A stretch of DNA of 64,000 bases from an uncultured Roseicyclus sp. Lineage in GTDB: Bacteria; Pseudomonadota; Alphaproteobacteria; Rhodobacterales; Rhodobacteraceae. Position 1 is the stretch's first letter. Each line of letters starts with the position of its first letter. The DNA is taken from assembly GCA_947500415.1 (NCBI GenBank), contig CANMRT010000002.1, positions 372,001-436,000 of the forward strand, written 5' to 3'. The position numbers and the translations under genes are program-made. A model generated the notes under the pieces. The model made no database searches. It saw nothing but the letters and a program-made list of their open reading frames with translations, and had not been told where the DNA came from. This document shows, piece by piece, positions 1 through 64,000 of the stretch.

Positions 1-27
1 CTTTCATGATCAATCTGATCAAGACGC

Positions 28-58
28 TTGACCTGAAGTGGCTTCAGGTCGGTATGAA
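28..58 (+). promoter_or_regulatory. MerR-type promoter with operator dyad
   Basis: A -35-like TTGACC (28-33) and a -10-like TATGAA (53-58) are separated by 19 bp, the over-long spacer typical of promoters activated by MerR-family proteins. The spacer carries a perfect inverted repeat, ACCTGAAG-TGG-CTTCAGGT (31-49). Transcription would start a few bases before the merR start codon at 82, so the promoter most likely serves the merR-SDR pair itself (autoregulation). The spacing and dyad are seen directly. The regulator assignment is inferred from adjacency. Confidence 0.75.
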
Positions 59-81
59 CCTGCGTGAAAGGGTGCGGCCAT

Positions 82-444
82 ATGAAGATTTCAGAAGTAG
101 CTGAGCTGACTGGGCTGAGCGTTTCAACGATCCGCTTCTATGAGAAATCCGGACTCTGTCCGATCATCCAACGCGGCACAGACGGAAAGCGTAGGTTTTC
201 CAAGACAGATGCCGACTGGCTGGATTTGCTGGCATCACTGCGCGCGACTGGGATGCGCATGTCTGAAATGCGCATCTTTGCCGACTTGTATGCATCAGGC
301 GATGCAACAATCCCAAAACGTAAGGACGCGCTTCTGGCGCACCGGCAAAGCCTGGCGGCTCGACAAGCAGAGTTGGAACGCTATCGAACCATCCTCGACC
401 GAAAACTGCAAAAGTACGATGAGATAATGAAGGATCAGAAATGA
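82..444 (+). CDS. MerR family transcriptional regulator
   Basis: This is a cytoplasmic DNA-binding regulator of 120 aa. The N-terminal winged helix-turn-helix is typical of MerR proteins (KISEVAELTGLSVSTIRFYE), followed by a wing ending near residue 45 and a C-terminal coiled-coil dimerisation helix (about residues 75-115, rich in R, Q, E and L). The start at ATG 82 has GAAAGGG 9 bases upstream; the earlier GTG at 64 lies at the predicted transcription start and is rejected. No SoxR-like or CueR-like cysteine cluster is present (a single Cys near residue 27), so the inducer is unlikely to be a metal bound by a C-terminal Cys pair. It overlaps the following SDR by 4 bases (ATGA). Closest in style to the short NmlR/AdhR-like stress regulators; the effector is unknown. 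Confidence 0.85.
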   Translation: MKISEVAELTGLSVSTIRFYEKSGLCPIIQRGTDGKRRFSKTDADWLDLLASLRATGMRMSEMRIFADLYASGDATIPKRKDALLAHRQSLAARQAELERYRTILDRKLQKYDEIMKDQK

Positions 445-1040
445 AAATAATCGTCGTAGGTGCGTTTGGGGATATTGGGCGAGCCGCCTGCAAAGAACTT
501 GAACAGAGGCATGAAATCGTCACGGTCGGCCGGTCCGCCGGAGACTTTCAGGTCGATGTGGGCGACTTGCATGCGGTGACGTCACTCTACGAAAAGGTCG
601 GCACCGTTGATGCAGTGGTGTCTTGCGCGGGCGATGCGACCTTTGCGCCCTTGTCAGACATGGACCAAGAGAAGTTCATGGTCGGTCTGCGGCAAAAGGT
701 GATGGGGCAGGTGAACCTCGTCCTCGCCGGGTTGAATATCATGTCAGATGGCGGGTCATTCACGCTGACAAGCGGCGTCCTTGATCGTGATCCAATCCGC
801 ATGGGGTCAAATGCCGCGACCGCCAATGGGGCGCTGGCTGGCTTCGTCAAAGCTGCGGCAATAGAGATGCCGCGCGGATTGAGAGTGAATGTCGTCAGCC
901 CTGGAATGCTGGATGTGTCGGCCCCGCGCTACGGTGCCTGGTTTCACGGTCACAGGCCTGTGTCGTCGCATTACGCTGGCCTCGCATATGCAAAATGTGT
1001 TGAGGGCGCCCTGACAGGGCAAGTGGTGATTGTGGAGTGA
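441..1040 (+). CDS. Atypical short-chain dehydrogenase/reductase (SDR)
   Basis: A 199-aa Rossmann-fold protein with an N-terminal nucleotide-binding motif (VVGAFGDIGRAA, Gly-rich) and an acidic residue region suited to NADP(H) or NAD(H). At the place where SDRs carry the catalytic Tyr-x-x-x-Lys the sequence reads NAATANGALAGFVKA, so both the Tyr and the Lys are missing. This small subgroup (about 200 aa) is recurrent in bacteria and its activity is unclear: it may use another catalytic residue or only bind a nucleotide. It is translationally coupled to the MerR gene (ATGA) and should be induced with it, which suggests a role in dealing with a reactive carbonyl or oxidant. The substrate is unknown. 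Confidence 0.8.
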   Translation: MKIIVVGAFGDIGRAACKELEQRHEIVTVGRSAGDFQVDVGDLHAVTSLYEKVGTVDAVVSCAGDATFAPLSDMDQEKFMVGLRQKVMGQVNLVLAGLNIMSDGGSFTLTSGVLDRDPIRMGSNAATANGALAGFVKAAAIEMPRGLRVNVVSPGMLDVSAPRYGAWFHGHRPVSSHYAGLAYAKCVEGALTGQVVIVE

Positions 1041-1142
1041 TCGGCCAGCCAGCGAAGCGTACCTTCGCGCAGCAGCAGCAAAAGGCCGCTTGGTCCCGCA
1101 AAGCCGTTCTCGACATCAGTGAAATGCCACACCGACTATCGG

Positions 1143-1193
1143 CCTCCGCTTCGGCGAGGCAGCATTGTAGCGACAATGACCGCTGCGGACGGC
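1143..1193. repeat. Diverged intergenic repeat, copy A
   Basis: This 51-bp segment lies between the convergent SDR and transglycosylase genes. It aligns without gaps to 34780-34830, with 36 of 51 positions identical by hand count. Shared blocks include TCCGCTTC, CATTG and CGGA-GGC. Both copies are intergenic, suggesting an old interspersed repeat family. Nothing else was recognised in 1041-1249. Confidence 0.4.
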
Positions 1194-1249
1194 TTTGGGT
1201 CGGAAGTGGCTGACGTACCAACCTCTTCATGTCCTGCCAATGGTTAGGA

Positions 1250-2065
1250 CTAGCCTTCTATCTGGCTCGCCATGATCGCGATGGCGCGCTGATAAACCGG
1301 CGCCGCATTCCATGCCTGGATTGCCGCAAAGTTGCGCTGGCCTTCCTGATAGCCTTGGCCCGGCCGCCAGCCATTCTGACGCAGAAAGTTCGCGGTCGAG
1401 GCCAGGGCATCGGTCAGATTGTTCAGGTCTATGCGCCCGTCGCCATTACCATCTACGCCGTAGCGTAGAACGTTTCCTGGCAAGAATTGCGTGTGTCCCA
1501 GTTCACCATGCATCGCGCCGATCGAATTGGGACTGATGGCGCCGCGATCCACGAGCCTAAGTGCTGCCAGCGCATGTTCGCTGAAAAATTCGGAGCGGCG
1601 GCAGTCATAGGCAAGCGTTGCAATCGCCGAGAGGACGTTTGCGTCGCCCATGAAGTTGCCAAATCCGGTTTCCATTCCGTGAATGGCGACGATCACTGCC
1701 GCGGGAACGCCGAAAGCACGTTCGAGCGAGGCGTAAAATTCAGGGTTTGCAGCGATCCGCTGTCGGCCTTGCTGAACAATCGTAGCAGCGCCGCGAACGC
1801 GCATGAACTCTTCGAGCGAATAGCTGAAGGAGCGCTGGTTGCGGTCTGCCGAGATCGTGCGCGTGGCGTAAGTCGTGCCGGCCAGAGCTTGCAATCCGGC
1901 TGGACCGATACCTGCGGCGGCTGCTTCCGCTGCAAATTCCTGCTGCCAGCGGGAGAAACCGGAGGCGTCATTGCCGCAGGTGGCGGCCATGGACGCTACG
2001 GGTGTGCCGAGCAGAAGGCAGATCACGGTAGCGCTGCGAAAGGCGCGGGTCAGGCATGTGGGCAT
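1250..2065 (-). CDS. Lytic murein transglycosylase, MltB/SLT_2 family
   Basis: This periplasmic peptidoglycan lyase cleaves the MurNAc-GlcNAc bond to form 1,6-anhydro ends during wall turnover. The 271-aa precursor starts at ATG 2065, which has GGAG upstream and a good Sec signal peptide (about residues 1-27, ending ASMAA). Earlier in-frame starts only add a non-signal leader. The catalytic Glu lies in the family motif HGMETGFGNFMG, and a typical MltB tract GELGHTQFLPGN follows. The C-terminus ends near NGWRPGQGY...AAIQAWNAAPVYQRAIA, the usual end of family members without an added peptidoglycan-binding domain. There is no lipobox, so it is soluble rather than a lipoprotein. It stands alone, convergent with the SDR and separated by about 200 bp from pqiC. 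Confidence 0.88.
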   Translation of the reverse strand: MPTCLTRAFRSATVICLLLGTPVASMAATCGNDASGFSRWQQEFAAEAAAAGIGPAGLQALAGTTYATRTISADRNQRSFSYSLEEFMRVRGAATIVQQGRQRIAANPEFYASLERAFGVPAAVIVAIHGMETGFGNFMGDANVLSAIATLAYDCRRSEFFSEHALAALRLVDRGAISPNSIGAMHGELGHTQFLPGNVLRYGVDGNGDGRIDLNNLTDALASTANFLRQNGWRPGQGYQEGQRNFAAIQAWNAAPVYQRAIAIMASQIEG

Positions 2066-2266
2066 GGTGTATCTCCGAAGGCGACTGGATGACTTTGGCA
2101 GATTTGCGAAGAGGCTAGCATGAGAAAAGCGCGCAAGGTCAAACTCTTTGCGAGCCCCGAGATGCGTCTTGTCAAACACTCGGACAAGAGCGACCTGATC
2201 CGAGGTTCACGTGGCCACCACTAGCGCCGATGCGACAAGTACCAAAAAGCACGCACAAGCACCGCG

Positions 2267-2821
2267 CTACAATTCCTGTGCAATCTGCTCGGCCAATTGT
2301 CGCCATGCTTGCGCGTGCGCGTCGGCGATATCGGATAGTTCCGGCCCCCTGACCGGAACCCTGACATCGAACGACCGAATGCGGTCGGACCATGGGTTAT
2401 CCTCGCGGCTGAGTGCGAATTGGCCAGTCAGGCGAAGAACGCCATCGCCCCGCAACAGCATTTCGTCGGCCCGGATGGTCAACTCCGCATCGGGAAACGA
2501 ACTCAACGGCCAGGGCGCCCTTGCGACTGGTCTGTCAGTAATGCTGGACAGATGACGGACGATGTCGTTGGCCATGGCATCTTCGGGGATGTCGGCCCAG
2601 ATCAGGCCAGGCAGCGGTTCAATAAGCCCTTGTTCCGTCTCACGCACCACGTCGGAGCCATTCGCGTATTCCGGCAACGATATGTCCGCGAGCACAAGCG
2701 AACGCACTGAGACACGCTCTTCCATAACCGAAGGGGCGTGGGTGACAGTCAATCTCGACGGATCGCCACCACAACCGGCCAGCGTCAGGATGAATGCAGA
2801 GGCGATCCAGAGATACTTCAT
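2267..2821 (-). CDS. pqiC: PqiC-like outer-membrane lipoprotein
   Basis: A 184-aa lipoprotein of the PqiC/DUF330 (ABC-type transport auxiliary lipoprotein) family. The precursor begins MKYLWIASAFILTLAGCGG with the lipobox LAGC, so the mature protein is acylated at Cys17 and predicted to sit at the outer membrane. In the Pqi system this protein caps the PqiB needle and helps move lipids across the periplasm. ATG 2821 is chosen because it directly precedes the signal peptide and lies one base after the pqiB stop. It is the last gene of the pqiA1-pqiA2-pqiB-pqiC operon. Confidence 0.85.
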   Translation of the reverse strand: MKYLWIASAFILTLAGCGGDPSRLTVTHAPSVMEERVSVRSLVLADISLPEYANGSDVVRETEQGLIEPLPGLIWADIPEDAMANDIVRHLSSITDRPVARAPWPLSSFPDAELTIRADEMLLRGDGVLRLTGQFALSREDNPWSDRIRSFDVRVPVRGPELSDIADAHAQAWRQLAEQIAQEL

Positions 2822-2822
2822 G

Positions 2823-4898
2823 TCAACGTCCAGTGATGAGTGAATTTGGATTGCGCTCAATCGCGCGCGCAAGCGACCGGAATGCGTCGGCGGCCTGCGA
2901 GATGTCATTGATGGCGGCGCGTAGTTCCCCGTAAACCGCCGAGCCATCATCATAATCGGCCGCAAGTCCCTGCAGCGAGGCCACCAGGGAATTCAGCCGC
3001 GTCACGATTGTCGGAACCTGCCCCGCCGCGGCCTCAAGTGAGGCAAACGCGCCGTCGGCCGAGGCGAGCGTGCTGGTCAGGCTTTCGGCAGCCCCGCCTT
3101 CACGCAGTTCGGTCAGCAACCCTGCGAGTTCTTCAAGGCTATCGTTGAGAGAGCCGGGCAGATCTGCGGCGGCTTCGGCGGAAAGGATCGTTTCCAACCG
3201 CTGCAGCACGCGTTCGGCAGAGGCAGCGGCGTTCGTCACAGGCGATGCGTCCAATTCGCCAACCAAATCCTCGACGGACGTCAGGATGCCCGGCAGTCCG
3301 GCAGTGAAGGTCTGGACGTTTGCGATGATGGTCTCGCTGTTCTCCAGTGCCGTCAGCGTCGTGCTGAGCCCTTCGCTTTCAGAAATGCCGCTGACCAGCG
3401 TTTCGAGGGCTTCTGCAGCGCTCGACAAGTCTGTCAGCGCTTGCCCGATTTCTTCTGCGGCGACGATGGCGCGAACCTCGGCGACAAGTTCGTTCACGTT
3501 GGCTGGTAGCGCGCGAATGTCCTCGCCGGAGGCAAGGGCTGTGATCCCGTCGAGCGTATCGATGGCAGCGTCCATCAGGTCTTCGATCGGCAGCGCGGCC
3601 ACCCGTGAAACGATGGCGTCAAGATCGGCCGAGGCCTCCGTCACATTGGCAGCCGTCGCTGGGACGAGTGGAAGCTCTATCAACGCTGTGTCCAGAATGC
3701 GCCCGTCATGGTCTTCATCTTCAAACACCTCGAGGATGAGAGTCGTGCCGAGCAGGCCTTCGGACGCGACACGCACGCGAAGCCCGTTGCGCACCCGGCG
3801 TTCCAGCGCCTCGATGAGATTTTCATTTGTAGCGACGTCCGGCAACCCGATGCGGGTCGGCGATAGCGTGAAGTTCACCAGGGCCTGCACGCCGGCATCT
3901 GGATCGCGCGGATCGGTATAACCCACGATGTTGGTCACCTCGCCCACACGGATGCCGCCGTAACGCACCAGCGCCCCGAGGACGAGCCGCAAATTATCGG
4001 CGGGCAAAATCACAGCCAATTCGAGCGCTTGATCTACGGGTGCTTCGAACACGCTTCGTTGCGCATCTGCGCGGCTTGAATAGACGTCGAAAACCTCTCC
4101 CCCTTCGATCCCCTCGCCACCGGTGACCAAGGCCTCAAACGCGACACCGCCTTCGACCAACGAAGCCAGACTTTCGAAATTTACCGACAAACCGCTTGTG
4201 TTGAGGTCGATCGAGATCCCGGAAATATCCCAGAACCGTGTATTCGTTGTCAGACGCGCATCGTGCGGGGCTTCGATGAAGGCGTCCATTGTGATCAGCG
4301 TGCCATCTTCGGACAATTCGGCCTGACCGAGCCGCCCCACCTCAATCCCATTGTAAAGAACCGGGGCACCAGCCGCCAATTGTCCTCCGTCGCGTGAGCG
4401 CAACACAATACGAGTGCCCACTTCGCCAGGGCGGGACAGCGGTGTATTTTCCAACGCGACAAAGCGATCCGCAGGGAAGCCGATCTCGGCGTCCCAAGAG
4501 CCTTCGAGGTAGACACCGGACAGAACCGTGGACAGCCCCGAAACTCCGCGCGTTGTCACTTGTGGTTCGACCAGCCAGAACTGAGCATCCGTATCGATAT
4601 ACTGAGCGATCTCACTATCGACGCGGATATGAGCCTCGACCGATTGCAGGCCCGTGCCAAAGGTCACATCTTCAACGAGGCCGACCTCGACATCCCGAAA
4701 CTGAAGTGGCGTTTCGCCAGCTTCGACGCCTGAAGCGGATGGCAGGCTGACGATGATAACCGGGCCCTGATTGCGATAGGTCTGCGCAACGACCATGACC
4801 GAAATCGCAAGTGCGACCAACGGGACGAGCCACACCCAAGAAATTCGGCTGCTCCGGGTGGGCATCCGCTCAGGCTCGGGCAGATCCTGTTCATCCAT
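2823..4898 (-). CDS. pqiB: PqiB, MCE-domain intermembrane transport protein
   Basis: An inner-membrane-anchored periplasmic protein of about 691 aa. After a short cytoplasmic leader, one transmembrane helix (about residues 18-36, WVWLVPLVALAISVMVV) is followed by three consecutive MCE modules (roughly 40-130, 155-230 and 270-370; e.g. VSLPSASGVEAGETPLQFRD at the first), then a long mostly helical C-terminal tail (about 420-690, rich in A, L, E and S). PqiB hexamers form a hollow needle for lipids between the membranes. E. coli PqiB is about 546 aa, so the tail here is clearly longer. ATG 4898 overlaps the end of pqiA2 by 8 bases and has GGAGG 12 bases upstream; ATG 4910 is an alternative but sits directly against that GGAGG. 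It is followed immediately by pqiC. Confidence 0.88.
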   Translation of the reverse strand: MDEQDLPEPERMPTRSSRISWVWLVPLVALAISVMVVAQTYRNQGPVIIVSLPSASGVEAGETPLQFRDVEVGLVEDVTFGTGLQSVEAHIRVDSEIAQYIDTDAQFWLVEPQVTTRGVSGLSTVLSGVYLEGSWDAEIGFPADRFVALENTPLSRPGEVGTRIVLRSRDGGQLAAGAPVLYNGIEVGRLGQAELSEDGTLITMDAFIEAPHDARLTTNTRFWDISGISIDLNTSGLSVNFESLASLVEGGVAFEALVTGGEGIEGGEVFDVYSSRADAQRSVFEAPVDQALELAVILPADNLRLVLGALVRYGGIRVGEVTNIVGYTDPRDPDAGVQALVNFTLSPTRIGLPDVATNENLIEALERRVRNGLRVRVASEGLLGTTLILEVFEDEDHDGRILDTALIELPLVPATAANVTEASADLDAIVSRVAALPIEDLMDAAIDTLDGITALASGEDIRALPANVNELVAEVRAIVAAEEIGQALTDLSSAAEALETLVSGISESEGLSTTLTALENSETIIANVQTFTAGLPGILTSVEDLVGELDASPVTNAAASAERVLQRLETILSAEAAADLPGSLNDSLEELAGLLTELREGGAAESLTSTLASADGAFASLEAAAGQVPTIVTRLNSLVASLQGLAADYDDGSAVYGELRAAINDISQAADAFRSLARAIERNPNSLITGR

Positions 4899-5514
4899 GG
4901 CGAAACCCATCCTCCAAACGGTCCCAAATCTGTCTGGAGTCAAAGCTTTGGGCGGCCAGCATGGTGAACACAACCGACAAAGCGAAACAAACTGCAGCAA
5001 TGCCGGGGTTGATCGACGCCAACACGTCGAATTGTACCAGTGCTGTTAGAATGGCAACGACGAAGACGTCGATCATGGACCAACGGCCGATGAACTCAAC
5101 GACTTCATAGTAGCGCAAGAGACGATGTGGATCGGTGCGATGTCGCTTTCGTGTCAGGATGGCAAGGTAGCCAATCACGACGAATTTTCCGACCGGAATG
5201 AGAATACTCGCCACGAACACGATTATCGCAACGGCATAGGACCCATGCTCGAACAGATCGATAACGCCGCCAATAATCGTGCTTTCCGATGTCCGGAAAT
5301 TCTGAGTTGTCAGAAGCATCGGATAAGTGTTGGCGGGGAGATATGCGATCAGCCCTGCAATCAGCCACGCCCAAACCTTTTGTTCGCTCAAGGTATCGCG
5401 ACTGGACAAACGATGCGCACATCGTGGACAACGCACCTCGCTTATCAAAGCGACATTGCCGCATGTCTGGCAAATGACCCGACCGACATCTCGCGCGGAA
5501 ATCACCGTGTCCAT
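4891..5514 (-). CDS. pqiA: PqiA-family membrane protein, second half
   Basis: A 207-aa inner-membrane protein equivalent to the C-terminal half of E. coli PqiA. It starts with a zinc-ribbon-like Cys pair arrangement (CQTCGN...CPRCAHR, CxxC-x(13-16)-CxxC) followed by four predicted transmembrane helices, including the family stretch AYLPANTYPML. PqiA is the membrane partner of PqiB and PqiC. ATG 5514 is preferred over a TTG at 5529; it overlaps the preceding pqiA half by 13 bases and pqiB by 8, indicating translational coupling. The pqiA split into two genes is described in the findings. Confidence 0.85.
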   Translation of the reverse strand: MDTVISARDVGRVICQTCGNVALISEVRCPRCAHRLSSRDTLSEQKVWAWLIAGLIAYLPANTYPMLLTTQNFRTSESTIIGGVIDLFEHGSYAVAIIVFVASILIPVGKFVVIGYLAILTRKRHRTDPHRLLRYYEVVEFIGRWSMIDVFVVAILTALVQFDVLASINPGIAAVCFALSVVFTMLAAQSFDSRQIWDRLEDGFRHG

Positions 5515-6152
5515 GTCAACGCTGCCCAAAGAGAGTGTCGGTTCGACAGCGTGTCCTGATATGCGTTCAACAGCACAATTACCACGAACATCCAGAATGC
5601 AGCACCGATGGAAATGGTGGCCAGGTCAGCAAGCTTCACCAGCGCGACCGCAACGCCGAGCATGAAGATCTCCGCCATCGCCCATGGTTTGAGGATGAAC
5701 GACCAGGCCAAAGCCCGCTGGGCACCAGGGAGATTGCGGCGTGCCAGTACGGCAGGAGTCAGAGCGTAGAGAACCAACAACAATCGGCAAAGCGGTAGCA
5801 TTAGGATGAACGCCAAGACTGCAAGCGCCAACGGCACCATGATCCCAGTGCTGAACCCCAGCACAACGTCGATAACAGACACGGCATTGTCGAATTGTCC
5901 TGCCCGCAATTCCAGGAACGGCAGAAAGAGGACCGCGAAAAGAAGTGCGACGTTCGTCACTGACAGGCTGACAATCCACGTTAAGGCTGTCGATGGCCCG
6001 TAGGTAAGCCGATGACCACAGCGTTGGCATTTCGAAGGCTCTGCCGAACGCTCCACGGGCAGCCGGTAGAGCGCATCGCAGACAGGACATCCGATCAGGC
6101 TCGAATAAGTGCCTTGCTGATCGCTTGATCTGCGCGCGTTCAATGGATTCAT
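5502..6152 (-). CDS. pqiA: PqiA-family membrane protein, first half
   Basis: A 216-aa inner-membrane protein equivalent to the N-terminal half of PqiA. It has an N-terminal zinc-ribbon-like motif (GCPVCDALYRLP...KCQRCGHRL) and four predicted transmembrane helices, including LFLPFLELRAGQF. ATG 6152 is chosen because GGGGGAT lies about 8 bases upstream and homologues begin shortly before the Cys pair; the longer reading frame up to 6242 has no supporting features. It is the first gene of the Pqi operon. Expression would come from the 6153-6699 region, where no specific regulator site was recognised. Confidence 0.85.
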   Translation of the reverse strand: MNPLNARRSSDQQGTYSSLIGCPVCDALYRLPVERSAEPSKCQRCGHRLTYGPSTALTWIVSLSVTNVALLFAVLFLPFLELRAGQFDNAVSVIDVVLGFSTGIMVPLALAVLAFILMLPLCRLLLVLYALTPAVLARRNLPGAQRALAWSFILKPWAMAEIFMLGVAVALVKLADLATISIGAAFWMFVVIVLLNAYQDTLSNRHSLWAALTWTR

Positions 6153-6699
6153 TGCCGTATCCCCCGCCGAGCGCCAACGATGGGACGACGGAAGTCGAGA
6201 TACAAGTGTGCTTCCGGCGTCAAATCGATTTTCACGAAGCAATCCTTTGTGGAGGTTCGGTCTTGCCGTTTTTCTGCGTGCCGGCTGGTTCGCCCTCGAT
6301 GAACAATCTGCGATCGAGATCAGGTTGAGAGGCTAGCCCATCAATGAACTTCGGTTGAGGTGGGCACTCAACCCGCAAGTCCGTGTTAGACTGCGTCATG
6401 CTTCAATCCTCTCGGGTCCACAAAGCCGCTAAAGGCCCGACGTAGCGCGCATGAGGACCACTTCACGTTGCACACACAATGCACATGGCACCCTTCAACG
6501 CATTGAAAAAATGAAGAAACCTGTCCAATCCATCGTGGGCGCACAAGACAATCTCGCTGCCGCAGAGGCTGCGTTGTTGGGCCTTCTTGGGTCTCCTATG
6601 GTCCAGGGGCCGGCTTTTGGACCATGTGGCACACATACTTCACACGGATTGGCGTAGTCCAACCATCAGGAGCGAAGACAGGCGAGCGGCGGTGATTGG
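6153..6699. other. Non-coding stretch upstream of pqiA
   Basis: About 550 bp without a convincing gene. Small reading frames are present (for example 6451-6657 on the + strand) but have no ribosome-binding site, no family resemblance and atypical composition. It should contain the promoter of the pqi operon, reading leftward. No clear operator or terminator was recognised. Confidence 0.5.
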
Positions 6700-6990
6700 G
6701 TGAGGCTTGGATCCATTTTGATGATCGATCTGGAGCGCGAGGCCGATCCCCATCTGAGCGTAGCACACGCTGGAAGTGGCGAGTTCGCCTTCATTGGTTT
6801 TCTGGGGTTTGTCGGTTTCAGCGAATTGGCGCCCCACGCCCTGGGACAGACAACGCTGATGCGAACGCTCTTGGCGCTCCATTTGGGCGCAGTTCTGGGG
6901 GTCTTTCCACTGATGCCCTATACAAAGATGGCGCATGGGTTATACCGCATAGCCGCTTTTTGCCCGAGACACTCAAGGTATCGGCAATAG
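6700..6990 (+). pseudogene. Remnant of a TcuB-like membrane protein (C-terminal end)
   Basis: The frame 6700-6990 encodes about 96 residues whose central part reads like the C-terminal membrane domain of TcuB (the Fe-S/haem electron-transfer protein of tricarballylate utilisation). Two hydrophobic helices (FAFIGFLGFVGF and LLALHLGAVLGVFPL) are followed by PYTKMAHGLYRIAAF, close to the family ending PYGKFVHGLYRxAA. The rest of the roughly 380-aa protein, including the Fe-S Cys clusters, is absent upstream in any frame. There is no good start or ribosome-binding site. It is best read as a decayed gene end left by a deletion. Family identification is from memory of the motif and is moderately sure. 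Confidence 0.5.
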
Positions 6991-7212
6991 ACGACAGAGC
7001 ACCTTACGGCCCAAAAAAAATTGCACGCTGTAGGAGTTCCTGGTCCTAGGAGCTACGCCCGGTTCCGCATGATAAGCACCTTTATCGGCGTGGCGTTAAA
7101 CGGCGCTACCAAAGTCCCGCCCGTCCAATTTTCAGCCTGAACAGTCAAGTTTACCCGACCAGCCAAACGTCCGAGTTTGGTCGCACGCCAAATTAGGCAA
7201 AGAAATCCCTTG

Positions 7213-7228
7213 CCGAAACCGGTTTCGG
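7213..7228. promoter_or_regulatory. LacI-type operator palindrome
   Basis: CCGAAACCGGTTTCGG is a perfect 16-bp palindrome with the central CG expected of LacI-family operators (compare AAACCGGTTT-type sites of alphaproteobacterial sugar regulators). It ends 30 bases before the lacI start codon, so it probably mediates autoregulation and control of the whole transporter-glycosidase operon. No second copy was seen in front of the binding-protein gene. Confidence 0.7.
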
Positions 7229-7258
7229 TCCGCAGCTTGATCGTGGGGAGGATGAAAC

Positions 7259-8335
7259 TTGGAAGCTTCGCTTGTTCGATTGCCAGAACGGAACACACGC
7301 AATCGCGTGACGATTTCGCATGTGGCGGACGCGTTGGGGTTGACCAAGTCGACCGTCTCTCGGGCGATGAACGGCTACTCTGATATCTCTGAAGCGACCC
7401 AGCTGCGGGTCAAGCGGATGGCCGAAAAAATGGGATACCACCCATTGAGCCACGCGCAGGCGATCAAAACAGGTCGCACACGATCGCTAGGCCTTGTCCT
7501 TCAGTTTGCAGATCACGATGCGCAGCGCCCCTTTCTGGCTGAGTTTCTGGCCGGGGTATCCGCTGGCGCAAGCACCGAAGGCTGGACGTTGACGGTCGCA
7601 GCCACCGACAGCCACAGCGGGTTAATCGAAACGTTCCGCGCAATTCTACGCGATGGAAAGGCGGATGGTTTCATCTTGCCACGCGCGCTTTGCAATGATC
7701 CCCGCGTGCATCTCCTGCGCAAAGCCGATGTGCCGTTCGTGTTGTTTGGCCGTCAGGACAATGCCGAGGGATGCGCGTGGTTCGACGTCTTGGGTGAAGA
7801 GGCCATGCAAGATGCAGTCAGGCATCTTGCTGGTCTTGGCCATCGTCGGATTGGCTTCATCAATGGCGGGCAACAATATGCGTATGCCGCTTTGCGAGCG
7901 GATGGATTTGCTGAAGGAATGCGGCTTTGCGGGCTCGACATTGACGAGGGCCTGATCGCGCAAAACGCGGTGACCCTCGAAGATGGCGCGAGAGCGGCGG
8001 CAAAAATTCTTGATCACGCAAACCCGCCCACAGCCATCGTTTGCGCCGTCGACTTTGCGGCGCTCGGCGCCTATCGCGCTGCGGCGGAGCGAGGTCTGAG
8101 TGTTGGCCGTGATCTATCTATCATCGGTTATGATGGCATACCCGAGGGCGCTTTTGCCCAACCACCCCTGACGACGTTTGCCGTTGATAATCGGGCGGCG
8201 GGCCATGCGTTGGCGACCCTGTTGATACGCCGCGTCAAAGGGGAGCCGCTTGAAACGTTAAGAAAAACCGTCCCGGCCACGTTCGTGAAGCGGGATTCCA
8301 CCGGGCCAAAATCTCCGGAGCGATCAACCAAATAA
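7259..8335 (+). CDS. LacI family transcriptional regulator
   Basis: A 358-aa sugar-responsive repressor. The N-terminal helix-turn-helix (ISHVADALGLTKSTVSRAMNG, about residues 18-40) and the LacI hinge (RVKRMAEKMGYHPLSHAQAI) are clear, followed by a periplasmic-binding-protein-like effector domain (LGLVLQFADHD to the end). The start is a TTG at 7259 with GGGGAGG about 7 bases upstream; an ATG at 7252 is out of frame. It heads a co-directional set: binding protein, two permeases, glycosidase and ATPase. With the 7213-7228 palindrome just upstream it most likely represses this operon and is released by the imported sugar or its breakdown product. Confidence 0.9.
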   Translation: MEASLVRLPERNTRNRVTISHVADALGLTKSTVSRAMNGYSDISEATQLRVKRMAEKMGYHPLSHAQAIKTGRTRSLGLVLQFADHDAQRPFLAEFLAGVSAGASTEGWTLTVAATDSHSGLIETFRAILRDGKADGFILPRALCNDPRVHLLRKADVPFVLFGRQDNAEGCAWFDVLGEEAMQDAVRHLAGLGHRRIGFINGGQQYAYAALRADGFAEGMRLCGLDIDEGLIAQNAVTLEDGARAAAKILDHANPPTAIVCAVDFAALGAYRAAAERGLSVGRDLSIIGYDGIPEGAFAQPPLTTFAVDNRAAGHALATLLIRRVKGEPLETLRKTVPATFVKRDSTGPKSPERSTK

Positions 8336-8357
8336 TGACTTTCATGGGAGGAAGACA

Positions 8358-9710
8358 ATGAAACTTGGAACAAAGACGATAATGCGAGCCACTGCCGCAA
8401 TGGCGCTGGTGCTGAGCGCTGCATCCGCGCAAGCAGAGGAACTGCGGTTCTGGACCACCGAGGAACAGCCCGAGCGCCTGGCCCGTCAAGAAGCGATGGC
8501 GGCGGCCTTTGCTGAGGCGACCGGACACACTGTGCAGGTCATCCCGGTCACCGAGACAGATCTTGGAACCCGTGCGACGGCCGCGTTCGCTGCCGGCGAC
8601 CTGCCGGATGTGATCTACCATCCGCTGCAATATGCAGGACCTTGGGCCGATGCGGGCATTCTGGATACCGACGCGGCATCGGATGTCATCGAAGCCCTGG
8701 GTGCGGGCACCTTTGCACCAGGTGCCTTGAATATGGCGGCTGTGGACGGCGGCTATGCTTCGGTTCCGGTTGATGGCTGGACCCAGATGCTGGTCTATCG
8801 TGCAGACCTATTTGAAGCGGCCGGACTGGAACCACCAAGCTCCTACGCGAATGTGTTGGCGGCCGTTGAGGCACTGCACAATCCGCCCGAGATGTATGGG
8901 TTCGTTGCAGCGACGAAGATTGACGAGAACTTCATGAGCCAGGTTCTGGAGCATGTCTTCCTTGCCAATGGCGTATCTCCGGTTGGTCCCGACGGCGTTC
9001 AGGCATTGGATGAAGCCGCAACGATCGAGGTTCTGGAATTCTACCGTGCCATTGCGGAAGCGTCGCCTCCGGGTGATCTGTATTGGGATCAGTCGCGCAC
9101 TCTGTATTTCAGCGGCAATGCGGCAATGATCATCTGGTCGCCGTTCATCCTCGACGAACTGGCGGGCCTGCGGGATAGCGCGCCGCCGACGATCAACGAT
9201 GACCCAACCACCAGCGAGCTGGCCGCAGCAACGGGGATTGTGACCAACTTCTCTGGTCCATCAAACCCTGACGGCGCGGCTTGGGGCGATGTGCGCTACT
9301 TCGGGATCACATCCGACGCGGCAACGGATGCGGCGATGGAGTTTGTCACCTATTCAATGAACGAAGGCTACGGAGCCACTCTTGCGATTGCACCTGAGGG
9401 CAAGTTCCCCGTGCGTCGCGGCACGGAAGAGAACCCGACGGAGTTCACCGACCTGTGGGCAACCCTCGATGTTGGCGTTGATCGCCGCGCACCGCTGGGT
9501 GAGCTGTATGATCAGGCAATGATTGATGAAATCGTTGGCGGTCTGGACGTGGCACAACGCTGGGGTGTCGAAGAAGGCCAATTGACCCTTGCTTCCAACA
9601 TCATCAACTCGCAGGTCATCAACCGCTTGGTCCGTGAGTTCATTGATGGCGAGCGGGATGCCGCAGAGACTGTCGCCGCTCTCAACGAGGCGATTGCAGC
9701 CGTTGAGTGA
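8358..9710 (+). CDS. ABC transporter substrate-binding protein, sugar family 1
   Basis: A 450-aa periplasmic binding protein. A Sec signal peptide (about residues 1-26, ending ASAQA) is followed by the type-1 sugar-binding fold. Typical features are ELRFWTTEEQPERLARQEAM, AAFAAGDLPDVIYHP and GNAAMIIWSPFILDELAG. The start ATG 8358 has a strong GGGAGGAAG 5 bases upstream. It is the first structural gene after lacI and is followed by a strong hairpin (9722-9749) before the permease genes, a common way to keep binding-protein mRNA in excess. The substrate is not readable from sequence; the neighbouring GH63-like enzyme suggests a glycosylated polyol or glycerate. Confidence 0.88.
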   Translation: MKLGTKTIMRATAAMALVLSAASAQAEELRFWTTEEQPERLARQEAMAAAFAEATGHTVQVIPVTETDLGTRATAAFAAGDLPDVIYHPLQYAGPWADAGILDTDAASDVIEALGAGTFAPGALNMAAVDGGYASVPVDGWTQMLVYRADLFEAAGLEPPSSYANVLAAVEALHNPPEMYGFVAATKIDENFMSQVLEHVFLANGVSPVGPDGVQALDEAATIEVLEFYRAIAEASPPGDLYWDQSRTLYFSGNAAMIIWSPFILDELAGLRDSAPPTINDDPTTSELAAATGIVTNFSGPSNPDGAAWGDVRYFGITSDAATDAAMEFVTYSMNEGYGATLAIAPEGKFPVRRGTEENPTEFTDLWATLDVGVDRRAPLGELYDQAMIDEIVGGLDVAQRWGVEEGQLTLASNIINSQVINRLVREFIDGERDAAETVAALNEAIAAVE

Positions 9711-9721
9711 TCAATAAGACC

Positions 9722-9749
9722 GGCGGGCGCCCGATGACGGGCGCCCGCC
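9722..9749 (+). terminator. Intra-operon hairpin after the binding-protein gene
   Basis: A 12-bp perfect stem, GGCGGGCGCCCG / CGGGCGCCCGCC, with a 4-nt loop (ATGA), lies in the 85-bp gap between the binding protein and the first permease. No T-run follows, so it is more likely an mRNA-stabilising or partially attenuating hairpin than a full terminator. Confidence 0.7.
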
Positions 9750-9795
9750 CCATTGGGACGTCCTCACCAATTCTCACTCGGGAGCTATGAAAGCC

Positions 9796-11040
9796 ATGGC
9801 GGACGCGCACCCCCCTTCCGGCACCGGCCCGCTTGCCAAACGCGAAGCGAGATTGGCGTGGGGATTGCTGATGCCGACGATCACGGCGGTGGCAATCGTT
9901 GTGGTCCTGCCGCTCTTGGCCATCTTCTGGATATCCGTCAAACCGGTGTCGCTTGCGGATCTGCGTGCGCCCGAGGCGGTCGTGCGCGAAGACATTCGCG
10001 GCAACCTTGAAGTCGCGGGCGACGAGGCGCAAATTCGCTACCGGTTGCGTAATTCATCGCAGGATCGTGCCATACTGGCGGTGTCTTTTTCCGACGTCAT
10101 ACCGGAAGGCGTGGTTGTCCAGTCAGTGGACGAACGCTGCACAATTGATGAGCGCCGCCTACAGTGCGATCTGGGCGATTGGGACGCCGGGTATCGCGAG
10201 ACCCTGAGTATTCCCGTGATCGTGGAACAAACCTATTTAGACAATGGCTTGCGTCCGCAGGACAGCGCGGCCCTGGTCGAAGGGCAATCTTCAAGTGTGC
10301 TGACAAACGGCGACTTCACGCTCGATAACTTTGCTCGCATCTTTAGCGGAGAAGAGTTCGTCGAAGTCCTCTTGGTGACACTCTTCTACACTGTATTCGG
10401 CACCATCGGTGCCCTGCTCGTGGGCCTGTTTGCGGCACTATTGCTCAACAAGTCATTCAAGGGTCAGGGCATTTTGCGCGGCTTGTATCTGTTCCCCTAT
10501 GTGGCACCGGTCATTGCGGTCGCCTTTGCTTGGTTGATTTTGTTTGACCCGTTTTCCGGCTCGGTCAACGCGCTTTTGGTGCAGATGGGCTTGACGCAAG
10601 AGGCGATCAACTTCTTTGGCGAGCGCCCCTTGGCCCTCATAATGGTGACCATCTTCGAGATCTGGCGTTACTTCCCCTTGTCGTTCCTGTTCATTCTGGC
10701 CCGGATGCAAAGCATTGATGCGGACATGTATGAAGCCGCCGATATGGATGGCGCGTCCCCGTTTCAACAGTTCTGGTATCTAAGTGTGCCGCAGCTACTG
10801 GGCATTCTCAGCGTTCTGTTCCTGTTGCGCTTCATTTGGACCTTCAACAAGTTCGATGACATCTTCTTGCTGACAGGCGGCAATGCCGGCACCCGGACAT
10901 TGACCGTGAATGTCTATGAACAGGCCTTTGCGATTTCCAACATTGGCGCGGGTGCGGCGGTTGCCGTCGTCATCTTTGGCTGTCTTCTCACGTTCTCGAT
11001 CTTCTTTCTAAAGTATATCAGCCGCGAGGAAGGGCTATGA
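9796..11040 (+). CDS. ABC sugar permease (MalF-like) with periplasmic DUF11-like insert
   Basis: An inner-membrane permease of 414 aa; MalF-like subunits of this type are usually near 300 aa. The first helix (about residues 21-47) is followed by a long periplasmic insert (about 50-165) containing a beta-rich segment that ends CTIDERRLQCDLGDWDAG, then TLSIPVIV. This is the layout of DUF11-type repeats (N..DRAILAVSFSDVIPEGVVV ... C..L). The two Cys (about 115 and 124) could form a disulfide. The remaining helices form the normal permease core with the EAA loop EAADMDGASPFQQFWYLSVP that contacts the ATPase. ATG 9796 is preferred because GGGAG is 11 bases upstream; ATG 9787 is only 2 bases from it. 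The gene overlaps the next permease by 4 bases. Confidence 0.85.
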   Translation: MADAHPPSGTGPLAKREARLAWGLLMPTITAVAIVVVLPLLAIFWISVKPVSLADLRAPEAVVREDIRGNLEVAGDEAQIRYRLRNSSQDRAILAVSFSDVIPEGVVVQSVDERCTIDERRLQCDLGDWDAGYRETLSIPVIVEQTYLDNGLRPQDSAALVEGQSSSVLTNGDFTLDNFARIFSGEEFVEVLLVTLFYTVFGTIGALLVGLFAALLLNKSFKGQGILRGLYLFPYVAPVIAVAFAWLILFDPFSGSVNALLVQMGLTQEAINFFGERPLALIMVTIFEIWRYFPLSFLFILARMQSIDADMYEAADMDGASPFQQFWYLSVPQLLGILSVLFLLRFIWTFNKFDDIFLLTGGNAGTRTLTVNVYEQAFAISNIGAGAAVAVVIFGCLLTFSIFFLKYISREEGL

Positions 11041-12251
11041 GTATGCTCCGCCGAGGGTTCGTAACCGGTCCGGTGATTGGCGCCTTGTGGATGCTGGTGC
11101 TGTCCGTGACAGTCGCAGTTGCGATGTCATTCGCCACGGGCGAGGCATTCCGCCCAAGCGTCTCTCTATCCTTGCTTTGGGGTGGAATCGCTGGCGCGGC
11201 CACAGTTGCCGTCAGACAATCCCGGGTGGCGCAAATCGGCGTGGTTTTGGTCGTTGTAGCACTCACTCTGCTCGACATCGGTCCACTTCAGTTAGGCGAA
11301 GCGACCAGCATGTTTGCCCGCATTACCGGCGCGACCCTGCTTGCGGGCGGTTTTGCAATCTCGCTTGTGCCCATCCTTGATGAGATCACGCCAGGCGCGC
11401 TGGGTCGTCATGAGTTTGAGGCCGCGGTTATCCGGTTTCTGACCGGCTTTGGGTACATCTATTTCACCGCCATCGTGATGATCCCGTTCTACGTCATGGT
11501 GATGACCAGCCTGAAAAGCCAGTCCGAGCTCATTCAGAACCCACTCGATTTCTCGATTGACCTGTCGCGGGGGACGGATCTCTTTCGCTCGTATCAAGAG
11601 CTGTTCGCCGACTTCAACTTCGGCACCTACCTGTTGAATTCTTTCTTCATTTCGGTCCTGACCGTCTTCATCACGCTCGCCTTCGCCATCCCCGGTGCCT
11701 ACGCGGTGGCGCGTCTTCGGTTCCGCGGTCAGGCCGCGTTCTCAAGATCAATTCTGTTGATCTACATGGTTCCGATGATCGTTCTGGCACTACCCATTTA
11801 CATCGCGTTTTCGCTGACGGGCTTGCGCAATTCGTTTGTCGGCATCGTCATGATCTATCCCGTCACCACGATCCCGGTCGCTCTGTACATGTTGCAGGGC
11901 TATTTCCGGGGGTTGCCCTCGGAAGTGGAGGAGGCGGGATTGATGGATGGGCTGAGCCGGTTGGCGGTGATCTGGAAGATCACTTTGCCACTTTCGCTCC
12001 CCGCTTTGGCTTCGGTGTCGCTCTACGTCTTCATGATCGCCTGGAACGAGTTCTTGCTGGCATTCATGCTGCTTGACGACCCCTCCCGGTTCACCCTGAC
12101 CCGTGGGATCGCGGCGCTGAACTCGTCGGAGATCCCACGACAACACCTGATGGCGGGGTCAGTCATCGCAACCGTCCCCATCATGGCGCTGTTTTTGTGC
12201 CTCGAAAAATTCATGACCAAGGGCCTGACTGCAGGTTCGGTCAAAGGATAA
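11037..12251 (+). CDS. ABC sugar permease (MalG-like) with N-terminal helical extension
   Basis: An inner-membrane permease of 404 aa, compared with about 280 for an ordinary MalG-like subunit. The extra roughly 125 residues at the N-terminus contain four predicted helices (about 12-34, 42-58, 65-82 and 96-114). The regular core starts with GYIYFTAIVMIPFYVMVMTSLKS and carries the EAA loop EEAGLMDGLSRLAVIWKITLP. It pairs with the upstream permease (ATGA overlap) and the ATPase at 13515-14540. Extended permeases are known in the AglG group of alpha-glucoside transporters, but the role of the extension is not established. Confidence 0.87.
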   Translation: MSMLRRGFVTGPVIGALWMLVLSVTVAVAMSFATGEAFRPSVSLSLLWGGIAGAATVAVRQSRVAQIGVVLVVVALTLLDIGPLQLGEATSMFARITGATLLAGGFAISLVPILDEITPGALGRHEFEAAVIRFLTGFGYIYFTAIVMIPFYVMVMTSLKSQSELIQNPLDFSIDLSRGTDLFRSYQELFADFNFGTYLLNSFFISVLTVFITLAFAIPGAYAVARLRFRGQAAFSRSILLIYMVPMIVLALPIYIAFSLTGLRNSFVGIVMIYPVTTIPVALYMLQGYFRGLPSEVEEAGLMDGLSRLAVIWKITLPLSLPALASVSLYVFMIAWNEFLLAFMLLDDPSRFTLTRGIAALNSSEIPRQHLMAGSVIATVPIMALFLCLEKFMTKGLTAGSVKG

Positions 12252-12255
12252 CGCA

Positions 12256-13515
12256 ATGACAACTCTCAACGATCAAGCGCGTGCAATTCTCCGCCAAAAT
12301 GACCGGGGCGGCTATACCGTGCCGACAGCGGGTCTTTATCCGTACCAATGGAACTGGGACAGCGCGTTTGCCGCCTGGGGATTTTCTACATTCGATCTGC
12401 CGCGCGCTTGGGTTGAGATGGAGACACTTCTCGCTACCCAGTGGGACGACGGTATGGTGCCCCACATCATTTTTCATCAAGACGATCCTGGCTACTTTCC
12501 GGGCCCAGACGTATGGGCGACTGAAAAAACTCCTGCGACGTCAGGCATTTCTCAGCCGCCAGTCGCTGCAATCATCACTCGCTTGATGTGGGAGCAATCC
12601 CCTCAGGAGGGCCATGATCACATGGCCGCCCTCTATCCGAAATTGGTGAAATGGCACCGCTGGTGGCACGATATGCGCTGCACCCATGGCCCAGTTGCTA
12701 TCACCCATCCCTGGGAAAGTGGTCGCGACAATTGCCCCGATTGGGACGTCGGAATGGCTGGCGTCGATGGGTCAGACGCTGGACCCTACACCCGCCGCGA
12801 CACCGGACATGTGGACCCGTCTATGCGACCGGGGAAAGAGGATTATGATCGCTACATCGCGATGGTCAAGTTCGGCGTTAAGGTGGGTTGGGATCAGGCA
12901 AAAATAGTTGAAGACGGGCCATTCCTTATGGCCGATCCGGGTATCACCTTCATCCTGTTGCGTGCCCACGCAGACTTGGCGTTCATGGGGCGCGCCCTCG
13001 GCGAAGATGTGAGCGAGATTGAAGAGTGGGCGATGTCCCTACGCAATGCATTGCCGCTGATTTGGAACCCCGAACTGGAAGCATATGACGCCAAAGACCT
13101 GCGTACGGGTCGCTTTGCTGGCGTTCTTGGGTCGGGCGCGTTCCTGGCCTACCTCGCCGGTGCGTCGAACCCACAATTGGACGCGCAGCTGATCCGAGTT
13201 TGGGATGCCGTGCGATATGGTATTCCATCAGCTGATCCGCAGGCCGCCATCTTTGATCCTCGCCGATATTGGCGCGGGCCAACTTGGCCGGTGGTAAACG
13301 CGCTTATGGCTATCGGTCTGCGGGACTCCGGTCTGCTGGATCTGGAAAGCCGCCTGCGTGTTGAGACGGCCGCCTTGATCGAGAAACACGGGTTTTTCGA
13401 GTATTTCGACCCTATGGATGCGACCCCTTGTGGCGGTGATAGTTTCACATGGACTGCCGCCATTTGGTTGACGTGGGCAAATCAGGACCGTGACCAATTG
13501 GTAGGGGCAACGTGA
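12256..13515 (+). CDS. GH63/MGH1-like glycoside hydrolase (glucosyl- or mannosylglycerate hydrolase candidate)
   Basis: A 419-aa cytoplasmic (alpha/alpha)6-barrel glycosidase with no signal peptide. Recognisable family motifs are YPYQWNWDSAF (about 28-38), DDGMVPHIIFH (64-74), SGISQPPVAA (96-105), PWESGRDNCPDWD (152-164), YWRGPTWPVVNAL (338-350) and GFFEYFDP (379-386) followed by GGDSFTWTAA. Asp158 in ESGRDN and Glu382 in FFEYF occupy the places expected of the general acid and base in GH63 mannosylglycerate/glucosylglycerate hydrolases. It sits inside the transporter operon, 4 bases after the permease and overlapping the ATPase start (TGATG). Probable role: hydrolysis of an imported glycosylated glycerate or similar compatible solute. 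A different alpha-glycoside is possible. Confidence 0.75.
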   Translation: MTTLNDQARAILRQNDRGGYTVPTAGLYPYQWNWDSAFAAWGFSTFDLPRAWVEMETLLATQWDDGMVPHIIFHQDDPGYFPGPDVWATEKTPATSGISQPPVAAIITRLMWEQSPQEGHDHMAALYPKLVKWHRWWHDMRCTHGPVAITHPWESGRDNCPDWDVGMAGVDGSDAGPYTRRDTGHVDPSMRPGKEDYDRYIAMVKFGVKVGWDQAKIVEDGPFLMADPGITFILLRAHADLAFMGRALGEDVSEIEEWAMSLRNALPLIWNPELEAYDAKDLRTGRFAGVLGSGAFLAYLAGASNPQLDAQLIRVWDAVRYGIPSADPQAAIFDPRRYWRGPTWPVVNALMAIGLRDSGLLDLESRLRVETAALIEKHGFFEYFDPMDATPCGGDSFTWTAAIWLTWANQDRDQLVGAT

Positions 13516-14540
13516 TGTCGTCGATCGAACTGAAAGCTGTCGAAAAGTGGTTTGGAAACGCCCAGGTTATCAAAGGCGTCGACCTGACGATCGATGAAGG
13601 TGAATTCGTCATTTTCGTTGGGCCCTCGGGGTGTGGCAAGTCCACTTTGTTGCGCATGATCGCGGGTCTAGAGGAAACCTCACGCGGGCAAATCATGGTG
13701 GGGGGGCGCGATGCCACGGCTGAGCCTCCGAACAAGCGTGGCCTTGCGATGGTGTTTCAATCCTATGCCCTCTATCCACATATGTCGGTGCGCGACAATG
13801 TCGGCTTCCCGCTCAAATCCGCAGGTCTGCCGAAAGAAGAGATTGAGGCAAAGGTGAACGAGGCGGCCCGTGTTCTCAAGTTGGATAGTTACTTGAACCG
13901 GCGCCCCAAAGACCTGTCTGGCGGACAGCGCCAACGCGTTGCAATCGGTCGCTCAATCGTACGTGATCCAACCGCATTCCTGTTTGATGAACCCCTCTCC
14001 AACCTCGACGCGTCCCTTCGTGTCGAGATGCGGTACGAGATTGCCAAACTGCACCAGACCCTGAAGGCCACGATGATCTACGTGACCCATGATCAGGTCG
14101 AGGCAATGACTCTGGCCGACCGGATCGTGGTGCTTGAGTTCGGCAAGATCGCCCAGGTGGGCACCCCGCGCGAATTATACGAAAAGCCCGCGAACCTTTT
14201 TGTGGCGCAATTCATCGGCTCGCCCCGGATGAATGTGATGCCTGCGGACACAGTCAGTAGCGTCACGCTACCGACAGAAGCCAAAAGCCTTGGAATCCGG
14301 CCCGAACATATCACTCTTGTCGAGGCCGGGATTGGCCATCTGCAGGGGACTGTAGACGTTTTGGAATACCTAGGCGCGGATACCTTTGTAATCTGTGATT
14401 GCGGACGCGCGGGCCAAGTCACAGTGCGTGTGAATGGCGATGTCACTTTGGCGCCCGGGGAGCGCACGGGGCTAGCCTTTCAATCCGAGAATTTGCACGG
14501 CTTCGACAGCAACGGCCTTTCAACAGCACTTGTAGCGTAG
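13515..14540 (+). CDS. ABC transporter ATP-binding protein, MalK/UgpC family
   Basis: A 341-aa cytoplasmic ATPase that energises the sugar importer. Walker A GPSGCGKST, signature LSGGQRQRVAIGR, Walker B FLFDEPLSNLDA and the H-loop TYVTHDQ-like segment (YVTHDQVEAMTLADR) are all intact. The C-terminal TOBE-like regulatory domain is present (about residues 235-341, with IRPEHITLVEAG). ATG 13515 overlaps the glycosidase stop by one base (TGATG); the GTG at 13512 is an alternative start. It is the last gene of the operon. Confidence 0.92.
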   Translation: MSSIELKAVEKWFGNAQVIKGVDLTIDEGEFVIFVGPSGCGKSTLLRMIAGLEETSRGQIMVGGRDATAEPPNKRGLAMVFQSYALYPHMSVRDNVGFPLKSAGLPKEEIEAKVNEAARVLKLDSYLNRRPKDLSGGQRQRVAIGRSIVRDPTAFLFDEPLSNLDASLRVEMRYEIAKLHQTLKATMIYVTHDQVEAMTLADRIVVLEFGKIAQVGTPRELYEKPANLFVAQFIGSPRMNVMPADTVSSVTLPTEAKSLGIRPEHITLVEAGIGHLQGTVDVLEYLGADTFVICDCGRAGQVTVRVNGDVTLAPGERTGLAFQSENLHGFDSNGLSTALVA

Positions 14541-15234
14541 GCCGCACAACGAGAGAGAGGTCTTGGACAGCGAACCCATCAGGGACGTTTGGCTTACCCG
14601 TACAGCCGACAAGTGCTAACAATGACCGTTCTAAAAGGCGCTACCGTACCCGCCGGGAGCCCTCGACAAGTGGCCGGGTTTGTGAACTTGCCCCCTGCCC
14701 CATCGCACAATCCCGAAGGATCGCGACCGCCAAGAAACAGCGGTCGTTTCAATTATCTGCCAATAGACCACGGCGGGTGGCTTGCGGCTGTGGAAATCAA
14801 TACATTACCGACGCCGGCCTTCGCATCTGGTCCGGTTTCCCAAACGTGCAAATAGACGTACTAATTTTCAGTGATCGCCAATTTCGACATCGTCGATCTT
14901 CGTCGTGTTGAAGATCAGCAGACTACAAATCGCAACTTACGTCAGTGTCCGAATTTTGCGGGGTCGCTCAGTAACACGTTTGCGATTGCAAAGCAGACAC
15001 GCGAAGCAGCGTGGGCGGACTGCATCTGATATCGAGCACAATACTCGTACGCTGCGCTTGCGTCGGCGTTGCTGTCGTTTGCTGCGTATGCAGAATTTCT
15101 TGAGTGGTGAAATCACATTGCTCTCAGCAAAGAGCAATATTGCCCTGGTCGCAATATGATCCGCTTTCGGGAGTGAGCTTGCAAGCGTTTCGCCCAGATA
15201 CACGCTCGCGGCGAGATTGATGTCCCTTTAGGCG
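14541..15234. other. Non-coding stretch between the sugar operon and the BCCT gene
   Basis: About 700 bp with only short frames in both directions (for example 14589-14855 +, 14937-15203 -). None has a ribosome-binding site, a recognisable domain or normal codon use. No tRNA, insertion sequence or operator was recognised. It may be decayed DNA between two functional blocks. Confidence 0.5.
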
Positions 15235-15277
15235 CGATAGGCCGCGCGAAACTCGCGGCCTATCGTTCTTCTTTTTT
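15235..15277 (+). terminator. Strong hairpin with T-run at the 3' end of the BCCT gene
   Basis: A 12-bp stem, CGATAGGCCGCG (15235-15246) / CGCGGCCTATCG (15254-15265), with a 7-nt loop is followed on the + strand by TTCTTCTTTTTT. This is an intrinsic terminator for transcription arriving from the left. The same hairpin lies just after the BCCT stop on the - strand, without a T-run in that direction, so it may also end or stabilise the leftward operon. Confidence 0.75.
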
Positions 15278-17090
15278 AAGCGTTCTTTGCGCGGATGCTG
15301 TCTCGGTACAGGGCCTTTACGAGCGAGATCATCATGAGAACCATCACGATGGTGAACGGCAGTGCGCCGATGATCATCGCGTTTTGAAGCGCTCCGAAGG
15401 GGTTCGAATCCGCCCCGCTGTTGCCCGCAACGATCAAGGTTCCGATCACGGCGGTCAGGATCACACCCCAGATGATGCGGTGCTTGATCCCGGTCTCTTG
15501 CTCGCCGCCGGACATGATGGTGTTCATCACCAGAATGCCAGAGTCCGCAGAAGTGACCAGGAAGGTCATGATCAGCACCACGCACATGATGGTGATGGCC
15601 GACAGGAACCCGCCCGAGATCATCTGCTCCAACGTGGCAAAAAGCTTGGCCGTATTGGTCGCCCCGATGAGAGAGCCCGCAGCGTCGCCGTTGAGTTCCA
15701 GATCAATCGCAGTGCCGCCCAGAATCGTCATCCACAAGAAGCAGACGATGGCAGGCGCGATGACGCAACCGAAGATGAACTCGCGTACGGTCCGACCCTT
15801 TGAGATACGTGCCAGAAACAGGCCAACAAAGGGAGAGAACGCGATCCACCACGCCCAGTAGAACGTGGTCCACCCGGCTTGCCAGCCAAACTGACGCCCC
15901 TGTTCACCGGCGGCATAAATCGCCGCGGCATCCAGGTCCGCGGCAGATGCGGGCAGGCCCTCGGTGAAGCCCGACAAGGAGCCCCATGGCGATGTGGCAG
16001 AGCCGTAGATGGCTGCAACATCTTCTGCAGGCAAGGCACTGGCGGCCTCAGGAAGCGCAGAGGCAAAGGCCTCGGACGATTGAGGGCCATAAGCGCCGAA
16101 CGACATCTGAACAAAGTTCAAGATGTAGTCGACCAAGCCGGTGCCGAACTGCGTCATCGCAAAGAGGAACGATCCGAAGAACACGAAGGTCAATAACAGG
16201 ATCACCGACAGAACCAGATTGAGGTTCGACAGGTATTTGATCCCCCGTCCAACACCGGACACGGCAGACAGGATCGACAGCGCCATGATGACAAGAAGGG
16301 CTGCAATCAGTCCGACGGTGCTGGGCTCAGGCGCCTCGGCATTGCCGTTCATCAGCCAGTCCATGCCCGAGACGGCATAGACGCCATCCACGAACTGGCT
16401 GACCCCGAAACCGATGGTCACGGAAACACCCAGGATCGTTGCAACAACACCCAGAACGTCCACGATATGGCCCAGAGGGCCGTTGGCGGCCTTGCCCAGA
16501 AGCGGCGTCAGGGCCGCGCGGATCGTCAGCGGCATGTCACGGGTGTAGGCGTAATAGGCCAGCGACAGGCCGGTCAGCACGTAGATCGCCCAGGCGTGGA
16601 AGCCGTAGTGCAGGAACGTGTAGCGGTAGGCCGATTGCACGGCCTCGGCCGAGTTCGCCTCAACCGCGCCGGACAGCACGACCGGGTTCGACCCCCAAAG
16701 GCCCAGAGGCTCGGCGGTGGCGAAGACCATCAGGCCTACACCCAGACCGGCACCGAACATCATCGAGAACCAGGAGAAGTTGGAGAACTCGGGCTTGGTG
16801 CCGGGCGCGCCCAACTTCTTGCCGCCCGTGGCGGGAATAAGCGCCAACGCGAACAGGAAGAAGGCAAAAACGCCGACCGAGATGATGTAGAAGCCGTTGA
16901 AGCCGTTCAGCAAGCTGCCGTTCACAGCCGACAGCACGCTGCTGGCATTGCCCGGCCAAAGAAGCGCCCAGATCACCAGGGCAACCATGATCGCCTTACT
17001 GATTAACGCAATGGGAAGGCTATAGCCTTCGTAGAAACCGGATGGAGCCTTTTCGATCTCCAAATCGGTGAAGGGTGGTTTGATCGTCAT
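15276..17090 (-). CDS. BCCT family betaine/choline/carnitine-type transporter
   Basis: An inner-membrane secondary transporter of 604 aa with about 12 helices. The BCCT hallmark WTTFYWAWWIAFSPFVG (from about residue 407) followed by LARISKGRTVREF is intact, as is the Gly-rich helix MMFGAGLGVGLMVFATAEP. The substrate class is quaternary ammonium or sulfonium zwitterions (glycine betaine, choline, carnitine, DMSP). The loop before the hallmark helix is long and Ala/Ser-rich (about 70 residues). ATG 17090 has GGGGAAA upstream; upstream in-frame codons are low-complexity leader. It is the last gene of the ALDH-dipeptidase-unknown-DUF3726 set (79 bp after DUF3726), so it probably imports that pathway's substrate. 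Confidence 0.9.
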   Translation of the reverse strand: MTIKPPFTDLEIEKAPSGFYEGYSLPIALISKAIMVALVIWALLWPGNASSVLSAVNGSLLNGFNGFYIISVGVFAFFLFALALIPATGGKKLGAPGTKPEFSNFSWFSMMFGAGLGVGLMVFATAEPLGLWGSNPVVLSGAVEANSAEAVQSAYRYTFLHYGFHAWAIYVLTGLSLAYYAYTRDMPLTIRAALTPLLGKAANGPLGHIVDVLGVVATILGVSVTIGFGVSQFVDGVYAVSGMDWLMNGNAEAPEPSTVGLIAALLVIMALSILSAVSGVGRGIKYLSNLNLVLSVILLLTFVFFGSFLFAMTQFGTGLVDYILNFVQMSFGAYGPQSSEAFASALPEAASALPAEDVAAIYGSATSPWGSLSGFTEGLPASAADLDAAAIYAAGEQGRQFGWQAGWTTFYWAWWIAFSPFVGLFLARISKGRTVREFIFGCVIAPAIVCFLWMTILGGTAIDLELNGDAAGSLIGATNTAKLFATLEQMISGGFLSAITIMCVVLIMTFLVTSADSGILVMNTIMSGGEQETGIKHRIIWGVILTAVIGTLIVAGNSGADSNPFGALQNAMIIGALPFTIVMVLMMISLVKALYRDSIRAKNA

Positions 17091-17169
17091 GTGTTTCCCC
17101 GTTTTAGTGTGCCGTTTTAAGGTATTCCCCCGGTGGTTGGCTGTCCGCCGGGGGTTTGGGTTGGTCGTT

Positions 17170-17820
17170 TTAGTCGTTGTCGGACAGTCCTGCGCCCGCC
17201 CCCAAAAGCCGCGAGGCTTCCGTTGCTGGTGCAAAGGTGCGTTGCGCAAATGTGTCGAGCCGCGCCCAGATTTCAGATGTGACGGTGCCGCGAAATCCTG
17301 GCCGCTGCGCAGGATCGGCACGCTTGTCGGTACGGCTGAAGGTGACAGTTTCGGCCTTGGGTGTGTTGAGGTCGCCCTGCGGGTCATCCACCCAGATGCC
17401 ATCGCCATCCGTGTCGATCCGCAGGCCTGCAAAGCTCACCCGTACGGGCTGACTAAGATGGATCGCAGCCCAAGCCGCAAAAGGGATGACCAGCAACGGG
17501 TGCGAAACATGGCGCGCATTGATGGCATCACCCTGCGCAAGCCGGTCCGCGCAATCGTTCAAGGTTGTGCCAAGGACCAGCGGGCAAAGCTCGCACGCGC
17601 GCGCGTGCCAGTCGCCGTCTAGCGAAACGGGGGCGACCTGCACATGGGGCACGCCATCATTTTTGGCCAGAACTTCACACAACAGCGCGGGACCGTTCAG
17701 GCCATGGGAGGCGAGCCACCGGGTGGCCCGCGCCGCTTCCTCCGCCATGCCCCACGACAAACCTGCGCCCCGCGCCGCACGTTTGGCATGTGCCGCTATT
17801 TCGTTGAGGGAATGGCTCAT
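17170..17820 (-). CDS. DUF3726 protein
   Basis: A 216-aa cytoplasmic protein recognised as DUF3726 by its N-terminal pattern (SLNEIAAHAKRAARGAGLSWGMAEEAARATRWL) and length. There is no signal peptide or membrane helix. The middle contains PLLVIPFAAWAAIHLSQPVRVSF. Function is unknown. Its start overlaps the stop of the 567-aa protein by 4 bases (ATGA), so the two are made together and may form one complex. The position between a dipeptidase/ALDH pair and a BCCT transporter points to metabolism of a betaine-like compound, which is an inference from context only. Confidence 0.8.
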   Translation of the reverse strand: MSHSLNEIAAHAKRAARGAGLSWGMAEEAARATRWLASHGLNGPALLCEVLAKNDGVPHVQVAPVSLDGDWHARACELCPLVLGTTLNDCADRLAQGDAINARHVSHPLLVIPFAAWAAIHLSQPVRVSFAGLRIDTDGDGIWVDDPQGDLNTPKAETVTFSRTDKRADPAQRPGFRGTVTSEIWARLDTFAQRTFAPATEASRLLGAGAGLSDND

Positions 17821-19520
17821 GCCTCGCCCCGCAGTGCCGGGGGGTACGACCAGTCATCGCCCTGAGCGGACGCCAGTTCATCGGCATAGGGTGCGTTGCC
17901 GAACATGCAGATGCGCACCCACCGATCCGAGCGGGGGTCAAAATGCGTGGCGCCAAAGAACGACAGTTTGCAGCGCAGCATATCAATGGGCAGCAGGTCC
18001 GAGCCGATGGTGTTGTCGCGGATCTCGGCATAGGGCGCGCGGTCCACCAGCTGCGCCCGGCGCACGCTATGGCGATGCTCGGGATGGGCCAGCAGGAAGG
18101 CCGCAAGCGTGGCATCTGGGCTTTGATCGGCCAATGCGGCGTGAAGCGCAGCCGCGTCGCGGCCCGGCGCGAGGGGTTGTTCATAGGGGGCGATGGGTTC
18201 CTCAAACCGTTCCCCCAGACGGGGTTCCAGTTTTTCTTTCGAGACATACCAGGCGCGGGCGCAATGGTCCTTTTGGGACCAGTCGATGCGCAGCGCCCAC
18301 CCGTAGGCGCGCTCCAGTATCGCGCGCAGAGCCGCCACCTTCATGGAGCCGTCGATGCGAAACGCACTGGCATCGGTATCCCTCATCTGATCGGCCAAAG
18401 GGTCAACCAGCGCGCCGTAGGGCTCCAGCATCAGCGACGCGAGACTCTCCTGAGCGTCTTCGCCCAGCGTCTCTTCAGCCCAGAGGAAAAGCCGGTTCCA
18501 CGGCTGCGCCGCAAGCAAGTCCGCACCCGCCACATGCTCGGCCAACAGGCGCAGGTCGGCGCGCAGCTGCGCCAGCTTGGCAATCTGGATGTCGTGGGCG
18601 GAGGACCAGATATCGGCGGAGACGATGGACCGCTCCAGAAGGTCCCGGAAGGTAGCGGCCTCGTCGCGGGTTGCAGCGGGCAGTGAGCGGACAACCGCAA
18701 TCGCCTGTTCCCGCGCAGCGATCCAATTGTTGAACAACATCGGGTGATTGATCACGAAGGGCGCCATGCCAAGCCCGGTGGAATTGCCGATCCCCATGCT
18801 GCGCGCGATGTCTGCGTCCAGCGTGACGGCCTGCGAGCCACCCCTAAGGTTCGCCATGTGCTGCACCAGATCGCGCACATAGGTGCGGATCAGGAACACC
18901 GACAGCATCTCAATCTGGAACGGGGCTGTGCATTCGGGACGATCCGCGATCATCTCACGATCTGCAGCGCCCAGTTTGCCAGAGCCGTAGACCGCCGTGG
19001 TCCGCATCAGGTAGCCGACCTTGGTGACCTCGTGCCGGTCAGGTTGCCGGCCTGCGGCAAGGCGCGAGACGACGTGATCCCACAACCTCACGGACCGATT
19101 TGCACGCGACACCGACAGTTCTTTTTCACTGACGCGGCCCGCCTCTTGCAGGGGGATATTGGCCCGTAGACGTGCGATATCGGAGGCATCTGGCACGCCA
19201 TCAAACAGGGTAAATGTGCTATCCCAACTGGTCGCGATCACGCGGTCCGAGCGCGCCTCTGCAGGCAAGTCAAAGCCAAAGGCGATCAGGGAATAGGTGC
19301 GATCAGGCGTATGCGCACAATAGACCGCGTGGCCCACGCCCTTGGCGTCAAAGTCAAAGACCGGACGCGAGAACTGCCAGTTCTCGCGGGTCATGCGACG
19401 GGTGAGGATACGCATGAAGGACAGGCGGGATTGGTGGAACGAGCCCAGACGCGACAGCCGCATGACGCGCGCAGGATCACGTTTGGCAATGCTTTGTGAT
19501 GTCTCCACTTGCTGCCGCAT
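17817..19520 (-). CDS. Uncharacterised 567-aa protein of the BCCT/DUF3726 cassette
   Basis: I do not recognise a named domain. The protein is soluble-looking (no signal peptide, no clear membrane helix), rich in Arg and acidic residues, and spans 567 aa from ATG 19520, which has an excellent GGGGGAGGG ribosome-binding site. Notable stretches are RMTRENWQFSRPVFDFD near residue 45, TAVYGSGKLGAADREM near 190, the Gly-rich SMGIGNSTGLGMAPFVINHP near 265 (which could bind a nucleotide or phosphate) and a conserved-looking C-terminus with CMFGNAPYADEL. It lies 15 bp after the dipeptidase gene and overlaps DUF3726 by 4 bases. By length it could be the catalytic core of the pathway. Function is not assigned. 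Confidence 0.75.
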   Translation of the reverse strand: MRQQVETSQSIAKRDPARVMRLSRLGSFHQSRLSFMRILTRRMTRENWQFSRPVFDFDAKGVGHAVYCAHTPDRTYSLIAFGFDLPAEARSDRVIATSWDSTFTLFDGVPDASDIARLRANIPLQEAGRVSEKELSVSRANRSVRLWDHVVSRLAAGRQPDRHEVTKVGYLMRTTAVYGSGKLGAADREMIADRPECTAPFQIEMLSVFLIRTYVRDLVQHMANLRGGSQAVTLDADIARSMGIGNSTGLGMAPFVINHPMLFNNWIAAREQAIAVVRSLPAATRDEAATFRDLLERSIVSADIWSSAHDIQIAKLAQLRADLRLLAEHVAGADLLAAQPWNRLFLWAEETLGEDAQESLASLMLEPYGALVDPLADQMRDTDASAFRIDGSMKVAALRAILERAYGWALRIDWSQKDHCARAWYVSKEKLEPRLGERFEEPIAPYEQPLAPGRDAAALHAALADQSPDATLAAFLLAHPEHRHSVRRAQLVDRAPYAEIRDNTIGSDLLPIDMLRCKLSFFGATHFDPRSDRWVRICMFGNAPYADELASAQGDDWSYPPALRGEA

Positions 19521-19535
19521 GGCCCGCCCTCCCCC

Positions 19536-20510
19536 TCAGATCATTGGTGTGAAATTTTCCGCGTAAAACCGGTGCCAGTTGTCTCCCATGATGCCCGCGA
19601 CTTCCCCGTCGCTCAGGCCCGTGGCGCGCAAACCCGCTTCGATGTTTCCAAAGTCACGGTTGTCGTTGAACCAGTGGGGCATTGCCGGAAACCCGGGTGC
19701 TGCAGCCGATCCCTCACCGTAGTCGATCTCTTTGGTCCAGCGGCCGACGCGCATCCATTCGACAACGCTGTCAGGCTGATCCTGGCAAAGGTCCGTCCCG
19801 ATCCCGAGGTTCTGCGGACCGAATTTATCGGCGGTGCGGGCAATCATCTCGCAGAAACTGTCCAGCGTGCAGTCGGACTTGCCCTTCAGGTGATGCGGAT
19901 AGACCGAGAAGCCCATCATCCCGCCGTTTTCCGTGACCGCGTGGATGACATCATCCTTCTTGTTGCGCAGCGCGGGCGACCACTCAAATGGATTGGCGTG
20001 GGTGATCGCGATGGGACGCTCGGAAATTTCCGCCGCCTCAATGATGGAGCGGTCGGCGGAATGGCTCATGTCGACCACAAGGCCCACGCGGTTCATCTCT
20101 CGGATCACCTGGCGGCCCATGCGGGTGATCCCGGTGTCCTCGGCCTCATAGCAGCCCGTCGCCAGCAGAGACTGGTTATTGTAGGTCAGCTGCATGAACC
20201 GCGCGCCAAGGGTGTGGACGATTTCGACCAGCCCGATGTCATCCTCGATCGGGCTCGGGTTCTGAAAGCCGAAGAAAATGGCGGTCTTGCCCTCAGCCTT
20301 TGCGCGGTCCACATCGCTGGCCCATTGCCCCTTGATGATCAGGTCGGGGTACTGTTCGAACCAGCGGTTCCACCGCTCAAAATTCAGCACCGTCTCGCGG
20401 AAATTCTCGTGATAGGCGATGGTGACATGGACCGCGTCCACGCCCCCCTCGCGCATCTGGCGAAAGATCTTTTCCGACCAATTGGCGTATTGCAGGTTGT
20501 CGATGAGCAT
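19536..20510 (-). CDS. Membrane (renal)-dipeptidase family protein
   Basis: A 324-aa amidohydrolase-fold enzyme of the peptidase M19 family. Family signatures are DAVHVTIAYHENF (in place of the usual HxD metal ligands near the N-terminus), FMQLTYNNQSLLATG, GLVVDMSHSADRSIIEAAEISERPIAITHANPFEWSPALRNK, GIGTDLCQDQ and MGDNWHRFYAE. The His in SHSAD and in THANP and the Asp in GTDL match expected metal or substrate positions. A close relative sits in the Pseudomonas glycine-betaine/dimethylglycine locus, where it is not a proven dipeptidase. ATG 20510 overlaps the ALDH stop by one base (TGATG); the GTG at 20513 is an alternative. It is probably a dedicated hydrolase of this cassette rather than a general dipeptidase. 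Confidence 0.8.
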   Translation of the reverse strand: MLIDNLQYANWSEKIFRQMREGGVDAVHVTIAYHENFRETVLNFERWNRWFEQYPDLIIKGQWASDVDRAKAEGKTAIFFGFQNPSPIEDDIGLVEIVHTLGARFMQLTYNNQSLLATGCYEAEDTGITRMGRQVIREMNRVGLVVDMSHSADRSIIEAAEISERPIAITHANPFEWSPALRNKKDDVIHAVTENGGMMGFSVYPHHLKGKSDCTLDSFCEMIARTADKFGPQNLGIGTDLCQDQPDSVVEWMRVGRWTKEIDYGEGSAAAPGFPAMPHWFNDNRDFGNIEAGLRATGLSDGEVAGIMGDNWHRFYAENFTPMI

Positions 20511-21961
20511 CACGCAGGCATGCCCGAGGCGACGTAGGCGGTCTTCACGATGGTGTAGAAATCGCGCGCGGTTTGTCCCTGCTCGCGCGGCCCGTAGGAA
20601 CTGTCTCCACGCCCGCCGAAGGGCACGTGGTAGTCCGTACCTGCGGTCGGCAGGTTGACCATGACGCAGCCCGCCTGCGCGTTGCGGCGGAAGTGGGTGG
20701 CACGGGCCAGATTGGTCGTCACGATCCCCGCGGTCAGGCCGAAGTTGGTGTCGTTGACCACATGCAGCGCCTCGTCATAGCTGGCGACAGAGATGACACA
20801 GGCGAGCGGGGCGAACATCTCTTCCCGGTTGATGCGCATGTCATTGTGGGTGCCGGCAAAGACGCCGGGGGACATGTAGTAGCCCTCGGTCGGCATCTCC
20901 AACCGCTGACCACCGCAAAGCAATTCCGCGCCTTCCGAGGCGGCCAGATCGACGTAGGCGAGGTTTTCATTCAATTGCTGCTCGGACACGACTGGGCCCA
21001 TCTGGGTACCCGCCTCCAGCGCGTGGCCGACCTTCATTGCTTTCGCGCCCGTAACCAGCTTTTCAACGAACTGGTCGTGGATGGAATGATGGACCACCAG
21101 ACGCGAGGACGCCGTGCACTTCTGGCCGGAGCCGCCGAATGCGCCGCCAAGCGCAAGCGAAACCGCCATATCGACGTCGGCGTCATCCATCACGGCTAGC
21201 GCGTTCTTTGATCCCATCTCCATCTGTACACGGGTCAGATTCTGGATCGCAGCGGCGGCGATACCTTTGCCGACAGGAACCGAGCCGGTGAAGCTGATCG
21301 CGCCCACCTTGGGGCTTTCCACCAGCCGCTGCCCGATGGCGCTGCCTGCGCCCATGACCAGCGAAACTAGGCCCTTGGGAACGTCCTGTCGCGCAATGAT
21401 CTCGACCAGTGCCACGGCAGAGGCTGGGGTGAGGTTCGCAGGTTTCCAGACCACCGCGTTGCCATAGCAGAGCGCGGGCGCAATCTTCCAAGAAGCAGTG
21501 GCAGTGGGGAAGTTCCACGGAGAAATGATCGCCACCACGCCCACGGCTTCGCGGCGTACGTCGATCTCGATCCCGTCGCGCACAGAATCCGCGGTGTCAC
21601 CCATCTGGCGAAGGGTCTCGGCCGCGTAGTAGGTGAAGAACTGCCCGGCGCGGTAGACCTCGCCCTTGCCCTCAGCCAGCGGCTTGCCCTCTTCGCGGGC
21701 CAGTAGGGTGCCAAGTTCCTCGGCGCGGGCCATCATCTCGGTGCCGATGGCCATCAACACGTTGTACTTCCGCTCGATCCCGTAGGCCGCCCATTCGACC
21801 TGCGCGCGTTGAGCCTGATCAAGCGTTGCATCAAGCTGATCCGGCGTCGCCTGCGCAAACATGCCCACCAGGTCGCTCAGATCCGAGGGGTTGCGGTTTT
21901 CGATCTCGGACGCACCCGCCACCCATTCGCCGGCGATGTAGTTCAGTTTGGTGTCGTGCAT
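20510..21961 (-). CDS. Aldehyde dehydrogenase family protein
   Basis: A 483-aa NAD(P)-dependent aldehyde dehydrogenase. The catalytic Cys lies in GGSGQKCTASSR, the general-base Glu in QMEMGSKNALAV, the cofactor motif in FTGSVPVGKGI, and the Rossmann entry in IISPWNFPTATASWKIAPAL. Motifs are closest to the ketoglutarate-semialdehyde/betaine-aldehyde-like branch, but the substrate cannot be read. The start has GGGGATACACC upstream. It is the first structural gene of the leftward operon, preceded at 22050-22067 by the putative LysR site. In this setting it may oxidise an aldehyde released from the BCCT-imported compound. It could equally serve the neighbouring demethylation operon by oxidising acetaldehyde. 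Confidence 0.87.
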   Translation of the reverse strand: MHDTKLNYIAGEWVAGASEIENRNPSDLSDLVGMFAQATPDQLDATLDQAQRAQVEWAAYGIERKYNVLMAIGTEMMARAEELGTLLAREEGKPLAEGKGEVYRAGQFFTYYAAETLRQMGDTADSVRDGIEIDVRREAVGVVAIISPWNFPTATASWKIAPALCYGNAVVWKPANLTPASAVALVEIIARQDVPKGLVSLVMGAGSAIGQRLVESPKVGAISFTGSVPVGKGIAAAAIQNLTRVQMEMGSKNALAVMDDADVDMAVSLALGGAFGGSGQKCTASSRLVVHHSIHDQFVEKLVTGAKAMKVGHALEAGTQMGPVVSEQQLNENLAYVDLAASEGAELLCGGQRLEMPTEGYYMSPGVFAGTHNDMRINREEMFAPLACVISVASYDEALHVVNDTNFGLTAGIVTTNLARATHFRRNAQAGCVMVNLPTAGTDYHVPFGGRGDSSYGPREQGQTARDFYTIVKTAYVASGMPA

Positions 21962-22049
21962 GGTGTATCCCCTTGATCCAGCGCAGCGCGCGCACGTGCA
22001 GGGTACCCCCTCAAGGCGTTTCAGGCTTTCAGAATGAATTGTAGTTTTA

Positions 22050-22067
22050 TTCAGGTTCGCTGAATTT
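22050..22067. promoter_or_regulatory. Putative LysR operator in front of the aldehyde dehydrogenase operon
   Basis: TTCAGGTTCGCTGAATTT contains the inverted repeat ATTCAG-N5-CTGAAT (counting the preceding A) and a T-N11-A core. It matches 15 of 18 positions of the site at 22959-22976 upstream of the LysR gene. It overlaps the last bases of lysR and lies about 90 bp before the ALDH start codon. Confidence 0.65.
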
Positions 22068-22956
22068 AGAGGTGTGGCAACAGGCTGCCATCACGCTTCA
22101 TGTCCATGATCAGTTTAAGAAACTCTTTCGCGGCGGGCATCAACATATGGTTCGGACGCGACATCAGATGCACGGTCCGCCGCGCAGCCACGTCGGCCAG
22201 CGGCAAGAACGCAAATTCATCCATCAGGTTCGCGACAACCAATTGGGGCAGAACAGTTATGCCTACCCCTTGTCGCACCAGACCCAACAAAGACGCCGTG
22301 TTGGGAACCATCAGCCTGGAGCGTGCCAGAATGGGCGCGAAATCCGGATCGGAGATTTGCGCGCACAGGCCATTTGCGATGATCGTCTGATCGCCAAGGG
22401 AGCGCCAGGTCAGTTGATCCCAGGTCTCTGCCAGCGGGTGATCTTTGCGGCACACCAGACCGAATGCGTCGCTGAACAATTCGGTGCGGCGCATCCCCTC
22501 GACCACGGGAAGGGAGCCAATCCCGATGTCGGCCCGCTCTCGGTCCAGTTCATCGGCGATTGTGGCGGAATCCATGTCGCGCAGGTCGATTTGAACCTTT
22601 GGATATCTCTGCGCAAATTTGTAAATCACACTGGGCAACACCGTGGTGGCCACCGAAGGGGTCACGGCCAACCGCAAAAAACCAAGTTCGGAGCGCGCCA
22701 ACCCCTCGATCACCGAGACCGTGTTTTCGAAGTGAGCGACCTCGCGGCGGGCCTCGTTCAAAATGAGTTCCCCGATGGGTGTCAGTCTGGATTTGCGTGC
22801 CGTCTCAAACAGGGCAGAGCCGACGTGATCCTCAAACTGCTTCAGCATCATGGACACCGCAGAGGGCGTCCGCCCAAGCGCCTCCGCGGCCTCAGACAGG
22901 CTGCCGTGGGTGGCAACCATCGTAAAACATCTGAGCATGTCGATCTTGATGGCCAA
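22066..22956 (-). CDS. LysR family transcriptional regulator
   Basis: A 296-aa activator/repressor with an N-terminal winged helix-turn-helix (MLRCFTMVATHGSLSEAAEALGRTPSAVSMMLKQ, residues 7-40), linker helix and type-2 periplasmic-binding-like effector domain (from about residue 90, FLRLAVTPSVATTVLPSV). It is transcribed in the same direction as, and 104 bp upstream of, the ALDH-dipeptidase-unknown-DUF3726-BCCT genes. Two near-identical 18-bp sites, one just before its own start codon and one before ALDH, make it the likely regulator of this cassette and of itself. The ligand is unknown. Confidence 0.9.
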   Translation of the reverse strand: MAIKIDMLRCFTMVATHGSLSEAAEALGRTPSAVSMMLKQFEDHVGSALFETARKSRLTPIGELILNEARREVAHFENTVSVIEGLARSELGFLRLAVTPSVATTVLPSVIYKFAQRYPKVQIDLRDMDSATIADELDRERADIGIGSLPVVEGMRRTELFSDAFGLVCRKDHPLAETWDQLTWRSLGDQTIIANGLCAQISDPDFAPILARSRLMVPNTASLLGLVRQGVGITVLPQLVVANLMDEFAFLPLADVAARRTVHLMSRPNHMLMPAAKEFLKLIMDMKRDGSLLPHL

Positions 22957-22958
22957 AG

Positions 22959-22976
22959 TTCAGGTATCCTGAATTT
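22959..22976. promoter_or_regulatory. Putative LysR operator in front of lysR
   Basis: TTCAGGTATCCTGAATTT holds a perfect inverted repeat, TTCAGG-TAT-CCTGAA (22959-22973), with a T-N11-A core (TCAGGTATCCTGA). It is only 2 bases upstream of the lysR start codon, a position suited to autorepression, and is shared with 22050-22067. The remaining 22977-23171 stretch shows no gene. A modest hairpin (CTATCTG / CAGATAG, 23141-23160) follows the demethylase gene. Confidence 0.65.
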
Positions 22977-23171
22977 GAAAACGCGGAGTCCAGTTTGTCT
23001 CACTTCTTATCCCGAGACCACTAGCAATCACACCCGTCCGACCGGGGTGTCGCGCGACCATAAACGCAAGGAAATCCCGTCATCGACCGCATCGACACCG
23101 GCACACGGTCCTCGAATATCGTATAGCACTCTGGCGTGGCCTATCTGACCGGCCAGATAGGGCCGGTCCGG

Positions 23172-24326
23172 TTAGCTTGCCGTCGCAAGCGACTTCTTCG
23201 GGTCGTAGAACGGCATCGGCACGACACGGCAGGCCCGCGTCTCGCTCAACTTGTCGACCTGCAGGGCCGTATCCAGTGCCGTGTGATCGATGCCGATCAT
23301 CGCAAGTGCGATGTTCTTTTCCAGCCTTGGGGAATAGATCGCAGAGGTGACAGTGCCGACCTGCTCGCCATCTTTCAGGACAGGCCAAAAGAAATCGTTG
23401 GATCCAACAAAGGGATCGCCGTCAATTTCCAAGCCAACCAGCTGTTGGGACACGCCCTGTTCCTTGATCTTGGTCAGCGCGGCCTTGCTGACAAAATCCG
23501 CCTCCATGTCCAGATCGACAAGCCGATCCATGCCCAACTCGTAAGGGTTGTTCGCCAGCGTCATATCCGCGTGGTAGGACAACATGCCCGCCTCGATCCG
23601 GCGAATGCTCGACGTGTGGCCGGGCTTCAGCCCCAAGGGGGCGCCAACGGCCATCAGATGCTCCCACAGCCGGTCGCCCTGCGATCCATCGCGCAGGAAA
23701 ATCTCGTACCCCAATTCGCTGGTCCAACCCGTGCGCGAAATGATCAAGGGCACGCCGTCCCAGTCATATTCCATGAAGCGGTAGTATTTGAGTTCTGTCG
23801 GGGCATCGCCAAAGGCCGCGCGCAGGATGTCGCGAGATTTGGGGCCCTGCAATTGCAGGGGTGACACGTCGGGTTCGGAAATCTCGACATCCATGCCGGC
23901 ATTCACCGCAATGCCGCGGGCCCAGAGCAATACGTCACTGTCGGCAATCGACAGCCAGAAATGATCCTCTGCCAGTTTCAACAGGATCGGGTCGTTGATG
24001 ATCCCGCCGTGCTGGTCTGTGATCAGCACGTATTTGCATTGCCCGACCTGGCATTTCGACAGATCACGGCAGCTGAGGAATTGAGTGAACCTCGCCGCAT
24101 CCGGTCCCTTGATTTCAACCTGACGCTCGACCGAGACGTCACACAGGATCGCTTCATTGACGAGATTCCAGAAGTTCTGAACCGGATCACCAAAGTCGCG
24201 GGGGATGTACATGTGGTTGTAGACAGAAAACCCCTTGGCGCCCCAGCGCAGGGCCGCATCAGAATAGGGCGATTTACGGACCTGTGTGCCAAAGCTGAAT
24301 TGGGCAAAGTCGAGTTCGTGGGACAT
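23172..24326 (-). CDS. GcvT/DmdA-family tetrahydrofolate-dependent demethylase
   Basis: A 384-aa cytoplasmic enzyme of the aminomethyltransferase fold that would transfer a methyl or C1 unit to tetrahydrofolate. It reads closer to DMSP demethylase (DmdA) than to GcvT. Shared-looking stretches are GFSVYNHMYIP, CDVSVERQVEIKGPDAA, VGQCKYV, HGGIINDPILLKL, WLSIADSDVLLWARG and EPDVSPLQLQGPKS. In GcvT the tract GGI-x-DDL carries the catalytic Asp; here it reads GGIINDP, as in DmdA. The C-terminal barrel is complete. It is the last gene of a leftward operon containing a CoA ligase, hydratase and a methanethiol-oxidase-like protein, which supports an S-methyl substrate. DmdA-like paralogues acting on other methyl donors exist, so the substrate is inferred. 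Confidence 0.72.
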   Translation of the reverse strand: MSHELDFAQFSFGTQVRKSPYSDAALRWGAKGFSVYNHMYIPRDFGDPVQNFWNLVNEAILCDVSVERQVEIKGPDAARFTQFLSCRDLSKCQVGQCKYVLITDQHGGIINDPILLKLAEDHFWLSIADSDVLLWARGIAVNAGMDVEISEPDVSPLQLQGPKSRDILRAAFGDAPTELKYYRFMEYDWDGVPLIISRTGWTSELGYEIFLRDGSQGDRLWEHLMAVGAPLGLKPGHTSSIRRIEAGMLSYHADMTLANNPYELGMDRLVDLDMEADFVSKAALTKIKEQGVSQQLVGLEIDGDPFVGSNDFFWPVLKDGEQVGTVTSAIYSPRLEKNIALAMIGIDHTALDTALQVDKLSETRACRVVPMPFYDPKKSLATAS

Positions 24327-24352
24327 GGGGTGTATCCAGTATTAGTAAGGGG

Positions 24353-25960
24353 TCAGCTCTTGGAGCGGACCAGATCTCGGAGTTCGTTTTTGCGGATTTT
24401 CCCGGTGGTGGTCTTGGGCAGCTCGCCGAAAATCACCTTCTTGGGGCGCTGATACCCAGCAAGCCGGGCCTTGGCGTGGGTTAGCAGTTCGGCCTCGGTG
24501 GCCTCGCCGGATAGCTCGACAAAGGCGCAGGGCACTTCGCCCCATGTCTCGTCCGGCATCGCCACAACGGCGCAGAGGCTGACAGCAGGGTGTGAATAGA
24601 GCGCCTTTTCCACCTCGATGGAGGAAATGTTCTCCCCGCCAGAAATGATGATGTCCTTGGCCCGGTCGCGGATTTCGATGTAGCCGTCCGCGTGCTGCAC
24701 CGCGATGTCGCCGGACCAGAACCAGCCATCCTTGAAGGCTTTGGCAGTCTCTTCGGGGGCTTTCAGATAGCCTTTCATGACGATGTTGCCGCGAAACACG
24801 ATTTCGCCCAGGGTTTCGCCATCCCAAGGGACTGGCATGCCGGTATCGGGGTTCAAGACCAGCACGTCTTCCTGCAACTCATAAGCAACGCCTTGGCGGG
24901 CCTTCAGGGTCGCCTGTTCCTCTGGTGGCAAGTCCGCCCAAACGGGCTTTTCCGCGCAAACGACAGCGGGGCCGTAAACCTCGGTCAGCCCATAGACGTG
25001 CGTGATAGAAATCCCCATCGCTTCCATCCCGGCAATGACGCTGGCAGGCGGCGGGGCGGCGGCGGTCATCATCTTGATCTTTTGTGGAAAGTCGCGCTTC
25101 TCCGCCGCACCCGAGATCATCGACATGATGATCGGCGCGCCGCACAGATGCGTGACCCCGTGATCGGCAAAGGCGTCATAGATCGCGTCCGCCCGAGGGG
25201 CGCGCAGGAACACATGGGTTCCAGCCAGCATGGTGATCGTCCAGGGAAAGCACCAGCCGTTGCAGTGAAAAAGCGGCAGCGTCCGCAGATAGACCGGATG
25301 GTGCGGCATCTCCCAGGTGACGACATTGTTGACCGCATTGGTCCAGGCACCGCGATGGGAATAGACCACACCTTTCGGCCGCCCCGTGGTGCCGGAGGTA
25401 TAGTTCAGCGCCAGCGCGTCCCATTCATCATCCGGCAAGGCATAGGCGAAGTCCGCATCGCCTTCGGCCAGTAGGGCATCATAGGTCAGGTCGCCGATTT
25501 TCTCACCGCCCGGGCCTTCGCGATCCTCGATATCAATGACCAGCAGATCACGGCCCGATTGCGCCACTGCCTCGGCGGCGAGCGCTGAAAATTCGGTATC
25601 GACCAGCAAAACTTTGGCCTCACCATGGTCCAGAATGTAGCTGATCGTGCCCGCATCAAGCCGTGTGTTATTGGCATTCAAAAACGCACCCAACATGGGC
25701 ACCGCCAGCGCGCATTCCAGCGCCTCGGGGATGTTTGGCGCAATCAGGGCAATTGTATCGCCCTTGCCAATGCCGCGTTTGGCCAACGCAGAGGCCAGCC
25801 GTTTGCAGCGCTGCGCGACCTCACCCCAATTGCGCCAGATGCGGCCATGGATTTGAGCAGGCAGCTCAGGATGCACCCGTTCGACGCGCTTCAGGATCGA
25901 AACAGGGGACAGGGCCGTGTGGTTTGCCGCCGTGCGGGCAAGCTCCGCGCCCTCGTACAT
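24353..25960 (-). CDS. Acyl-CoA synthetase (AMP-forming), DmdB-like
   Basis: A 535-aa adenylate-forming CoA ligase. The P-loop-like motif YTSGTTGRPKGVVYSH, the A5 motif VYGLTEVYGP, the hinge GDIAVQHADGYIEIRDRAKD and the C-terminal Lys motif KTTTGKIRKNELR are all intact. In DMSP demethylation DmdB activates methylmercaptopropionate; length and operon context fit this, but many medium-chain acyl-CoA ligases look alike. The start is uncertain between ATG 25960 (overlapping the hydratase stop as TGATG, with GGAGA 4 bases upstream) and ATG 25963; a GTG at 25975 has no ribosome-binding site. The gap to the demethylase is 26 bp. Confidence 0.8.
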   Translation of the reverse strand: MYEGAELARTAANHTALSPVSILKRVERVHPELPAQIHGRIWRNWGEVAQRCKRLASALAKRGIGKGDTIALIAPNIPEALECALAVPMLGAFLNANNTRLDAGTISYILDHGEAKVLLVDTEFSALAAEAVAQSGRDLLVIDIEDREGPGGEKIGDLTYDALLAEGDADFAYALPDDEWDALALNYTSGTTGRPKGVVYSHRGAWTNAVNNVVTWEMPHHPVYLRTLPLFHCNGWCFPWTITMLAGTHVFLRAPRADAIYDAFADHGVTHLCGAPIIMSMISGAAEKRDFPQKIKMMTAAAPPPASVIAGMEAMGISITHVYGLTEVYGPAVVCAEKPVWADLPPEEQATLKARQGVAYELQEDVLVLNPDTGMPVPWDGETLGEIVFRGNIVMKGYLKAPEETAKAFKDGWFWSGDIAVQHADGYIEIRDRAKDIIISGGENISSIEVEKALYSHPAVSLCAVVAMPDETWGEVPCAFVELSGEATEAELLTHAKARLAGYQRPKKVIFGELPKTTTGKIRKNELRDLVRSKS

Positions 25961-26769
25961 CATTCTCCGGTCCACTCGGGCATCGCTTCTTTGCGGGTGA
26001 AGGCCCCGATCCCGGCCTCAGCATCTTTGGCCATCATGTTTTCGGCCATCGTGCGACCGGCAAAGGCATAGGCGTCTTCCAACGACATCTGGGCCTGTTC
26101 ATAAAAGGCGCGCTTGCCGATCTTGACGGCAGAAGGGGATTTTTCGGCGATGATACGGGCCATTTCCATGGACGTTGTTTCAAGTTCTGACAACGGAACC
26201 ACGCGGTTGACCAAGCCCATGTCTGCGACACGTGCGGCCGGCAGGAATTCCCCCAACAGCAACATCTCCATCGCGAATTTACGCGGCACATTGCGCGACA
26301 AAGCGACCATCGGAGTCGAGCAAAACAGCCCGATATTCACGCCAGATGTGGCAAAGGTCGCATCCGTGGCGGCCACGGCCAGATCACAAGACGCGACCAG
26401 CTGACACCCCGCGGCTGTGGCGATGCCCTTGACCTCGGCGATCACCGGTTGCGGCAAGCGTACCACGCGCAGCATCATCGCCGAACAGGTCGCAAACAGG
26501 TCCTGAAAATACTGGAACCCACCGTCGGCATCCGCGCGGCGTGCCGACATTTCCTTGAGGTTATGACCGGCGCAGAAATGGTTTCCGCCGCTGCGCAGGA
26601 TCACCGCCTTGACGCTGCGATCTTCGGCGATCTTGTCGAATGTTTCGGACAACGCCTGCAACATCGCCTCGGACAAGGCGTTGATCGATTTGGGCGCGTT
26701 CAGCGTCAGGACGGCTACGCCATCAACGTTCGTGCGCAGTATGAGATCCTTTTCCAAATTCTCAGTCAT
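25960..26769 (-). CDS. Enoyl-CoA hydratase/isomerase family protein (ECHDC3-like)
   Basis: A 269-aa crotonase-fold enzyme. Oxyanion-hole segments are FCAGHNLKEMSA and KGIATAAGCQLVASCDLAVAA, followed by FATSGVNIGLFCSTPMVALSR, a pattern typical of the ECHDC3-like branch. The usual catalytic Glu pair is not obvious: the second position falls in the GVNIGLFC region. In the operon it occupies the place of DmdD/AcuH, the hydratase that releases methanethiol from methylthioacryloyl-CoA. That role is an inference. The start ATG 26769 is chosen because the longer frame upstream reads through the neighbouring gene. It overlaps the CoA ligase. Confidence 0.8.
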   Translation of the reverse strand: MTENLEKDLILRTNVDGVAVLTLNAPKSINALSEAMLQALSETFDKIAEDRSVKAVILRSGGNHFCAGHNLKEMSARRADADGGFQYFQDLFATCSAMMLRVVRLPQPVIAEVKGIATAAGCQLVASCDLAVAATDATFATSGVNIGLFCSTPMVALSRNVPRKFAMEMLLLGEFLPAARVADMGLVNRVVPLSELETTSMEMARIIAEKSPSAVKIGKRAFYEQAQMSLEDAYAFAGRTMAENMMAKDAEAGIGAFTRKEAMPEWTGE

Positions 26770-26804
26770 CTTACGATTTCTCCAACGCAGGTTTTCGACG
26801 ACGA

Positions 26805-27269
26805 TCAAATTTTCAGATCGAGCCTTGGTTTCCAGAACGGGCGGAACAGCTCGATCTTGGGGCAGCGATTCATCACGACTTTGAGGCCCGCATCCTGAGC
26901 CAGTTTGGCGGCGCGGTCGTCGTAGACGCCGATCTGGCCCCACAAGACCTTGGCGCCGATGGCGATCGCCTTTTCTGCCATGCCGTAGAGTTCTTCACTG
27001 GGGCGGAAGACGTCGACCATATCGACGGGTTTGTCGATCTCTTCCAGCGAACGATAGACCTTGAGGCCGCGAATTTCCGTAACGTGCGGATTGGGGTTCA
27101 CCGGAAGGATGTCATAACCGATCTCGCTGAGCTGGCGCAGCACACCGTAGCTGAACTTGGTCTTGTCCGCGCTGGCCCCAACCATGGCGATGGTTTTGAC
27201 CGAGGCCAGGATGTCCGCGAGAAATTTGGGATCATAGTCATAGATGTGATCAACGGCTGCCTCAGACAT
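26805..27269 (-). CDS. CoA-binding domain protein (YccU-like)
   Basis: A 154-aa single-domain Rossmann protein of the CoA_binding_2 family. The motif TIAMVGASADKTKFSYGVLRQL near residue 20 and DILPVNPNPHVTEIRGLKVYRSL are family signatures; VLWGQIGVYDDRAAKLAQDAGLKVVMNRCPKIE follows. Such proteins bind CoA or acyl-CoA but have no fixed role. The start has AGGAAAGGAG upstream. It lies between the ferredoxin and enoyl-CoA hydratase genes, so it is made with them. It may help hold or sense CoA thioesters of the pathway. Confidence 0.83.
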   Translation of the reverse strand: MSEAAVDHIYDYDPKFLADILASVKTIAMVGASADKTKFSYGVLRQLSEIGYDILPVNPNPHVTEIRGLKVYRSLEEIDKPVDMVDVFRPSEELYGMAEKAIAIGAKVLWGQIGVYDDRAAKLAQDAGLKVVMNRCPKIELFRPFWKPRLDLKI

Positions 27270-27272
27270 AGG

Positions 27273-27671
27273 TCAACGCTCCTTTCCTTGCCCTATCGCT
27301 TCGCTGCTTGAGGGCCGTGGCACGGCGATATCCGCCTTCAATTCGTGAGGTTGGAGCGGATCAAGAAACGGGTTCCGATAGAGCCGGTCATGGCTCTCAA
27401 CCCCGATCTCCAGCGTGATGTCGGACGTTGCCCGCGCCACGCAGAGGATCACATATCCGTTCTCAATCTGCCGGTTGTTCAGCGCCACTTGACGTCGCTG
27501 ATCCACGTCACCATCGGTGAGCTTCGCCGCGCAGGTGATGCAGCCGCCATATTCGCAGCCATAGGGAAGATCGACGCCCTGGTCGCGCAACTGTTCCAGC
27601 AGCGGGCGGCGGGCATTGACCGCATAGGTCGCGCCGTCGCGGTTGGCGATGGTGACGGTATGGGTCGTCAT
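27273..27671 (-). CDS. [2Fe-2S] plant-type ferredoxin
   Basis: A 132-aa electron carrier. The cluster ligands are in LPYGCEYGGCITCAAKL (C-x4-C-x2-C) and YVILCVA about 28 residues further, the classic plant-type pattern. A C-terminal extension of about 30 residues beyond the usual domain ends in a charged tail. ATG 27671 overlaps the stop of the preceding selenium-binding-protein gene by 4 bases (ATGA). Its placement directly after a methanethiol-oxidase-like gene suggests an electron-transfer partner for an enzyme of this operon, or for an oxygenase elsewhere. No reductase or oxygenase lies within the operon. Confidence 0.88.
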   Translation of the reverse strand: MTTHTVTIANRDGATYAVNARRPLLEQLRDQGVDLPYGCEYGGCITCAAKLTDGDVDQRRQVALNNRQIENGYVILCVARATSDITLEIGVESHDRLYRNPFLDPLQPHELKADIAVPRPSSSEAIGQGKER

Positions 27672-29017
27672 AGCCAGATGTCGCTTGTGCAATCGCCACC
27701 GGGATAGCGCGCCTCGTGGCAGCGGCTTGGGCCGTTTGGCTCCTTGCCAAAGTCCACGATGAAATCTTCGTTGATCTTCATGCCCCCGTTCACCGGGTCG
27801 CAGTCGATCATCACCATTACCCCGCCTTTGGTACGGATCTCGGCGTAGAACTGGTTGTCCCATGTGGAGAACAGCGAGGTGGTGACATAAAGCCGCTTTC
27901 CGTCGAGGCTGAGCTGGAACATCTGCGGCCCGCCTGCGACCTCAACCCCATTCACCGAAGGCGCCTTCCCCAGAAGACCGCCCATGAACACCTGCCCTGT
28001 CAGCACAGGATTATGCGGATCGCTGATGTCATACTGGCGCATGTCGCCGTGCAGCCAGTTGTTGAGATAAAGGTATTTGTCATCCATCGAGATCAGGATC
28101 GCGGACATCACACCGGGCAGCGGGATCGGCCAGTCGGGATGCATCTCGTTCTCGACGTCGATGATCTTTTCCCACTGCCAACCGTCGTCGCCCTTCCACC
28201 AGTGGATAACGTTTGTCGACAGCGCCGCGCCGCAAAAACCATGGGTGCTGTCAGGATCATGGTGAAACTTCACCTCAAGCGGCAGCAAGCCGTCCTCGCC
28301 AAGGTAGAAGCTCTCAACCGGTTCGCGCTTCTCGAAATCCCAGAAGTGCAGCTCACGCCCGTATTTCAGGTGGCCGACCTCTTCCAGATCGAACCCTGGC
28401 ATGAAGGTATTGGGGGCGGCCCATTCCGATGACACCATCACGTTGTGGCGGGGCTGATACCAGAAGTCATAGCCAAACTTGATCTCGCCCATCGAGGTTT
28501 CCCAACGGCCCTGAATCTCGAAGTCTTTGTTCAGATGCAGATAGCCGCCCGGCGCCTCGCCCTTGGCGTCACCCAGCATCGAGATGATGATCTCGGAGCC
28601 CAGACAATGTACGGTATGCGGGCCGGAAAGGTTGGTCTTCGCCTTGATCTCGGACCCGTCAATGACCTTGTGCAGCCTTGGCGCGCGCGGGTCGGTGGCC
28701 GTGTCCACGATATGGAGGTTGTTCGACCGCACACCCGGCAGGATCAGATACTTACGCGACATCGACCCGTCATCAAAACACGACGAACAGGCGTTCCATC
28801 CCATGTGGTGCAATTCATCCCCGATGCCAGGCATCTCCAGCCGGTGAATCACTTGGGAATAGGTCGGGCTGTCGGGGTCCACATCGACCGTCGCCAAATA
28901 GTCGGGTTTCTGAATGCCCGTGCCTGTGTAGATCGCAATCGTATAAAGCAGCTTTTCGCGCGGCGCACGGATCGCCTCTTTCGGCGAGGCATAGCCCGGC
29001 CCACAGCATTCTGACAT
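27668..29017 (-). CDS. Selenium-binding-protein (SBP56)/methanethiol oxidase family
   Basis: A 449-aa beta-propeller protein of the SELENBP1/MtoX family. Human and bacterial members oxidise methanethiol to formaldehyde, sulfide and hydrogen peroxide. Family motifs include the N-terminal CCGPGYASPKEAI, the conserved CxxC-type NACSSCFDDGS, MGEIKFGYDFWYQPRHNVMVSSEWAAP, HGFCGAALS and LNNWLHGDMRQYDISDP. Candidate metal-binding His residues occur throughout. No signal peptide is seen, unlike periplasmic MtoX of methylotrophs, so it should act in the cytoplasm. ATG 29017 has GGGAGGAAAA upstream. It is the first gene of the leftward operon and divergent from an IclR gene 68 bp away. It would handle methanethiol released from S-methyl substrates. 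Confidence 0.85.
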   Translation of the reverse strand: MSECCGPGYASPKEAIRAPREKLLYTIAIYTGTGIQKPDYLATVDVDPDSPTYSQVIHRLEMPGIGDELHHMGWNACSSCFDDGSMSRKYLILPGVRSNNLHIVDTATDPRAPRLHKVIDGSEIKAKTNLSGPHTVHCLGSEIIISMLGDAKGEAPGGYLHLNKDFEIQGRWETSMGEIKFGYDFWYQPRHNVMVSSEWAAPNTFMPGFDLEEVGHLKYGRELHFWDFEKREPVESFYLGEDGLLPLEVKFHHDPDSTHGFCGAALSTNVIHWWKGDDGWQWEKIIDVENEMHPDWPIPLPGVMSAILISMDDKYLYLNNWLHGDMRQYDISDPHNPVLTGQVFMGGLLGKAPSVNGVEVAGGPQMFQLSLDGKRLYVTTSLFSTWDNQFYAEIRTKGGVMVMIDCDPVNGGMKINEDFIVDFGKEPNGPSRCHEARYPGGDCTSDIWL

Positions 29018-29061
29018 TTTTTCCTCCCTTGCGATCTCCCCGATGTGCTCATATAGCGATA

Positions 29062-29077
29062 ATTGTAGTCTCACAAT
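29062..29077. promoter_or_regulatory. Putative IclR operator in the divergent mtoX-like/iclR intergenic region
   Basis: The inverted repeat ATTGT-AGTCTC-ACAAT (16 bp) lies centrally in the 68-bp gap between the divergent genes. Size and position suit an IclR-family dimer controlling both directions. It is the only clear dyad in the gap. Confidence 0.5.
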
Positions 29078-29085
29078 GTAAGAAT

Positions 29086-29841
29086 ATGCACCTCGAACGC
29101 CTCACGCTCATTTTGGAGATCGTCGGCCAAAAGCAAGAAGCCACGGTCGCGGATATCTGCGCGCATTCCGACCTGCCCAAACCAACGGCATACCGGCTGG
29201 TTCAAGATCTTGTTGCTGTCGGATTGCTCGAGCCCGTCGCCCGAGGAACGTTCTCAATCGGGCTTCGTCTGAAAAAGATCACCCATAGTGAGCAGTCCGA
29301 CCGTGCCTTGCTCGACATCATCGGCCCGGCCCTGAAACAGGCGGCGGCCAAATACGGTTCGGCGTTTTTCCTGTCGCGCCTGCGCGGAAAATCAGTGGAG
29401 ATCATTCACGTCGAAACACCTGAGACAGGTGTTTCATACCTTCACCCCGGTTTGGGCAAACGCCCCTTGCATGCCTGTTCCTGCTCAAAGGCCGTTGCTG
29501 CGTTCTCGCCTGACTTGTTTTTGACCAGCGAGATGGAAGGCCGCCTGCGCGCCTACACTGAATTCACACTGACAAGTGTGCAGGATCTGGAAGCCGAATT
29601 CGAAACCATCCGCAAGCGCGGCTTTGCTGAATGCGTAGAAGAGATTGAGCGCGGCATGTGTTCTGTGGCAGCGCCGCTTGCGCCAAATGGGCCGGGTGCC
29701 ACTCTGTCCATCGGTGCGACGGGTTCGGTACGAGTCTTTACCCCAGCCTTCCGCGAAAAGCTTGGCCCCAAGATCACTCAGATTGCCCGCGAAATGTCGG
29801 CAAATCTGGGGTGGGATTCGGCAAATTTGGTATTTCCATAA
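29086..29841 (+). CDS. IclR family transcriptional regulator
   Basis: A 251-aa regulator. The N-terminal winged helix-turn-helix (MHLERLTLILEIVGQKQEATVADICAHSDLPKPTAYRLVQ) is followed by an IclR effector domain (from about residue 75; GKRPLHACSCSKAVAAF and the C-terminal CSVAAPLAPNGPGATLSIG). ATG 29086 is at the expected homologue start; the much longer in-frame extension upstream overlaps the divergent gene and is rejected. By its divergent position it most likely controls the mtoX-like/demethylase operon, and possibly itself, through the 29062-29077 dyad. The ligand would be a pathway intermediate. Confidence 0.9.
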   Translation: MHLERLTLILEIVGQKQEATVADICAHSDLPKPTAYRLVQDLVAVGLLEPVARGTFSIGLRLKKITHSEQSDRALLDIIGPALKQAAAKYGSAFFLSRLRGKSVEIIHVETPETGVSYLHPGLGKRPLHACSCSKAVAAFSPDLFLTSEMEGRLRAYTEFTLTSVQDLEAEFETIRKRGFAECVEEIERGMCSVAAPLAPNGPGATLSIGATGSVRVFTPAFREKLGPKITQIAREMSANLGWDSANLVFP

Positions 29842-30457
29842 CTGATCCTCGGATCCGCCATGCCCTCGAACAACGACAACCCAACATTGACCGACGTCGC
29901 GTATGACGAGATTTTGCACTGAGCCTTAGGTCCGGATTGAGCCCGAAATACAAGGTGTTGTGCCCATAGCGAGGTCCGCTTTCTGCAGAAAGCTGAATTG
30001 ACACCTCTTTCCGTAGGCGAGGTGTGGCAACACAAGATTGACAGTTTGTTCACGCGCGCTCCGTTCAAGACTATGGGCAGCGCTAGCAACGCGCTCAGGT
30101 CAGCTTGCATTGTAATTCAGGTGTTAAGGTACTAGGTACCAAATACAAGGTTGTGGTCTTTTCTGGCAGCGGCGCGTCGCGCGGCAGAGATAACCGCGAT
30201 CATCTATCACTAAAATTCAACGGTCACTTGCCGCAGCCGGAATCCGACGCTTGGGAAGGGTGCCAACGGTGTCGCGCGCGACCCTAATCGCCTCGTGTTT
30301 GGGGTTCATTCGCTTTGGTGGCCGGAACGATCCCATGAACTGCGACCGGGCATGAGCTGCGCCATCTCGGCCCATTTAGATTAAAGCTCACGCTGGCAGA
30401 TTTCTCGTCAGTGCAAAACAGCGTGGCGGCGCTTTCTCCGCCAAAGGATCAAAACGA
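29842..30457. other. Non-coding stretch after iclR
   Basis: About 600 bp without a convincing gene. It contains a perfect 16-bp palindrome, GCTTTCTGCAGAAAGC (29978-29993), set in a context (TCCGCTTT...AGCTGAATTG) that may be a further diverged member of the intergenic repeat seen at 1143 and 34780. Short frames on both strands look like shadows. The promoter of the small gene at 30458 should lie at its right end. Confidence 0.45.
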
Positions 30458-30811
30458 ATGAATTTTCCTGAATGGACGAAACCCGGCATCTACGGTGCTG
30501 TGGGAGGCGCGATTGCGATTTCTATCCTCGGCTTCACGTGGGGCGGCTGGGTAACGAATGGCAGCGCCCAGGCTATGGCACAGGATTTAGCGGCGGAAGA
30601 GGTAACGTTGGCGTTGGTTCCGGTGTGCCTGAACACATCGGCGGCTGATCCGGAACGCGCAGAGCAACTCGCAGTTCTTCAAGATCTCACGGGCTCCGGC
30701 CGTCGCAATGCGATGATGGAAACAGGTTGGGCGACTCGCCCCGGTTCAGATACGCCGGACCGTGACCTCGCAAACGCCTGCCTGGCGAGGCTTGACTTGG
30801 ATGGATCATAA
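30458..30811 (+). CDS. Small conserved membrane-anchored protein, Rhodobacterales type
   Basis: A 117-aa protein beginning MNFPEWTKPGIYGAVGGA with one hydrophobic helix (about residues 11-32), then a soluble periplasmic or cytoplasmic part with two Cys (VPVCLNTSAAD and ANACLARL). I recall this opening from small hypothetical proteins in Rhodobacterales; no function is known. An AAGGATC ribosome-binding site precedes ATG 30458. It overlaps the start of the following W-x-C repeat protein by 11 bases. Confidence 0.7.
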   Translation: MNFPEWTKPGIYGAVGGAIAISILGFTWGGWVTNGSAQAMAQDLAAEEVTLALVPVCLNTSAADPERAEQLAVLQDLTGSGRRNAMMETGWATRPGSDTPDRDLANACLARLDLDGS

Positions 30812-31628
30812 TTCAGCAGCATCGCTGCAATCGCCACAATCAGACTGTCCGGCACCTGCGTTAGCCGACGCCCGATTTCTTTGGGTCGCTTGCATGGGCC
30901 CAATCGTTGCCCTGCTTCTTCTCGCATTTCCTGCATTTTCTCAAACGATGCCTGAAAACGCCAGTGAACGTAGCTTCGGTGACGGCTGGGTGTGCAACGT
31001 CGGGTTTCGGCGCATTGGCGATGATTGTGCGGCCGTTGTGGCCCCGGAAAATGGGTATGAGACAAGCCGTACTTATGGGTCCGGGTGGGAATGTCATCAC
31101 GGCTATCGCCTAGTCGATGAAACGTCCTGCGTCGCCGTGGTTGTTCCCGAAGGCGGGTATTTGGACTCATCGGGCGAACGATGGCGCTGCCTACGTGGTT
31201 TTTTCCAAGCGGGTGATGCCTGCCAAGAGGTCGTGGTGCCCGAAAACGGCTATCTTGTGAATTCGCCCTACGGGGAGGCCTGGGAATGTGAACGCGGGTT
31301 TGAGCGGGCGGACGACAGTTGCACCGCTATCGTGGTTCCAAACAACGGATACTTGAACGACTCTAACTACGGCCTTCCATGGACCTGCGACCGTGGATTT
31401 TTCGAACAGGGCGGTCTGTGCGTTGCCGTCGCCATCCCGGAATTCGCCTACTTCGACGACTCATCTTATGGCGGTGGATGGAGATGCCAAAGGGGCTATG
31501 AAGTTTCCGGTATAGGCTGCGAGGCGATCGAAATCCCCGAAAACGCCCATCTCAACAGGTCTGGAAACCGTTGGGAATGCAACCGGAACTTCCAGCAATC
31601 CAGGGGCCGGTGCGTCCTCAATAACTGA
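30801..31628 (+). CDS. Secreted protein of seven W-x-C / C repeats
   Basis: A protein of about 275 aa with an N-terminal hydrophobic segment that looks like a signal peptide or anchor (FLWVACMGPIVALLLLAFPAFSQ), then seven tandem units of about 30-37 residues to the end. Each unit reads W-x-C-x-x-G-[FY]-x(5-6)-C-x-x-[VI]-x-[VI]-P-x-x-[AGS]-[YH], for example WECHHGYRLVDETSCVAVVV and WTCDRGFFEQGGLCVAVAIP. Two Cys per unit suggest one disulfide each and an extracytoplasmic fold; the last unit ends CNRNFQQSRGRCVLNN. ATG 30801 is chosen (GCGAGG 10 bases upstream); GTG 30762 and ATG 30894 are alternatives. Similar repeats occur in secreted proteins of marine proteobacteria. Function is unknown. Confidence 0.75.
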   Translation: MDHNSAASLQSPQSDCPAPALADARFLWVACMGPIVALLLLAFPAFSQTMPENASERSFGDGWVCNVGFRRIGDDCAAVVAPENGYETSRTYGSGWECHHGYRLVDETSCVAVVVPEGGYLDSSGERWRCLRGFFQAGDACQEVVVPENGYLVNSPYGEAWECERGFERADDSCTAIVVPNNGYLNDSNYGLPWTCDRGFFEQGGLCVAVAIPEFAYFDDSSYGGGWRCQRGYEVSGIGCEAIEIPENAHLNRSGNRWECNRNFQQSRGRCVLNN

Positions 31629-31697
31629 GTTCGCCGCACCAAAGCCCATGCCTCAACGCTCCGTTGAGAGGCAGTCTCGCCATCAAAGGACAGTAAG

Positions 31698-32897
31698 ATG
31701 AAAACCGAAATCCAGACGGTAGATACCGATCGCCGTCCATTGAAGGGCGCTCAAACGCCCTCCATGATCGGTGACCCGGCGACGCGATCCCTGTCGCTAA
31801 ATCAGATCACCGCGCTGCCAACAGCGGTTGTCTATTGCGAGCGCAACTTTGCCAAAGTTGATGGTAAGACGGCCAACGGCCTTGTACGTCATTCAGAAGC
31901 CTACAAGATTGTTTCGGTCATCGACAGCACCCACAGCGGCGAGAACAGCGGGCAGGTTCTTGACGGCGTGAACAACTCGATACCCATTCTCAAAGATCTA
32001 GGTGCCGCCGTCGCTCGCGAAACCTTCGCGCCGGAAACCTTCATCTATGGGATGGCCCCCTCTACAGGGCGGCTTTCGATCGTTGATCGTGGCGTCGTGC
32101 TGGACGCGATCGCGCGCGGGATGAACATCGTCAGTGGCCTGCACGAATACCTCAGCGACGACACCGAGATCGCGCAAGCCGCATCGCAACGACAGGTCAC
32201 TATCCGCGACATCCGTAAACCCAAGCTCAGCAAAGACATGCGTTTGTTCGACGGCAGCGTCGCAAGTGTTGACGCGTTGCGGATCGCCATTCTTGGGACA
32301 GATTGCGCCATCGGCAAGCGGACAACGGCGACGGTCCTGGCACGTGCCCTGAACGCCAAGGGCATCAAGACTATGCTGGTGGGGACAGGCCAGACGGGTC
32401 TGATGCAGGGCGCAAAATACGGCGTGGCCATGGACGCCGTTCCACCGCAATTCTGCTGTGGTGAGCTTGAGGGCGCCATAGTTGCGGCCTCAGAAGCTGA
32501 GCAGCCCGATGTCATTTTGATCGAGGGTCAGGGCGCATTGAGCCATCCCGCGTTCTGCACATCGGCCTTCATCCTGCGCGGCAGTCAACCAGACGCCGTC
32601 ATCCTTCAGCACGCGCCCAAACGTGCCCACCGTTGCGATTTTCCAAACATGCCAATGCCCACCACGGCCAGTGAAATTGCGTTGATCGAGGCGTTTTCCG
32701 ATACCAAGGTCATCGGCGTCACGCTCAACCACGAGGGTATGTCGGATACCGAGATTGCTAACACCATCGCCGAGCAAATTGAGAAACTCGGCCTGCCGGT
32801 AACCGACCCGCTCAGCAGACCAACAGCACATTTGTTGGCGATGGTTATCGAGGCCTATCCCGGCCTTCAGCATGGAACCCCCATGGCCGCGATATGA
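31698..32897 (+). CDS. DUF1611 family protein (DgcN-like)
   Basis: A 399-aa protein of the DUF1611 family, with an N-terminal Rossmann-like domain and a C-terminal P-loop-like domain. Key stretches are VVYCERNFAKVDGKTANGLVRHSE, TLLxD-like ESRP-containing region around residue 110, ILGTDCAIGKRTTATVLARAL (phosphate-binding Gly/Lys motif, about residue 197) and VILIEGQGALSHPAF. In marine bacteria the related DgcN is described as an N-acetyltransferase in D-glutamate catabolism. It overlaps the next gene, an ornithine-racemase-like enzyme, by 4 bases (ATGA), so the two form one metabolic unit on a D- or L-amino acid. The exact acyl acceptor is not known. Confidence 0.78.
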   Translation: MKTEIQTVDTDRRPLKGAQTPSMIGDPATRSLSLNQITALPTAVVYCERNFAKVDGKTANGLVRHSEAYKIVSVIDSTHSGENSGQVLDGVNNSIPILKDLGAAVARETFAPETFIYGMAPSTGRLSIVDRGVVLDAIARGMNIVSGLHEYLSDDTEIAQAASQRQVTIRDIRKPKLSKDMRLFDGSVASVDALRIAILGTDCAIGKRTTATVLARALNAKGIKTMLVGTGQTGLMQGAKYGVAMDAVPPQFCCGELEGAIVAASEAEQPDVILIEGQGALSHPAFCTSAFILRGSQPDAVILQHAPKRAHRCDFPNMPMPTTASEIALIEAFSDTKVIGVTLNHEGMSDTEIANTIAEQIEKLGLPVTDPLSRPTAHLLAMVIEAYPGLQHGTPMAAI

Positions 32898-34015
32898 ATT
32901 GCCCTCGCGTAGAAGTTGATCTGCGCAAGATACGCCACAACACACGTACTATTGTCGAGCGGTTGGCGGGATGCCGCATTGGCGTGACAGCCGTGAGCAA
33001 GGCGGTTTGTGGACATCCAGCTATCGCCCAGGCCATGCTCGACGGTGGCGCCGGGGCTCTGGCTGAGGCAAGGTTGAGCAATGTGAAGCGGTTGCGGCAG
33101 GCTGGACTGACGTGCCCTATCACATTGATCAGAACACCACTGCTGAGCCAAGTCGATGACGTCGTGCAAGTTTGTGAGGCGAGCTACAATACCGAGCTAA
33201 CTGTCATTGCGGCCCTCGCCGCTGCTGCTCTCCGACACGGAACGGACCACGGCATTATCCTGATGGTTGAAATGGGTGATCAGCGCGAAGGGATCATACC
33301 AAGCAACGTTGGAGACATGGCACAACGAGTGGTGGCGATGCCCGGTGTGTCACTAAAAGGCATGGGGGCCAACTTCGCATGCCTCAATGGCGTTGCCCCA
33401 ACCGATGCCAAGATGCGGGCGTTGTCTTCTCTTGCGAATGATGTCGAAGGGCGATGCGGCCCGTTCCTTGAGACAGTCTCTGGAGGCAACTCCGCAAATC
33501 TGCCTTGGGCGTTTGGGGCGCGCGCGTCTGGTAGGGTCAACGACCTTCGCATAGGGGAAGCAATACTACTTGGCGTCGATCCGGTCACAGAGGGTCGGAT
33601 TGAGGGTATGTATCGGGACGCCTTCACGCTTGTCGCTGAAGTGATCGAGACGAACTCCCACTCCTTGCGTCCACACTTGGGTTGCGCTGATAGCTCTTTG
33701 GCAAGACTTCGACTTGTCCCTGATGTCTCGGAGTCCACTCGGTTGCTTCTTGCGATTGGACATCAAGACACGGACGCATCGGGGCTTTCGATGCCGCCGG
33801 GAAACACACTTATTGGTGCAACAAGCGATCATCTTGCCATAGGCACGAATGATGCAACGCTATGCGTTGGAACGGAAATGCGATTTCAGATGAGTTATGG
33901 CGCTTTGATGCGTGCTATGGCCGCTCCGGATATTCAGACAAATCTACGCGACAACCGGGCGGGTTCGAATGTCCATGTTTTCCGAGGTTCAGGCAAACAC
34001 TTGGCATTGACGTGA
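32894..34015 (+). CDS. Alanine-racemase-fold PLP enzyme, ornithine racemase (Orr)-like
   Basis: A 373-aa fold-type III PLP racemase. The PLP Lys is in RIGVTAVSKAVCGHPAIAQ (Orr: AVTKVFCG), followed by ADSRI-like LAEARLSNVKRL, ILMVEMGDQREGI, LKGMGANFACLNGVAPTD, VSGGNSANLPWAF, NDLRIGEAILLG and, near the C-terminus, AIGHQDTDASGL and GATSDHL...SYGALMRAM. These match the clostridial ornithine-racemase family much better than Alr. It converts an amino acid between L and D forms, probably ornithine or a related diamino acid. Translationally coupled to the DUF1611 protein. Confidence 0.82.
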   Translation: MNCPRVEVDLRKIRHNTRTIVERLAGCRIGVTAVSKAVCGHPAIAQAMLDGGAGALAEARLSNVKRLRQAGLTCPITLIRTPLLSQVDDVVQVCEASYNTELTVIAALAAAALRHGTDHGIILMVEMGDQREGIIPSNVGDMAQRVVAMPGVSLKGMGANFACLNGVAPTDAKMRALSSLANDVEGRCGPFLETVSGGNSANLPWAFGARASGRVNDLRIGEAILLGVDPVTEGRIEGMYRDAFTLVAEVIETNSHSLRPHLGCADSSLARLRLVPDVSESTRLLLAIGHQDTDASGLSMPPGNTLIGATSDHLAIGTNDATLCVGTEMRFQMSYGALMRAMAAPDIQTNLRDNRAGSNVHVFRGSGKHLALT

Positions 34016-34064
34016 AGGACTTTGTTCAAAGCCGTCTACGTGAAACGAAAGAGGAGAATGTCAC

Positions 34065-34256
34065 TTGGCAAAGCTAACAAAAACAAACGTCTTCAAGACC
34101 CAATATCCCAAGGCGGAAACACCGATCGACAAGACAACCCGGATCGCTCGAAAGATGGTCGAAGAAGCGACCGCAGAGCGAAAGGATAAGAGCGACCGTC
34201 TCCGCATCGCGCGCCTGGAGCGTGAAGCCAACACTCTGAAGAAGCGGTCGCGGTAG
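34065..34256 (+). CDS. Small basic protein, Rhodobacterales type
   Basis: A 63-aa, Lys/Arg-rich protein (AKLTKTNVFKTQYPKAETPID...). It resembles a small conserved family I recall from Rhodobacterales, with no known function. TTG 34065 is the likely start because GAGGAG lies 8-9 bases upstream and the family normally opens MAKxTxxNxFK; an ATG at 34058 is in another frame and gives only 43 residues. A coiled or helical, possibly nucleic-acid-associated role is suggested only by its charge. Confidence 0.6.
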   Translation: MAKLTKTNVFKTQYPKAETPIDKTTRIARKMVEEATAERKDKSDRLRIARLEREANTLKKRSR

Positions 34257-34359
34257 AATTTCGGGCTAGATCATCCAACGCCGCCATGCGCGATAACACA
34301 CGTGTCGCCCGCGCCTTTCAAGCTTCAATGGCGCACCACCAAGCCCGAAGGATCCACCC

Positions 34360-34641
34360 ATGACACCCGCAGACGAGAACGCAACAAAAACGCATTATAT
34401 CTGTCAGACATATGTGGAACAAAAGCCCGGGCGTGACGGGCAGGCAGGCCTGAAAATTGGCAAGCAATTTCAGTATTCATCGGCGGCACAAGCCCAAAAC
34501 AGAGCCGAACGGGAAGCTCAGTCCGAGGATTGCGCTGGTGCCGACGCCTATATGATCATTGAAGACCCACACAGTGGTGAAGTCGGAGACCCGAGCTTCC
34601 TTGTCAGGCTTGGACAAGTCCCCAATACCGATGATTTCTAG
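34360..34641 (+). CDS. Small conserved hypothetical protein, Rhodobacterales type
   Basis: A 93-aa soluble protein (THYICQTYVEQKPGRDGQ ... AQNRAEREAQSEDCAGADAYMI ... GDPSFLVRLG) with two Cys and no membrane segment. The layout is familiar from a conserved family next to the basic protein above in related genomes. It follows that gene by about 100 bp on the same strand. Function unknown. Confidence 0.65.
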   Translation: MTPADENATKTHYICQTYVEQKPGRDGQAGLKIGKQFQYSSAAQAQNRAEREAQSEDCAGADAYMIIEDPHSGEVGDPSFLVRLGQVPNTDDF

Positions 34642-34779
34642 AGCTTTGCGTCTGACCGAGGATCCGCCCATAAGGCACTCGATAGGCATCCGCTAGTTTT
34701 CGGGAAAAGTGGCCACTAACCCAGCCTCAGCGGAATGGAGCTTCCATCGAAATCCTCGCAATGCCACGACGAGCGCCAA

Positions 34780-34830
34780 CGTCCGCTTCAGTGCAGCTGC
34801 ATTGCATCGACGTTGATTGTTTCGGATGGC
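34780..34830. repeat. Diverged intergenic repeat, copy B
   Basis: A 51-bp segment ungapped-aligned with 1143-1193 at 36 of 51 positions, sharing TCCGCTTC, CATTG and the CGGA-GGC block in the same order and spacing. It lies in non-coding DNA like copy A. Confidence 0.4.
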
Positions 34831-35229
34831 AGCAATGGGCCGAAATCAGCCGTCATCGCAGCTACAGGGAATTGCGGCGAACTCCACATCTGACATTTTC
34901 CTCGCACGCTGAAAAAATCCGCTTTCACCGTTCACTGGAACGTTCGCCTCCCAAGACACGATCCTCGTCTGATGTGAAAGGGCTACCTTCGCCCCTGCCC
35001 CCAGCTGACCTTCAGATCATCAAAAAAGATCGCCGTACTGCAGGCCAAATGAGTACGCTCCGTTACAGGTTCGGTGAGATCATTAAGTCGTTCATCTACA
35101 CATGCGCCGCGGTCGTCCCAAAATCCACACAGTCACCAACCGCCCGATAGAGCGTGCGAGAAGACCATTTGGTGGCGCACATAAACTGCACATGATACCG
35201 TTGAACAAATTGAAATCAAAAAATCTGCA

Positions 35230-35286
35230 ATCCATCATCGGCGCGACAGACAAACGCGCGGCCTTCGTGGCGTTGTTCAAGGGCAT
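35230..35286 (-). pseudogene. Orphan 5' fragment of dusA (tRNA-dihydrouridine synthase)
   Basis: The frame opens MPLNNATKAARLSVAPMMD, matching the start of DusA (ARLSVAPMMDWTDRHC) over ten residues. The match then stops abruptly after the GAT-TG of MMDW and continues as unrelated AT-rich sequence (CRFFDFNLFNG). No other part of dusA is nearby. The 5' end of dusA is a known integration target of site-specific integrases, so this may be an attachment-site scar. Confidence 0.45.
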
Positions 35287-35447
35287 TCTTATAGTCTCTT
35301 TCGGGGCCCCGCATTTCGGCTAGACCCGCGCTGCCCTATTTGCGCATACAACGAGTGACCTGCCTCCCTGCTCAGTCGCGATTGCGATGCGGCAGCAGGA
35401 TCAGCCTTCCAAGTGGTGACACCCCCGCAGCACCTGCCCGAATCCGG

Positions 35448-36143
35448 TCAAAGCTTGAAAGCCGCCTGGACTTCCCGGTGCGTCGTTTCCGCCTTCGCGC
35501 TTTCGAACACAGTCGCACCGCGTTCCATGACATAGAATTTGTCTGCCAGGTCAAAGGCGAAATCGAAATACTGTTCGACCAACACAATCGCCATCGCGCC
35601 CTCATCGCGGAGCTGCGCGATCACCCGTCCAATCAGTTGGATGATGTTGGGCTGGATGCCTTCGGTGGGCTCATCCATCAGCAAAAGGCGCGGCTGCGTC
35701 ACCAAAGCCCGACCTATCGCCAGTTGCTGCTGCTGACCGCCCGATAGATCGCCGCCGCGTCGGTTCTCCATTTCCTTGAGGACAGGAAACATCTCGAATA
35801 TCCGCTCAGGTACCGTGCGCTCCGCCGCAGGCAAACAGGCCAGCCCGGTTTCAAGGTTTTCGCGCACGCTGAGAAGCGGAAAGATCATGCGGCCCTGCGG
35901 GACGTACCCGATGCCCATTTTCGCCAACCTGTGCGCGGGCAGTTTCGGGATCGCTTCGCCATCAAAAAGGATGTCCCCGCCAGAGCGGGGGTGTGTGCCC
36001 GAAATCGCTTTCATCAGAGACGTTTTGCCAACGCCGTTGGTTCCCATGATGCAAGTCACTTCGCCTTTCGCGGCAGAAAGCGACACTTGGTTCAGAATCT
36101 GGGATCCGCCGTAGTGTAGGGTCAGGTCGCGGGTTTCCAGCAT
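35448..36143 (-). CDS. urtE: Urea ABC transporter ATP-binding protein UrtE
   Basis: A 231-aa LivF-type ATPase. Walker A is GTNGVGKTSL, the signature LSGGQQQQLAIGR, and Walker B RLLLMDEPTEGIQPNII. The family stretch LHYGGSQILNQVSL at the N-terminus and QYFDFAFDLADKFYVMERG near the C-terminus are typical of UrtE. ATG 36143 is chosen because homologues start MLE or MLxxxxL here. It is 4 bp after urtD and the last gene of urtABCDE. No terminator with a T-run follows. Confidence 0.92.
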   Translation of the reverse strand: MLETRDLTLHYGGSQILNQVSLSAAKGEVTCIMGTNGVGKTSLMKAISGTHPRSGGDILFDGEAIPKLPAHRLAKMGIGYVPQGRMIFPLLSVRENLETGLACLPAAERTVPERIFEMFPVLKEMENRRGGDLSGGQQQQLAIGRALVTQPRLLLMDEPTEGIQPNIIQLIGRVIAQLRDEGAMAIVLVEQYFDFAFDLADKFYVMERGATVFESAKAETTHREVQAAFKL

Positions 36144-36147
36144 ATCT

Positions 36148-36888
36148 CTAACGCCCCAGGTAGACTTCAACGACGCGCTCATCCGCCATCACATGGCCAA
36201 GCGAACCTTCGGCCAGAACGGAGCCTTCGTGCAGAACCGTCACCCGACAATCGAGGCGACGGACGAATTCCATATCGTGTTCCACCACCACGACCGCATG
36301 GCTTTCCGCGAGCCGTTTAAGAAGCGCGGTCGTGTGTTCCCGCTCTTCATTGGTCATGCCAGCCGCCGGCTCATCCACCAGCAAAAGCTTAGGGTCCTGG
36401 GCCAGCAACATTCCAATTTCCAGCCACTGCTTTTGGCCATGGCTGAGGATGCCGGCGAGCGTGTTCAGATCATCGGGCAATCCGATTTCTTCCGCGATTT
36501 CGGCAATTCTTGCGCGTTCCGGGCTGGAAGTTTTGTCGAAGATTGCAGCCAAGGGTCCGCGGGGCTTTTTCAGGGCCACTTGCAGGTTGTCCCGCACGGT
36601 TTGATCCTCAAAAACCGTTGGCCTCTGAAACTTCCGCCCGATCCCCTCTTGCGCAATCTGCGCCTCGGACAGCGCCAACAGCGAATGACCCATATCGCCC
36701 CAGCGGACGGTGCCAGTGTCAGGTCGTGTTTTGCCCGTCACGATATCCATGAAGGTTGTTTTGCCTGCACCGTTGGGCCCAATAATCGCGCGCAGTTCAG
36801 GTAAGCCGATCTCGAAGCTAAGATTGTTGATCGCGCGAAACCCGTCAAACGTGACTGAGATGCCCTGGACCTCGAGGAGCGTGCTCAT
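36148..36888 (-). CDS. urtD: Urea ABC transporter ATP-binding protein UrtD
   Basis: A 246-aa LivG-type ATPase. Walker A GPNGAGKTTF, signature LSHGQKQWLEIGM and Walker B KLLLVDEPAAGMTNEE are intact; the insert IGRKFQRPTVFEDQTVRDNL is typical of UrtD. ATG 36888 overlaps the urtC stop by 4 bases (ATGA). A much longer frame upstream reads through urtC and is rejected. Works with UrtE under the UrtB/UrtC permease. Confidence 0.93.
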   Translation of the reverse strand: MSTLLEVQGISVTFDGFRAINNLSFEIGLPELRAIIGPNGAGKTTFMDIVTGKTRPDTGTVRWGDMGHSLLALSEAQIAQEGIGRKFQRPTVFEDQTVRDNLQVALKKPRGPLAAIFDKTSSPERARIAEIAEEIGLPDDLNTLAGILSHGQKQWLEIGMLLAQDPKLLLVDEPAAGMTNEEREHTTALLKRLAESHAVVVVEHDMEFVRRLDCRVTVLHEGSVLAEGSLGHVMADERVVEVYLGR

Positions 36889-38060
36889 TGGCGGTCCTCC
36901 CGCGATGGTTTGCGGATGATGTAGTCTACCAATCCACCCAAACCTTTGGGCGCGAAGAGTGTCACCAGAACGAACCCTACACCCAAAAGCACTGGCCACC
37001 AGTCGACCCAGTCGATGACGAACATGCCGAGGTCGATATCTGGCGCCCGGCCGCCGGTGAAATAGGTCGACAGTAGAGACACAACAGCCGCGCCAATGAC
37101 CGCACCATAAAGACGCCCGCGCCCTCCGATAGCGACCCAAACCGCCAGGTATATCGATGCGATGGGCGCAATCTCGTCAGGGTTGATGATCCCCGCTTGC
37201 GGGTAATAGAGCGCGCCTGCAACGCCGCAGAGCATCCCGGTCAGCGTGAAGATGAACAGTTTGTAGGCCTCGACCCTATAGCCCAGAAAACGCACGCGCT
37301 GCTCGTTCTCGCGGATACCTCGTATGATGTTGCCGAACTTGCCGGAAATAAGCCATGCGGCGCCGATATAAGTCAGGCCAAGGGCAACCGCGGACGCCCA
37401 GAAAAACCAGATCGAAATGCGATCCTGCCCAATTTCCGCAGCACCCGGGATGTTCTGCAGCCCCGACAAACCGTTGTTGCCACGAAGGCCGGTGTCGTTC
37501 TGGAACAGGTAAAGGGACAGCGCCAACGTCATCGCCTGGGTCAGGATCGACAGGTAAACGCCAGTCACGCGGCTGCGGAACGCGAACCAGCCGAAAACAA
37601 GCGCGAGTACTCCCGGCACGGCGACGATCAACACAAGCGTCAGAAACAGATTGTCTGACGCCGCCCACATCCACGGCCAATCCTCCGCCCCCACGACGCT
37701 GAAAATCTGCAATGCTGTTGCATCGCTGATCTCCGCCTCGGTTGCTGGGATCACTCCTTCGGCAAGGTTCGCACGCACCACCGCCTCGGTCCGCGCTGTC
37801 ATCAACCACATGCCGAAGCCGTAGCCTCCAAGCCCGAAGAAGGCGAAGTGCCCGAGGCTCAAGATGCCGCAGTAGCCCCAAACCAGATCCATCGCCAAAG
37901 CGGCAAGACACAGGCACAGTGTCATGCCCAAGACTTTGGTGAAGCTGGTGGAGATTGATCCGGTCCCATAGGCCTCGGACATCACCGTCACGCCCAAAGC
38001 AAACAGAATGAGAATGCCAATGAAGATGGGGACAGAGCGGTTTTGGCTGAACACCGACAT
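36885..38060 (-). CDS. urtC: Urea ABC transporter permease UrtC
   Basis: A 391-aa LivM-type inner-membrane permease with about ten helices. Conserved features are LWGYCGILSLGHFAFFGLGGYGFGMWL, SRVTGVYLSILTQAMTLAL, GNNGLSGLQNIPG and the C-terminal GGRGRLYGAVIGAAVV. It pairs with UrtB as the heterodimeric channel for urea (or short amides). It starts 3 bp after the urtB stop and overlaps urtD. Confidence 0.93.
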   Translation of the reverse strand: MSVFSQNRSVPIFIGILILFALGVTVMSEAYGTGSISTSFTKVLGMTLCLCLAALAMDLVWGYCGILSLGHFAFFGLGGYGFGMWLMTARTEAVVRANLAEGVIPATEAEISDATALQIFSVVGAEDWPWMWAASDNLFLTLVLIVAVPGVLALVFGWFAFRSRVTGVYLSILTQAMTLALSLYLFQNDTGLRGNNGLSGLQNIPGAAEIGQDRISIWFFWASAVALGLTYIGAAWLISGKFGNIIRGIRENEQRVRFLGYRVEAYKLFIFTLTGMLCGVAGALYYPQAGIINPDEIAPIASIYLAVWVAIGGRGRLYGAVIGAAVVSLLSTYFTGGRAPDIDLGMFVIDWVDWWPVLLGVGFVLVTLFAPKGLGGLVDYIIRKPSREDRQ

Positions 38061-38063
38061 CGC

Positions 38064-40025
38064 TCAATCCCCCGCCGCACGGCCTTTGAGGGCAATGATG
38101 CCCCGGGGCCGGAACTGGATGAAAACGATCACAAAAAGGATCATGTAGGTTTGTGCCGCCAGCGTGTTCGAAGGGTTGAGCCATTCGATCGCCTTTTGCA
38201 GGCCACCAATCATGCCTGATCCAATCAAAGTGCCGAAGATATTGCCGACGCCGCCCACTACGACCGTCATGAAACTCTGGACGATGTAGTTTGCGCCCAT
38301 GTCCGGCGTGACCTGAGCGAAAAGACCGATGGCTACGCCTGCCACGCCCGCGATGCCTGAGCCAAGACCGAACGTGAGCATGTTGATCCGATCCGGATTG
38401 ATCCCCATCGACGCGGCCATCGCCGGGTTCTGCGTGACGGCACGCACCTCAAGCCCCAGACGTGTGCGGTTCAGGATCAGCCACAACAGCACGAAGAAGA
38501 TGGCCGCCAGGATGAAAATTGCGATGCGAATGGATGAGATCGACACTACGTCATTGACCGTGATCGCTCCGGCCAGCCAATCCGGTGGCGTGAATGGGCG
38601 GGCCTGCGTGCCGAAGATTTGGCGGATGATTTGCTGCAGCGCGATGGACATGCCGAAGGTGGCCAGAAGCGTCTCCAACGGGCGGTGGTAAAGCCAGCGG
38701 ATAACCGATCGTTCCATCAGGACGCCTAGAGCGAAAGTAACAAGGAAGGCCAACGGCAGAGCCACTGCAATCGAAAGGGTGTAATCTGCGATCAGCGTCT
38801 GGACGACGTAGCCCGTGTAGGCCCCAATCATGATGAACTCACCATGGGCCATGTTGATCACACCCATCACTCCAAACGTGATGGCGAGGCCGATGGCAGC
38901 AAGAAAATAGATGGAGGCGAGTGAAATCCCATCGAGCGACAGATCAAAGAACCGATAAACGCCAACCCGTGCCTCGATACTGTCGAGTGTTGCGCGCGCG
39001 GCATCGGTCACGGTCTGCGATGGTTCGCGGTAGGCATCGAAAAACACATTGGCCTCCAGGACGGCGGCAATTTCAGCCTCCGTCGGAATGGGGTCTGCCA
39101 AACCATCCACAACCAGGGCGGCATAGGCCGTGTCTCGGGCGGCATCGGTATTGAGCGACTGGACGGGGATGCCTCCAACCCGCGCATCTATGATGTTTGC
39201 GGCTAGAACATCACGCTGTTCGGCGCGCAAAATCAACGGTGGCGCAAGTTCCGCCTCCACCAGCATGTCGTAAGCTTCGGCGCGGGGCAAAGCATCTGAG
39301 CCCGGAACAAGAAGGCGCGCGATATTTTCATCCCCTGGCACATCCGCGGCCACGTCCCGGCGAGTCGTCAGCAAACGGTTCAAGATCGCGCGCGCAGCCA
39401 AACTTACGTTGCCATCCAATGTCTCAATGGCAGCGATACGGGCTGCGTCTTCTTCGGCAAACGCGATGACGAGGCCCGGCCGAACGACCTCCAATCGGGC
39501 GCGAATGGTCGGATCTTCTTCAACTTCAAGACGCTCTTCTACCAATGGCAGAAAACTCTCCTCCGGATCATCGGCAATGGCCTCAAGCGCCTCAAGGCGG
39601 ACTTCGGGGTCGTCAGAATTCAGTTGGAACTGCACCAAGGCGCTGCCGATCACACGCCGCACACCCCCATTGGGTCGCAGCTGCGTGACTTCACGAGATC
39701 CTGCCTCGCCAATCCGTTCACCGGTTGAGATATCTAGCAACACCAATGGGTCAGCATCTTCGTCCTCAACATAAATGAAGAGGCCATCTGCATTGCGAAG
39801 CCAAGCTTCGCGCGATTGCCAGCGGGTCAGAAAACCGGGAAGTCCTGGATGACCTGTCGCTACCAGTGCATCCAAAGTCTCACCGACGGTGCGGCGCGAT
39901 GGATCTGCGATCTGCTCAGTGTGCTCTTGCAAGATGTCTTGCAGGTCACGGTCTTGCGCCGAAACCGGCCCGGCGAAGAACGCCAAGGCCAGCATTGCCG
40001 TCGCCACAATTAGTCTTTTGGGCAT
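38064..40025 (-). CDS. urtB: Urea ABC transporter permease UrtB with long N-terminal domain
   Basis: A 653-aa LivH-type permease. After a signal-like helix (about residues 1-23, ending VSAQ), a soluble periplasmic region of about 340 residues contains alternating helical repeats of HEAT type, and the permease core begins near residue 355 (SLDGISLASIYFLAAIGLAITFGVMGVINMAHGEFIMIGAYTGY). Such long UrtB proteins are common in proteobacteria. The extra domain may dock the binding protein. It lies 68 bp after urtA. Confidence 0.92.
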   Translation of the reverse strand: MPKRLIVATAMLALAFFAGPVSAQDRDLQDILQEHTEQIADPSRRTVGETLDALVATGHPGLPGFLTRWQSREAWLRNADGLFIYVEDEDADPLVLLDISTGERIGEAGSREVTQLRPNGGVRRVIGSALVQFQLNSDDPEVRLEALEAIADDPEESFLPLVEERLEVEEDPTIRARLEVVRPGLVIAFAEEDAARIAAIETLDGNVSLAARAILNRLLTTRRDVAADVPGDENIARLLVPGSDALPRAEAYDMLVEAELAPPLILRAEQRDVLAANIIDARVGGIPVQSLNTDAARDTAYAALVVDGLADPIPTEAEIAAVLEANVFFDAYREPSQTVTDAARATLDSIEARVGVYRFFDLSLDGISLASIYFLAAIGLAITFGVMGVINMAHGEFIMIGAYTGYVVQTLIADYTLSIAVALPLAFLVTFALGVLMERSVIRWLYHRPLETLLATFGMSIALQQIIRQIFGTQARPFTPPDWLAGAITVNDVVSISSIRIAIFILAAIFFVLLWLILNRTRLGLEVRAVTQNPAMAASMGINPDRINMLTFGLGSGIAGVAGVAIGLFAQVTPDMGANYIVQSFMTVVVGGVGNIFGTLIGSGMIGGLQKAIEWLNPSNTLAAQTYMILFVIVFIQFRPRGIIALKGRAAGD

Positions 40026-40093
40026 ATCGTCCGCCTGCTCGGAGGTCGTGTTGGCGGGCCGCCCAGGAGGCAGCCCACCGCAATGTACTTAGA

Positions 40094-41359
40094 TCAGTAA
40101 TTCGATTGGATCTGAACGCAGGTCTCGGTCGCGGTGTTGTACATCCCGCATTCCAGACCGGGCCAATCGCTGACCAGCACCGCCGATTCTGGTAGAAAAT
40201 CGGTCCAGGCGTCACCGTCGACAGGATCCGTTTGGCTAATGATCGAGAACTGGCCGTTCGCCTCAATCTCTCCAATCAGGACCGGCTTGGCGAGGTGGTG
40301 GTTGGGCAGCATCACCGCCGTACCACCTGTCAAGTTGGGCACCTCAAGGCCGTACATCGCATCACGCACAGCATCGACATCGGTGGTGCCTGCAGCCTCA
40401 ACCGCCTGAACCCACATGTTGAAGCCGATGTAGTGGGCTTCCATCGGGTCATTGGTCGGCCGCGCGTCGTCGCCGATGAACTCATGCCAGGCAGCAATGA
40501 ACGCCTCATTCTCAGGCGTGTCGGCCGATTGGAAGTAGTTCCACGCAGCCAAGTGGCCGACCAGTGGGCCCGTATCCAGACCAGCAAGTTCCTCCTCACC
40601 GACCGAGAATGCAACGACGGGGATGTCATCTGCTTCGATGCCGGCTGCTGCAAGCTCGTTGTAGAAGCCAATGTTGGCGTCGCCGTTGATTGTGGAAATC
40701 ACGCCAACCTGTTGGCCGCCCTCACCCAACGCCTGCACGTCGGCCACGATGGACGACCAATCAGAGTGACCGAACGGCGTGTAGTTGACGAAGATGTTCT
40801 CCTGCGGGATGCCCGCGTCGAGCAGATATTGCTCAAGAATACGGTTGGTCGTGCGGGGGTAGACATAGTCGGTGCCCAAAAGGGCGAAGGTTTCAACGCC
40901 AAGCTCCTCCAAGAAATAGTCTACCGCCGGGATCGCCTGCTGGTTGGGGGCCGCCCCGGTGTAGAACACGTTGCGGCTACTTTCTTCACCCTCGTATTGG
41001 ACGGGATAGAACATCAGGCCGTTCAACTCTTCGATAACGGGAAGGACCGATTTGCGCGAAACGGAGGTCCAAGCGCCGAAGATTACGTCAACCTCATGGA
41101 CCGTCAGAAGCTCACGCGCGCGCTCCGCAAATAGAGGCCAGTCCGAAGCGGGATCGACGACCACGGGCACGATTTCCTCGCCCAAAAGGCCGCCCGCGGC
41201 GTTCTGCTGTTCGATCAACATCAGCATCACATCGCGGAGCGTCGTCTCAGAAATGGCCATCGTACCGGTCAGCGAATGCAGGATGCCGACGCGAATTTCT
41301 GCGGTTGCAGCATGGGCAGAAACCAGAGACAGCGCACTGGCAAGAAGCAGTTTTTTCAT
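40094..41359 (-). CDS. urtA: Urea ABC transporter substrate-binding protein UrtA
   Basis: A 421-aa periplasmic binding protein of the type-1 (LIVBP) fold. A signal peptide (about 1-20, ending ATA) precedes IRVGILHSLTGTMAISE, then FYPVQYEGEESSRNVFYTGAAPNQQAIPA, TDYVYPRTTN and NGDANIGFYNELAAAGI, all hallmarks of UrtA. It is the first gene of the operon, divergent from a LysR gene across a 128-bp gap with a strong LysR box. It supplies external urea as a nitrogen source. No urease genes are in the window. Confidence 0.93.
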   Translation of the reverse strand: MKKLLLASALSLVSAHAATAEIRVGILHSLTGTMAISETTLRDVMLMLIEQQNAAGGLLGEEIVPVVVDPASDWPLFAERARELLTVHEVDVIFGAWTSVSRKSVLPVIEELNGLMFYPVQYEGEESSRNVFYTGAAPNQQAIPAVDYFLEELGVETFALLGTDYVYPRTTNRILEQYLLDAGIPQENIFVNYTPFGHSDWSSIVADVQALGEGGQQVGVISTINGDANIGFYNELAAAGIEADDIPVVAFSVGEEELAGLDTGPLVGHLAAWNYFQSADTPENEAFIAAWHEFIGDDARPTNDPMEAHYIGFNMWVQAVEAAGTTDVDAVRDAMYGLEVPNLTGGTAVMLPNHHLAKPVLIGEIEANGQFSIISQTDPVDGDAWTDFLPESAVLVSDWPGLECGMYNTATETCVQIQSNY

Positions 41360-41415
41360 GAAGTTCCCTCAGTCGTATACAAGTATTTTTGCAGATGCAG
41401 CATCATCAACACCCA

Positions 41416-41473
41416 TTGACGTGTTGTTGTCTGCCGCTATTTTTGCGGTCCTGTGGTGCAATTTTTGCACCAC
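41416..41473 (+). promoter_or_regulatory. LysR-gene promoter and T-N11-A box between urtA and lysR
   Basis: A sigma70-like pair, TTGACG (41416-41421) and TATTTT (41438-41443), spaced 16 bp, reads toward lysR. Just downstream, GTGGTGCA and TGCACCAC (41453-41460, 41466-41473) form 8-bp arms around ATTTT, containing the LysR core TGCAATTTTTGCA (T-N11-A). This position fits autoregulation and control of the divergent urt operon. Confidence 0.75.
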
Positions 41474-41487
41474 CTGTGGATGAGCCC

Positions 41488-42342
41488 ATGAAACACTTGA
41501 AAACCTATCGTGCGATCCGGCTGATCCATCGAACGGGATCCATTCGAAAAGCCGCGACGCAGCTTGCGATTTCGCCTTCAGCGCTCAATCGCTCGATCCA
41601 GGCCTTCGAGGATGAGCTTTCCTTTAGCGTTTTCGACCGACTGCCCGGTGGCGTGAGACTCTCAGAAGCAGGCGAACTGCTGATCGACGTGATCGACCGG
41701 CATCTGGTGGAATTCGGTGAGCTTCAGGCACAGCTTGGAAACCTACGGGACGGCGAGGCTGGAGGGTTGCGGATCAGCATGGGCGGCGACATCGCCTCCG
41801 GCGTCGCGCTGGACTGTGTGTCAGAGGTCGAGGACCGTTTCCCGGGGCTATCCGTGGAAATCCTATCCGATGACACAATCGACAACTTGCTTGCACGCCG
41901 TGTCCACCTGGCACTGTTGACCAACCCCGCAACCGAAGATGCGACAGAAGTTCTCTATTCCTGGGAATGCCCAATTGCCGTTTGCCAAACGGGCGATTCA
42001 GAAACGCCGCCCAAGGGTATCTGGGACCTCGCCCACCACCGCGTGACGTTGCCAGGTATTGGAACCGGGACCCGAACGGCGATCAGCCATGTGTTGCGGC
42101 GTAATCGATTGACCTTGGACAAGGTCACCGCAACCTCAGCCGCGCGATTGAGCCATCACATGCAAAAACCAGGCGCCGTTTCCGCCTTCCCGTCAATTGC
42201 GATCGATCAACAACTATACAATCACCTGCCAATCGACCTCGGCACTGTTCAGGTCTGTGCCATTAGGTTGGCACATATGCCGGTGATCCGTCCCGTACAG
42301 GCCTACCTGACTAGTCTGCAACGCAGGTTGGAGCAGCGCTAA
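41488..42342 (+). CDS. LysR family transcriptional regulator next to urt operon
   Basis: A 284-aa regulator. The helix-turn-helix is KTYRAIRLIHRTGSIRKAATQLAISPSALNRSIQAFEDELS (about residues 5-45), and the effector domain starts near residue 85 (GLRISMGGDIASGVALD). The domain is a little short and divergent compared with CysB-like members. ATG 41488 is used because a longer frame upstream would cover the operator. Divergent orientation and the box at 41457-41469 make it the probable regulator of urtABCDE. Convergent with the IMPase gene (9 bp). Confidence 0.88.
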   Translation: MKHLKTYRAIRLIHRTGSIRKAATQLAISPSALNRSIQAFEDELSFSVFDRLPGGVRLSEAGELLIDVIDRHLVEFGELQAQLGNLRDGEAGGLRISMGGDIASGVALDCVSEVEDRFPGLSVEILSDDTIDNLLARRVHLALLTNPATEDATEVLYSWECPIAVCQTGDSETPPKGIWDLAHHRVTLPGIGTGTRTAISHVLRRNRLTLDKVTATSAARLSHHMQKPGAVSAFPSIAIDQQLYNHLPIDLGTVQVCAIRLAHMPVIRPVQAYLTSLQRRLEQR

Positions 42343-42351
42343 GCGCACAGG

Positions 42352-43134
42352 TCAATTGCTTCTGTTTACGATCCCATTTAACGCGTCCCAAACACCGGGC
42401 GCGGCCCCCATGCAGAGCCCAAGTTTGGCGGTCGCAGGGTAAGGATGCGTCACGCCACCAGCCTCACGGATCATCAAAAGACCGGCCAGGCTGTCCCACG
42501 GGTTCATGCCGTCCTCCACATAGCCGCCAAGCCGGCCCGCCGCGACGCTGGCCAGCATGTTGGCGCCAGATCCATTGCGGTAAAACATGCCGCCCGCGCG
42601 CATGACGGCAAGCAAGATATCCGCAGCCGGCTCAGGCGCCGTTCGGTCCGACGCGCCGACGGCGATCAGACTTTGGTCCAAGCGACGCTCACCCTCCATC
42701 TGGAAAGGCACCTCGTTGATCGTGAACCCCTGCCCGGCGCGGGCCATGAATTGCTCCCCCTGCAGCGGCACGTCGATCACGCCAACCAACGTATCCTCGC
42801 CTTGGGTCAAGGTGATGACCACACACCAATGGGGCAACCCCATCAGGAACGGTACTGTGCCGTCGATTGGGTCGATCACCCAAGTCAGGCCCGATGTCCC
42901 AATGGCACTTCCACCCTCCTCACCCAGGATCGCATCGTCTGGAAAATGTGCGGCGATCTCACCTCGGATCATGTCCTCCACCGCGCGGTCCGCGATGGAC
43001 ACAAGGTCCAACTCACCGTTCTTGGTCTCCACCTCCAAGGCATCGCGGTTGCGGTAGAAGTCCAGCGCCACCTGTCCCGCGCGGCGCGCAAGGTCGGACG
43101 CTAGGTTTGCGCGCGCATCGATGGAGTCGGTCAT
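42352..43134 (-). CDS. Inositol monophosphatase family protein
   Basis: A 260-aa Mg2+-dependent phosphatase fold (IMPase/FBPase/BPNT family). Metal-binding motifs are intact: GEEGG (about 72-76) and WVIDPIDGTVPF (about 85-96), with the distal site EDGMNPWDSLAGLLMIREAGG. It hydrolyses a phosphate monoester such as inositol or histidinol phosphate, a sugar phosphate or PAP. It is the last gene of a four-gene ABC operon, 9 bp after the ATPase, so it likely dephosphorylates the imported solute. Confidence 0.85.
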   Translation of the reverse strand: MTDSIDARANLASDLARRAGQVALDFYRNRDALEVETKNGELDLVSIADRAVEDMIRGEIAAHFPDDAILGEEGGSAIGTSGLTWVIDPIDGTVPFLMGLPHWCVVITLTQGEDTLVGVIDVPLQGEQFMARAGQGFTINEVPFQMEGERRLDQSLIAVGASDRTAPEPAADILLAVMRAGGMFYRNGSGANMLASVAAGRLGGYVEDGMNPWDSLAGLLMIREAGGVTHPYPATAKLGLCMGAAPGVWDALNGIVNRSN

Positions 43135-43143
43135 GGCAACAAC

Positions 43144-44157
43144 CTATTGCACAAGGATCAGGTCAGCGGGGTCGATTTGCAGATCAACGGCGTCACCCGC
43201 GGCCAAACGCGGTTCCGAAATCGGGCGTGAGACCAGGAACTCAAGGTCTTCATCCTGCACCACATATTCCATCCGGCTGCCCAGGTAACTGGCCGACGAA
43301 ATGATCGCGGCACCTCCTGCGGCCAAGGTGATCCGCTCGGGCCGGATCGTGGCTGTATGGGCACCGTCCGCAGCGTCGACAGGTAGGGACAAATGCGCAG
43401 CAGAGAAAGTGCCGGCCGCGACCCGCCCCTCGATCAGGTTCGCATCGCCGATGAAGTCGGCCACAAAGGCGGAGGAAGGCTGCTCATAAAGCTCCGACGG
43501 CGTGCCAATCTGCGCAATCTGGCCCATCTTCATGACCACAATCCGGTCCGAGACAGCAAGCGCCTCTTCCTGATCGTGGGTGACGTAAACGGCGGTTAGC
43601 CCGAAGCGTTGCTGCAGGTCACGGATCTCGGCGCGGACCTTGCGGCGGAGTTTGGCGTCGACGTTCGACAGCGGCTCATCGAACAGCAAAACGTCGGGCT
43701 GCTGCACGATGGCGCGCGCCACGGCCACGCGTTGCTGTTGCCCGCCAGAGAGCTCAGACGGCAAGCGCGCCTCCAACCCGCCAAGGCCCACCTGATCCAG
43801 GATCGCGCGGGCTTGATCGCGGGCATCGGCTTTGGAAACGCCCCGGATCGTGGGGCCGTAAGACACGTTGTCGAGCACGGACATATGCGGAAACAACGCG
43901 TAGGATTGGAAGACCATGCCAACGTTTCGCTCACTCGCGGGATCTCGACTCACGTCACGGCCCGCTATTTTCACCTGTCCCTCGGACGGCAGTTCCAGCC
44001 CCGCGATCAGGCGCAGGGAGGTGGTCTTGCCGCAACCCGAGGGGCCAAGGAACGTCACTAACTCGCCCTTCCCGATGGAAAAGTTGATCCGATCCACCGC
44101 CGTGGCATCACCATAGCGCTTCACGACGTCCACAAATTCGATTGCCGTCTCAGCCAT
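43144..44157 (-). CDS. ABC transporter ATPase, FbpC/AfuC-like
   Basis: A 337-aa ATPase of the polyamine/iron/sugar-phosphate type. Walker A GPSGCGKTTSL, signature LSGGQQQRVAVAR, Walker B DVLLFDEPLSNVDAKLRRK and the H-loop VYVTHDQEEALAVSD are intact; a TOBE-like C-terminal domain (about 240-337) follows. It lies 9 bp after the fused permease. Naming as iron versus phosphosugar transport cannot be settled from this subunit. Confidence 0.9.
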   Translation of the reverse strand: MAETAIEFVDVVKRYGDATAVDRINFSIGKGELVTFLGPSGCGKTTSLRLIAGLELPSEGQVKIAGRDVSRDPASERNVGMVFQSYALFPHMSVLDNVSYGPTIRGVSKADARDQARAILDQVGLGGLEARLPSELSGGQQQRVAVARAIVQQPDVLLFDEPLSNVDAKLRRKVRAEIRDLQQRFGLTAVYVTHDQEEALAVSDRIVVMKMGQIAQIGTPSELYEQPSSAFVADFIGDANLIEGRVAAGTFSAAHLSLPVDAADGAHTATIRPERITLAAGGAAIISSASYLGSRMEYVVQDEDLEFLVSRPISEPRLAAGDAVDLQIDPADLILVQ

Positions 44158-44166
44158 GCCTGTTCC

Positions 44167-46350
44167 CTATTCCGCTGGTTCCGGGACTTGTCCCTTGCCC
44201 TGCAATTCCTTGCGTCGGCCCAGTTTGCGAGTGCCGACGATGCCTTGAATAACCACGACGCAGACGATCATCACGATCATCAGAACGGCGGAATAGGCGA
44301 TGGCGAGCGCGTATTCGCCCGCCTCCACTCGCCCCATGATGTAGGCCGTCGCCATGTTGTGCCGCGCGGAGACAAGGAAGATCACCGCAGACACAGCCGT
44401 CATCGCGGTCACAAAGGAATAGACCAGCGCGGTGAAGACGGCGGGTTTGATCAGGGGCAGGACCACGCGGCGCAGCGTGGTGAGGCCCCCTGCCCCCATG
44501 GTTTGCGACGCCTCCTCCATGCTGCGGTCGATCTGCGCCAAAGCGGCAAGGCCTGCGCGCATGCCGACGGGCATGTTTCGGAAGACAAAGCAGATGATCA
44601 GGATCGCAGCCGTCCCGGTGATGTCCACCGGCGGCACGTTGAAGGCCGCCACGTAAGACACACCCACGACCGTGCCGGGGATGGCGAAGGACAGCATCGT
44701 GCCAAACTCGAACGCCCGCCGACCCGCGAAGTCCTGTCTTGCGACGAGCCATGCCGTGAGGATGCCGATAAGTGTCGTCAGTGGTGCCGCGAGGGCTGCG
44801 ACCCAAAGGGTCGTCATCATGCTGTCCCAAGCGGAGCCGTAGAGTTGCAAGCCGTCCTCAAACTCAAATCGGAAGGCCGTGACGATGTGCTGGAACGTCG
44901 GCGTCAGGTCCCAGCGCCCCACGTCGGTGACGAAGCCGCCGGTGACGATAATGATGTAGACCGCGAGAGTGAAGATAACCCATGGCAGTACCACGGCGAA
45001 GACGCCGATCTTGAGCACACCGGGCAATGGCGAGGCGAGGCCCGCGTCGGATTTGCCAGTGACAGTGACGTAGCTTTTGTTGCCCATCCAGCGCATTTGC
45101 AGCCAGAAGGCGATGAGTGTGAGGGCCAGCAGGATCATCGCCAACGTGGCGGCATTGCCAAGGTCATAACGCGCGCCCACCACGGCAAAGAAGATCTTGA
45201 TCGACAGGACCTCATAACCACCGCCAAGCACGATGGGATTGCCGAAATCCGCGAGGCTTTCGATAAAGGCCAGCAGGAATGCTGCGGCGAGGCCGGGGCG
45301 CAGGAGTGGCCATGTGACGGAACGGAACGTCTTCATCGACTTCGCGCCGAGGGTCCGGGCAGCTTCTTCCAGCGTTGGGTTGATCGCTTCCAGCGTCGAC
45401 AAAAGCACAAGGAATGTGACCGGCGCAAAGGCCAAGACTTGAGCGATCAAGATACCCGGCAACCCATAAACCCATCGGCCAGGGCGCACATCTAACAGAT
45501 CGGCCACACCAGATGTCACCAGCCCTGTGCGCCCAAAAAGCAAAATGATTGCAACACCAACCACAAAAGGCGGCGTGATAATCGGAAGGATAGAAATCGC
45601 CCGCAACGCGCGTTTCATGCGGAAATCGGTGCGGTTAACCAATAGCGCCAGTGCAAGCCCTAACAGCGTGGCGAGCGTCGCTGACAGCACGCCGAGGATC
45701 ACCGTGTTGATGACCACGCCGCAGCGTCCGCCGCCAACAAGGCAATTCAACCCCCAAAGATCGGGCGCCGTGATCCGCGCCCAGAACGTGCCGAGTGCTA
45801 GGTTGCCGTCGGTGTCCACAAAAGCCGCGAGGCCCAGTTTCAAGATCGGAAAGAAAACGAAAGCCGTTAGGGCCGCGACAATGGCTGTGATGCAAAACGA
45901 CGCAAACCGCTCGCCCCGACAAAACCCGCGCGATGCGATCAGGTCCGAGAGCAAGCCGACAAGCGCTGCACCCGCAAGGAAGCCACCCCATCCAAGGCCA
46001 GTTTGCCCATCTGCCGCTGCTTCAAATACCCCACCGACCCAAGCCTGCGACGGGCCGCGAAGACCCACGGCGAATCCTTGCCAGAGGTAGAGGAACATCG
46101 CCCCAAGCGTCAGCCACAGCGCGATATTGGATTGCTGCCATTTTCGGGTGAACGTTGCAGCGCCCAAAGCGACGACAATCGCAATCAACGGCCACAGCCA
46201 GCCGTGGCCAGACATCCCTTCGGACAGCGCGGACGCCGCTGGTCCCTGCCAGATCGGCGCGCCCTTGTACCACGGGAAGGCCACCAGCGAGAGCGCAAGC
46301 AGACCGAGCCAGGCAATCCCAGCTCGGTCAGATGTCAGTTTTAGGGTCAC
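44167..46350 (-). CDS. ABC transporter permease, fused two-domain (FbpB/AfuB-like)
   Basis: A 727-aa inner-membrane permease with two complete permease units in one chain. Four or more extra helices occupy about residues 1-170, then unit 1 (about 200-410) with the EAA loop EEAARTLGAKSMKTFRSVTWPLL and unit 2 (about 470-710) with EEASQTMGAGGLTTLRRVVLPLI. The duplication replaces two separate permeases, as in FbpB-type importers. It overlaps nothing: gaps of 6 and 9 bp to its neighbours. Confidence 0.9.
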   Translation of the reverse strand: MTLKLTSDRAGIAWLGLLALSLVAFPWYKGAPIWQGPAASALSEGMSGHGWLWPLIAIVVALGAATFTRKWQQSNIALWLTLGAMFLYLWQGFAVGLRGPSQAWVGGVFEAAADGQTGLGWGGFLAGAALVGLLSDLIASRGFCRGERFASFCITAIVAALTAFVFFPILKLGLAAFVDTDGNLALGTFWARITAPDLWGLNCLVGGGRCGVVINTVILGVLSATLATLLGLALALLVNRTDFRMKRALRAISILPIITPPFVVGVAIILLFGRTGLVTSGVADLLDVRPGRWVYGLPGILIAQVLAFAPVTFLVLLSTLEAINPTLEEAARTLGAKSMKTFRSVTWPLLRPGLAAAFLLAFIESLADFGNPIVLGGGYEVLSIKIFFAVVGARYDLGNAATLAMILLALTLIAFWLQMRWMGNKSYVTVTGKSDAGLASPLPGVLKIGVFAVVLPWVIFTLAVYIIIVTGGFVTDVGRWDLTPTFQHIVTAFRFEFEDGLQLYGSAWDSMMTTLWVAALAAPLTTLIGILTAWLVARQDFAGRRAFEFGTMLSFAIPGTVVGVSYVAAFNVPPVDITGTAAILIICFVFRNMPVGMRAGLAALAQIDRSMEEASQTMGAGGLTTLRRVVLPLIKPAVFTALVYSFVTAMTAVSAVIFLVSARHNMATAYIMGRVEAGEYALAIAYSAVLMIVMIVCVVVIQGIVGTRKLGRRKELQGKGQVPEPAE

Positions 46351-46356
46351 GCGGCC

Positions 46357-47379
46357 TTACTGCGAGAGTGAGCCGATGTCCGCGTCCCACCGCTCAAGAA
46401 GACGGGTCCGTTCCTCGGACGAGCCGTAAAGCGCGAAGTCGTAGTCGATCAGCGTGATATCCTCCAACCGCGGCGCGGCCTCGGGCGTAGCTGCGTTCAT
46501 GTTTGACGGGATCTGGAACGAGTTGTTCGCCGCCCCTATCTCCTGCGCCTCAGGCGTCAGGGCCCAATCGTAGAACATGCGCGCGCTGTCGGGGTTCGGC
46601 CCGCCTGCGATTATCGACATGGAGCCGACTTCGTAGCCTGTGCCCTCGCACGGTGCGACCGCTACAATCGGCGCGCCCTGCACCGTTTGCGCTACAGCAT
46701 CGTGCATAAATACGATGCCGATGGCCGTCTCACCCGTCGCTGCCGCACGAATGGGCGCAGAGCCCGACTGCGTGTATTGTGAGATGTTGTTGTGCAGCGT
46801 CGCGAGGTATTCGAAGGCCTCTTCCTCACCCATCAACTGCACCATCGTGGCCAACATAGTGTAGGACGTGCCCGAAGAGTTGGGGTTGGCGACCTGCACG
46901 TCGTCGGCAAAGCGCTCGTCCAGCAAATCGGCCCAACAGGCGGGCGGATTCTCTTCTACAAGATCGGAGTTGTAGCCGAAGCCCAACCCACCGGCATAGA
47001 TGCCTACGGTGCGATAGTTGGCAGTTTCAGCCTGACGCACGGCCCAATCCTGAAGGTTGGCCAGCTCGTCCGACTGATATTCCTCGGTCAAACCTTCCTG
47101 CGCGGCCTGGAGATGCGGATCACCGGTGCCACCCCACCACACGTCGCCGCGTGGTTGTTCGGCTTCAGCGGCCAGTTGCGCAAAGGTCTCGCCCGAGGAG
47201 CGCCGGGTCATCAGAACCTCGATGCCCGTCTCTCGCTCAAACGCTTCGGACATGGCGCGGCACCATTCCTCTTGAACCGAGCAATAGAGCACAAGCTCCT
47301 CCGCCTGCGCGGCCGTAGGTGCCGCGACGTACAGGCTGGTCGATGCTACAAGAATAGCAGTCAGGTTCGTTGTCTTCAT
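46357..47379 (-). CDS. ABC transporter substrate-binding protein, FbpA/AfuA-like
   Basis: A 340-aa periplasmic binding protein. The signal peptide (about 1-26, ending AQA) is followed by ELVLYCSVQEEWCRAMSEAF, RRSSGETFAQL, DVWWGGTGDPHLQAAQEGL, GIVFMHDAV and CEGTGYEVGS. The Tyr pair that binds ferric iron in FbpA proteins is not evident. In contrast a Ser (SSGET), His-Asp (FMHD) and Glu (CEGTGYE) occur where AfuA-type hexose-phosphate binders place their ligands, as far as I recall. First gene of the operon, with a GGGAGGATATT ribosome-binding site. The substrate is likely a phosphorylated sugar or polyol rather than iron. Confidence 0.82.
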   Translation of the reverse strand: MKTTNLTAILVASTSLYVAAPTAAQAEELVLYCSVQEEWCRAMSEAFERETGIEVLMTRRSSGETFAQLAAEAEQPRGDVWWGGTGDPHLQAAQEGLTEEYQSDELANLQDWAVRQAETANYRTVGIYAGGLGFGYNSDLVEENPPACWADLLDERFADDVQVANPNSSGTSYTMLATMVQLMGEEEAFEYLATLHNNISQYTQSGSAPIRAAATGETAIGIVFMHDAVAQTVQGAPIVAVAPCEGTGYEVGSMSIIAGGPNPDSARMFYDWALTPEAQEIGAANNSFQIPSNMNAATPEAAPRLEDITLIDYDFALYGSSEERTRLLERWDADIGSLSQ

Positions 47380-47551
47380 AATATCCTCCCAAGGTACTAG
47401 CAGATTAACCCTCGACCATTAGCGCCGTAAGTCGCGCAATCTTCAACAAGTTTGTCGAAAAATGCGTTTCCGGAAAGTGCGTTGCGCGGTCGGGTCCAAA
47501 CGGATCGCAACGACCTACAGCAGGCGAGTTGGGGGCATACAAAACCCAATA

Positions 47552-48790
47552 TCAGGAAAAGCGCGCCACATCGAACGCCGAAAGATCTGCGTTTGCAGTC
47601 CGCCCTTCTATGACATCGGCAACGATCTCACCGGATTTTGGCGCCATCATCAAACCGTAGTGTGAATGGCCAAAGCAGGCGATCAACCCGTCCGCGCCCT
47701 TTACCGGCCCAAGTGCAGGCAGACTGTCGGGAAAAGAGGGGCGATGCCCCATCCAAACCTTTGCGCTTTGAGTGTTCAATCTTCGCAACGCCGCCTCGGC
47801 CTGCCGTGTCAGGAGCGCCCTCCGTGTTGGGTCGGGTGGCGCGTCAATCGCCGCAAACTCTGCCTGACCCGCGATGCGAATATCGCCGCCCATTGTGCTC
47901 AACACGACCTTCCGGTCCACATCCATCACGGAATGGGTCAACTCGACCCCAGGGTCGGCAAACTGCACATGATAGCCGCGCTCTGCCTGCAGCGGCAGCT
48001 TCAGGCCAGTTCCTTTAAGAAGCGCCGCCGACCATATCCCCATAGCCACGACCAGCTTGTCACAGGGGTGGCTGCCACCGGCGCAATCGACCCGCCAACC
48101 GCTTCCGTCCCGCGCAATCCCGCGCACCTCATCGGTCAGGAACGTAACCCCCATCGCTCGAGCCTTTTCAGCGATTGCGGTGCAAATCTCACCGGGTCCG
48201 TCGGCGCGCGCCTGACCCTTGATAAGCACTGCCGCTTGGAACTCTTTACTTAGGGCAGGTTCCAATGCGCGAAGCTCGGCCGCCCCCACAACTTCCATGT
48301 CGGCGCCCTTCTCGGCTCGCAGCTGATATTCCAGCGCAGAAAGATCCGCCTGTTCCACCTTACGAAAGGCGTGAATGTAGTAGGCGTCCCGCACCAAATG
48401 CTCGTGCCCGGTGCCCGCAAGATGGCGGCGGAAAAGGTCGATAGACGGGGCGCACAAATGCTCCATCGCATTCGACACTTCGCGCACACGATCTTCACGC
48501 CCATTCGCCAGAAACCGCAGGCCCCAGTCGACCATTTTCGGCCAATGCGATGGTCGCACGCGCAAGGGTTTGCCGGGGTCACTCAAAAGCGAGGGTATCT
48601 TTCGCCACAACCCCGGCATGGATTGCGGCACAACCGACCAGGGTGAGATAATCCCTGCATTCCCATAGGACGTCGCGCGCCCGGGCGCATCTCGGTCGAT
48701 AACGCGCACGGCATGTCCGCGCTCCGCCAAAGACAACGCACAGCACAGGCCAACGATGCCAGCGCCCAAAACGGTGACGTCTTTGCTCAC
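47552..48790 (-). CDS. FAD-dependent D-amino-acid dehydrogenase (DadA)-like oxidoreductase
   Basis: A 412-aa DAO-superfamily flavoprotein. The FAD Rossmann motif is VTVLGAGIVGLCCALSLAERGHAVRVIDRD at the very start; AGIISPWSVVPQSMPGLWRKIPSLL is typical of DadA-like proteins, and the C-terminal FAD tract reads ACFGHSHYGLMMAPKSGEIVAD. It oxidises a D-amino acid or a related imino/secondary amine. The start is probably GTG 48790, 2 bases after the TRAP permease stop, because it places the Rossmann motif at residue 5; upstream frame belongs to the permease region. Co-transcribed with the TAXI-TRAP transporter, so it likely acts on the imported compound. Confidence 0.82.
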   Translation of the reverse strand: MSKDVTVLGAGIVGLCCALSLAERGHAVRVIDRDAPGRATSYGNAGIISPWSVVPQSMPGLWRKIPSLLSDPGKPLRVRPSHWPKMVDWGLRFLANGREDRVREVSNAMEHLCAPSIDLFRRHLAGTGHEHLVRDAYYIHAFRKVEQADLSALEYQLRAEKGADMEVVGAAELRALEPALSKEFQAAVLIKGQARADGPGEICTAIAEKARAMGVTFLTDEVRGIARDGSGWRVDCAGGSHPCDKLVVAMGIWSAALLKGTGLKLPLQAERGYHVQFADPGVELTHSVMDVDRKVVLSTMGGDIRIAGQAEFAAIDAPPDPTRRALLTRQAEAALRRLNTQSAKVWMGHRPSFPDSLPALGPVKGADGLIACFGHSHYGLMMAPKSGEIVADVIEGRTANADLSAFDVARFS

Positions 48791-48792
48791 AC

Positions 48793-51009
48793 TCAGGCCA
48801 CAGCAGCGCTGCGCCGCTTGATGATCTGCGAGATAATCACTGGCGCGCAGAGGATCAGCGCGAACAAGTCCGCTTGTACGGACGGCGCGATGAACACGAG
48901 GCCTGCGAATGCCAACAAGCACCGGAAAGCTGCATTCACCGGCGCGTAGAAGTAGCCCACCACAGCCGTCGACAACGCCATCACACCCGCGATGCAACTT
49001 GCGGCGGTGTAGGTGAATTCCCACAGATCGAAGCCGGTCGAGGACACGAACAGCAATACCGGCGCGTAGACGAAGGCCATTGGCGCTACCACTTTCCCCA
49101 GACCTAAGGTGAAGGCCGATATTCCCGTTCGGAACGGGTTGGAGTTCGCAATCGCCGCCGCCGCATAGGCCGACGTACAGACCGGCGGCGTAATCTCCGC
49201 CACCACCCCATAGTAAAGCACGAACATATGGCTTGCGATTGGCGGAATGCCCAGTTGCGCCAGCGCCGGTTGAGCGACGGAGACCAACATGATGTAGAGC
49301 GCCGTTGTCGGCACCCCTGCCCCCATCAAAATGCAGGCCACGGCAATGAACACGAGGCTGATGAACAGCGTCAGATCCTCAACAGTGATGAATTGCAGGC
49401 CCGTTGCAGCGAACAGGACATGCAGGTCGGAGCCAAGGTTCGACGCGCCCTGCGTGACCATAAAGCCAATGCGAAATCCGATGCCGGTCGTGTTGATCAC
49501 ACCAACCACAATACCAACAGCCGCCGAGGCCGCACCAACGGCCAGCGCGTATTTCACCCCGGTCTCAAAGGTCTCTGCCATCTGAGGCAGCTTGATCCGC
49601 TGTTGCGGGTTCAGCGTGCCAAGGACCGAGCAAGCGATCAGGATACACGACATACCAAGGTCAAACCCTCCGCCCATGTATTTCCATATGACGAAACCGA
49701 TGAACGCCGCCGCGTAGACCAGCGTAATCGGCTCTCGCATCCGGGACATGCCCGCGATGATCGCTACCGAGATGCCGCAGAAAGCCGACATGTAAGGAGT
49801 GTAGCCCGAAAAAAGCACGACCAGCAGCGCGATCAGCGGCACGATATTCGCCCATCCCTCGCTCCATACAGCCTTGAATTGCGGCATAGCCTCTTTGCTC
49901 AAACCCTTCAGGTCCAGCTTCTTCGCCATCAGGTGAACGACGGTGAAGACGCCCACGTAGTGCAGCAACGCAGGGAAGATCGCGGCAATAACGATCGTGG
50001 TGTAAGGCACCTCCAAAAACTCAGCCATGATGAAGGCGGCAGCGCCCATGATCGGCGGCGTAATCTGGCCACCCGCCGACGACGCAGCTTCAACCCCACC
50101 CGCGAAATGGCCGGGGTAGCCCAGACGTTTCATGTTGGGGATAGTCAAGGCACCAGTAGAAACGGTGTTGGCCACAGAGCTGCCAGAGATCGTGCCAAAG
50201 AAGGCCGAAGACACGACCGATACCTTCGCCGGACCGCCCGTATAGCGACCCGCGAGGATCGTGGCGTTGTCGATGAACAGCTGCCCCAGCCCCGTGCGCT
50301 GCGCGATCACGCCAAACAACACAAAGTGGAACACGATGGTCGACACCACCCAAAGCGTGACGCCAAAGATGCCTTCCTGCGGGAAATACATCGACGAGAC
50401 GAACGTGCGGAAGCGGACGCCGGGGTGCTGCAAGACGCCCGGAAACAGCGGCCCGAACAGCGCATAGGCAATGAAGACGCAGATGATGGCGGGCAGGATC
50501 CACCCCAACGTCCGCCGCGCAATGTCGAGGACAAGGATAATCAGCGTTAGCCCAAAGAATATGTCGTAGTTGTTCGGATTGCCCATCCGAAACGTCTGCT
50601 CGTCAATCCCGAGCATCGGGATACCGCGCCACGCGAGGCCCAGGTAAAGGGCCGAGGAAACGCCAAGGATCATAAGCAGAATATCGAAAATTGGCACATT
50701 GCCGATGCACCAAAGGCTCGACCGCACCTCAAACGCGCGTTTGGTCTTGAAGATCGGGAAGAAGGCGTAGGTCAGGATGAACAAACCCGCCAGATGCCAC
50801 CCCATGTGCCAGTGATCGGCAGGCAGCGCGAAACCGGCAGTCAGATAGTGGTAGATTGCAAAGGCCAACGCAACGCCGCGCAGGATCAGGGCCAGCTGTG
50901 GGCCAACGGGACGTGTGGCCGCGCCCTCGTCGTACTTGCGCTCGATCTCGGCGAGTTCCTCTTCGGTCAACTCGCGCGCGTCCGTCTGATCTGTGGTTTG
51001 ATCTGCCAT
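48793..51009 (-). CDS. TRAP transporter fused permease (4TM/12TM), TAXI type
   Basis: A 738-aa inner-membrane protein combining the small (DctQ-like) and large (DctM-like) TRAP permeases. A soluble N-terminal leader (TDARELTEEELAEIERKYDEG) is followed by more than 14 helices. Large-subunit landmarks are SSAFFGTISGSSVANTVSTGALTIP, GGVEAASSAGGQITPPIMGAAAFIMAEFL and MGAGVPTTALYIMLVSVAQPAL. Na+-driven uptake of an organic anion or amino acid delivered by the TAXI protein at 51095-52102. The gene ends 2 bp before the DadA-like start. Confidence 0.92.
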   Translation of the reverse strand: MADQTTDQTDARELTEEELAEIERKYDEGAATRPVGPQLALILRGVALAFAIYHYLTAGFALPADHWHMGWHLAGLFILTYAFFPIFKTKRAFEVRSSLWCIGNVPIFDILLMILGVSSALYLGLAWRGIPMLGIDEQTFRMGNPNNYDIFFGLTLIILVLDIARRTLGWILPAIICVFIAYALFGPLFPGVLQHPGVRFRTFVSSMYFPQEGIFGVTLWVVSTIVFHFVLFGVIAQRTGLGQLFIDNATILAGRYTGGPAKVSVVSSAFFGTISGSSVANTVSTGALTIPNMKRLGYPGHFAGGVEAASSAGGQITPPIMGAAAFIMAEFLEVPYTTIVIAAIFPALLHYVGVFTVVHLMAKKLDLKGLSKEAMPQFKAVWSEGWANIVPLIALLVVLFSGYTPYMSAFCGISVAIIAGMSRMREPITLVYAAAFIGFVIWKYMGGGFDLGMSCILIACSVLGTLNPQQRIKLPQMAETFETGVKYALAVGAASAAVGIVVGVINTTGIGFRIGFMVTQGASNLGSDLHVLFAATGLQFITVEDLTLFISLVFIAVACILMGAGVPTTALYIMLVSVAQPALAQLGIPPIASHMFVLYYGVVAEITPPVCTSAYAAAAIANSNPFRTGISAFTLGLGKVVAPMAFVYAPVLLFVSSTGFDLWEFTYTAASCIAGVMALSTAVVGYFYAPVNAAFRCLLAFAGLVFIAPSVQADLFALILCAPVIISQIIKRRSAAVA

Positions 51010-51042
51010 GAGGGTGCCCCTGCCGGTTCCAGTGTCCCTTAT

Positions 51043-51072
51043 GATTGGGGCGCCTCATCGGGCGCCCCAATC
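51043..51072 (-). terminator. Hairpin between TAXI binding protein and TRAP permease
   Basis: A perfect 12-bp stem, GATTGGGGCGCC (51043-51054) / GGCGCCCCAATC (51061-51072), with a 6-nt loop sits in the 85-bp gap. No T-run follows in the leftward direction. As at 9722-9749 it may stabilise the binding-protein mRNA or partly attenuate the permease. Confidence 0.68.
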
Positions 51073-51094
51073 TTTGTCCGAAATGAAGGCTGGG

Positions 51095-52102
51095 TTACTC
51101 CAGCAGACCCGCTTCTTCGTAGAAGCGTTGCGAGCCCGGGTGCAGCGGCACACCAAGCGCCTCGATGCCCGCCAGCGCCGTGTCAGGCGTAATCTGGCGG
51201 CCCTTCGGGTGGCCGTTGTCGAGGATGCGTCGCGTAGCGTCGTTCCAAAGCGCGGCGGTGATATTGTACATCAGCTCTTCCTCAACCTCGGACGACGTCA
51301 CCAGAAGCGCCGAGACCGCAGGCGTCAACGTGTCGTTGTCGATGCCCTCATAGGTGCCGCCGGGGATCATCGAGGGGATGTAGGCCGGGATCGCTTCATT
51401 GATCCGCGCCATGTCTTCTTCGGTGAAGGAGTGCAGGTTCATGCCCGAGGTCGACGCCAACTGCACCATCGCAGCAACGGGCCAACCCGCTGCGTAGAAG
51501 TAGGCGTCAAGCTGGCCGTCTGCGAGGCGTGCCGCAGATTGGCTGTTGTTCAGTTCAGCTTCTTCAATGTTGTCCCGGGTGATGCCCCACAACTCCAGCA
51601 TTTGCAGCACGGCCACTTGCGTTCCCGATCCCGCTTGGGCGATGCCAACACGCAGACCCTCAAGATCGCTGAGATCGTTGATCGTCACGCCCGCAGGCAG
51701 AACAAGGTGCAGGTCTTCCGGGAACAGGTTCGCGATGACACGAAGGTTTGGATGCTCCCGCCCTTCAAAGTCGCCCGCACCCAGATACATCGAACGGGTC
51801 ACGTCAGCGGCGGCAAGGCCAGCTTCCAATTCACCGTTCTGAACGGCTGCGTTGTTGAACACCGACGCCGTTGTGGACTGCGCGATAGCTATCAGGCCTT
51901 CAACGCCACACTGCCCACCTTCGTCGCACGGGCGCGAGCCCGGAGGCGCTGAGATCGCCGTCGCAATCGCACCACCGATGGGGAAGTACGTGCCCCCGGC
52001 CCCGCCGGTGCCGATGCGGAAAAACTCTTGTGCTGCCGCGGGTGCAGCAGTGGCCATAGCCGCGACAAGCGCGATACCGGCCAGCTTGGGTGCAAAACTC
52101 AT
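51095..52102 (-). CDS. TAXI family TRAP transporter substrate-binding protein
   Basis: A 335-aa periplasmic receptor. The signal peptide (about 1-24, ending AAA) precedes EFFRIGTGGAGGTYFPIGGAIATAIS, the TAXI signature; VEGLIAIAQSTTASVFNNAAVQNGELEAGL, GLRVGIAQAGSGTQVAVLQML and PLHPGSQRFYEEAGLL are further family features. ATG 52102 is preferred over an earlier in-frame start because it begins the signal peptide. First gene of TAXI-TRAP-DadA operon, divergent from LysR. Ligands of TAXI proteins are poorly known, typically carboxylates or amino acids. Confidence 0.9.
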   Translation of the reverse strand: MSFAPKLAGIALVAAMATAAPAAAQEFFRIGTGGAGGTYFPIGGAIATAISAPPGSRPCDEGGQCGVEGLIAIAQSTTASVFNNAAVQNGELEAGLAAADVTRSMYLGAGDFEGREHPNLRVIANLFPEDLHLVLPAGVTINDLSDLEGLRVGIAQAGSGTQVAVLQMLELWGITRDNIEEAELNNSQSAARLADGQLDAYFYAAGWPVAAMVQLASTSGMNLHSFTEEDMARINEAIPAYIPSMIPGGTYEGIDNDTLTPAVSALLVTSSEVEEELMYNITAALWNDATRRILDNGHPKGRQITPDTALAGIEALGVPLHPGSQRFYEEAGLLE

Positions 52103-52180
52103 TGCGATCTCCCTGATTGCTTTTCGCGCCGGTTGTCCGACGCAATTGAACACTCAGAGCGTACCGATGAGATCCATAAA

Positions 52181-52193
52181 TACAAATTTGTAA
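52181..52193. promoter_or_regulatory. LysR box between TAXI gene and lysR
   Basis: TACAAATTTGTA is a perfect 12-bp palindrome; with the following A it forms T-N11-A. It lies in the 128-bp gap between the divergent TAXI and lysR genes and is the only clear dyad there. It probably binds the LysR protein and controls both directions. Confidence 0.65.
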
Positions 52194-52230
52194 GTTTTGC
52201 AAAAACCAAAGGTTTCTCTATGATTTGACC

Positions 52231-53175
52231 ATGAACCTACAGCAAGTCCGCACCTTTTGTGCCGTCATGACTTCACCCAGCATGACCGATGCCGCAGCAA
52301 AACTTGGCCGAACGCAACCGGCCGTCAGTGCCTCGCTGAAAGCTTTGGAGGACGTCCTTGGTGTGACCCTTTTCGACCGCGTAGGGCGAAAACTCTCACC
52401 CAGACCCGAGGCGCACTACCTGCTGTCGGAGGCGGAATCGATGCTCGCCCAGTCACGCCGCATCTCCCACACGATGCAAAGCATGGCGTTGGGACAGACA
52501 GGCTCGATGACCGCCGTGGCCATGCCCGGCCCCGCCGCGCTGCTTTTTCCACGCTTTGTGGCGAGCCTGCTGACAGGCACCGAAGGCGTTTCTCTTTCAC
52601 TTTACGCCAGAAGCTCCTCTCAGATCGAGGAACTGGCAAAAGCCCAAAGTATCGACTTCGGCTTTGGCGATGCACCCGCGAGCCAGGACGGCCAAACACT
52701 TTACAATTGCCAGATCATGTCGGGGCAGTGCTTTGTGGTGATGCATCCCGCCAACCCCTTGGCGCAACACGATGCTGTCGAATTGCACGATCTGGACGGG
52801 ATGGCATTGGGCACATTGCAATCAGACCACGCCTTGCGCCGGAAACTGGAAAACCAGATGACGACTGCGGGCCTGTCGCTGAACGTCTTTCTCGAAAGCC
52901 AGACCTTCTTGCCGGTTCTCCAGTTCGTGGAGGCCGGGCTATGCGCTGCAATCGTTGATCCCCTAACGGCCACCCACATCTACGCCACGGGCAAGTCACC
53001 AGAATCCATTCTTGTGAAGCCGATCCAATCGGAGTTCCGGTATCGTTACGGCATCTATTGGCCCCGCTTCCGCGCAATCCCCGCGCTCAGCCAGAGCGTA
53101 CGCCAGAGTTGGGAGGCAGAAGTTTGGCGGCAGCTCATGGAAATCAACGCCATGCCGCGCCGCGAAGACCTGTAG
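52231..53175 (+). CDS. LysR family transcriptional regulator of TAXI-TRAP operon
   Basis: A 314-aa regulator with helix-turn-helix MNLQQVRTFCAVMTSPSMTDAAAKLGRTQPAVSASLKALEDVLG (residues 1-44) and a LysR substrate domain from about residue 90 (MTAVAMPGPAALLFPRFVASL). ATG 52231 is used; the TTG two codons earlier is possible. The divergent arrangement and the 52181-52193 palindrome point to control of the transporter and the DadA-like oxidoreductase. Convergent with the D-cysteine-desulfhydrase-like gene (9 bp). Confidence 0.9.
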   Translation: MNLQQVRTFCAVMTSPSMTDAAAKLGRTQPAVSASLKALEDVLGVTLFDRVGRKLSPRPEAHYLLSEAESMLAQSRRISHTMQSMALGQTGSMTAVAMPGPAALLFPRFVASLLTGTEGVSLSLYARSSSQIEELAKAQSIDFGFGDAPASQDGQTLYNCQIMSGQCFVVMHPANPLAQHDAVELHDLDGMALGTLQSDHALRRKLENQMTTAGLSLNVFLESQTFLPVLQFVEAGLCAAIVDPLTATHIYATGKSPESILVKPIQSEFRYRYGIYWPRFRAIPALSQSVRQSWEAEVWRQLMEINAMPRREDL

Positions 53176-53184
53176 GAAACCCTA

Positions 53185-54171
53185 CTACACCTCCGTCAGC
53201 GCATCCTCATACGCGAACAGCGCCGCTAGCCCACCGGTATGGATGAAACACACCTTACTGCCCGTCGCGATCTCACCGCTTTCCACCAAGGCCGGGATCG
53301 CCGCAAAGCTTTTGGCGGTGTAAACGGGATCCAGCATCAGCCCCTCATGATGCGCCATCAAGCGCATTGCGTGTCGCGACATGGGCCCCAATTGCCCATA
53401 GCCCGGCGCAAGTGCTCCATCCCAAGTAATGACGTCTCCGTCCGAGACTCTTTCAGCACCATCATAGAGCGCGGCCAACCGTTCGGTGATCCGCCCAATG
53501 CGTGGGCACTGCAAATCCGCAGACCGGCGCACGCAAGACCCGATGACCGGCGCATTGCACCCTGCCCCACGCAATCCGGCCAGCAAACCAGTATGTGTCG
53601 ACCCACTGCCCGATGCCGTGACGAAGACGTCGAAGTCATCCTTCTGCGCCAAAATCTCATGGGCCGCATCGACATAGCCAAGCGCGCCCAACGGCGGATG
53701 CCCCTCCGACAGATGAATAATGTATGGATGTTTGCCTTCGGCCTTCAGCTCTTCGGCGCGCGTATGAAGGGCGGCGTCGGCTCCCGCCTCGTCCTCACCT
53801 TCCGGATAATGGATGATCTCAGCCCCCATAAGCCGCGACAGCAGGACGTTTCCGCCGGAGCGATAGGGCGCAGCCTTGCCAGGAACCCGATCCTCAAGCT
53901 GAACGACCACCTCCATCCCCTCGCGCCGGGCAACGGCTGCTGCAAGCCGTGCGAAGTTGGATTGGATCGCGCCTGTGATCAGGATCACATCCGCATTCTC
54001 AGCCTTCGCCGCACCGAAGTAGTATTCCAACTGCCGCGCTTTGTTGCCGCCAAGGGTTGGGCCGGCCAGATCATCGCGCTTGATATGCAGCTCGATCCCA
54101 AGGTGCTCTGACAGCCCCTTGGCGTACTCAAGGGGCGTCGGGCCGGACAATATGGGTAAGCGCGGGTGCAT
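53185..54171 (-). CDS. D-cysteine desulfhydrase / ACC-deaminase family PLP enzyme
   Basis: A 328-aa fold-type II PLP lyase. The Schiff-base Lys is in LGIELHIKRDDLAGPTLGGNKARQLEYYF (GGNKxRQLE), followed by ITGAIQSNFARLAAAVARREGMEVVVQLEDRV, SGGNVLLSRLMGAEI and the Gly-rich VTASGSGSTHTGLLAGL; the C-terminal PVYTAKSFAAIPALV...FIHTGG is typical. Possible reactions are elimination from D-cysteine, L-cysteate (CuyA) or D-serine. The family does not separate them by eye. ATG 54171 begins the conserved HPRLPIL segment. It stands between two transport/catabolic units and may degrade a D-amino acid or a sulfonated amino acid. Confidence 0.82.
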   Translation of the reverse strand: MHPRLPILSGPTPLEYAKGLSEHLGIELHIKRDDLAGPTLGGNKARQLEYYFGAAKAENADVILITGAIQSNFARLAAAVARREGMEVVVQLEDRVPGKAAPYRSGGNVLLSRLMGAEIIHYPEGEDEAGADAALHTRAEELKAEGKHPYIIHLSEGHPPLGALGYVDAAHEILAQKDDFDVFVTASGSGSTHTGLLAGLRGAGCNAPVIGSCVRRSADLQCPRIGRITERLAALYDGAERVSDGDVITWDGALAPGYGQLGPMSRHAMRLMAHHEGLMLDPVYTAKSFAAIPALVESGEIATGSKVCFIHTGGLAALFAYEDALTEV

Positions 54172-54295
54172 CCGGCGATGGTGAGATTTCCGCCATCCCG
54201 ACGCAACACTATTTGTCTGCGTGTAGAAATTGCCCCTGCCCGACACCCCATTGCCGCGCTACTGTTTCACCGAAGGGTGCAAGGGGGGACGCATT

Positions 54296-55108
54296 TTGGC
54301 ACGTAGAATAGCCGTCACAGGTGTGGCCAGTGGCATCGGCGCGGAACTCGCCGCCCTCCTGACCAAGGCCGGAGACTCCGTCATCGGCTTCGATGTGGTT
54401 GAAACCAACGCGAATGTATCGACCTTCATCCCATTAGACCTCAGCGATCCCGCTTCAATCAAAGCCGCAACCGCGCAGGTCAATGGCCCCCTCGACGGCC
54501 TGTGCAACATCGCAGGTCTACCCCCACGCGACGGGCTTGAGGCGTTGATCCTTCAGGTCAATTTCATCGGGACCCGTAACTTTACCGGTCAGATGGTCGA
54601 CAAGCTTTCACCCGGAGCCAGCATTGTGAACATGGCCTCGCGCGCGGGTGCCCAATGGCGCCAGAACCTTAAACAGGTTCTGCAATTAGGGGCGCTCACC
54701 AGTGCGACCGAGGCGGAAACCTTCGTCGCAAGCGAATCCCTCGATGCCGCCCGCGCCTACAACTTGTCGAAAGAAGCCATCATCGCCTGGACCACCGCCC
54801 TGACGGAAGACATGATCGCCCGCGACATCCGCGTGAACTCCATCAGCCCCGGCGCGGTCGCAACCGGCATCCTAGACGACTTCGCGCGTGTGTTCGGCGA
54901 GGTTATGCAGCGAAACGTCACACGCGCAGGCCGCGCAGGCACGCCCCTGGAAGTCGCCCAAATCGCGCAGTTCCTTCTGTCCGACCAATGCGCCTGGCTG
55001 AAAGGCATCGACATCCCCGTCGACGGCGGCATGGGCGGCTTCAACATGTCCGACATGCTGGGATTGGCGGCCATGAAAAGCGCCGATGGCAAAGGGGCCA
55101 GCACATGA
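54296..55108 (+). CDS. Short-chain dehydrogenase/reductase, coniferyl-alcohol/3alpha-HSD-like
   Basis: A 270-aa NAD(P)-dependent alcohol dehydrogenase. The cofactor motif is IAVTGVASGIGAELAALL (TGxxxGIG), the catalytic Ser lies in NMASRAGAQ and the Tyr/Lys in ARAYNLSKEAII (YxxxK), with NSISPGAVATGIL and an IPVDGGM end. The start is TTG 54296: AAGGGGGGA is 6 bases upstream and homologues begin directly at the Rossmann strand. Earlier in-frame codons overlap the divergent gene. It overlaps the next gene by 4 bases (ATGA), so it is coupled to the alkylsulfatase-like protein and could oxidise the alcohol that enzyme releases. Confidence 0.86.
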   Translation: MARRIAVTGVASGIGAELAALLTKAGDSVIGFDVVETNANVSTFIPLDLSDPASIKAATAQVNGPLDGLCNIAGLPPRDGLEALILQVNFIGTRNFTGQMVDKLSPGASIVNMASRAGAQWRQNLKQVLQLGALTSATEAETFVASESLDAARAYNLSKEAIIAWTTALTEDMIARDIRVNSISPGAVATGILDDFARVFGEVMQRNVTRAGRAGTPLEVAQIAQFLLSDQCAWLKGIDIPVDGGMGGFNMSDMLGLAAMKSADGKGAST

Positions 55109-56382
55109 CACCCGAAGACAAACTCCGCACACACAACGCCGAATTCGAAAAACACATCTATGAGCTCGCCCCCGATGTCTACCTGGCCGTGGGCTATGCC
55201 GCGTCCAACGTCGGGCTGATCGTGGGTGACGATGGCCTGACCATCATCGACACCACCGAAAGCACGAGGGCGGCTCAGAATATCCTCGCCGAGTTTCGCA
55301 AGATCTCCGATAAGCCTGTCCGGACCATCATCTACACCCATTCCCACCGCGACCATATATCCGGCGCTACAGTCTTCGCCGACGGCCACGACGTCGAAAT
55401 CATCGCCCACCGCAGCTTTGAAAGCGACCTGATCGGCGCGGCGGACAAACCCGGCCCGCACAAGGCGCTGATGACGCGAACCATCCGCCAATTCGGCATC
55501 GGGCTTGAGTTCGGGACAGAGCGGATCAACTTAGGGCTCGGCCCCGGCGACCGTCCGATGGAGGGGATGGGCCAGGGCCATATCCCCCCCAGCCTCCTGA
55601 TCGATGCTGACGCCGAAACCCTGGCGCGCAGTGGGGTTGAGATGGTGTTCCACTTCGCCCCCGGCGAATGTGCCGACACGATGGGTGTTTATCTTTCCGC
55701 CACCGGCGTGCTGTTCTCCGGCGACAATTTCTACGCCAGTTTCCCGAACCTCTACGCCATTCGCGGCACGCCTTATCGCGACTTTGAGGCATGGGCGGAC
55801 AGTCTGACCCTCTTCGCAAAACTGGCGCCCACCGTCCTGGCCCCCGGCCATTCCCGGCCCTTGTTCGGGGCTGAGACCATCGCGACCGCCCTTGCCGACT
55901 ACGAAGAGGCGATCCGTTTCATCATCTCAAAAACCGCCGAAGGCATGAACGCAGGCCTAACGCCGGACGAATTGGTGGGTTACGTCACCCTGCCCGACCA
56001 CCTGCGCGACAAGCCCTACCTTCAGGAATACTACGGAACCGTCGAATGGGCGGTGCGGGCCTATTTTGCAGGCACGATGGGGTGGTTCGACGGCGACGCC
56101 GCGACCCTGTTTCCACTGCCACCGAAAGAAGAGGCCGAAAAGTTTGCGGCACTCGTAGGCGGAGTAGAGACGCTCGCGCGGGCTGCCTCGGATGCATTGA
56201 ACGCAGACGAAACCCAATGGGCGCTAGAGCTTGCCAGTCGTGTCCTGCGGCTCGATGCAACCCACTCGAAAGCGCGCGAAACCCGCATCAAAGCCATGCG
56301 CGCACTTGCGGTCGAACAAGAGAACGCCTGCGCCCGGAACTACTTTCTGCTTTCTGCCCGGCAGGAGGAAACAGAGGTCTAG
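55105..56382 (+). CDS. Metallo-beta-lactamase-fold alkylsulfatase-like hydrolase
   Basis: A 425-aa Zn-dependent hydrolase of the SdsA1/YjcS (BDS1) group. The metal-binding motif THSHRDHISGA (HxHxDH) is present, with FHFAPGECADTMGVYLSATGVLFSGDN and LAPGHSRPLFG providing further ligands. The C-terminal half contains an alkylsulfatase dimerisation-type domain (EAIRFIISKTAEGMNAG ... YYGTVEWAVRAYFAGTMGWFDGDAATLFPLP). No signal peptide is visible, so the enzyme is cytoplasmic, unlike secreted SdsA1. It shares an operon with the SDR: cleavage of an alkyl (sec- or primary) sulfate would give an alcohol for the SDR. The substrate is inferred. Confidence 0.83.
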   Translation: MTPEDKLRTHNAEFEKHIYELAPDVYLAVGYAASNVGLIVGDDGLTIIDTTESTRAAQNILAEFRKISDKPVRTIIYTHSHRDHISGATVFADGHDVEIIAHRSFESDLIGAADKPGPHKALMTRTIRQFGIGLEFGTERINLGLGPGDRPMEGMGQGHIPPSLLIDADAETLARSGVEMVFHFAPGECADTMGVYLSATGVLFSGDNFYASFPNLYAIRGTPYRDFEAWADSLTLFAKLAPTVLAPGHSRPLFGAETIATALADYEEAIRFIISKTAEGMNAGLTPDELVGYVTLPDHLRDKPYLQEYYGTVEWAVRAYFAGTMGWFDGDAATLFPLPPKEEAEKFAALVGGVETLARAASDALNADETQWALELASRVLRLDATHSKARETRIKAMRALAVEQENACARNYFLLSARQEETEV

Positions 56383-56399
56383 CCCCCACACAGCGCCCA

Positions 56400-56436
56400 A
56401 AAGAAAACGCCCGGCAGGATATTTTCCCACCGGACG
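56400..56436 (-). terminator. Putative intrinsic terminator of the second TAXI-TRAP operon
   Basis: Reading leftward, CGTCCGG (56430-56436) and CCGGGCG (56408-56414) can pair with one G-U wobble, followed by TTTTCTTTT. It ends the operon about 20 bp after the TAXI stop codon. Confidence 0.45.
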
Positions 56437-56457
56437 CCAATACCAAAAGCCCGCGGC

Positions 56458-57432
56458 CTACTCGATAACGCCCGCTTCACGGTAATACCGCTCAGCGCCG
56501 GGATGTAGTTGCGCCATGCCCCGCTGAGTTGCCGCGAACTCAATGTCCAGCGCTTCTGCCCAGGGAGCATCTGACGTGACCTGATCGATGTTCTCCCAGA
56601 ATGCGCGCGTGATCTGATAGATCATCTCCTCATCGAGATCGGCGCGCACCATGATGCCGACTGATGTGTCAAACGACATGACTGTGTCTTCGTTCAACTG
56701 GTTTTCATAAAGCCCCGCAGGCACTTCGGCGCGGTAACGGAACGCACCAAGGAACTCTTCCACCTCAGCGTGGTCATGCCCCTCCGGCCCAAGAAAACGA
56801 ACAGTCTCAGTCTCGGTAAACTGCAGGAACTGCTGACACGGATCGAGGCAACCGTTGGTGTACATGTCGATGGTGCCATCCAGGAACGCCTGGAACCCGG
56901 TCTGCCAATTCGCAGTGATCGCCTCATAATCCTCACCCGCAACCAAGCCGGTTGTGGCCTCGATCCAGCCCCGCGCCGCATTGAACGCGCCACCGCCCTG
57001 GGGCCCAAGGAACACCGTCGCCCCCTCGATATCGTCCAGCAGTTCGATGTCGCTGTCACCACGCACGGCGAAGTGGTATTGTCCGTAGGGGAACCACATC
57101 AAAAGCCGCACGTTTTCAGAGGCTTCGGCGGCGTCCGCTTCATTCTGGTACATCGCCACGCCGCGCGACATAAGGTTGTAGATCACGGGCGAGGACATCG
57201 CCATTTCAAGGTTGCCACGTCCAACTTCCAACTGATGCAACGTCGCGGCACCGCCGGCGGCCACCTCAATCGTGGTCCCGTCGAGGTTGTCATTCACCAC
57301 GTTGGCGAACGTTGCCATCGTGATGGCAGCCCCCAGACTTGGGGCGATGGTCGCCATGCGCAGTGTGTCCTCTGCCGCCACCGGCGTCGCCAGCAGCAAG
57401 GCCGCCGCTGCGGGTCCAATCATGTGTTTCAT
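56458..57432 (-). CDS. TAXI family TRAP transporter substrate-binding protein, second
   Basis: A 324-aa periplasmic receptor. The signal peptide (about 1-20, ending VAA) precedes EDTLRMATIAPSLGAAITMATFANVVND; VEVAAGGAATLHQLEVGRGNLEMAMSSP-like and GPQGGGAFNAARGWIEATTGL follow, with the family ending AQLHPGAERYYREAGVIE. It shares only its general fold with the other TAXI protein of the window, so the ligand is probably different. Its ATG directly abuts the stop of the TRAP permease (TGA|ATG). Last gene of the operon. Confidence 0.9.
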   Translation of the reverse strand: MKHMIGPAAAALLLATPVAAEDTLRMATIAPSLGAAITMATFANVVNDNLDGTTIEVAAGGAATLHQLEVGRGNLEMAMSSPVIYNLMSRGVAMYQNEADAAEASENVRLLMWFPYGQYHFAVRGDSDIELLDDIEGATVFLGPQGGGAFNAARGWIEATTGLVAGEDYEAITANWQTGFQAFLDGTIDMYTNGCLDPCQQFLQFTETETVRFLGPEGHDHAEVEEFLGAFRYRAEVPAGLYENQLNEDTVMSFDTSVGIMVRADLDEEMIYQITRAFWENIDQVTSDAPWAEALDIEFAATQRGMAQLHPGAERYYREAGVIE

Positions 57433-59550
57433 TCAAACTCTCCCTTCGTTGTTATCACCCGCTTGGCCAATGGCTGCGGTTTTTGTCGTCCATCTATGCA
57501 CACCAACCAGCACAATCCCAAGAACAAGTGCTGGACCGGCAATCACCATGTTCGGCAATAGGGCCGCCACCCCTACGACTGCACGCGCCACCCTTTCGAC
57601 CAGCGACAGGGGCCCACGCTCATGTCCGGCCAAGGCCGATGACAACAGCCAAGCCGCTAGCGCGAAAGCCACGATGATCCAGCCAAACGCGAACCACGTG
57701 ATCTCCGCCGGATCGATCATGGCGGACGAGCGTGAGACCTCGCCCCCGAACCAGACAAACGCGACTTGCAACTTGTACAGAACCGCCGGGTGGAAGGCGA
57801 AAACGAAGGGGATCAGGAACCCTGCCAACCCGATTTTCGCCGCCGCAAAGCCCGTTCGGATCGGGTCCGCCTGCGCAATCGGCGCTGCCGCAAAGGCCGC
57901 CAGCGCGACAGGCGGCGTGACGGTCGACATGACCGCAAAGAACACCACGAACAGGTGCAACGTCAGCTCAGGAATACCAACGGCCTCAATGCCTGAGCTG
58001 AGCGCAATGACGATGATGAAATACGTCGCCCCCGGTGGCAGGCCCATCCCCAACACAATCGACCCGAGCGCGACAACGATCAGCACAAGCAGCAACGGCC
58101 CATCGGCCAACTGCGCTAGCAGAAGCGATAAACGCCCCGCGAAGCCGGACAATTGGATCAGCCCCACGATCAACCCGATGGTCGCCACGATCACGATGAT
58201 GGAGGCTGACATCCGCCCCGCGTCCACAAACGCCTTCCAGATCTTCGACCGATTACGGAACTCCGGGAACAAAGCTAAAGCCGTGATAACCGCCGCAAGG
58301 AACCCGTAGAAGCCCGCCTTCGGCACAGACGGCTGGATGAACAAGAACGTGGAAAGCACGCCCAATGGCACGATGAACACCAGACACTGTCGATATTCGC
58401 GCGCGTTCAGCGGCGGGCGCTCCGCCATCGGCAAGGCCCCGATGCCCGCGCGCCGCGCCTCTAGATAAACGGCCATGAAGGTGCCCATGTAGTAGAAGAG
58501 CGCGGGCAATATCGCGGCCACCACGATGTAGCGGTACTCCAACCCAATCTGCCCCGCCACGAAAAAGGCCACGACCCCCATCACCGGCGGCATCACCTGC
58601 CCACCGGTTGACGCCGCGGCCTCTACACCGCCCGCAAACGCCGGACGGAACCCGGCCTTCTTAATGACCGGAATTGTCATGACCCCGGTGGACACAACGT
58701 TCGAAATCGCCGCCCCGGACAAGGTGCCAAACAGCGCCGATGACGCCACGGAGGCATGGGCCGCCCCGCCGATGAACCCGCCCGTCAGCCGGTTGGCGAT
58801 TTTCATCAATAGCCCCCCCGCGCCTGAGCCCATAAGCACGGCCCCAAAGACGATAAAGATCAGGACATTGCCCGCCACCACCTGCAACGGCTGGCCAAAC
58901 ATGCCCCCGGTCTGCGCCCAAAAATTCTGCACCATGGCCCGCAGATTCTGATCAAACGGCGCGTCTGAGCCCGCGAATATTCCCGCCCAAGACGGCAGAT
59001 CACCCCGCACGAACAGGTAGACCACCCAGAACAGGCAAAACCCGGCGATGAACGCGCCGAACATGCGCCACGTCAAATACAGCGCCACACCGGCAGCCAG
59101 CGGAAACATCACGTAATCGATGGGATCGGCAGATGGCAGCAACCCCGCATCGGTGGCAAAAATACCTGCGATCCAGACCACCAGGGTCGCCCCGGTCAGC
59201 AGCGCCAAAAGCCAGTTCAGCCAACGCAACGCAGGCGCGTCATGGGCCGTCAACGCGCTGATCACCAAGCCGAACAAGATCGGCAGCCCAAGGATCAGAC
59301 CGGTGGGTTGCAGCACATTGCGCTCCACCACACGCCAGCTTGCGCCCAACCAATGGTCCCTAATCAACGACCGCTGCTCCCGACGGGACAGCTCTTCAAA
59401 CCCCTGCGTGGTGCTCTCGATAAACCAGCGCACGAAATCGCTGATCGGCCCACCTGCGGCATAGAACAGAATGACCAGCGCAAAGAGAAAACAAAGGGCA
59501 TCAGCGGCCCGTTTCTCCAATCGGATGGGATCAGCGCTCGCCGTCTGCAT
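57433..59550 (-). CDS. TRAP transporter fused permease, second TAXI type
   Basis: A 705-aa inner-membrane protein with fused 4TM/12TM permeases, as in TAXI-TRAP systems. Landmarks are SSALFGTLSGAAISNVVSTGVMTIPVIKKAGF, GGVEAAASTGGQVMPPVMGVVAFFVAG and GMGLPPGATYFIIVIALSSGIEAVGI. Additional C-terminal helices are present (last about 100 residues). It overlaps the sulfatase stop by 20 bases and is followed at zero distance by its binding protein. Confidence 0.91.
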   Translation of the reverse strand: MQTASADPIRLEKRAADALCFLFALVILFYAAGGPISDFVRWFIESTTQGFEELSRREQRSLIRDHWLGASWRVVERNVLQPTGLILGLPILFGLVISALTAHDAPALRWLNWLLALLTGATLVVWIAGIFATDAGLLPSADPIDYVMFPLAAGVALYLTWRMFGAFIAGFCLFWVVYLFVRGDLPSWAGIFAGSDAPFDQNLRAMVQNFWAQTGGMFGQPLQVVAGNVLIFIVFGAVLMGSGAGGLLMKIANRLTGGFIGGAAHASVASSALFGTLSGAAISNVVSTGVMTIPVIKKAGFRPAFAGGVEAAASTGGQVMPPVMGVVAFFVAGQIGLEYRYIVVAAILPALFYYMGTFMAVYLEARRAGIGALPMAERPPLNAREYRQCLVFIVPLGVLSTFLFIQPSVPKAGFYGFLAAVITALALFPEFRNRSKIWKAFVDAGRMSASIIVIVATIGLIVGLIQLSGFAGRLSLLLAQLADGPLLLVLIVVALGSIVLGMGLPPGATYFIIVIALSSGIEAVGIPELTLHLFVVFFAVMSTVTPPVALAAFAAAPIAQADPIRTGFAAAKIGLAGFLIPFVFAFHPAVLYKLQVAFVWFGGEVSRSSAMIDPAEITWFAFGWIIVAFALAAWLLSSALAGHERGPLSLVERVARAVVGVAALLPNMVIAGPALVLGIVLVGVHRWTTKTAAIGQAGDNNEGRV

Positions 59551-61198
59551 CCTGCCCTTCCGCTCCCAGATGGTTCTGCGATACTGCGCGCCGGTATTTC
59601 TCGGTCAGTTCAGGCGGCGCTTCCGAGCCGTCCTTCAGGAACGGCATAATCCCCCGCCGCATCGACCGCCCGCGCATCCCCGCGATATCCGCCTCCGAGC
59701 GTGTGACCCGCTGCGCCATGCGACGACCCCATTGGGCCAACTTGTCATAGAGCCCCGCGATCTCATCCGCGTGGCTATCGCCCTTGGCCAGGTCAAAGAA
59801 CTCGTCCGGGTCGCTTTCCAGATCGAACATCATCGGGCGCAAACCGCCCTCCGCGTGCATCATCTTGTAGCGCCCGTCGAAAATCATGAAGAGCCGCGCA
59901 TCGCGGTTCGCAACCCCAACAGCATCCTGCATTGGCGTGACGGAATAATCGTATTCGCTGACCACATACTCCCGCCACTCCGGCACCTCGCCGTGGAGCC
60001 AGGGGATCAGGCTGCGGCCTTCCAGAATGTGATCCGCAACCTTTCCGCCCGCTGCCTCCACAAAGGTCGGAGCAAGGTCGATGGACTCGACAAGGGCGTC
60101 ACAGGTCGTGCCGCGCGTGGCATCGGCCTCCGATCTCGGATCGTAGATAATCATCGGGATTTTGACCGAAGGGTCGTGGAACAAATCCTTCTCCCCCAGC
60201 CAGTGATCGCCAAGGTAGTCCCCGTGGTCCGAGGTCAGGACAATCATCGTGTCCTTAATCTCTCCGGTCTCCTCCAACCGGTCCAGAATGCGCCCCAACT
60301 GATCGTCGCATTGCTTTATCAGACCCATGTAGGCCGGGATGACCTTTTGTCGGACCTCTTCCTGCTGGAAGGCCTGCGCGATCTTGTTGCCCATGTAGGC
60401 GGCATAGACCGGTTGCGGATCTTCCCGCTCCTCTTCCGACCTCGTGGCCGCAGGCACGTGATTGGCCCCATACATGTCGTGATACGGCGCGGGCACGATA
60501 TAGGGCCAATGCGGCTTGATGTAGGAGACATGGGCACACCATGGCCCCTTCGCCTCCTCCATGAACCGCAAAGTCTCGCTCGTCAGCCACGGCGTTTCGC
60601 TGTCTTCTTCACGGATGTTCGCGGGCTGGTCGGCGTTGTCGAACATCCAGCCACTTTTCATATGCCCGTCTTCGACACCCGCATTGGCATAGTCCGACCA
60701 TGGGTTGTCGCTGTCGTAGCCTTTCGACTTTAAGTATTCATTGTAGGGGCTTCTTTTCTCGTCATAAAATCCGTCTGGCCCGTGCCCCCAAAGCCCGTCA
60801 TCCCGTGCCCAGGCATCAAACCCACATTCCGCCTGCCGCGCACCGATCACGCTGTCGGCGCTCAACCCAAGCCGCGCCATCCCTTCGGCATCCGCCTTCA
60901 TATGCGTCTTGCCAAGCAGCCAGCAATCCATACCCGCAGCCCGCAGGTGGTCGCCCATCGTGTGCTCGCCCACCCGCAGTGGAAAGCCGTTCCACGCCGC
61001 CCCGTGTGACGACACATAACGCCCGGTGTAGAAACTCATCCGGCTGGCACCACAGACGGGTGACTGGCAATAGGCCTGCGTAAACCGCACACCCATCGCG
61101 GCGACGCGGTCGAAATTCGGCGTGTGCAAATGCGGATGCCCGGCGCAGGACAGATAGTCGAAGCGCAATTGGTCATACATGATGAACAGGATATTCAT
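59531..61198 (-). CDS. Formylglycine-dependent sulfatase or phosphonate/phosphate monoester hydrolase
   Basis: A 555-aa alkaline-phosphatase-superfamily enzyme. The metal-binding start MNILFIMYDQLRFDYLSC and the activation motif VCGASRMSFYTGRY (Cys49-Gly-Ala-Ser-Arg53, the site of formylglycine formation) are intact, as are the His region TSDHGDYLGDH and the C-terminal metal/His region. No signal peptide is seen, so it is cytoplasmic. Sulfatases and phosphonate monoester hydrolases share these motifs and are not separable here. ATG 61198 begins the conserved strand. It is co-directional with, and overlaps, the second TAXI-TRAP, so it likely cleaves the imported sulfate (or related) ester. Confidence 0.84.
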   Translation of the reverse strand: MNILFIMYDQLRFDYLSCAGHPHLHTPNFDRVAAMGVRFTQAYCQSPVCGASRMSFYTGRYVSSHGAAWNGFPLRVGEHTMGDHLRAAGMDCWLLGKTHMKADAEGMARLGLSADSVIGARQAECGFDAWARDDGLWGHGPDGFYDEKRSPYNEYLKSKGYDSDNPWSDYANAGVEDGHMKSGWMFDNADQPANIREEDSETPWLTSETLRFMEEAKGPWCAHVSYIKPHWPYIVPAPYHDMYGANHVPAATRSEEEREDPQPVYAAYMGNKIAQAFQQEEVRQKVIPAYMGLIKQCDDQLGRILDRLEETGEIKDTMIVLTSDHGDYLGDHWLGEKDLFHDPSVKIPMIIYDPRSEADATRGTTCDALVESIDLAPTFVEAAGGKVADHILEGRSLIPWLHGEVPEWREYVVSEYDYSVTPMQDAVGVANRDARLFMIFDGRYKMMHAEGGLRPMMFDLESDPDEFFDLAKGDSHADEIAGLYDKLAQWGRRMAQRVTRSEADIAGMRGRSMRRGIMPFLKDGSEAPPELTEKYRRAVSQNHLGAEGQDADGER

Positions 61199-61311
61199 CC
61201 CGAAGCCGCCCTCCCCAGTTCGTCTCCACCTCACACCACCCTAGGCAATTGAGGTCATTGCGCAAACCAAATGTCTGACGTGCCGAACCGAGGAATAGTG
61301 AGCGTCCTGAG

Positions 61312-62766
61312 TTAACCGCTCCCCGCCGCGCGCAGCTCGTTTTTTTGAACCTTGCCCATCGTGTTGCGTGGCAGTTCCGGCAGAATGCGGATCGTGCGTG
61401 GGATCTTAAACCGCGCCAACCGATCCGCCAGAGCCGCCAGGATCTCCCCCTCATCCGTCGCCCCCGGCGCGTTCAGCACGACCGCTGCTGCCACCGCTTC
61501 GCCCAAATCCGGGTGCGGCAGGCCATAGACGGCGCTTTCCAACACACCTGGCAGCGCATCAATCTCGACCTCCACCTCCTTTGGGTAAATGTTAAACCCG
61601 CCAGAGATCACAAGATCCTTCTGCCGACCAACGATCGACAGATAGCCGTCAGCATCCACCTGACCCAGATCGCCCGTGATGAACCAACCATCCTGCGTGA
61701 AGCTCTCCGCCGTCTTCTCCGCATTGCGCCAATAGCCCGGCGTCACATTTGGCCCCCGCACCTCAACTACGCCGATCCCGCTGTCATCGGGTTCCGCAAT
61801 CCGTATCTCAACCCCCGGCAACGGATGCCCAACGGTGCCCGCGCGCCTGTCGCCGTCGTAGGGGTTGGACGTAATCATATTAGTCTCTGTCATCCCGTAA
61901 CGCTCAAGAATGGCGTGACCAGTCTTTGCTTCAAATCCCGCGTGGCTTTCCGCCAGCAACGGGGCCGAGCCCGAAATCATCAACCGCATGTGCGCCAACG
62001 CCTCGCGCGTGAAACGGGGATCATCCAGCATCCGCGTGTAGAAAGTCGGCACCCCCATCATCGCTGTGCAATCCGGCAAATGCTGCGCCAACGCGTCGAT
62101 GTCGAGGCGCGGCAGAAACCGCATCTGCCCACCGGCGCACAACGGCACGTTCGTTGCCACGAAAAGCCCATGGGTGTGGAAAATGGGCAAGGCGTGCAGC
62201 AGGACGTCCTGATCGGTGAAGCGCCACAACTCGGTAAGAACCTGGGCGTTCGACAACAGGTTGTCGTGGGTCAGCATCGCCCCCTTCGACCGCCCTGTGG
62301 TTCCTGAGGTATAAAGGATCCCCGCCAGATCATCGCCCGCGCGCGGCACTGGTCCAACCATTGGCCCTCCGGCTGTAAGCTCAGCCGGGCTGGAAACACG
62401 CACCCCACGTGCCTCCGCCACGCCACTGGCGTCTTGGGTGGTCTCATCCAAAATCATCAACGCCGGGGCTGCGTCGCCAAGGAAATAGTCGATCTCGGCG
62501 CCTGTGTAGCCCGTGTTCAGCGGCACAAAAGCAGCACCTGCCGCCACTGTGGCCAGGTACAGCACCAACCCTTCCGGCGACTTGGCAATCTGGCAAAGCA
62601 CTCGGTCGCCCGTTCCAACACCGGCCACCTGCAAATGCCCCGTGGCTTGACCCACCCGCCGGCGCAAATCGCCGTAGCACAGCACGTCACCGTCCGGTGT
62701 TGTCAGGAACACGGCCTGGTCAGGTTGATGTCCCAACAGCGCAGCCAACAAAGTGTTTTCACTCAT
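61312..62766 (-). CDS. Malonyl-CoA synthetase (MatB)-like acyl-CoA ligase
   Basis: A 484-aa adenylate-forming ligase. Motifs are LYTSGTTGRSKGAMLTH, the A5 ERYGMTETNMITSNPYDG, hinge GDLGQVDADGYLSIVGRQKDLVISGG and C-terminal LPRNTMGKVQKNELR. FNIYPKEVEVEIDALPGV and the shape of the active-site segment resemble MatB of alphaproteobacteria (malonate or methylmalonate), but carboxylate specificity is not certain. ATG 62766 begins at the usual place; the longer frame upstream is not supported. About 110 bp separate it from the sulfatase. It could activate the carboxylic acid made after ester cleavage. Confidence 0.82.
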   Translation of the reverse strand: MSENTLLAALLGHQPDQAVFLTTPDGDVLCYGDLRRRVGQATGHLQVAGVGTGDRVLCQIAKSPEGLVLYLATVAAGAAFVPLNTGYTGAEIDYFLGDAAPALMILDETTQDASGVAEARGVRVSSPAELTAGGPMVGPVPRAGDDLAGILYTSGTTGRSKGAMLTHDNLLSNAQVLTELWRFTDQDVLLHALPIFHTHGLFVATNVPLCAGGQMRFLPRLDIDALAQHLPDCTAMMGVPTFYTRMLDDPRFTREALAHMRLMISGSAPLLAESHAGFEAKTGHAILERYGMTETNMITSNPYDGDRRAGTVGHPLPGVEIRIAEPDDSGIGVVEVRGPNVTPGYWRNAEKTAESFTQDGWFITGDLGQVDADGYLSIVGRQKDLVISGGFNIYPKEVEVEIDALPGVLESAVYGLPHPDLGEAVAAAVVLNAPGATDEGEILAALADRLARFKIPRTIRILPELPRNTMGKVQKNELRAAGSG

Positions 62767-62880
62767 CAACAAAACCTCGAACCTTGGTCCCGCGCAATTG
62801 ACCACAAACGGCCCGCCATTGGCCATGCCTCTTTCCCATGCTACGCCACCCGCGACCTCGAACAGAAAGACGAAAGAACC

Positions 62881-63564
62881 ATGTCCACACTCGTCATCCC
62901 CGCGCCGCAGCAGGCTTCAATTCCCACCGCCGACGGCAACCTTTTCCCGGTCCGCCGCGTCTATTGCATCGGGCGCAACTTTGCCGACCATGCGATTGAG
63001 ATGGGACATGATCCAGACCGCGAGGCCCCGTTCTTCTTCCAGAAAAATCCCGACAACCTCGATCCGTCGGGCGAGTTTCCGTATCCAACCAAAAGCGCCA
63101 ACGTGCACCATGAGGTTGAGCTTCTGATCGCCCTGCACTCCGGCGGCACGAGCATCGCCGTGGAAGATGCCCTGACCCATGTCTGGGGCTATGGCGTCGC
63201 CCTCGACATGACCCGCCGCGATCTTCAGGGTGAGGCCAAGAAAACCGGCCGCCCGTGGGAGATCGGGAAAGCCGTCGAACGTTCCGGTCCCATCGGTCCG
63301 GTCCATGCGGTGGCGCAAGTTGGCCACCCTGCTGAGGGTCGGATCACCGTTTCCGTGAACGGCGAGGTCCGGCAAGACGGCGATCTGAACCAGATGATAT
63401 GGAAGGTGCCAGAGATGATCTCGTACCTGTCCGAATACTTCGAATTGCAGGCCGGGGATGTCATCCTGGGCGGCACACCCGCAGGCGTCGGCGCGGTTGT
63501 CAAAGGCGATACGATGGTGGCCAGCATCGACGGGTTGGGCGAGATCACCGTCAACGTGATTTAG
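62881..63564 (+). CDS. Fumarylacetoacetate hydrolase family protein
   Basis: A 227-aa FAH-fold hydrolase. The metal-binding Glu pair is in SANVHHEVELLIAL, and the conserved VRRVYCIGRNFADHAIEMGHDPDREAPFFFQKNPDNL and LNQMIWKVPEMISYLSEYFELQAGDVILGGTPAGVGAV are typical of fumarylpyruvate/acylpyruvate hydrolases (NagK, YcgM). It cleaves a beta-diketo acid, usually at the end of an aromatic ring-cleavage pathway. It is divergent from the MatB-like gene (114 bp) and ends 3 bp before opgG on the other strand. Whether it belongs to the sulfate-ester region is uncertain. Confidence 0.85.
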   Translation: MSTLVIPAPQQASIPTADGNLFPVRRVYCIGRNFADHAIEMGHDPDREAPFFFQKNPDNLDPSGEFPYPTKSANVHHEVELLIALHSGGTSIAVEDALTHVWGYGVALDMTRRDLQGEAKKTGRPWEIGKAVERSGPIGPVHAVAQVGHPAEGRITVSVNGEVRQDGDLNQMIWKVPEMISYLSEYFELQAGDVILGGTPAGVGAVVKGDTMVASIDGLGEITVNVI

Positions 63565-63567
63565 CGC

Positions 63568-64000
63568 CTATTCCCGCCCGTCCCGCTTTCGCGTCCAGCG
63601 ATGCAGCCATACGGGGCTGAGCGCCACGCCCTCCGCATCGCGCAGCACCAGCCGCACCTCCAACGCCCGCGTCGCGTCGCCCGGTGTCAGCAGGAACGTG
63701 GCGCGTTGCCCGCGACCATCCGGCAAGTCAAACAGCGCCAAACCGCTCAACATCTCAGGCATTGCTCCGTCCCCAGAAAGGCTCAGGTCCGGAACCATCC
63801 CTTCAGACGAGCCCGCGAAATCAATTACATACCGCCGCGTACCGGGGTATTCATGCTCCCGCCCACTGCGCGATTGCAGAACGCGGACAGGCATATCCGT
63901 ATCCGGCTCCGCCAGTGTCCAATCGATACGGTAGTCGAACCGATATTCGCCACCCGCCTCCAAGGCATCCTCGGGCCGCCAAAACGCCACGATATTGTCG
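63568..64000 (-). CDS. opgG: Glucan biosynthesis protein OpgG/MdoG, C-terminal part (cut by window edge)
   Basis: The C-terminal roughly 144 codons of a periplasmic protein of osmoregulated periplasmic glucan (OPG) synthesis; the gene continues beyond base 64000. The MdoG C-terminal domain is recognisable from NIVAFWRPEDALEAGGEYRFDYRIDW, RRYVIDFAGSSEGM and the immunoglobulin-like end with LEVRLVLRDAEGVALSPVWLHRW. The internal Met at 63990 is not the start. It is convergent with the FAH-family gene. Confidence 0.8.
   Translation of the reverse strand, partial: DNIVAFWRPEDALEAGGEYRFDYRIDWTLAEPDTDMPVRVLQSRSGREHEYPGTRRYVIDFAGSSEGMVPDLSLSGDGAMPEMLSGLALFDLPDGRGQRATFLLTPGDATRALEVRLVLRDAEGVALSPVWLHRWTRKRDGRE

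Follow-up and report, generated by a model that had tools for sequence, protein, structure and literature searches.

An operon of an uncultured Roseicyclus sp. that encodes two proteins without a known enzyme class and probably serves homarine catabolism

Layout of the operon

The window analysed here, a stretch of 64,000 nucleotides from an uncultured Roseicyclus sp., carries six operon genes on the minus strand. A gene for a LysR-type regulator (22066..22956, TTG start; Pfam HTH_1 and LysR_substrate) is followed by genes for an aldehyde dehydrogenase (ALDH; 483 aa, 20510..21961; Pfam ALDH, 6.1e-150), an M19-like hydrolase (324 aa, 19536..20510), a 567-aa protein of an unclassified family (17817..19520), a DUF3726 protein (216 aa, 17170..17820; PF12525, 5.7e-25) and an importer of the BCCT family (604 aa, 15276..17090; PF02028, 3.7e-148). 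The ATG of the M19-like gene overlaps the stop of the ALDH gene, and the ATG of the DUF3726 gene overlaps the stop of the 567-aa gene. The intergenic gaps measure 104 bp (LysR to ALDH), 15 bp (M19-like to 567-aa) and 79 bp (DUF3726 to BCCT). The sequence-only reading had described a co-directional operon with its own LysR gene and coupled starts, and this description is borne out, all the genes that it named being present on the minus strand.

Directly upstream and on the same strand lie genes for a DmdA-like protein, a CoA-ligase and an enoyl-CoA hydratase (23172-26943). A divergent, decayed ridA remnant on the plus strand (23082..23162; G000:C2:395082-395162 in genome coordinates) stops slightly before the DmdA-like gene; it corresponds to residues 2-28 at 74% identity and contains one internal stop. 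A Pfam scan that covered the six operon genes and three neighbours revealed no Rieske-type or dimethylglycine oxidase gene, and no two-component flavin monooxygenase in the operon.

Properties of the encoded proteins

Two of the operon's proteins, the 567-aa protein and the DUF3726 protein, are without a known enzyme class. The 567-aa protein has no Pfam or NCBIfam match, and scattered weak matches only were found among 56 family members, in agreement with the earlier claim that it lacks a recognised domain; the overlap of its gene with that for DUF3726 likewise fits the coupling claimed there. When its family profile was compared with the PDB, the matches were weak and helical, the best (E 0.02) being to V-ATPase subunit C. 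The AF2 model (pLDDT 78.6, pTM 0.84) gave no PDB fold match by Foldseek (best E 0.41) and nothing among viral models (best E 0.59). The 56 diverse members share 26 invariant columns, among them seven Gly and six Arg and neither Cys nor His, and the protein shows no site that could be recognised as binding a cofactor or O2. A comparison of profiles found no relation of it to Ldh2 or DUF3726.

For the DUF3726 protein, the AF2 model (pLDDT 89.8) matched 1s20 by Foldseek (E 2.0e-4, prob 1.00), with ranks 1-25 all occupied by Ldh2-type entries, and the DUF3726 profile matched that of Ldh2 with E 6.2e-6 and a probability of 85%. Its predicted fold is thus that of a truncated Ldh2/YiaK-type protein, shared with Ldh2 (PF02615; YiaK, delta1-piperideine-2-carboxylate reductase) but reduced to 216 aa from about 334. 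The His of the Ldh2 SHG motif is unconserved in DUF3726, being found in 22 of 62 members, whereas 28 of 31 proteins of the Ldh2 cluster have it. The papers searched make no mention of DUF3726.

The M19-like protein belongs to the M19 family by profile (PF01244, 2.6e-70), and its nearest solved structure is 2i5g, an amidohydrolase that presumably derives from P. aeruginosa. Like the M19 membrane dipeptidases, it retains the two His, the Arg and the Asp of one metal site (H150, H171, R182 and D240, each in 83/83 aligned members). Unlike them, it has the HxD motif replaced (L6 in 79/83 and Y8 in 74/83 members) and the ligand Glu exchanged for Gln83 in all 83, a difference also seen in the alignment to 3id7. 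We take the HxD motif and the Glu, both in position and in role, to be ligands of the binuclear metal site in true M19 enzymes. As judged from the alignment, the protein appears to keep one full metal site (H150, H171 and D240), and since the ligands of one site are missing, a classical dipeptidase is unlikely and was rejected. The resemblance to a gene of the Pseudomonas betaine locus that had been noted earlier may be real, given that 2i5g is the nearest structure, but the ligands of one M19 metal site are lost. The Pseudomonas glycine-betaine locus is gbc/dgc, and this identity was rejected for the operon as a whole because the Pfam scan of its six genes and three neighbours showed neither Rieske demethylase nor dimethylglycine oxidase genes.

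The ALDH retains N150, E248 and C282 in 62, 61 and 62 of 62 aligned members, respectively. Its nearest curated models are 2,5-dioxovalerate and alpha-ketoglutarate semialdehyde dehydrogenases, with a score of 481 bits that lies below the cut-offs of 750 and 770. The BCCT importer scored 418 bits against NCBIfam betaine_BCCT (cut-off 650) and is therefore not assigned to the glycine-betaine equivalog.

Conservation across genomes

We examined 86 loci with the 567-aa family, the window included (L009 and L083 are identical in this protein). In 80 of them, an M19-like gene lies no more than seven genes away from the one for the 567-aa protein. A DUF3726-type gene lies within three genes in 77 as judged by sequence and in three more by position only, leaving six with none; both genes accompany the 567-aa family in 75/86. 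The operon is conserved, and more than by chance, and it looks catabolic, as the earlier view had it; the lack of clustering named there as a refutation was not found. In a sample of 295 genomes from the family of the window, which counts its own genome, the 567-aa protein was found in 134, in one of them as a weak fragment only.

An ALDH gene lies within three genes on the same strand in 52/86 loci, hereafter ALDH-type loci. These often include a BCCT or glycine-betaine-type ABC importer (39/52) and a LysR of the same cluster (44/52). In the other 34 loci no ALDH gene was found within three genes, although two of these lie less than 4 kb from a stretch end. Twenty-five of the 34 still carry the M19-like and DUF3726-type genes, and some have neighbours such as DMGDH (6) or MttB (3) genes, indicating that the triad of 567-aa, M19-like and DUF3726-type genes is not specific to homarine. 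The window's own genome contains a second copy of the triad beside MttB-like, homocysteine S-methyltransferase-like and DMGDH-like genes. On S. meliloti pSymB, the triad is found with genes for a PotABCD-like importer, a class III aminotransferase, an ALDH and a RidA-like protein.

The gene set of the window is as the sequence-only reading lists it, but in 44/52 ALDH-type loci an Ldh2 (ketimine-reductase-like) or RidA gene is also near, with both present in two. Full Ldh2 is near in 20/52, and the nearest PDB entry to the operon Ldh2 is the delta1-piperideine-2-carboxylate reductase 1wtj (192 bits; next 137.5). According to the literature, this DpkA class serves to make N-methyl amino acids. 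The mutual exclusion of Ldh2 and RidA gave a Fisher p of 8.3e-6 with kinship ignored; as it reflects three changes on the tree and a kinship-aware pair test gave p 0.5, it does no more than suggest that the two are alternative final steps of a single pathway.

In five roseobacter loci, namely L016, L018, L020 and L087 (4/52 ALDH-type loci) and that of Ruegeria sp. TM1040 (operon genes TM1040_RS02315-02345), the operon lies next to genes for a SoxBDAG-like tetramer. N-methylglutamate dehydrogenase (Mgd), which also serves methylamine use, is such a tetramer, and by synteny the adjoining tetramer is probably Mgd. The four Mgd-linked ALDH-type loci all have Ldh2 and none has RidA. The large subunit in the Mgd-linked loci is 69-74% identical to a copy in the window's own genome (L156), located away from the operon beside DmmA-family, haem-demethylase-like and GcvT-like genes and an AraC regulator. 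PMC13390433 describes dmm, tmaR (AraC) and mgd as neighbours in R. pomeroyi. Tetramers in Shinella (51% identical to L156, 50% to another own copy) and L116 (42-43%) were not counted as Mgd because of their low identity to the own-genome copies. The window operon is itself adjoined by neither Mgd, intact ridA nor Ldh2.

Substrate and proposed steps

The assignment of a substrate starts from gene content, coupling and conservation, together with the presence of an Mgd-type cluster, Ldh2 or RidA near the operon in related genomes. Mgd was recently reported in homarine catabolism (Ferrer-Gonzalez et al. 2026, Nat Microbiol 11:1531-1546, doi 10.1038/s41564-026-02313-7, as cited in PMC13390433). 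With a conserved homarine pathway involving Mgd in print and Mgd-type linkage found here, the operon is the best candidate, and we consider it probable, with good though not full confidence, that bacteria use it to catabolise homarine (N-methylpicolinic acid). Roseobacters do have such a pathway, as R. pomeroyi draws homarine down fast according to PMC12817926. The frequency of importers (39/52), the nearness of the operon Ldh2 to delta1-piperideine-2-carboxylate reductase, the presence of Ldh2 or RidA in 44/52 ALDH-type loci and the likeness of the ALDH to C5-semialdehyde dehydrogenases, all read from sequence, would also favour homarine. The published operon is said to be named homABCDER, with a route through N-methylglutamate. 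Shared with that pathway, as far as PMC13390433 describes it, are environmental bacteria, a probable Mgd (adjoining in five roseobacter loci, elsewhere in the window's genome) and a betaine-like zwitterion substrate, the last of which the sequence-only reading had proposed; in the window, however, the operon stands apart from Mgd and ridA is a remnant. The earlier claim of an undescribed pathway is, in light of the linkage and the published work, probably wrong.

The exact assignment of steps is tentative. LysR would sense the substrate or an intermediate, and the BCCT importer (elsewhere the glycine-betaine-type ABC importer) would take up the zwitterion. The 567-aa protein, with a putative ring-opening role, and DUF3726 would cut the C5-C6 bond of the pyridinium ring with O2 and reductant, giving an N-formyl-N-methylamino C5 aldehyde that the ALDH would oxidise. 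The M19-like hydrolase, with its one metal site, would then remove the N-formyl group, giving formate. This would leave an N-methyl enamine/imine of 2-oxoglutarate, which may be reduced by Ldh2 to N-methylglutamate, the compound that Mgd would convert to glutamate, or alternatively yield 2-oxoglutarate and methylamine through hydrolysis by RidA. As an equation, the proposed scheme balances: C7H7NO2 + O2 + 2[H] + 2 H2O -> N-methylglutamate + formate. Trigonelline degradation (tgn, Acinetobacter) likewise concerns an N-methylated pyridine carboxylate and involves an N-formyl cleavage product and aldehyde oxidation as proposed here, but Tgn has a recognisable two-component flavin monooxygenase and the window operon has none.

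For the same substrate, a doubtful though serious competitor to this assignment is hydrolytic ring opening, in which the M19-like protein would hydrate the pyridinium in the manner of cyclic amidohydrolases, leaving a later oxidation or C-C cleavage to the 567-aa and DUF3726 proteins. The retained metal site, the company of the M19-like gene in 80/86 loci and the lack of a visible oxygenase signature in the 567-aa family agree with it; loss of C6 as formate and conversion of C5 to a carboxylate would, however, need further oxidation, for which the operon shows no other enzyme.

A rather unlikely alternative is that the substrate is a different zwitterion, cyclic or N-methylated (trigonelline, stachydrine, pipecolate betaine or similar), while the final handling of the imine stays the same. 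Several betaines can be taken up by BCCT transporters, and the triad occurs in other settings, as in the own-genome second copy and on pSymB. Against this, the Mgd-type adjacency points to a substrate yielding N-methylglutamate, the known route of trigonelline ends in methylamine, formate and succinate, and there is no Rieske-type gene among the operon genes. A role in DMSP use, with the BCCT protein importing DMSP for the upstream genes, is very improbable and was rejected: those genes directly precede the operon on the same strand, dmd genes adjoin it on P. inhibens pPGA1_262 (operon genes PGA1_RS18990-19015) and a DmdA-type gene occurs in L032, but only 4/52 ALDH-type loci (window, L032, L105 and L106) have a DmdA/GcvT-type gene nearby, and we know of no role for ALDH, M19, DUF3726 or the 567-aa protein in DMSP demethylation. 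Passages of an EMBO J paper on DMSP import (PMC13270143) make no mention of homarine.

Beyond homarine, we tentatively suggest that the 567-aa protein, whose predicted fold has no PDB match, and a truncated, probably non-catalytic Ldh2-like subunit, DUF3726, form a new class of enzymes opening N-heterocycles. Together with the one-metal M19-like hydrolase, they may constitute a module in diverse Pseudomonadota (with a distant form in an archaeon) that has been adapted to a range of cyclic or N-methylated amines, with the homarine operon as one instance and the own-genome second copy with its MttB-like and DMGDH-like neighbours another. Concrete enzymes to assay are the two unclassified proteins and the alternatives Ldh2 and RidA. 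Homarine is called a ubiquitous marine metabolite in PMC13390433. Knowing for certain which genes degrade it would make the flux of carbon and nitrogen through it readable from genomes, in a family of which 134/295 sampled genomes carry the 567-aa protein, though not all copies are of the ALDH type.

A conserved operon encoding an enzyme pair of no assigned function

All six genes named in the sequence-only reading were located on the minus strand of the window: LysR (22066-22956), ALDH (20510-21961), M19-like (19536-20510), 567-aa protein (17817-19520), DUF3726 (17170-17820) and BCCT (15276-17090). Stop and start codons overlap in the pairs ALDH/M19 and 567-aa/DUF3726. Pfam named every product except the 567-aa protein, which agrees with the claim that it has no recognised domain, and NCBIfam gave no match for the 567-aa, DUF3726 and M19-like proteins of the operon. 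The 567-aa protein and DUF3726 are an enzyme pair to which Pfam, NCBIfam and the PDB assign no function.

The operon is adjoined by a DMSP-type cluster (23172-29017, minus strand) with a DmdA-like demethylase (380 bits against a cut-off of 410), an acyl-CoA ligase, an enoyl-CoA hydratase and, judged by eye, CoA-binding, 2Fe-2S and SBP56/methanethiol-oxidase-like proteins; dmd genes likewise adjoin it on P. inhibens pPGA1_262. By eye, 7307-14540 (plus strand) holds a probable sugar ABC importer and a 419-aa glycosidase-like gene, with a LacI-like regulator upstream.

Distribution and gene company

A GTDB genome scan with the 567-aa protein as query gave 31 loci, all from roseobacters or from records titled Rhodobacteraceae or Alphaproteobacteria, and a second copy, with 62% identity, is present elsewhere in the window's own genome. 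A profile located these proteins in 134 of 295 genomes of the window's family, 53 of 385 genomes of its class (four of the 53 being 1.2-1.4 Mb in size) and 21 of 299 taken from the phylum, of which eight lie outside the class. Among 72,556 plasmid records 168 matched; going by their names, most came from Sinorhizobium (64) or Phaeobacter (58), and the others included Aminobacter, Shinella, Caballeronia, two Vibrio and an archaeal Natrinema plasmid (30% to the 567-aa protein).

Gene company was surveyed in 86 loci with the 567-aa protein (30 of the 31 from the scan, the second own copy, the window and 54 further neighbourhoods whose genes were called by script). An M19-like gene was found in 80 and LysR in 47; a DUF3726-type gene lay within three genes in 77 by sequence and in three more by position only, leaving six without. 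Both partners occurred in 75/86 loci, bearing out clustering in related genomes: the operon is real and conserved. ALDH lay within three genes on the same strand in 52 loci, all of which had the M19-like gene, 44 LysR, and 39 a BCCT or glycine-betaine-type ABC importer. This ALDH label required 8 changes on the tree of the 567-aa proteins, versus 26 when shuffled. Seven of the eight loci outside the class were ALDH-type with LysR, BCCT and RidA; the betaproteobacterium Caballeronia carried these genes too, along with one of DUF3726 type. In Shinella, purU follows an ALDH-type operon with Ldh2 and a glycine-betaine ABC importer, an arrangement seen once that would make sense if a formyl unit is released.

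Triads of M19-like, 567-aa and DUF3726 genes also occur in other company. The one around the second own copy (L034, 8692-18758) is accompanied by an MttB-family methyltransferase (PF06253), a DMGDH-like protein and, by eye, homocysteine S-methyltransferase-like and LysE-like proteins, and likely serves another N-methylated substrate. A remote form on S. meliloti pSymB (L139, 11244-23165), its genes named by eye and from their resemblance to those of other loci, stands with IclR-like, PotABCD-like importer, class III aminotransferase-like, ALDH and two RidA-like genes, and may serve another amine.

Predicted properties of the proteins

Across 56 diverse members of the 567-aa family, 26 columns are invariant, among them seven Gly and six Arg and neither Cys nor His. 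The predicted model (pLDDT 78.6, pTM 0.84) is least sure at both ends and in loops 93-96, 179-191, 248-250 and 426-447, and matched none of the solved folds. The DUF3726 model was of high confidence (pLDDT 89.8) except for its last 20 residues. Its fold matches were YiaK and further enzymes of the Ldh2 family, which filled the first 25 ranks (E 2.0e-4, prob 1.00, TM 0.57 by query), in agreement with the profile comparison (E 6.2e-6, prob 85%). Since the SHG His occurs in 22/62 DUF3726 sequences versus 28/31 Ldh2, DUF3726 appears to be a shortened relative of Ldh2 that is probably non-catalytic. In Natrinema versiforme (plasmid locus L140, 12127-14657), the 567-aa relative is followed by a 317-aa gene with a weak Ldh_2 match just below the cut-off (PF02615, 36.2 vs 38.8), and ALDH and a BCCT transporter lie near.

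The M19-like family, which was also aligned to 3id7 and 2i5g, keeps H150, H171, R182 and D240 in 83/83 sequences, whereas the dipeptidase HxD positions carry Leu6 (79/83) and Tyr8 (74/83), and Gln83 (83/83) replaces the ligand Glu. Going by the roles of these ligands in dipeptidases, the protein should hold no more than one metal. Catalytic residues are kept in the ALDH.

Ldh2 and RidA as possible alternative ends

Among the 52 ALDH-type loci, Ldh2 was present in 20, RidA in 26, both in two and neither in eight. Exclusion was pronounced in the counts (Fisher p 8.3e-6, kinship ignored); on the tree it required only three changes, and the pair test was not significant. The structure nearest to the operon Ldh2 is a delta1-piperideine-2-carboxylate reductase (192 bits; next 137.5), 1wtj, of the DpkA type of imine reductase that serves in making N-methyl amino acids. 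Members of the RidA family, to which the operon RidA belongs, process imines and enamines. We hypothesise that one imine/enamine intermediate meets two fates, through Ldh2 or RidA.

RidAs of the window's clade are at least 84% alike where compared (L004, L005, L032), whereas their likeness to the L085 protein is 41-43% and to the proteins of loci outside the class 23-36%; RidA therefore appears to have been recruited to the operon on more than one occasion. In two genomes of about 1.4 Mb (L105, L106), the ALDH-type operon has a glycine-betaine-type ABC importer, and Ldh2, RidA and a DmdA/GcvT-like gene all lie near it.

Of the 12 other rows in the smallest starred clade that includes the window, 10 have ridA close by. 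The window has a remnant of about 27 codons with an internal stop (23082-23162, plus strand), between LysR and the DmdA-like gene. The genome encodes, at other sites, a RidA paralogue sharing 72-78% identity with the operon type and an Ldh2 homologue (39%), either of which might stand in for the lost gene.

Linkage to a probable Mgd and the proposed route

A SoxBDAG-like tetramer, the make-up of N-methylglutamate dehydrogenase (Mgd), adjoins the operon in L016, L018, L020, L087 and Ruegeria sp. TM1040, with an AraC regulator in all of these but L016. The large subunits of these tetramers share 69-74% identity with one of the own genome's three such proteins, and that copy (L156) lies near DmmA-family, second reductase-like, haem-demethylase-like and GcvT-like genes and an AraC regulator. 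According to PMC13390433, dmm, tmaR (an AraC regulator) and mgd are neighbours in R. pomeroyi; the paper describes Mgd as NMG (N-methylglutamate) dehydrogenase and, citing Ferrer-Gonzalez et al. 2026, states that a part for it in homarine catabolism was recently reported. By synteny, the operon-adjoining tetramer is probably Mgd. Mgd-linked loci in the ALDH-type set had Ldh2 in 4/4 and RidA in 0/4. The work of Ferrer-Gonzalez and colleagues reportedly concerns an operon homABCDER and a route through N-methylglutamate; such an operon, having five structural genes and a regulator, would match the window.

The genes are present and linked, and we infer every chemical step of the following route. 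BCCT would import the substrate, and the 567-aa/DUF3726 pair, to which this step falls by elimination only, would open the ring; the main rival is a hydrolytic opening by the M19-like protein. With the pair opening the ring, ALDH would oxidise an aldehyde, the M19-like hydrolase would deformylate, and the imine would either be reduced by Ldh2 and passed to Mgd or be hydrolysed by RidA. If an oxygenase opens the ring, the balanced equation reads C7H7NO2 + O2 + 2[H] + 2 H2O -> C6H11NO4 + HCOOH. The sequence-only reading had proposed an undescribed cassette, possibly for a new betaine degradation; judging from the probable Mgd linkage in relatives and the statement in PMC13390433, the cassette is instead most likely the published operon for homarine.
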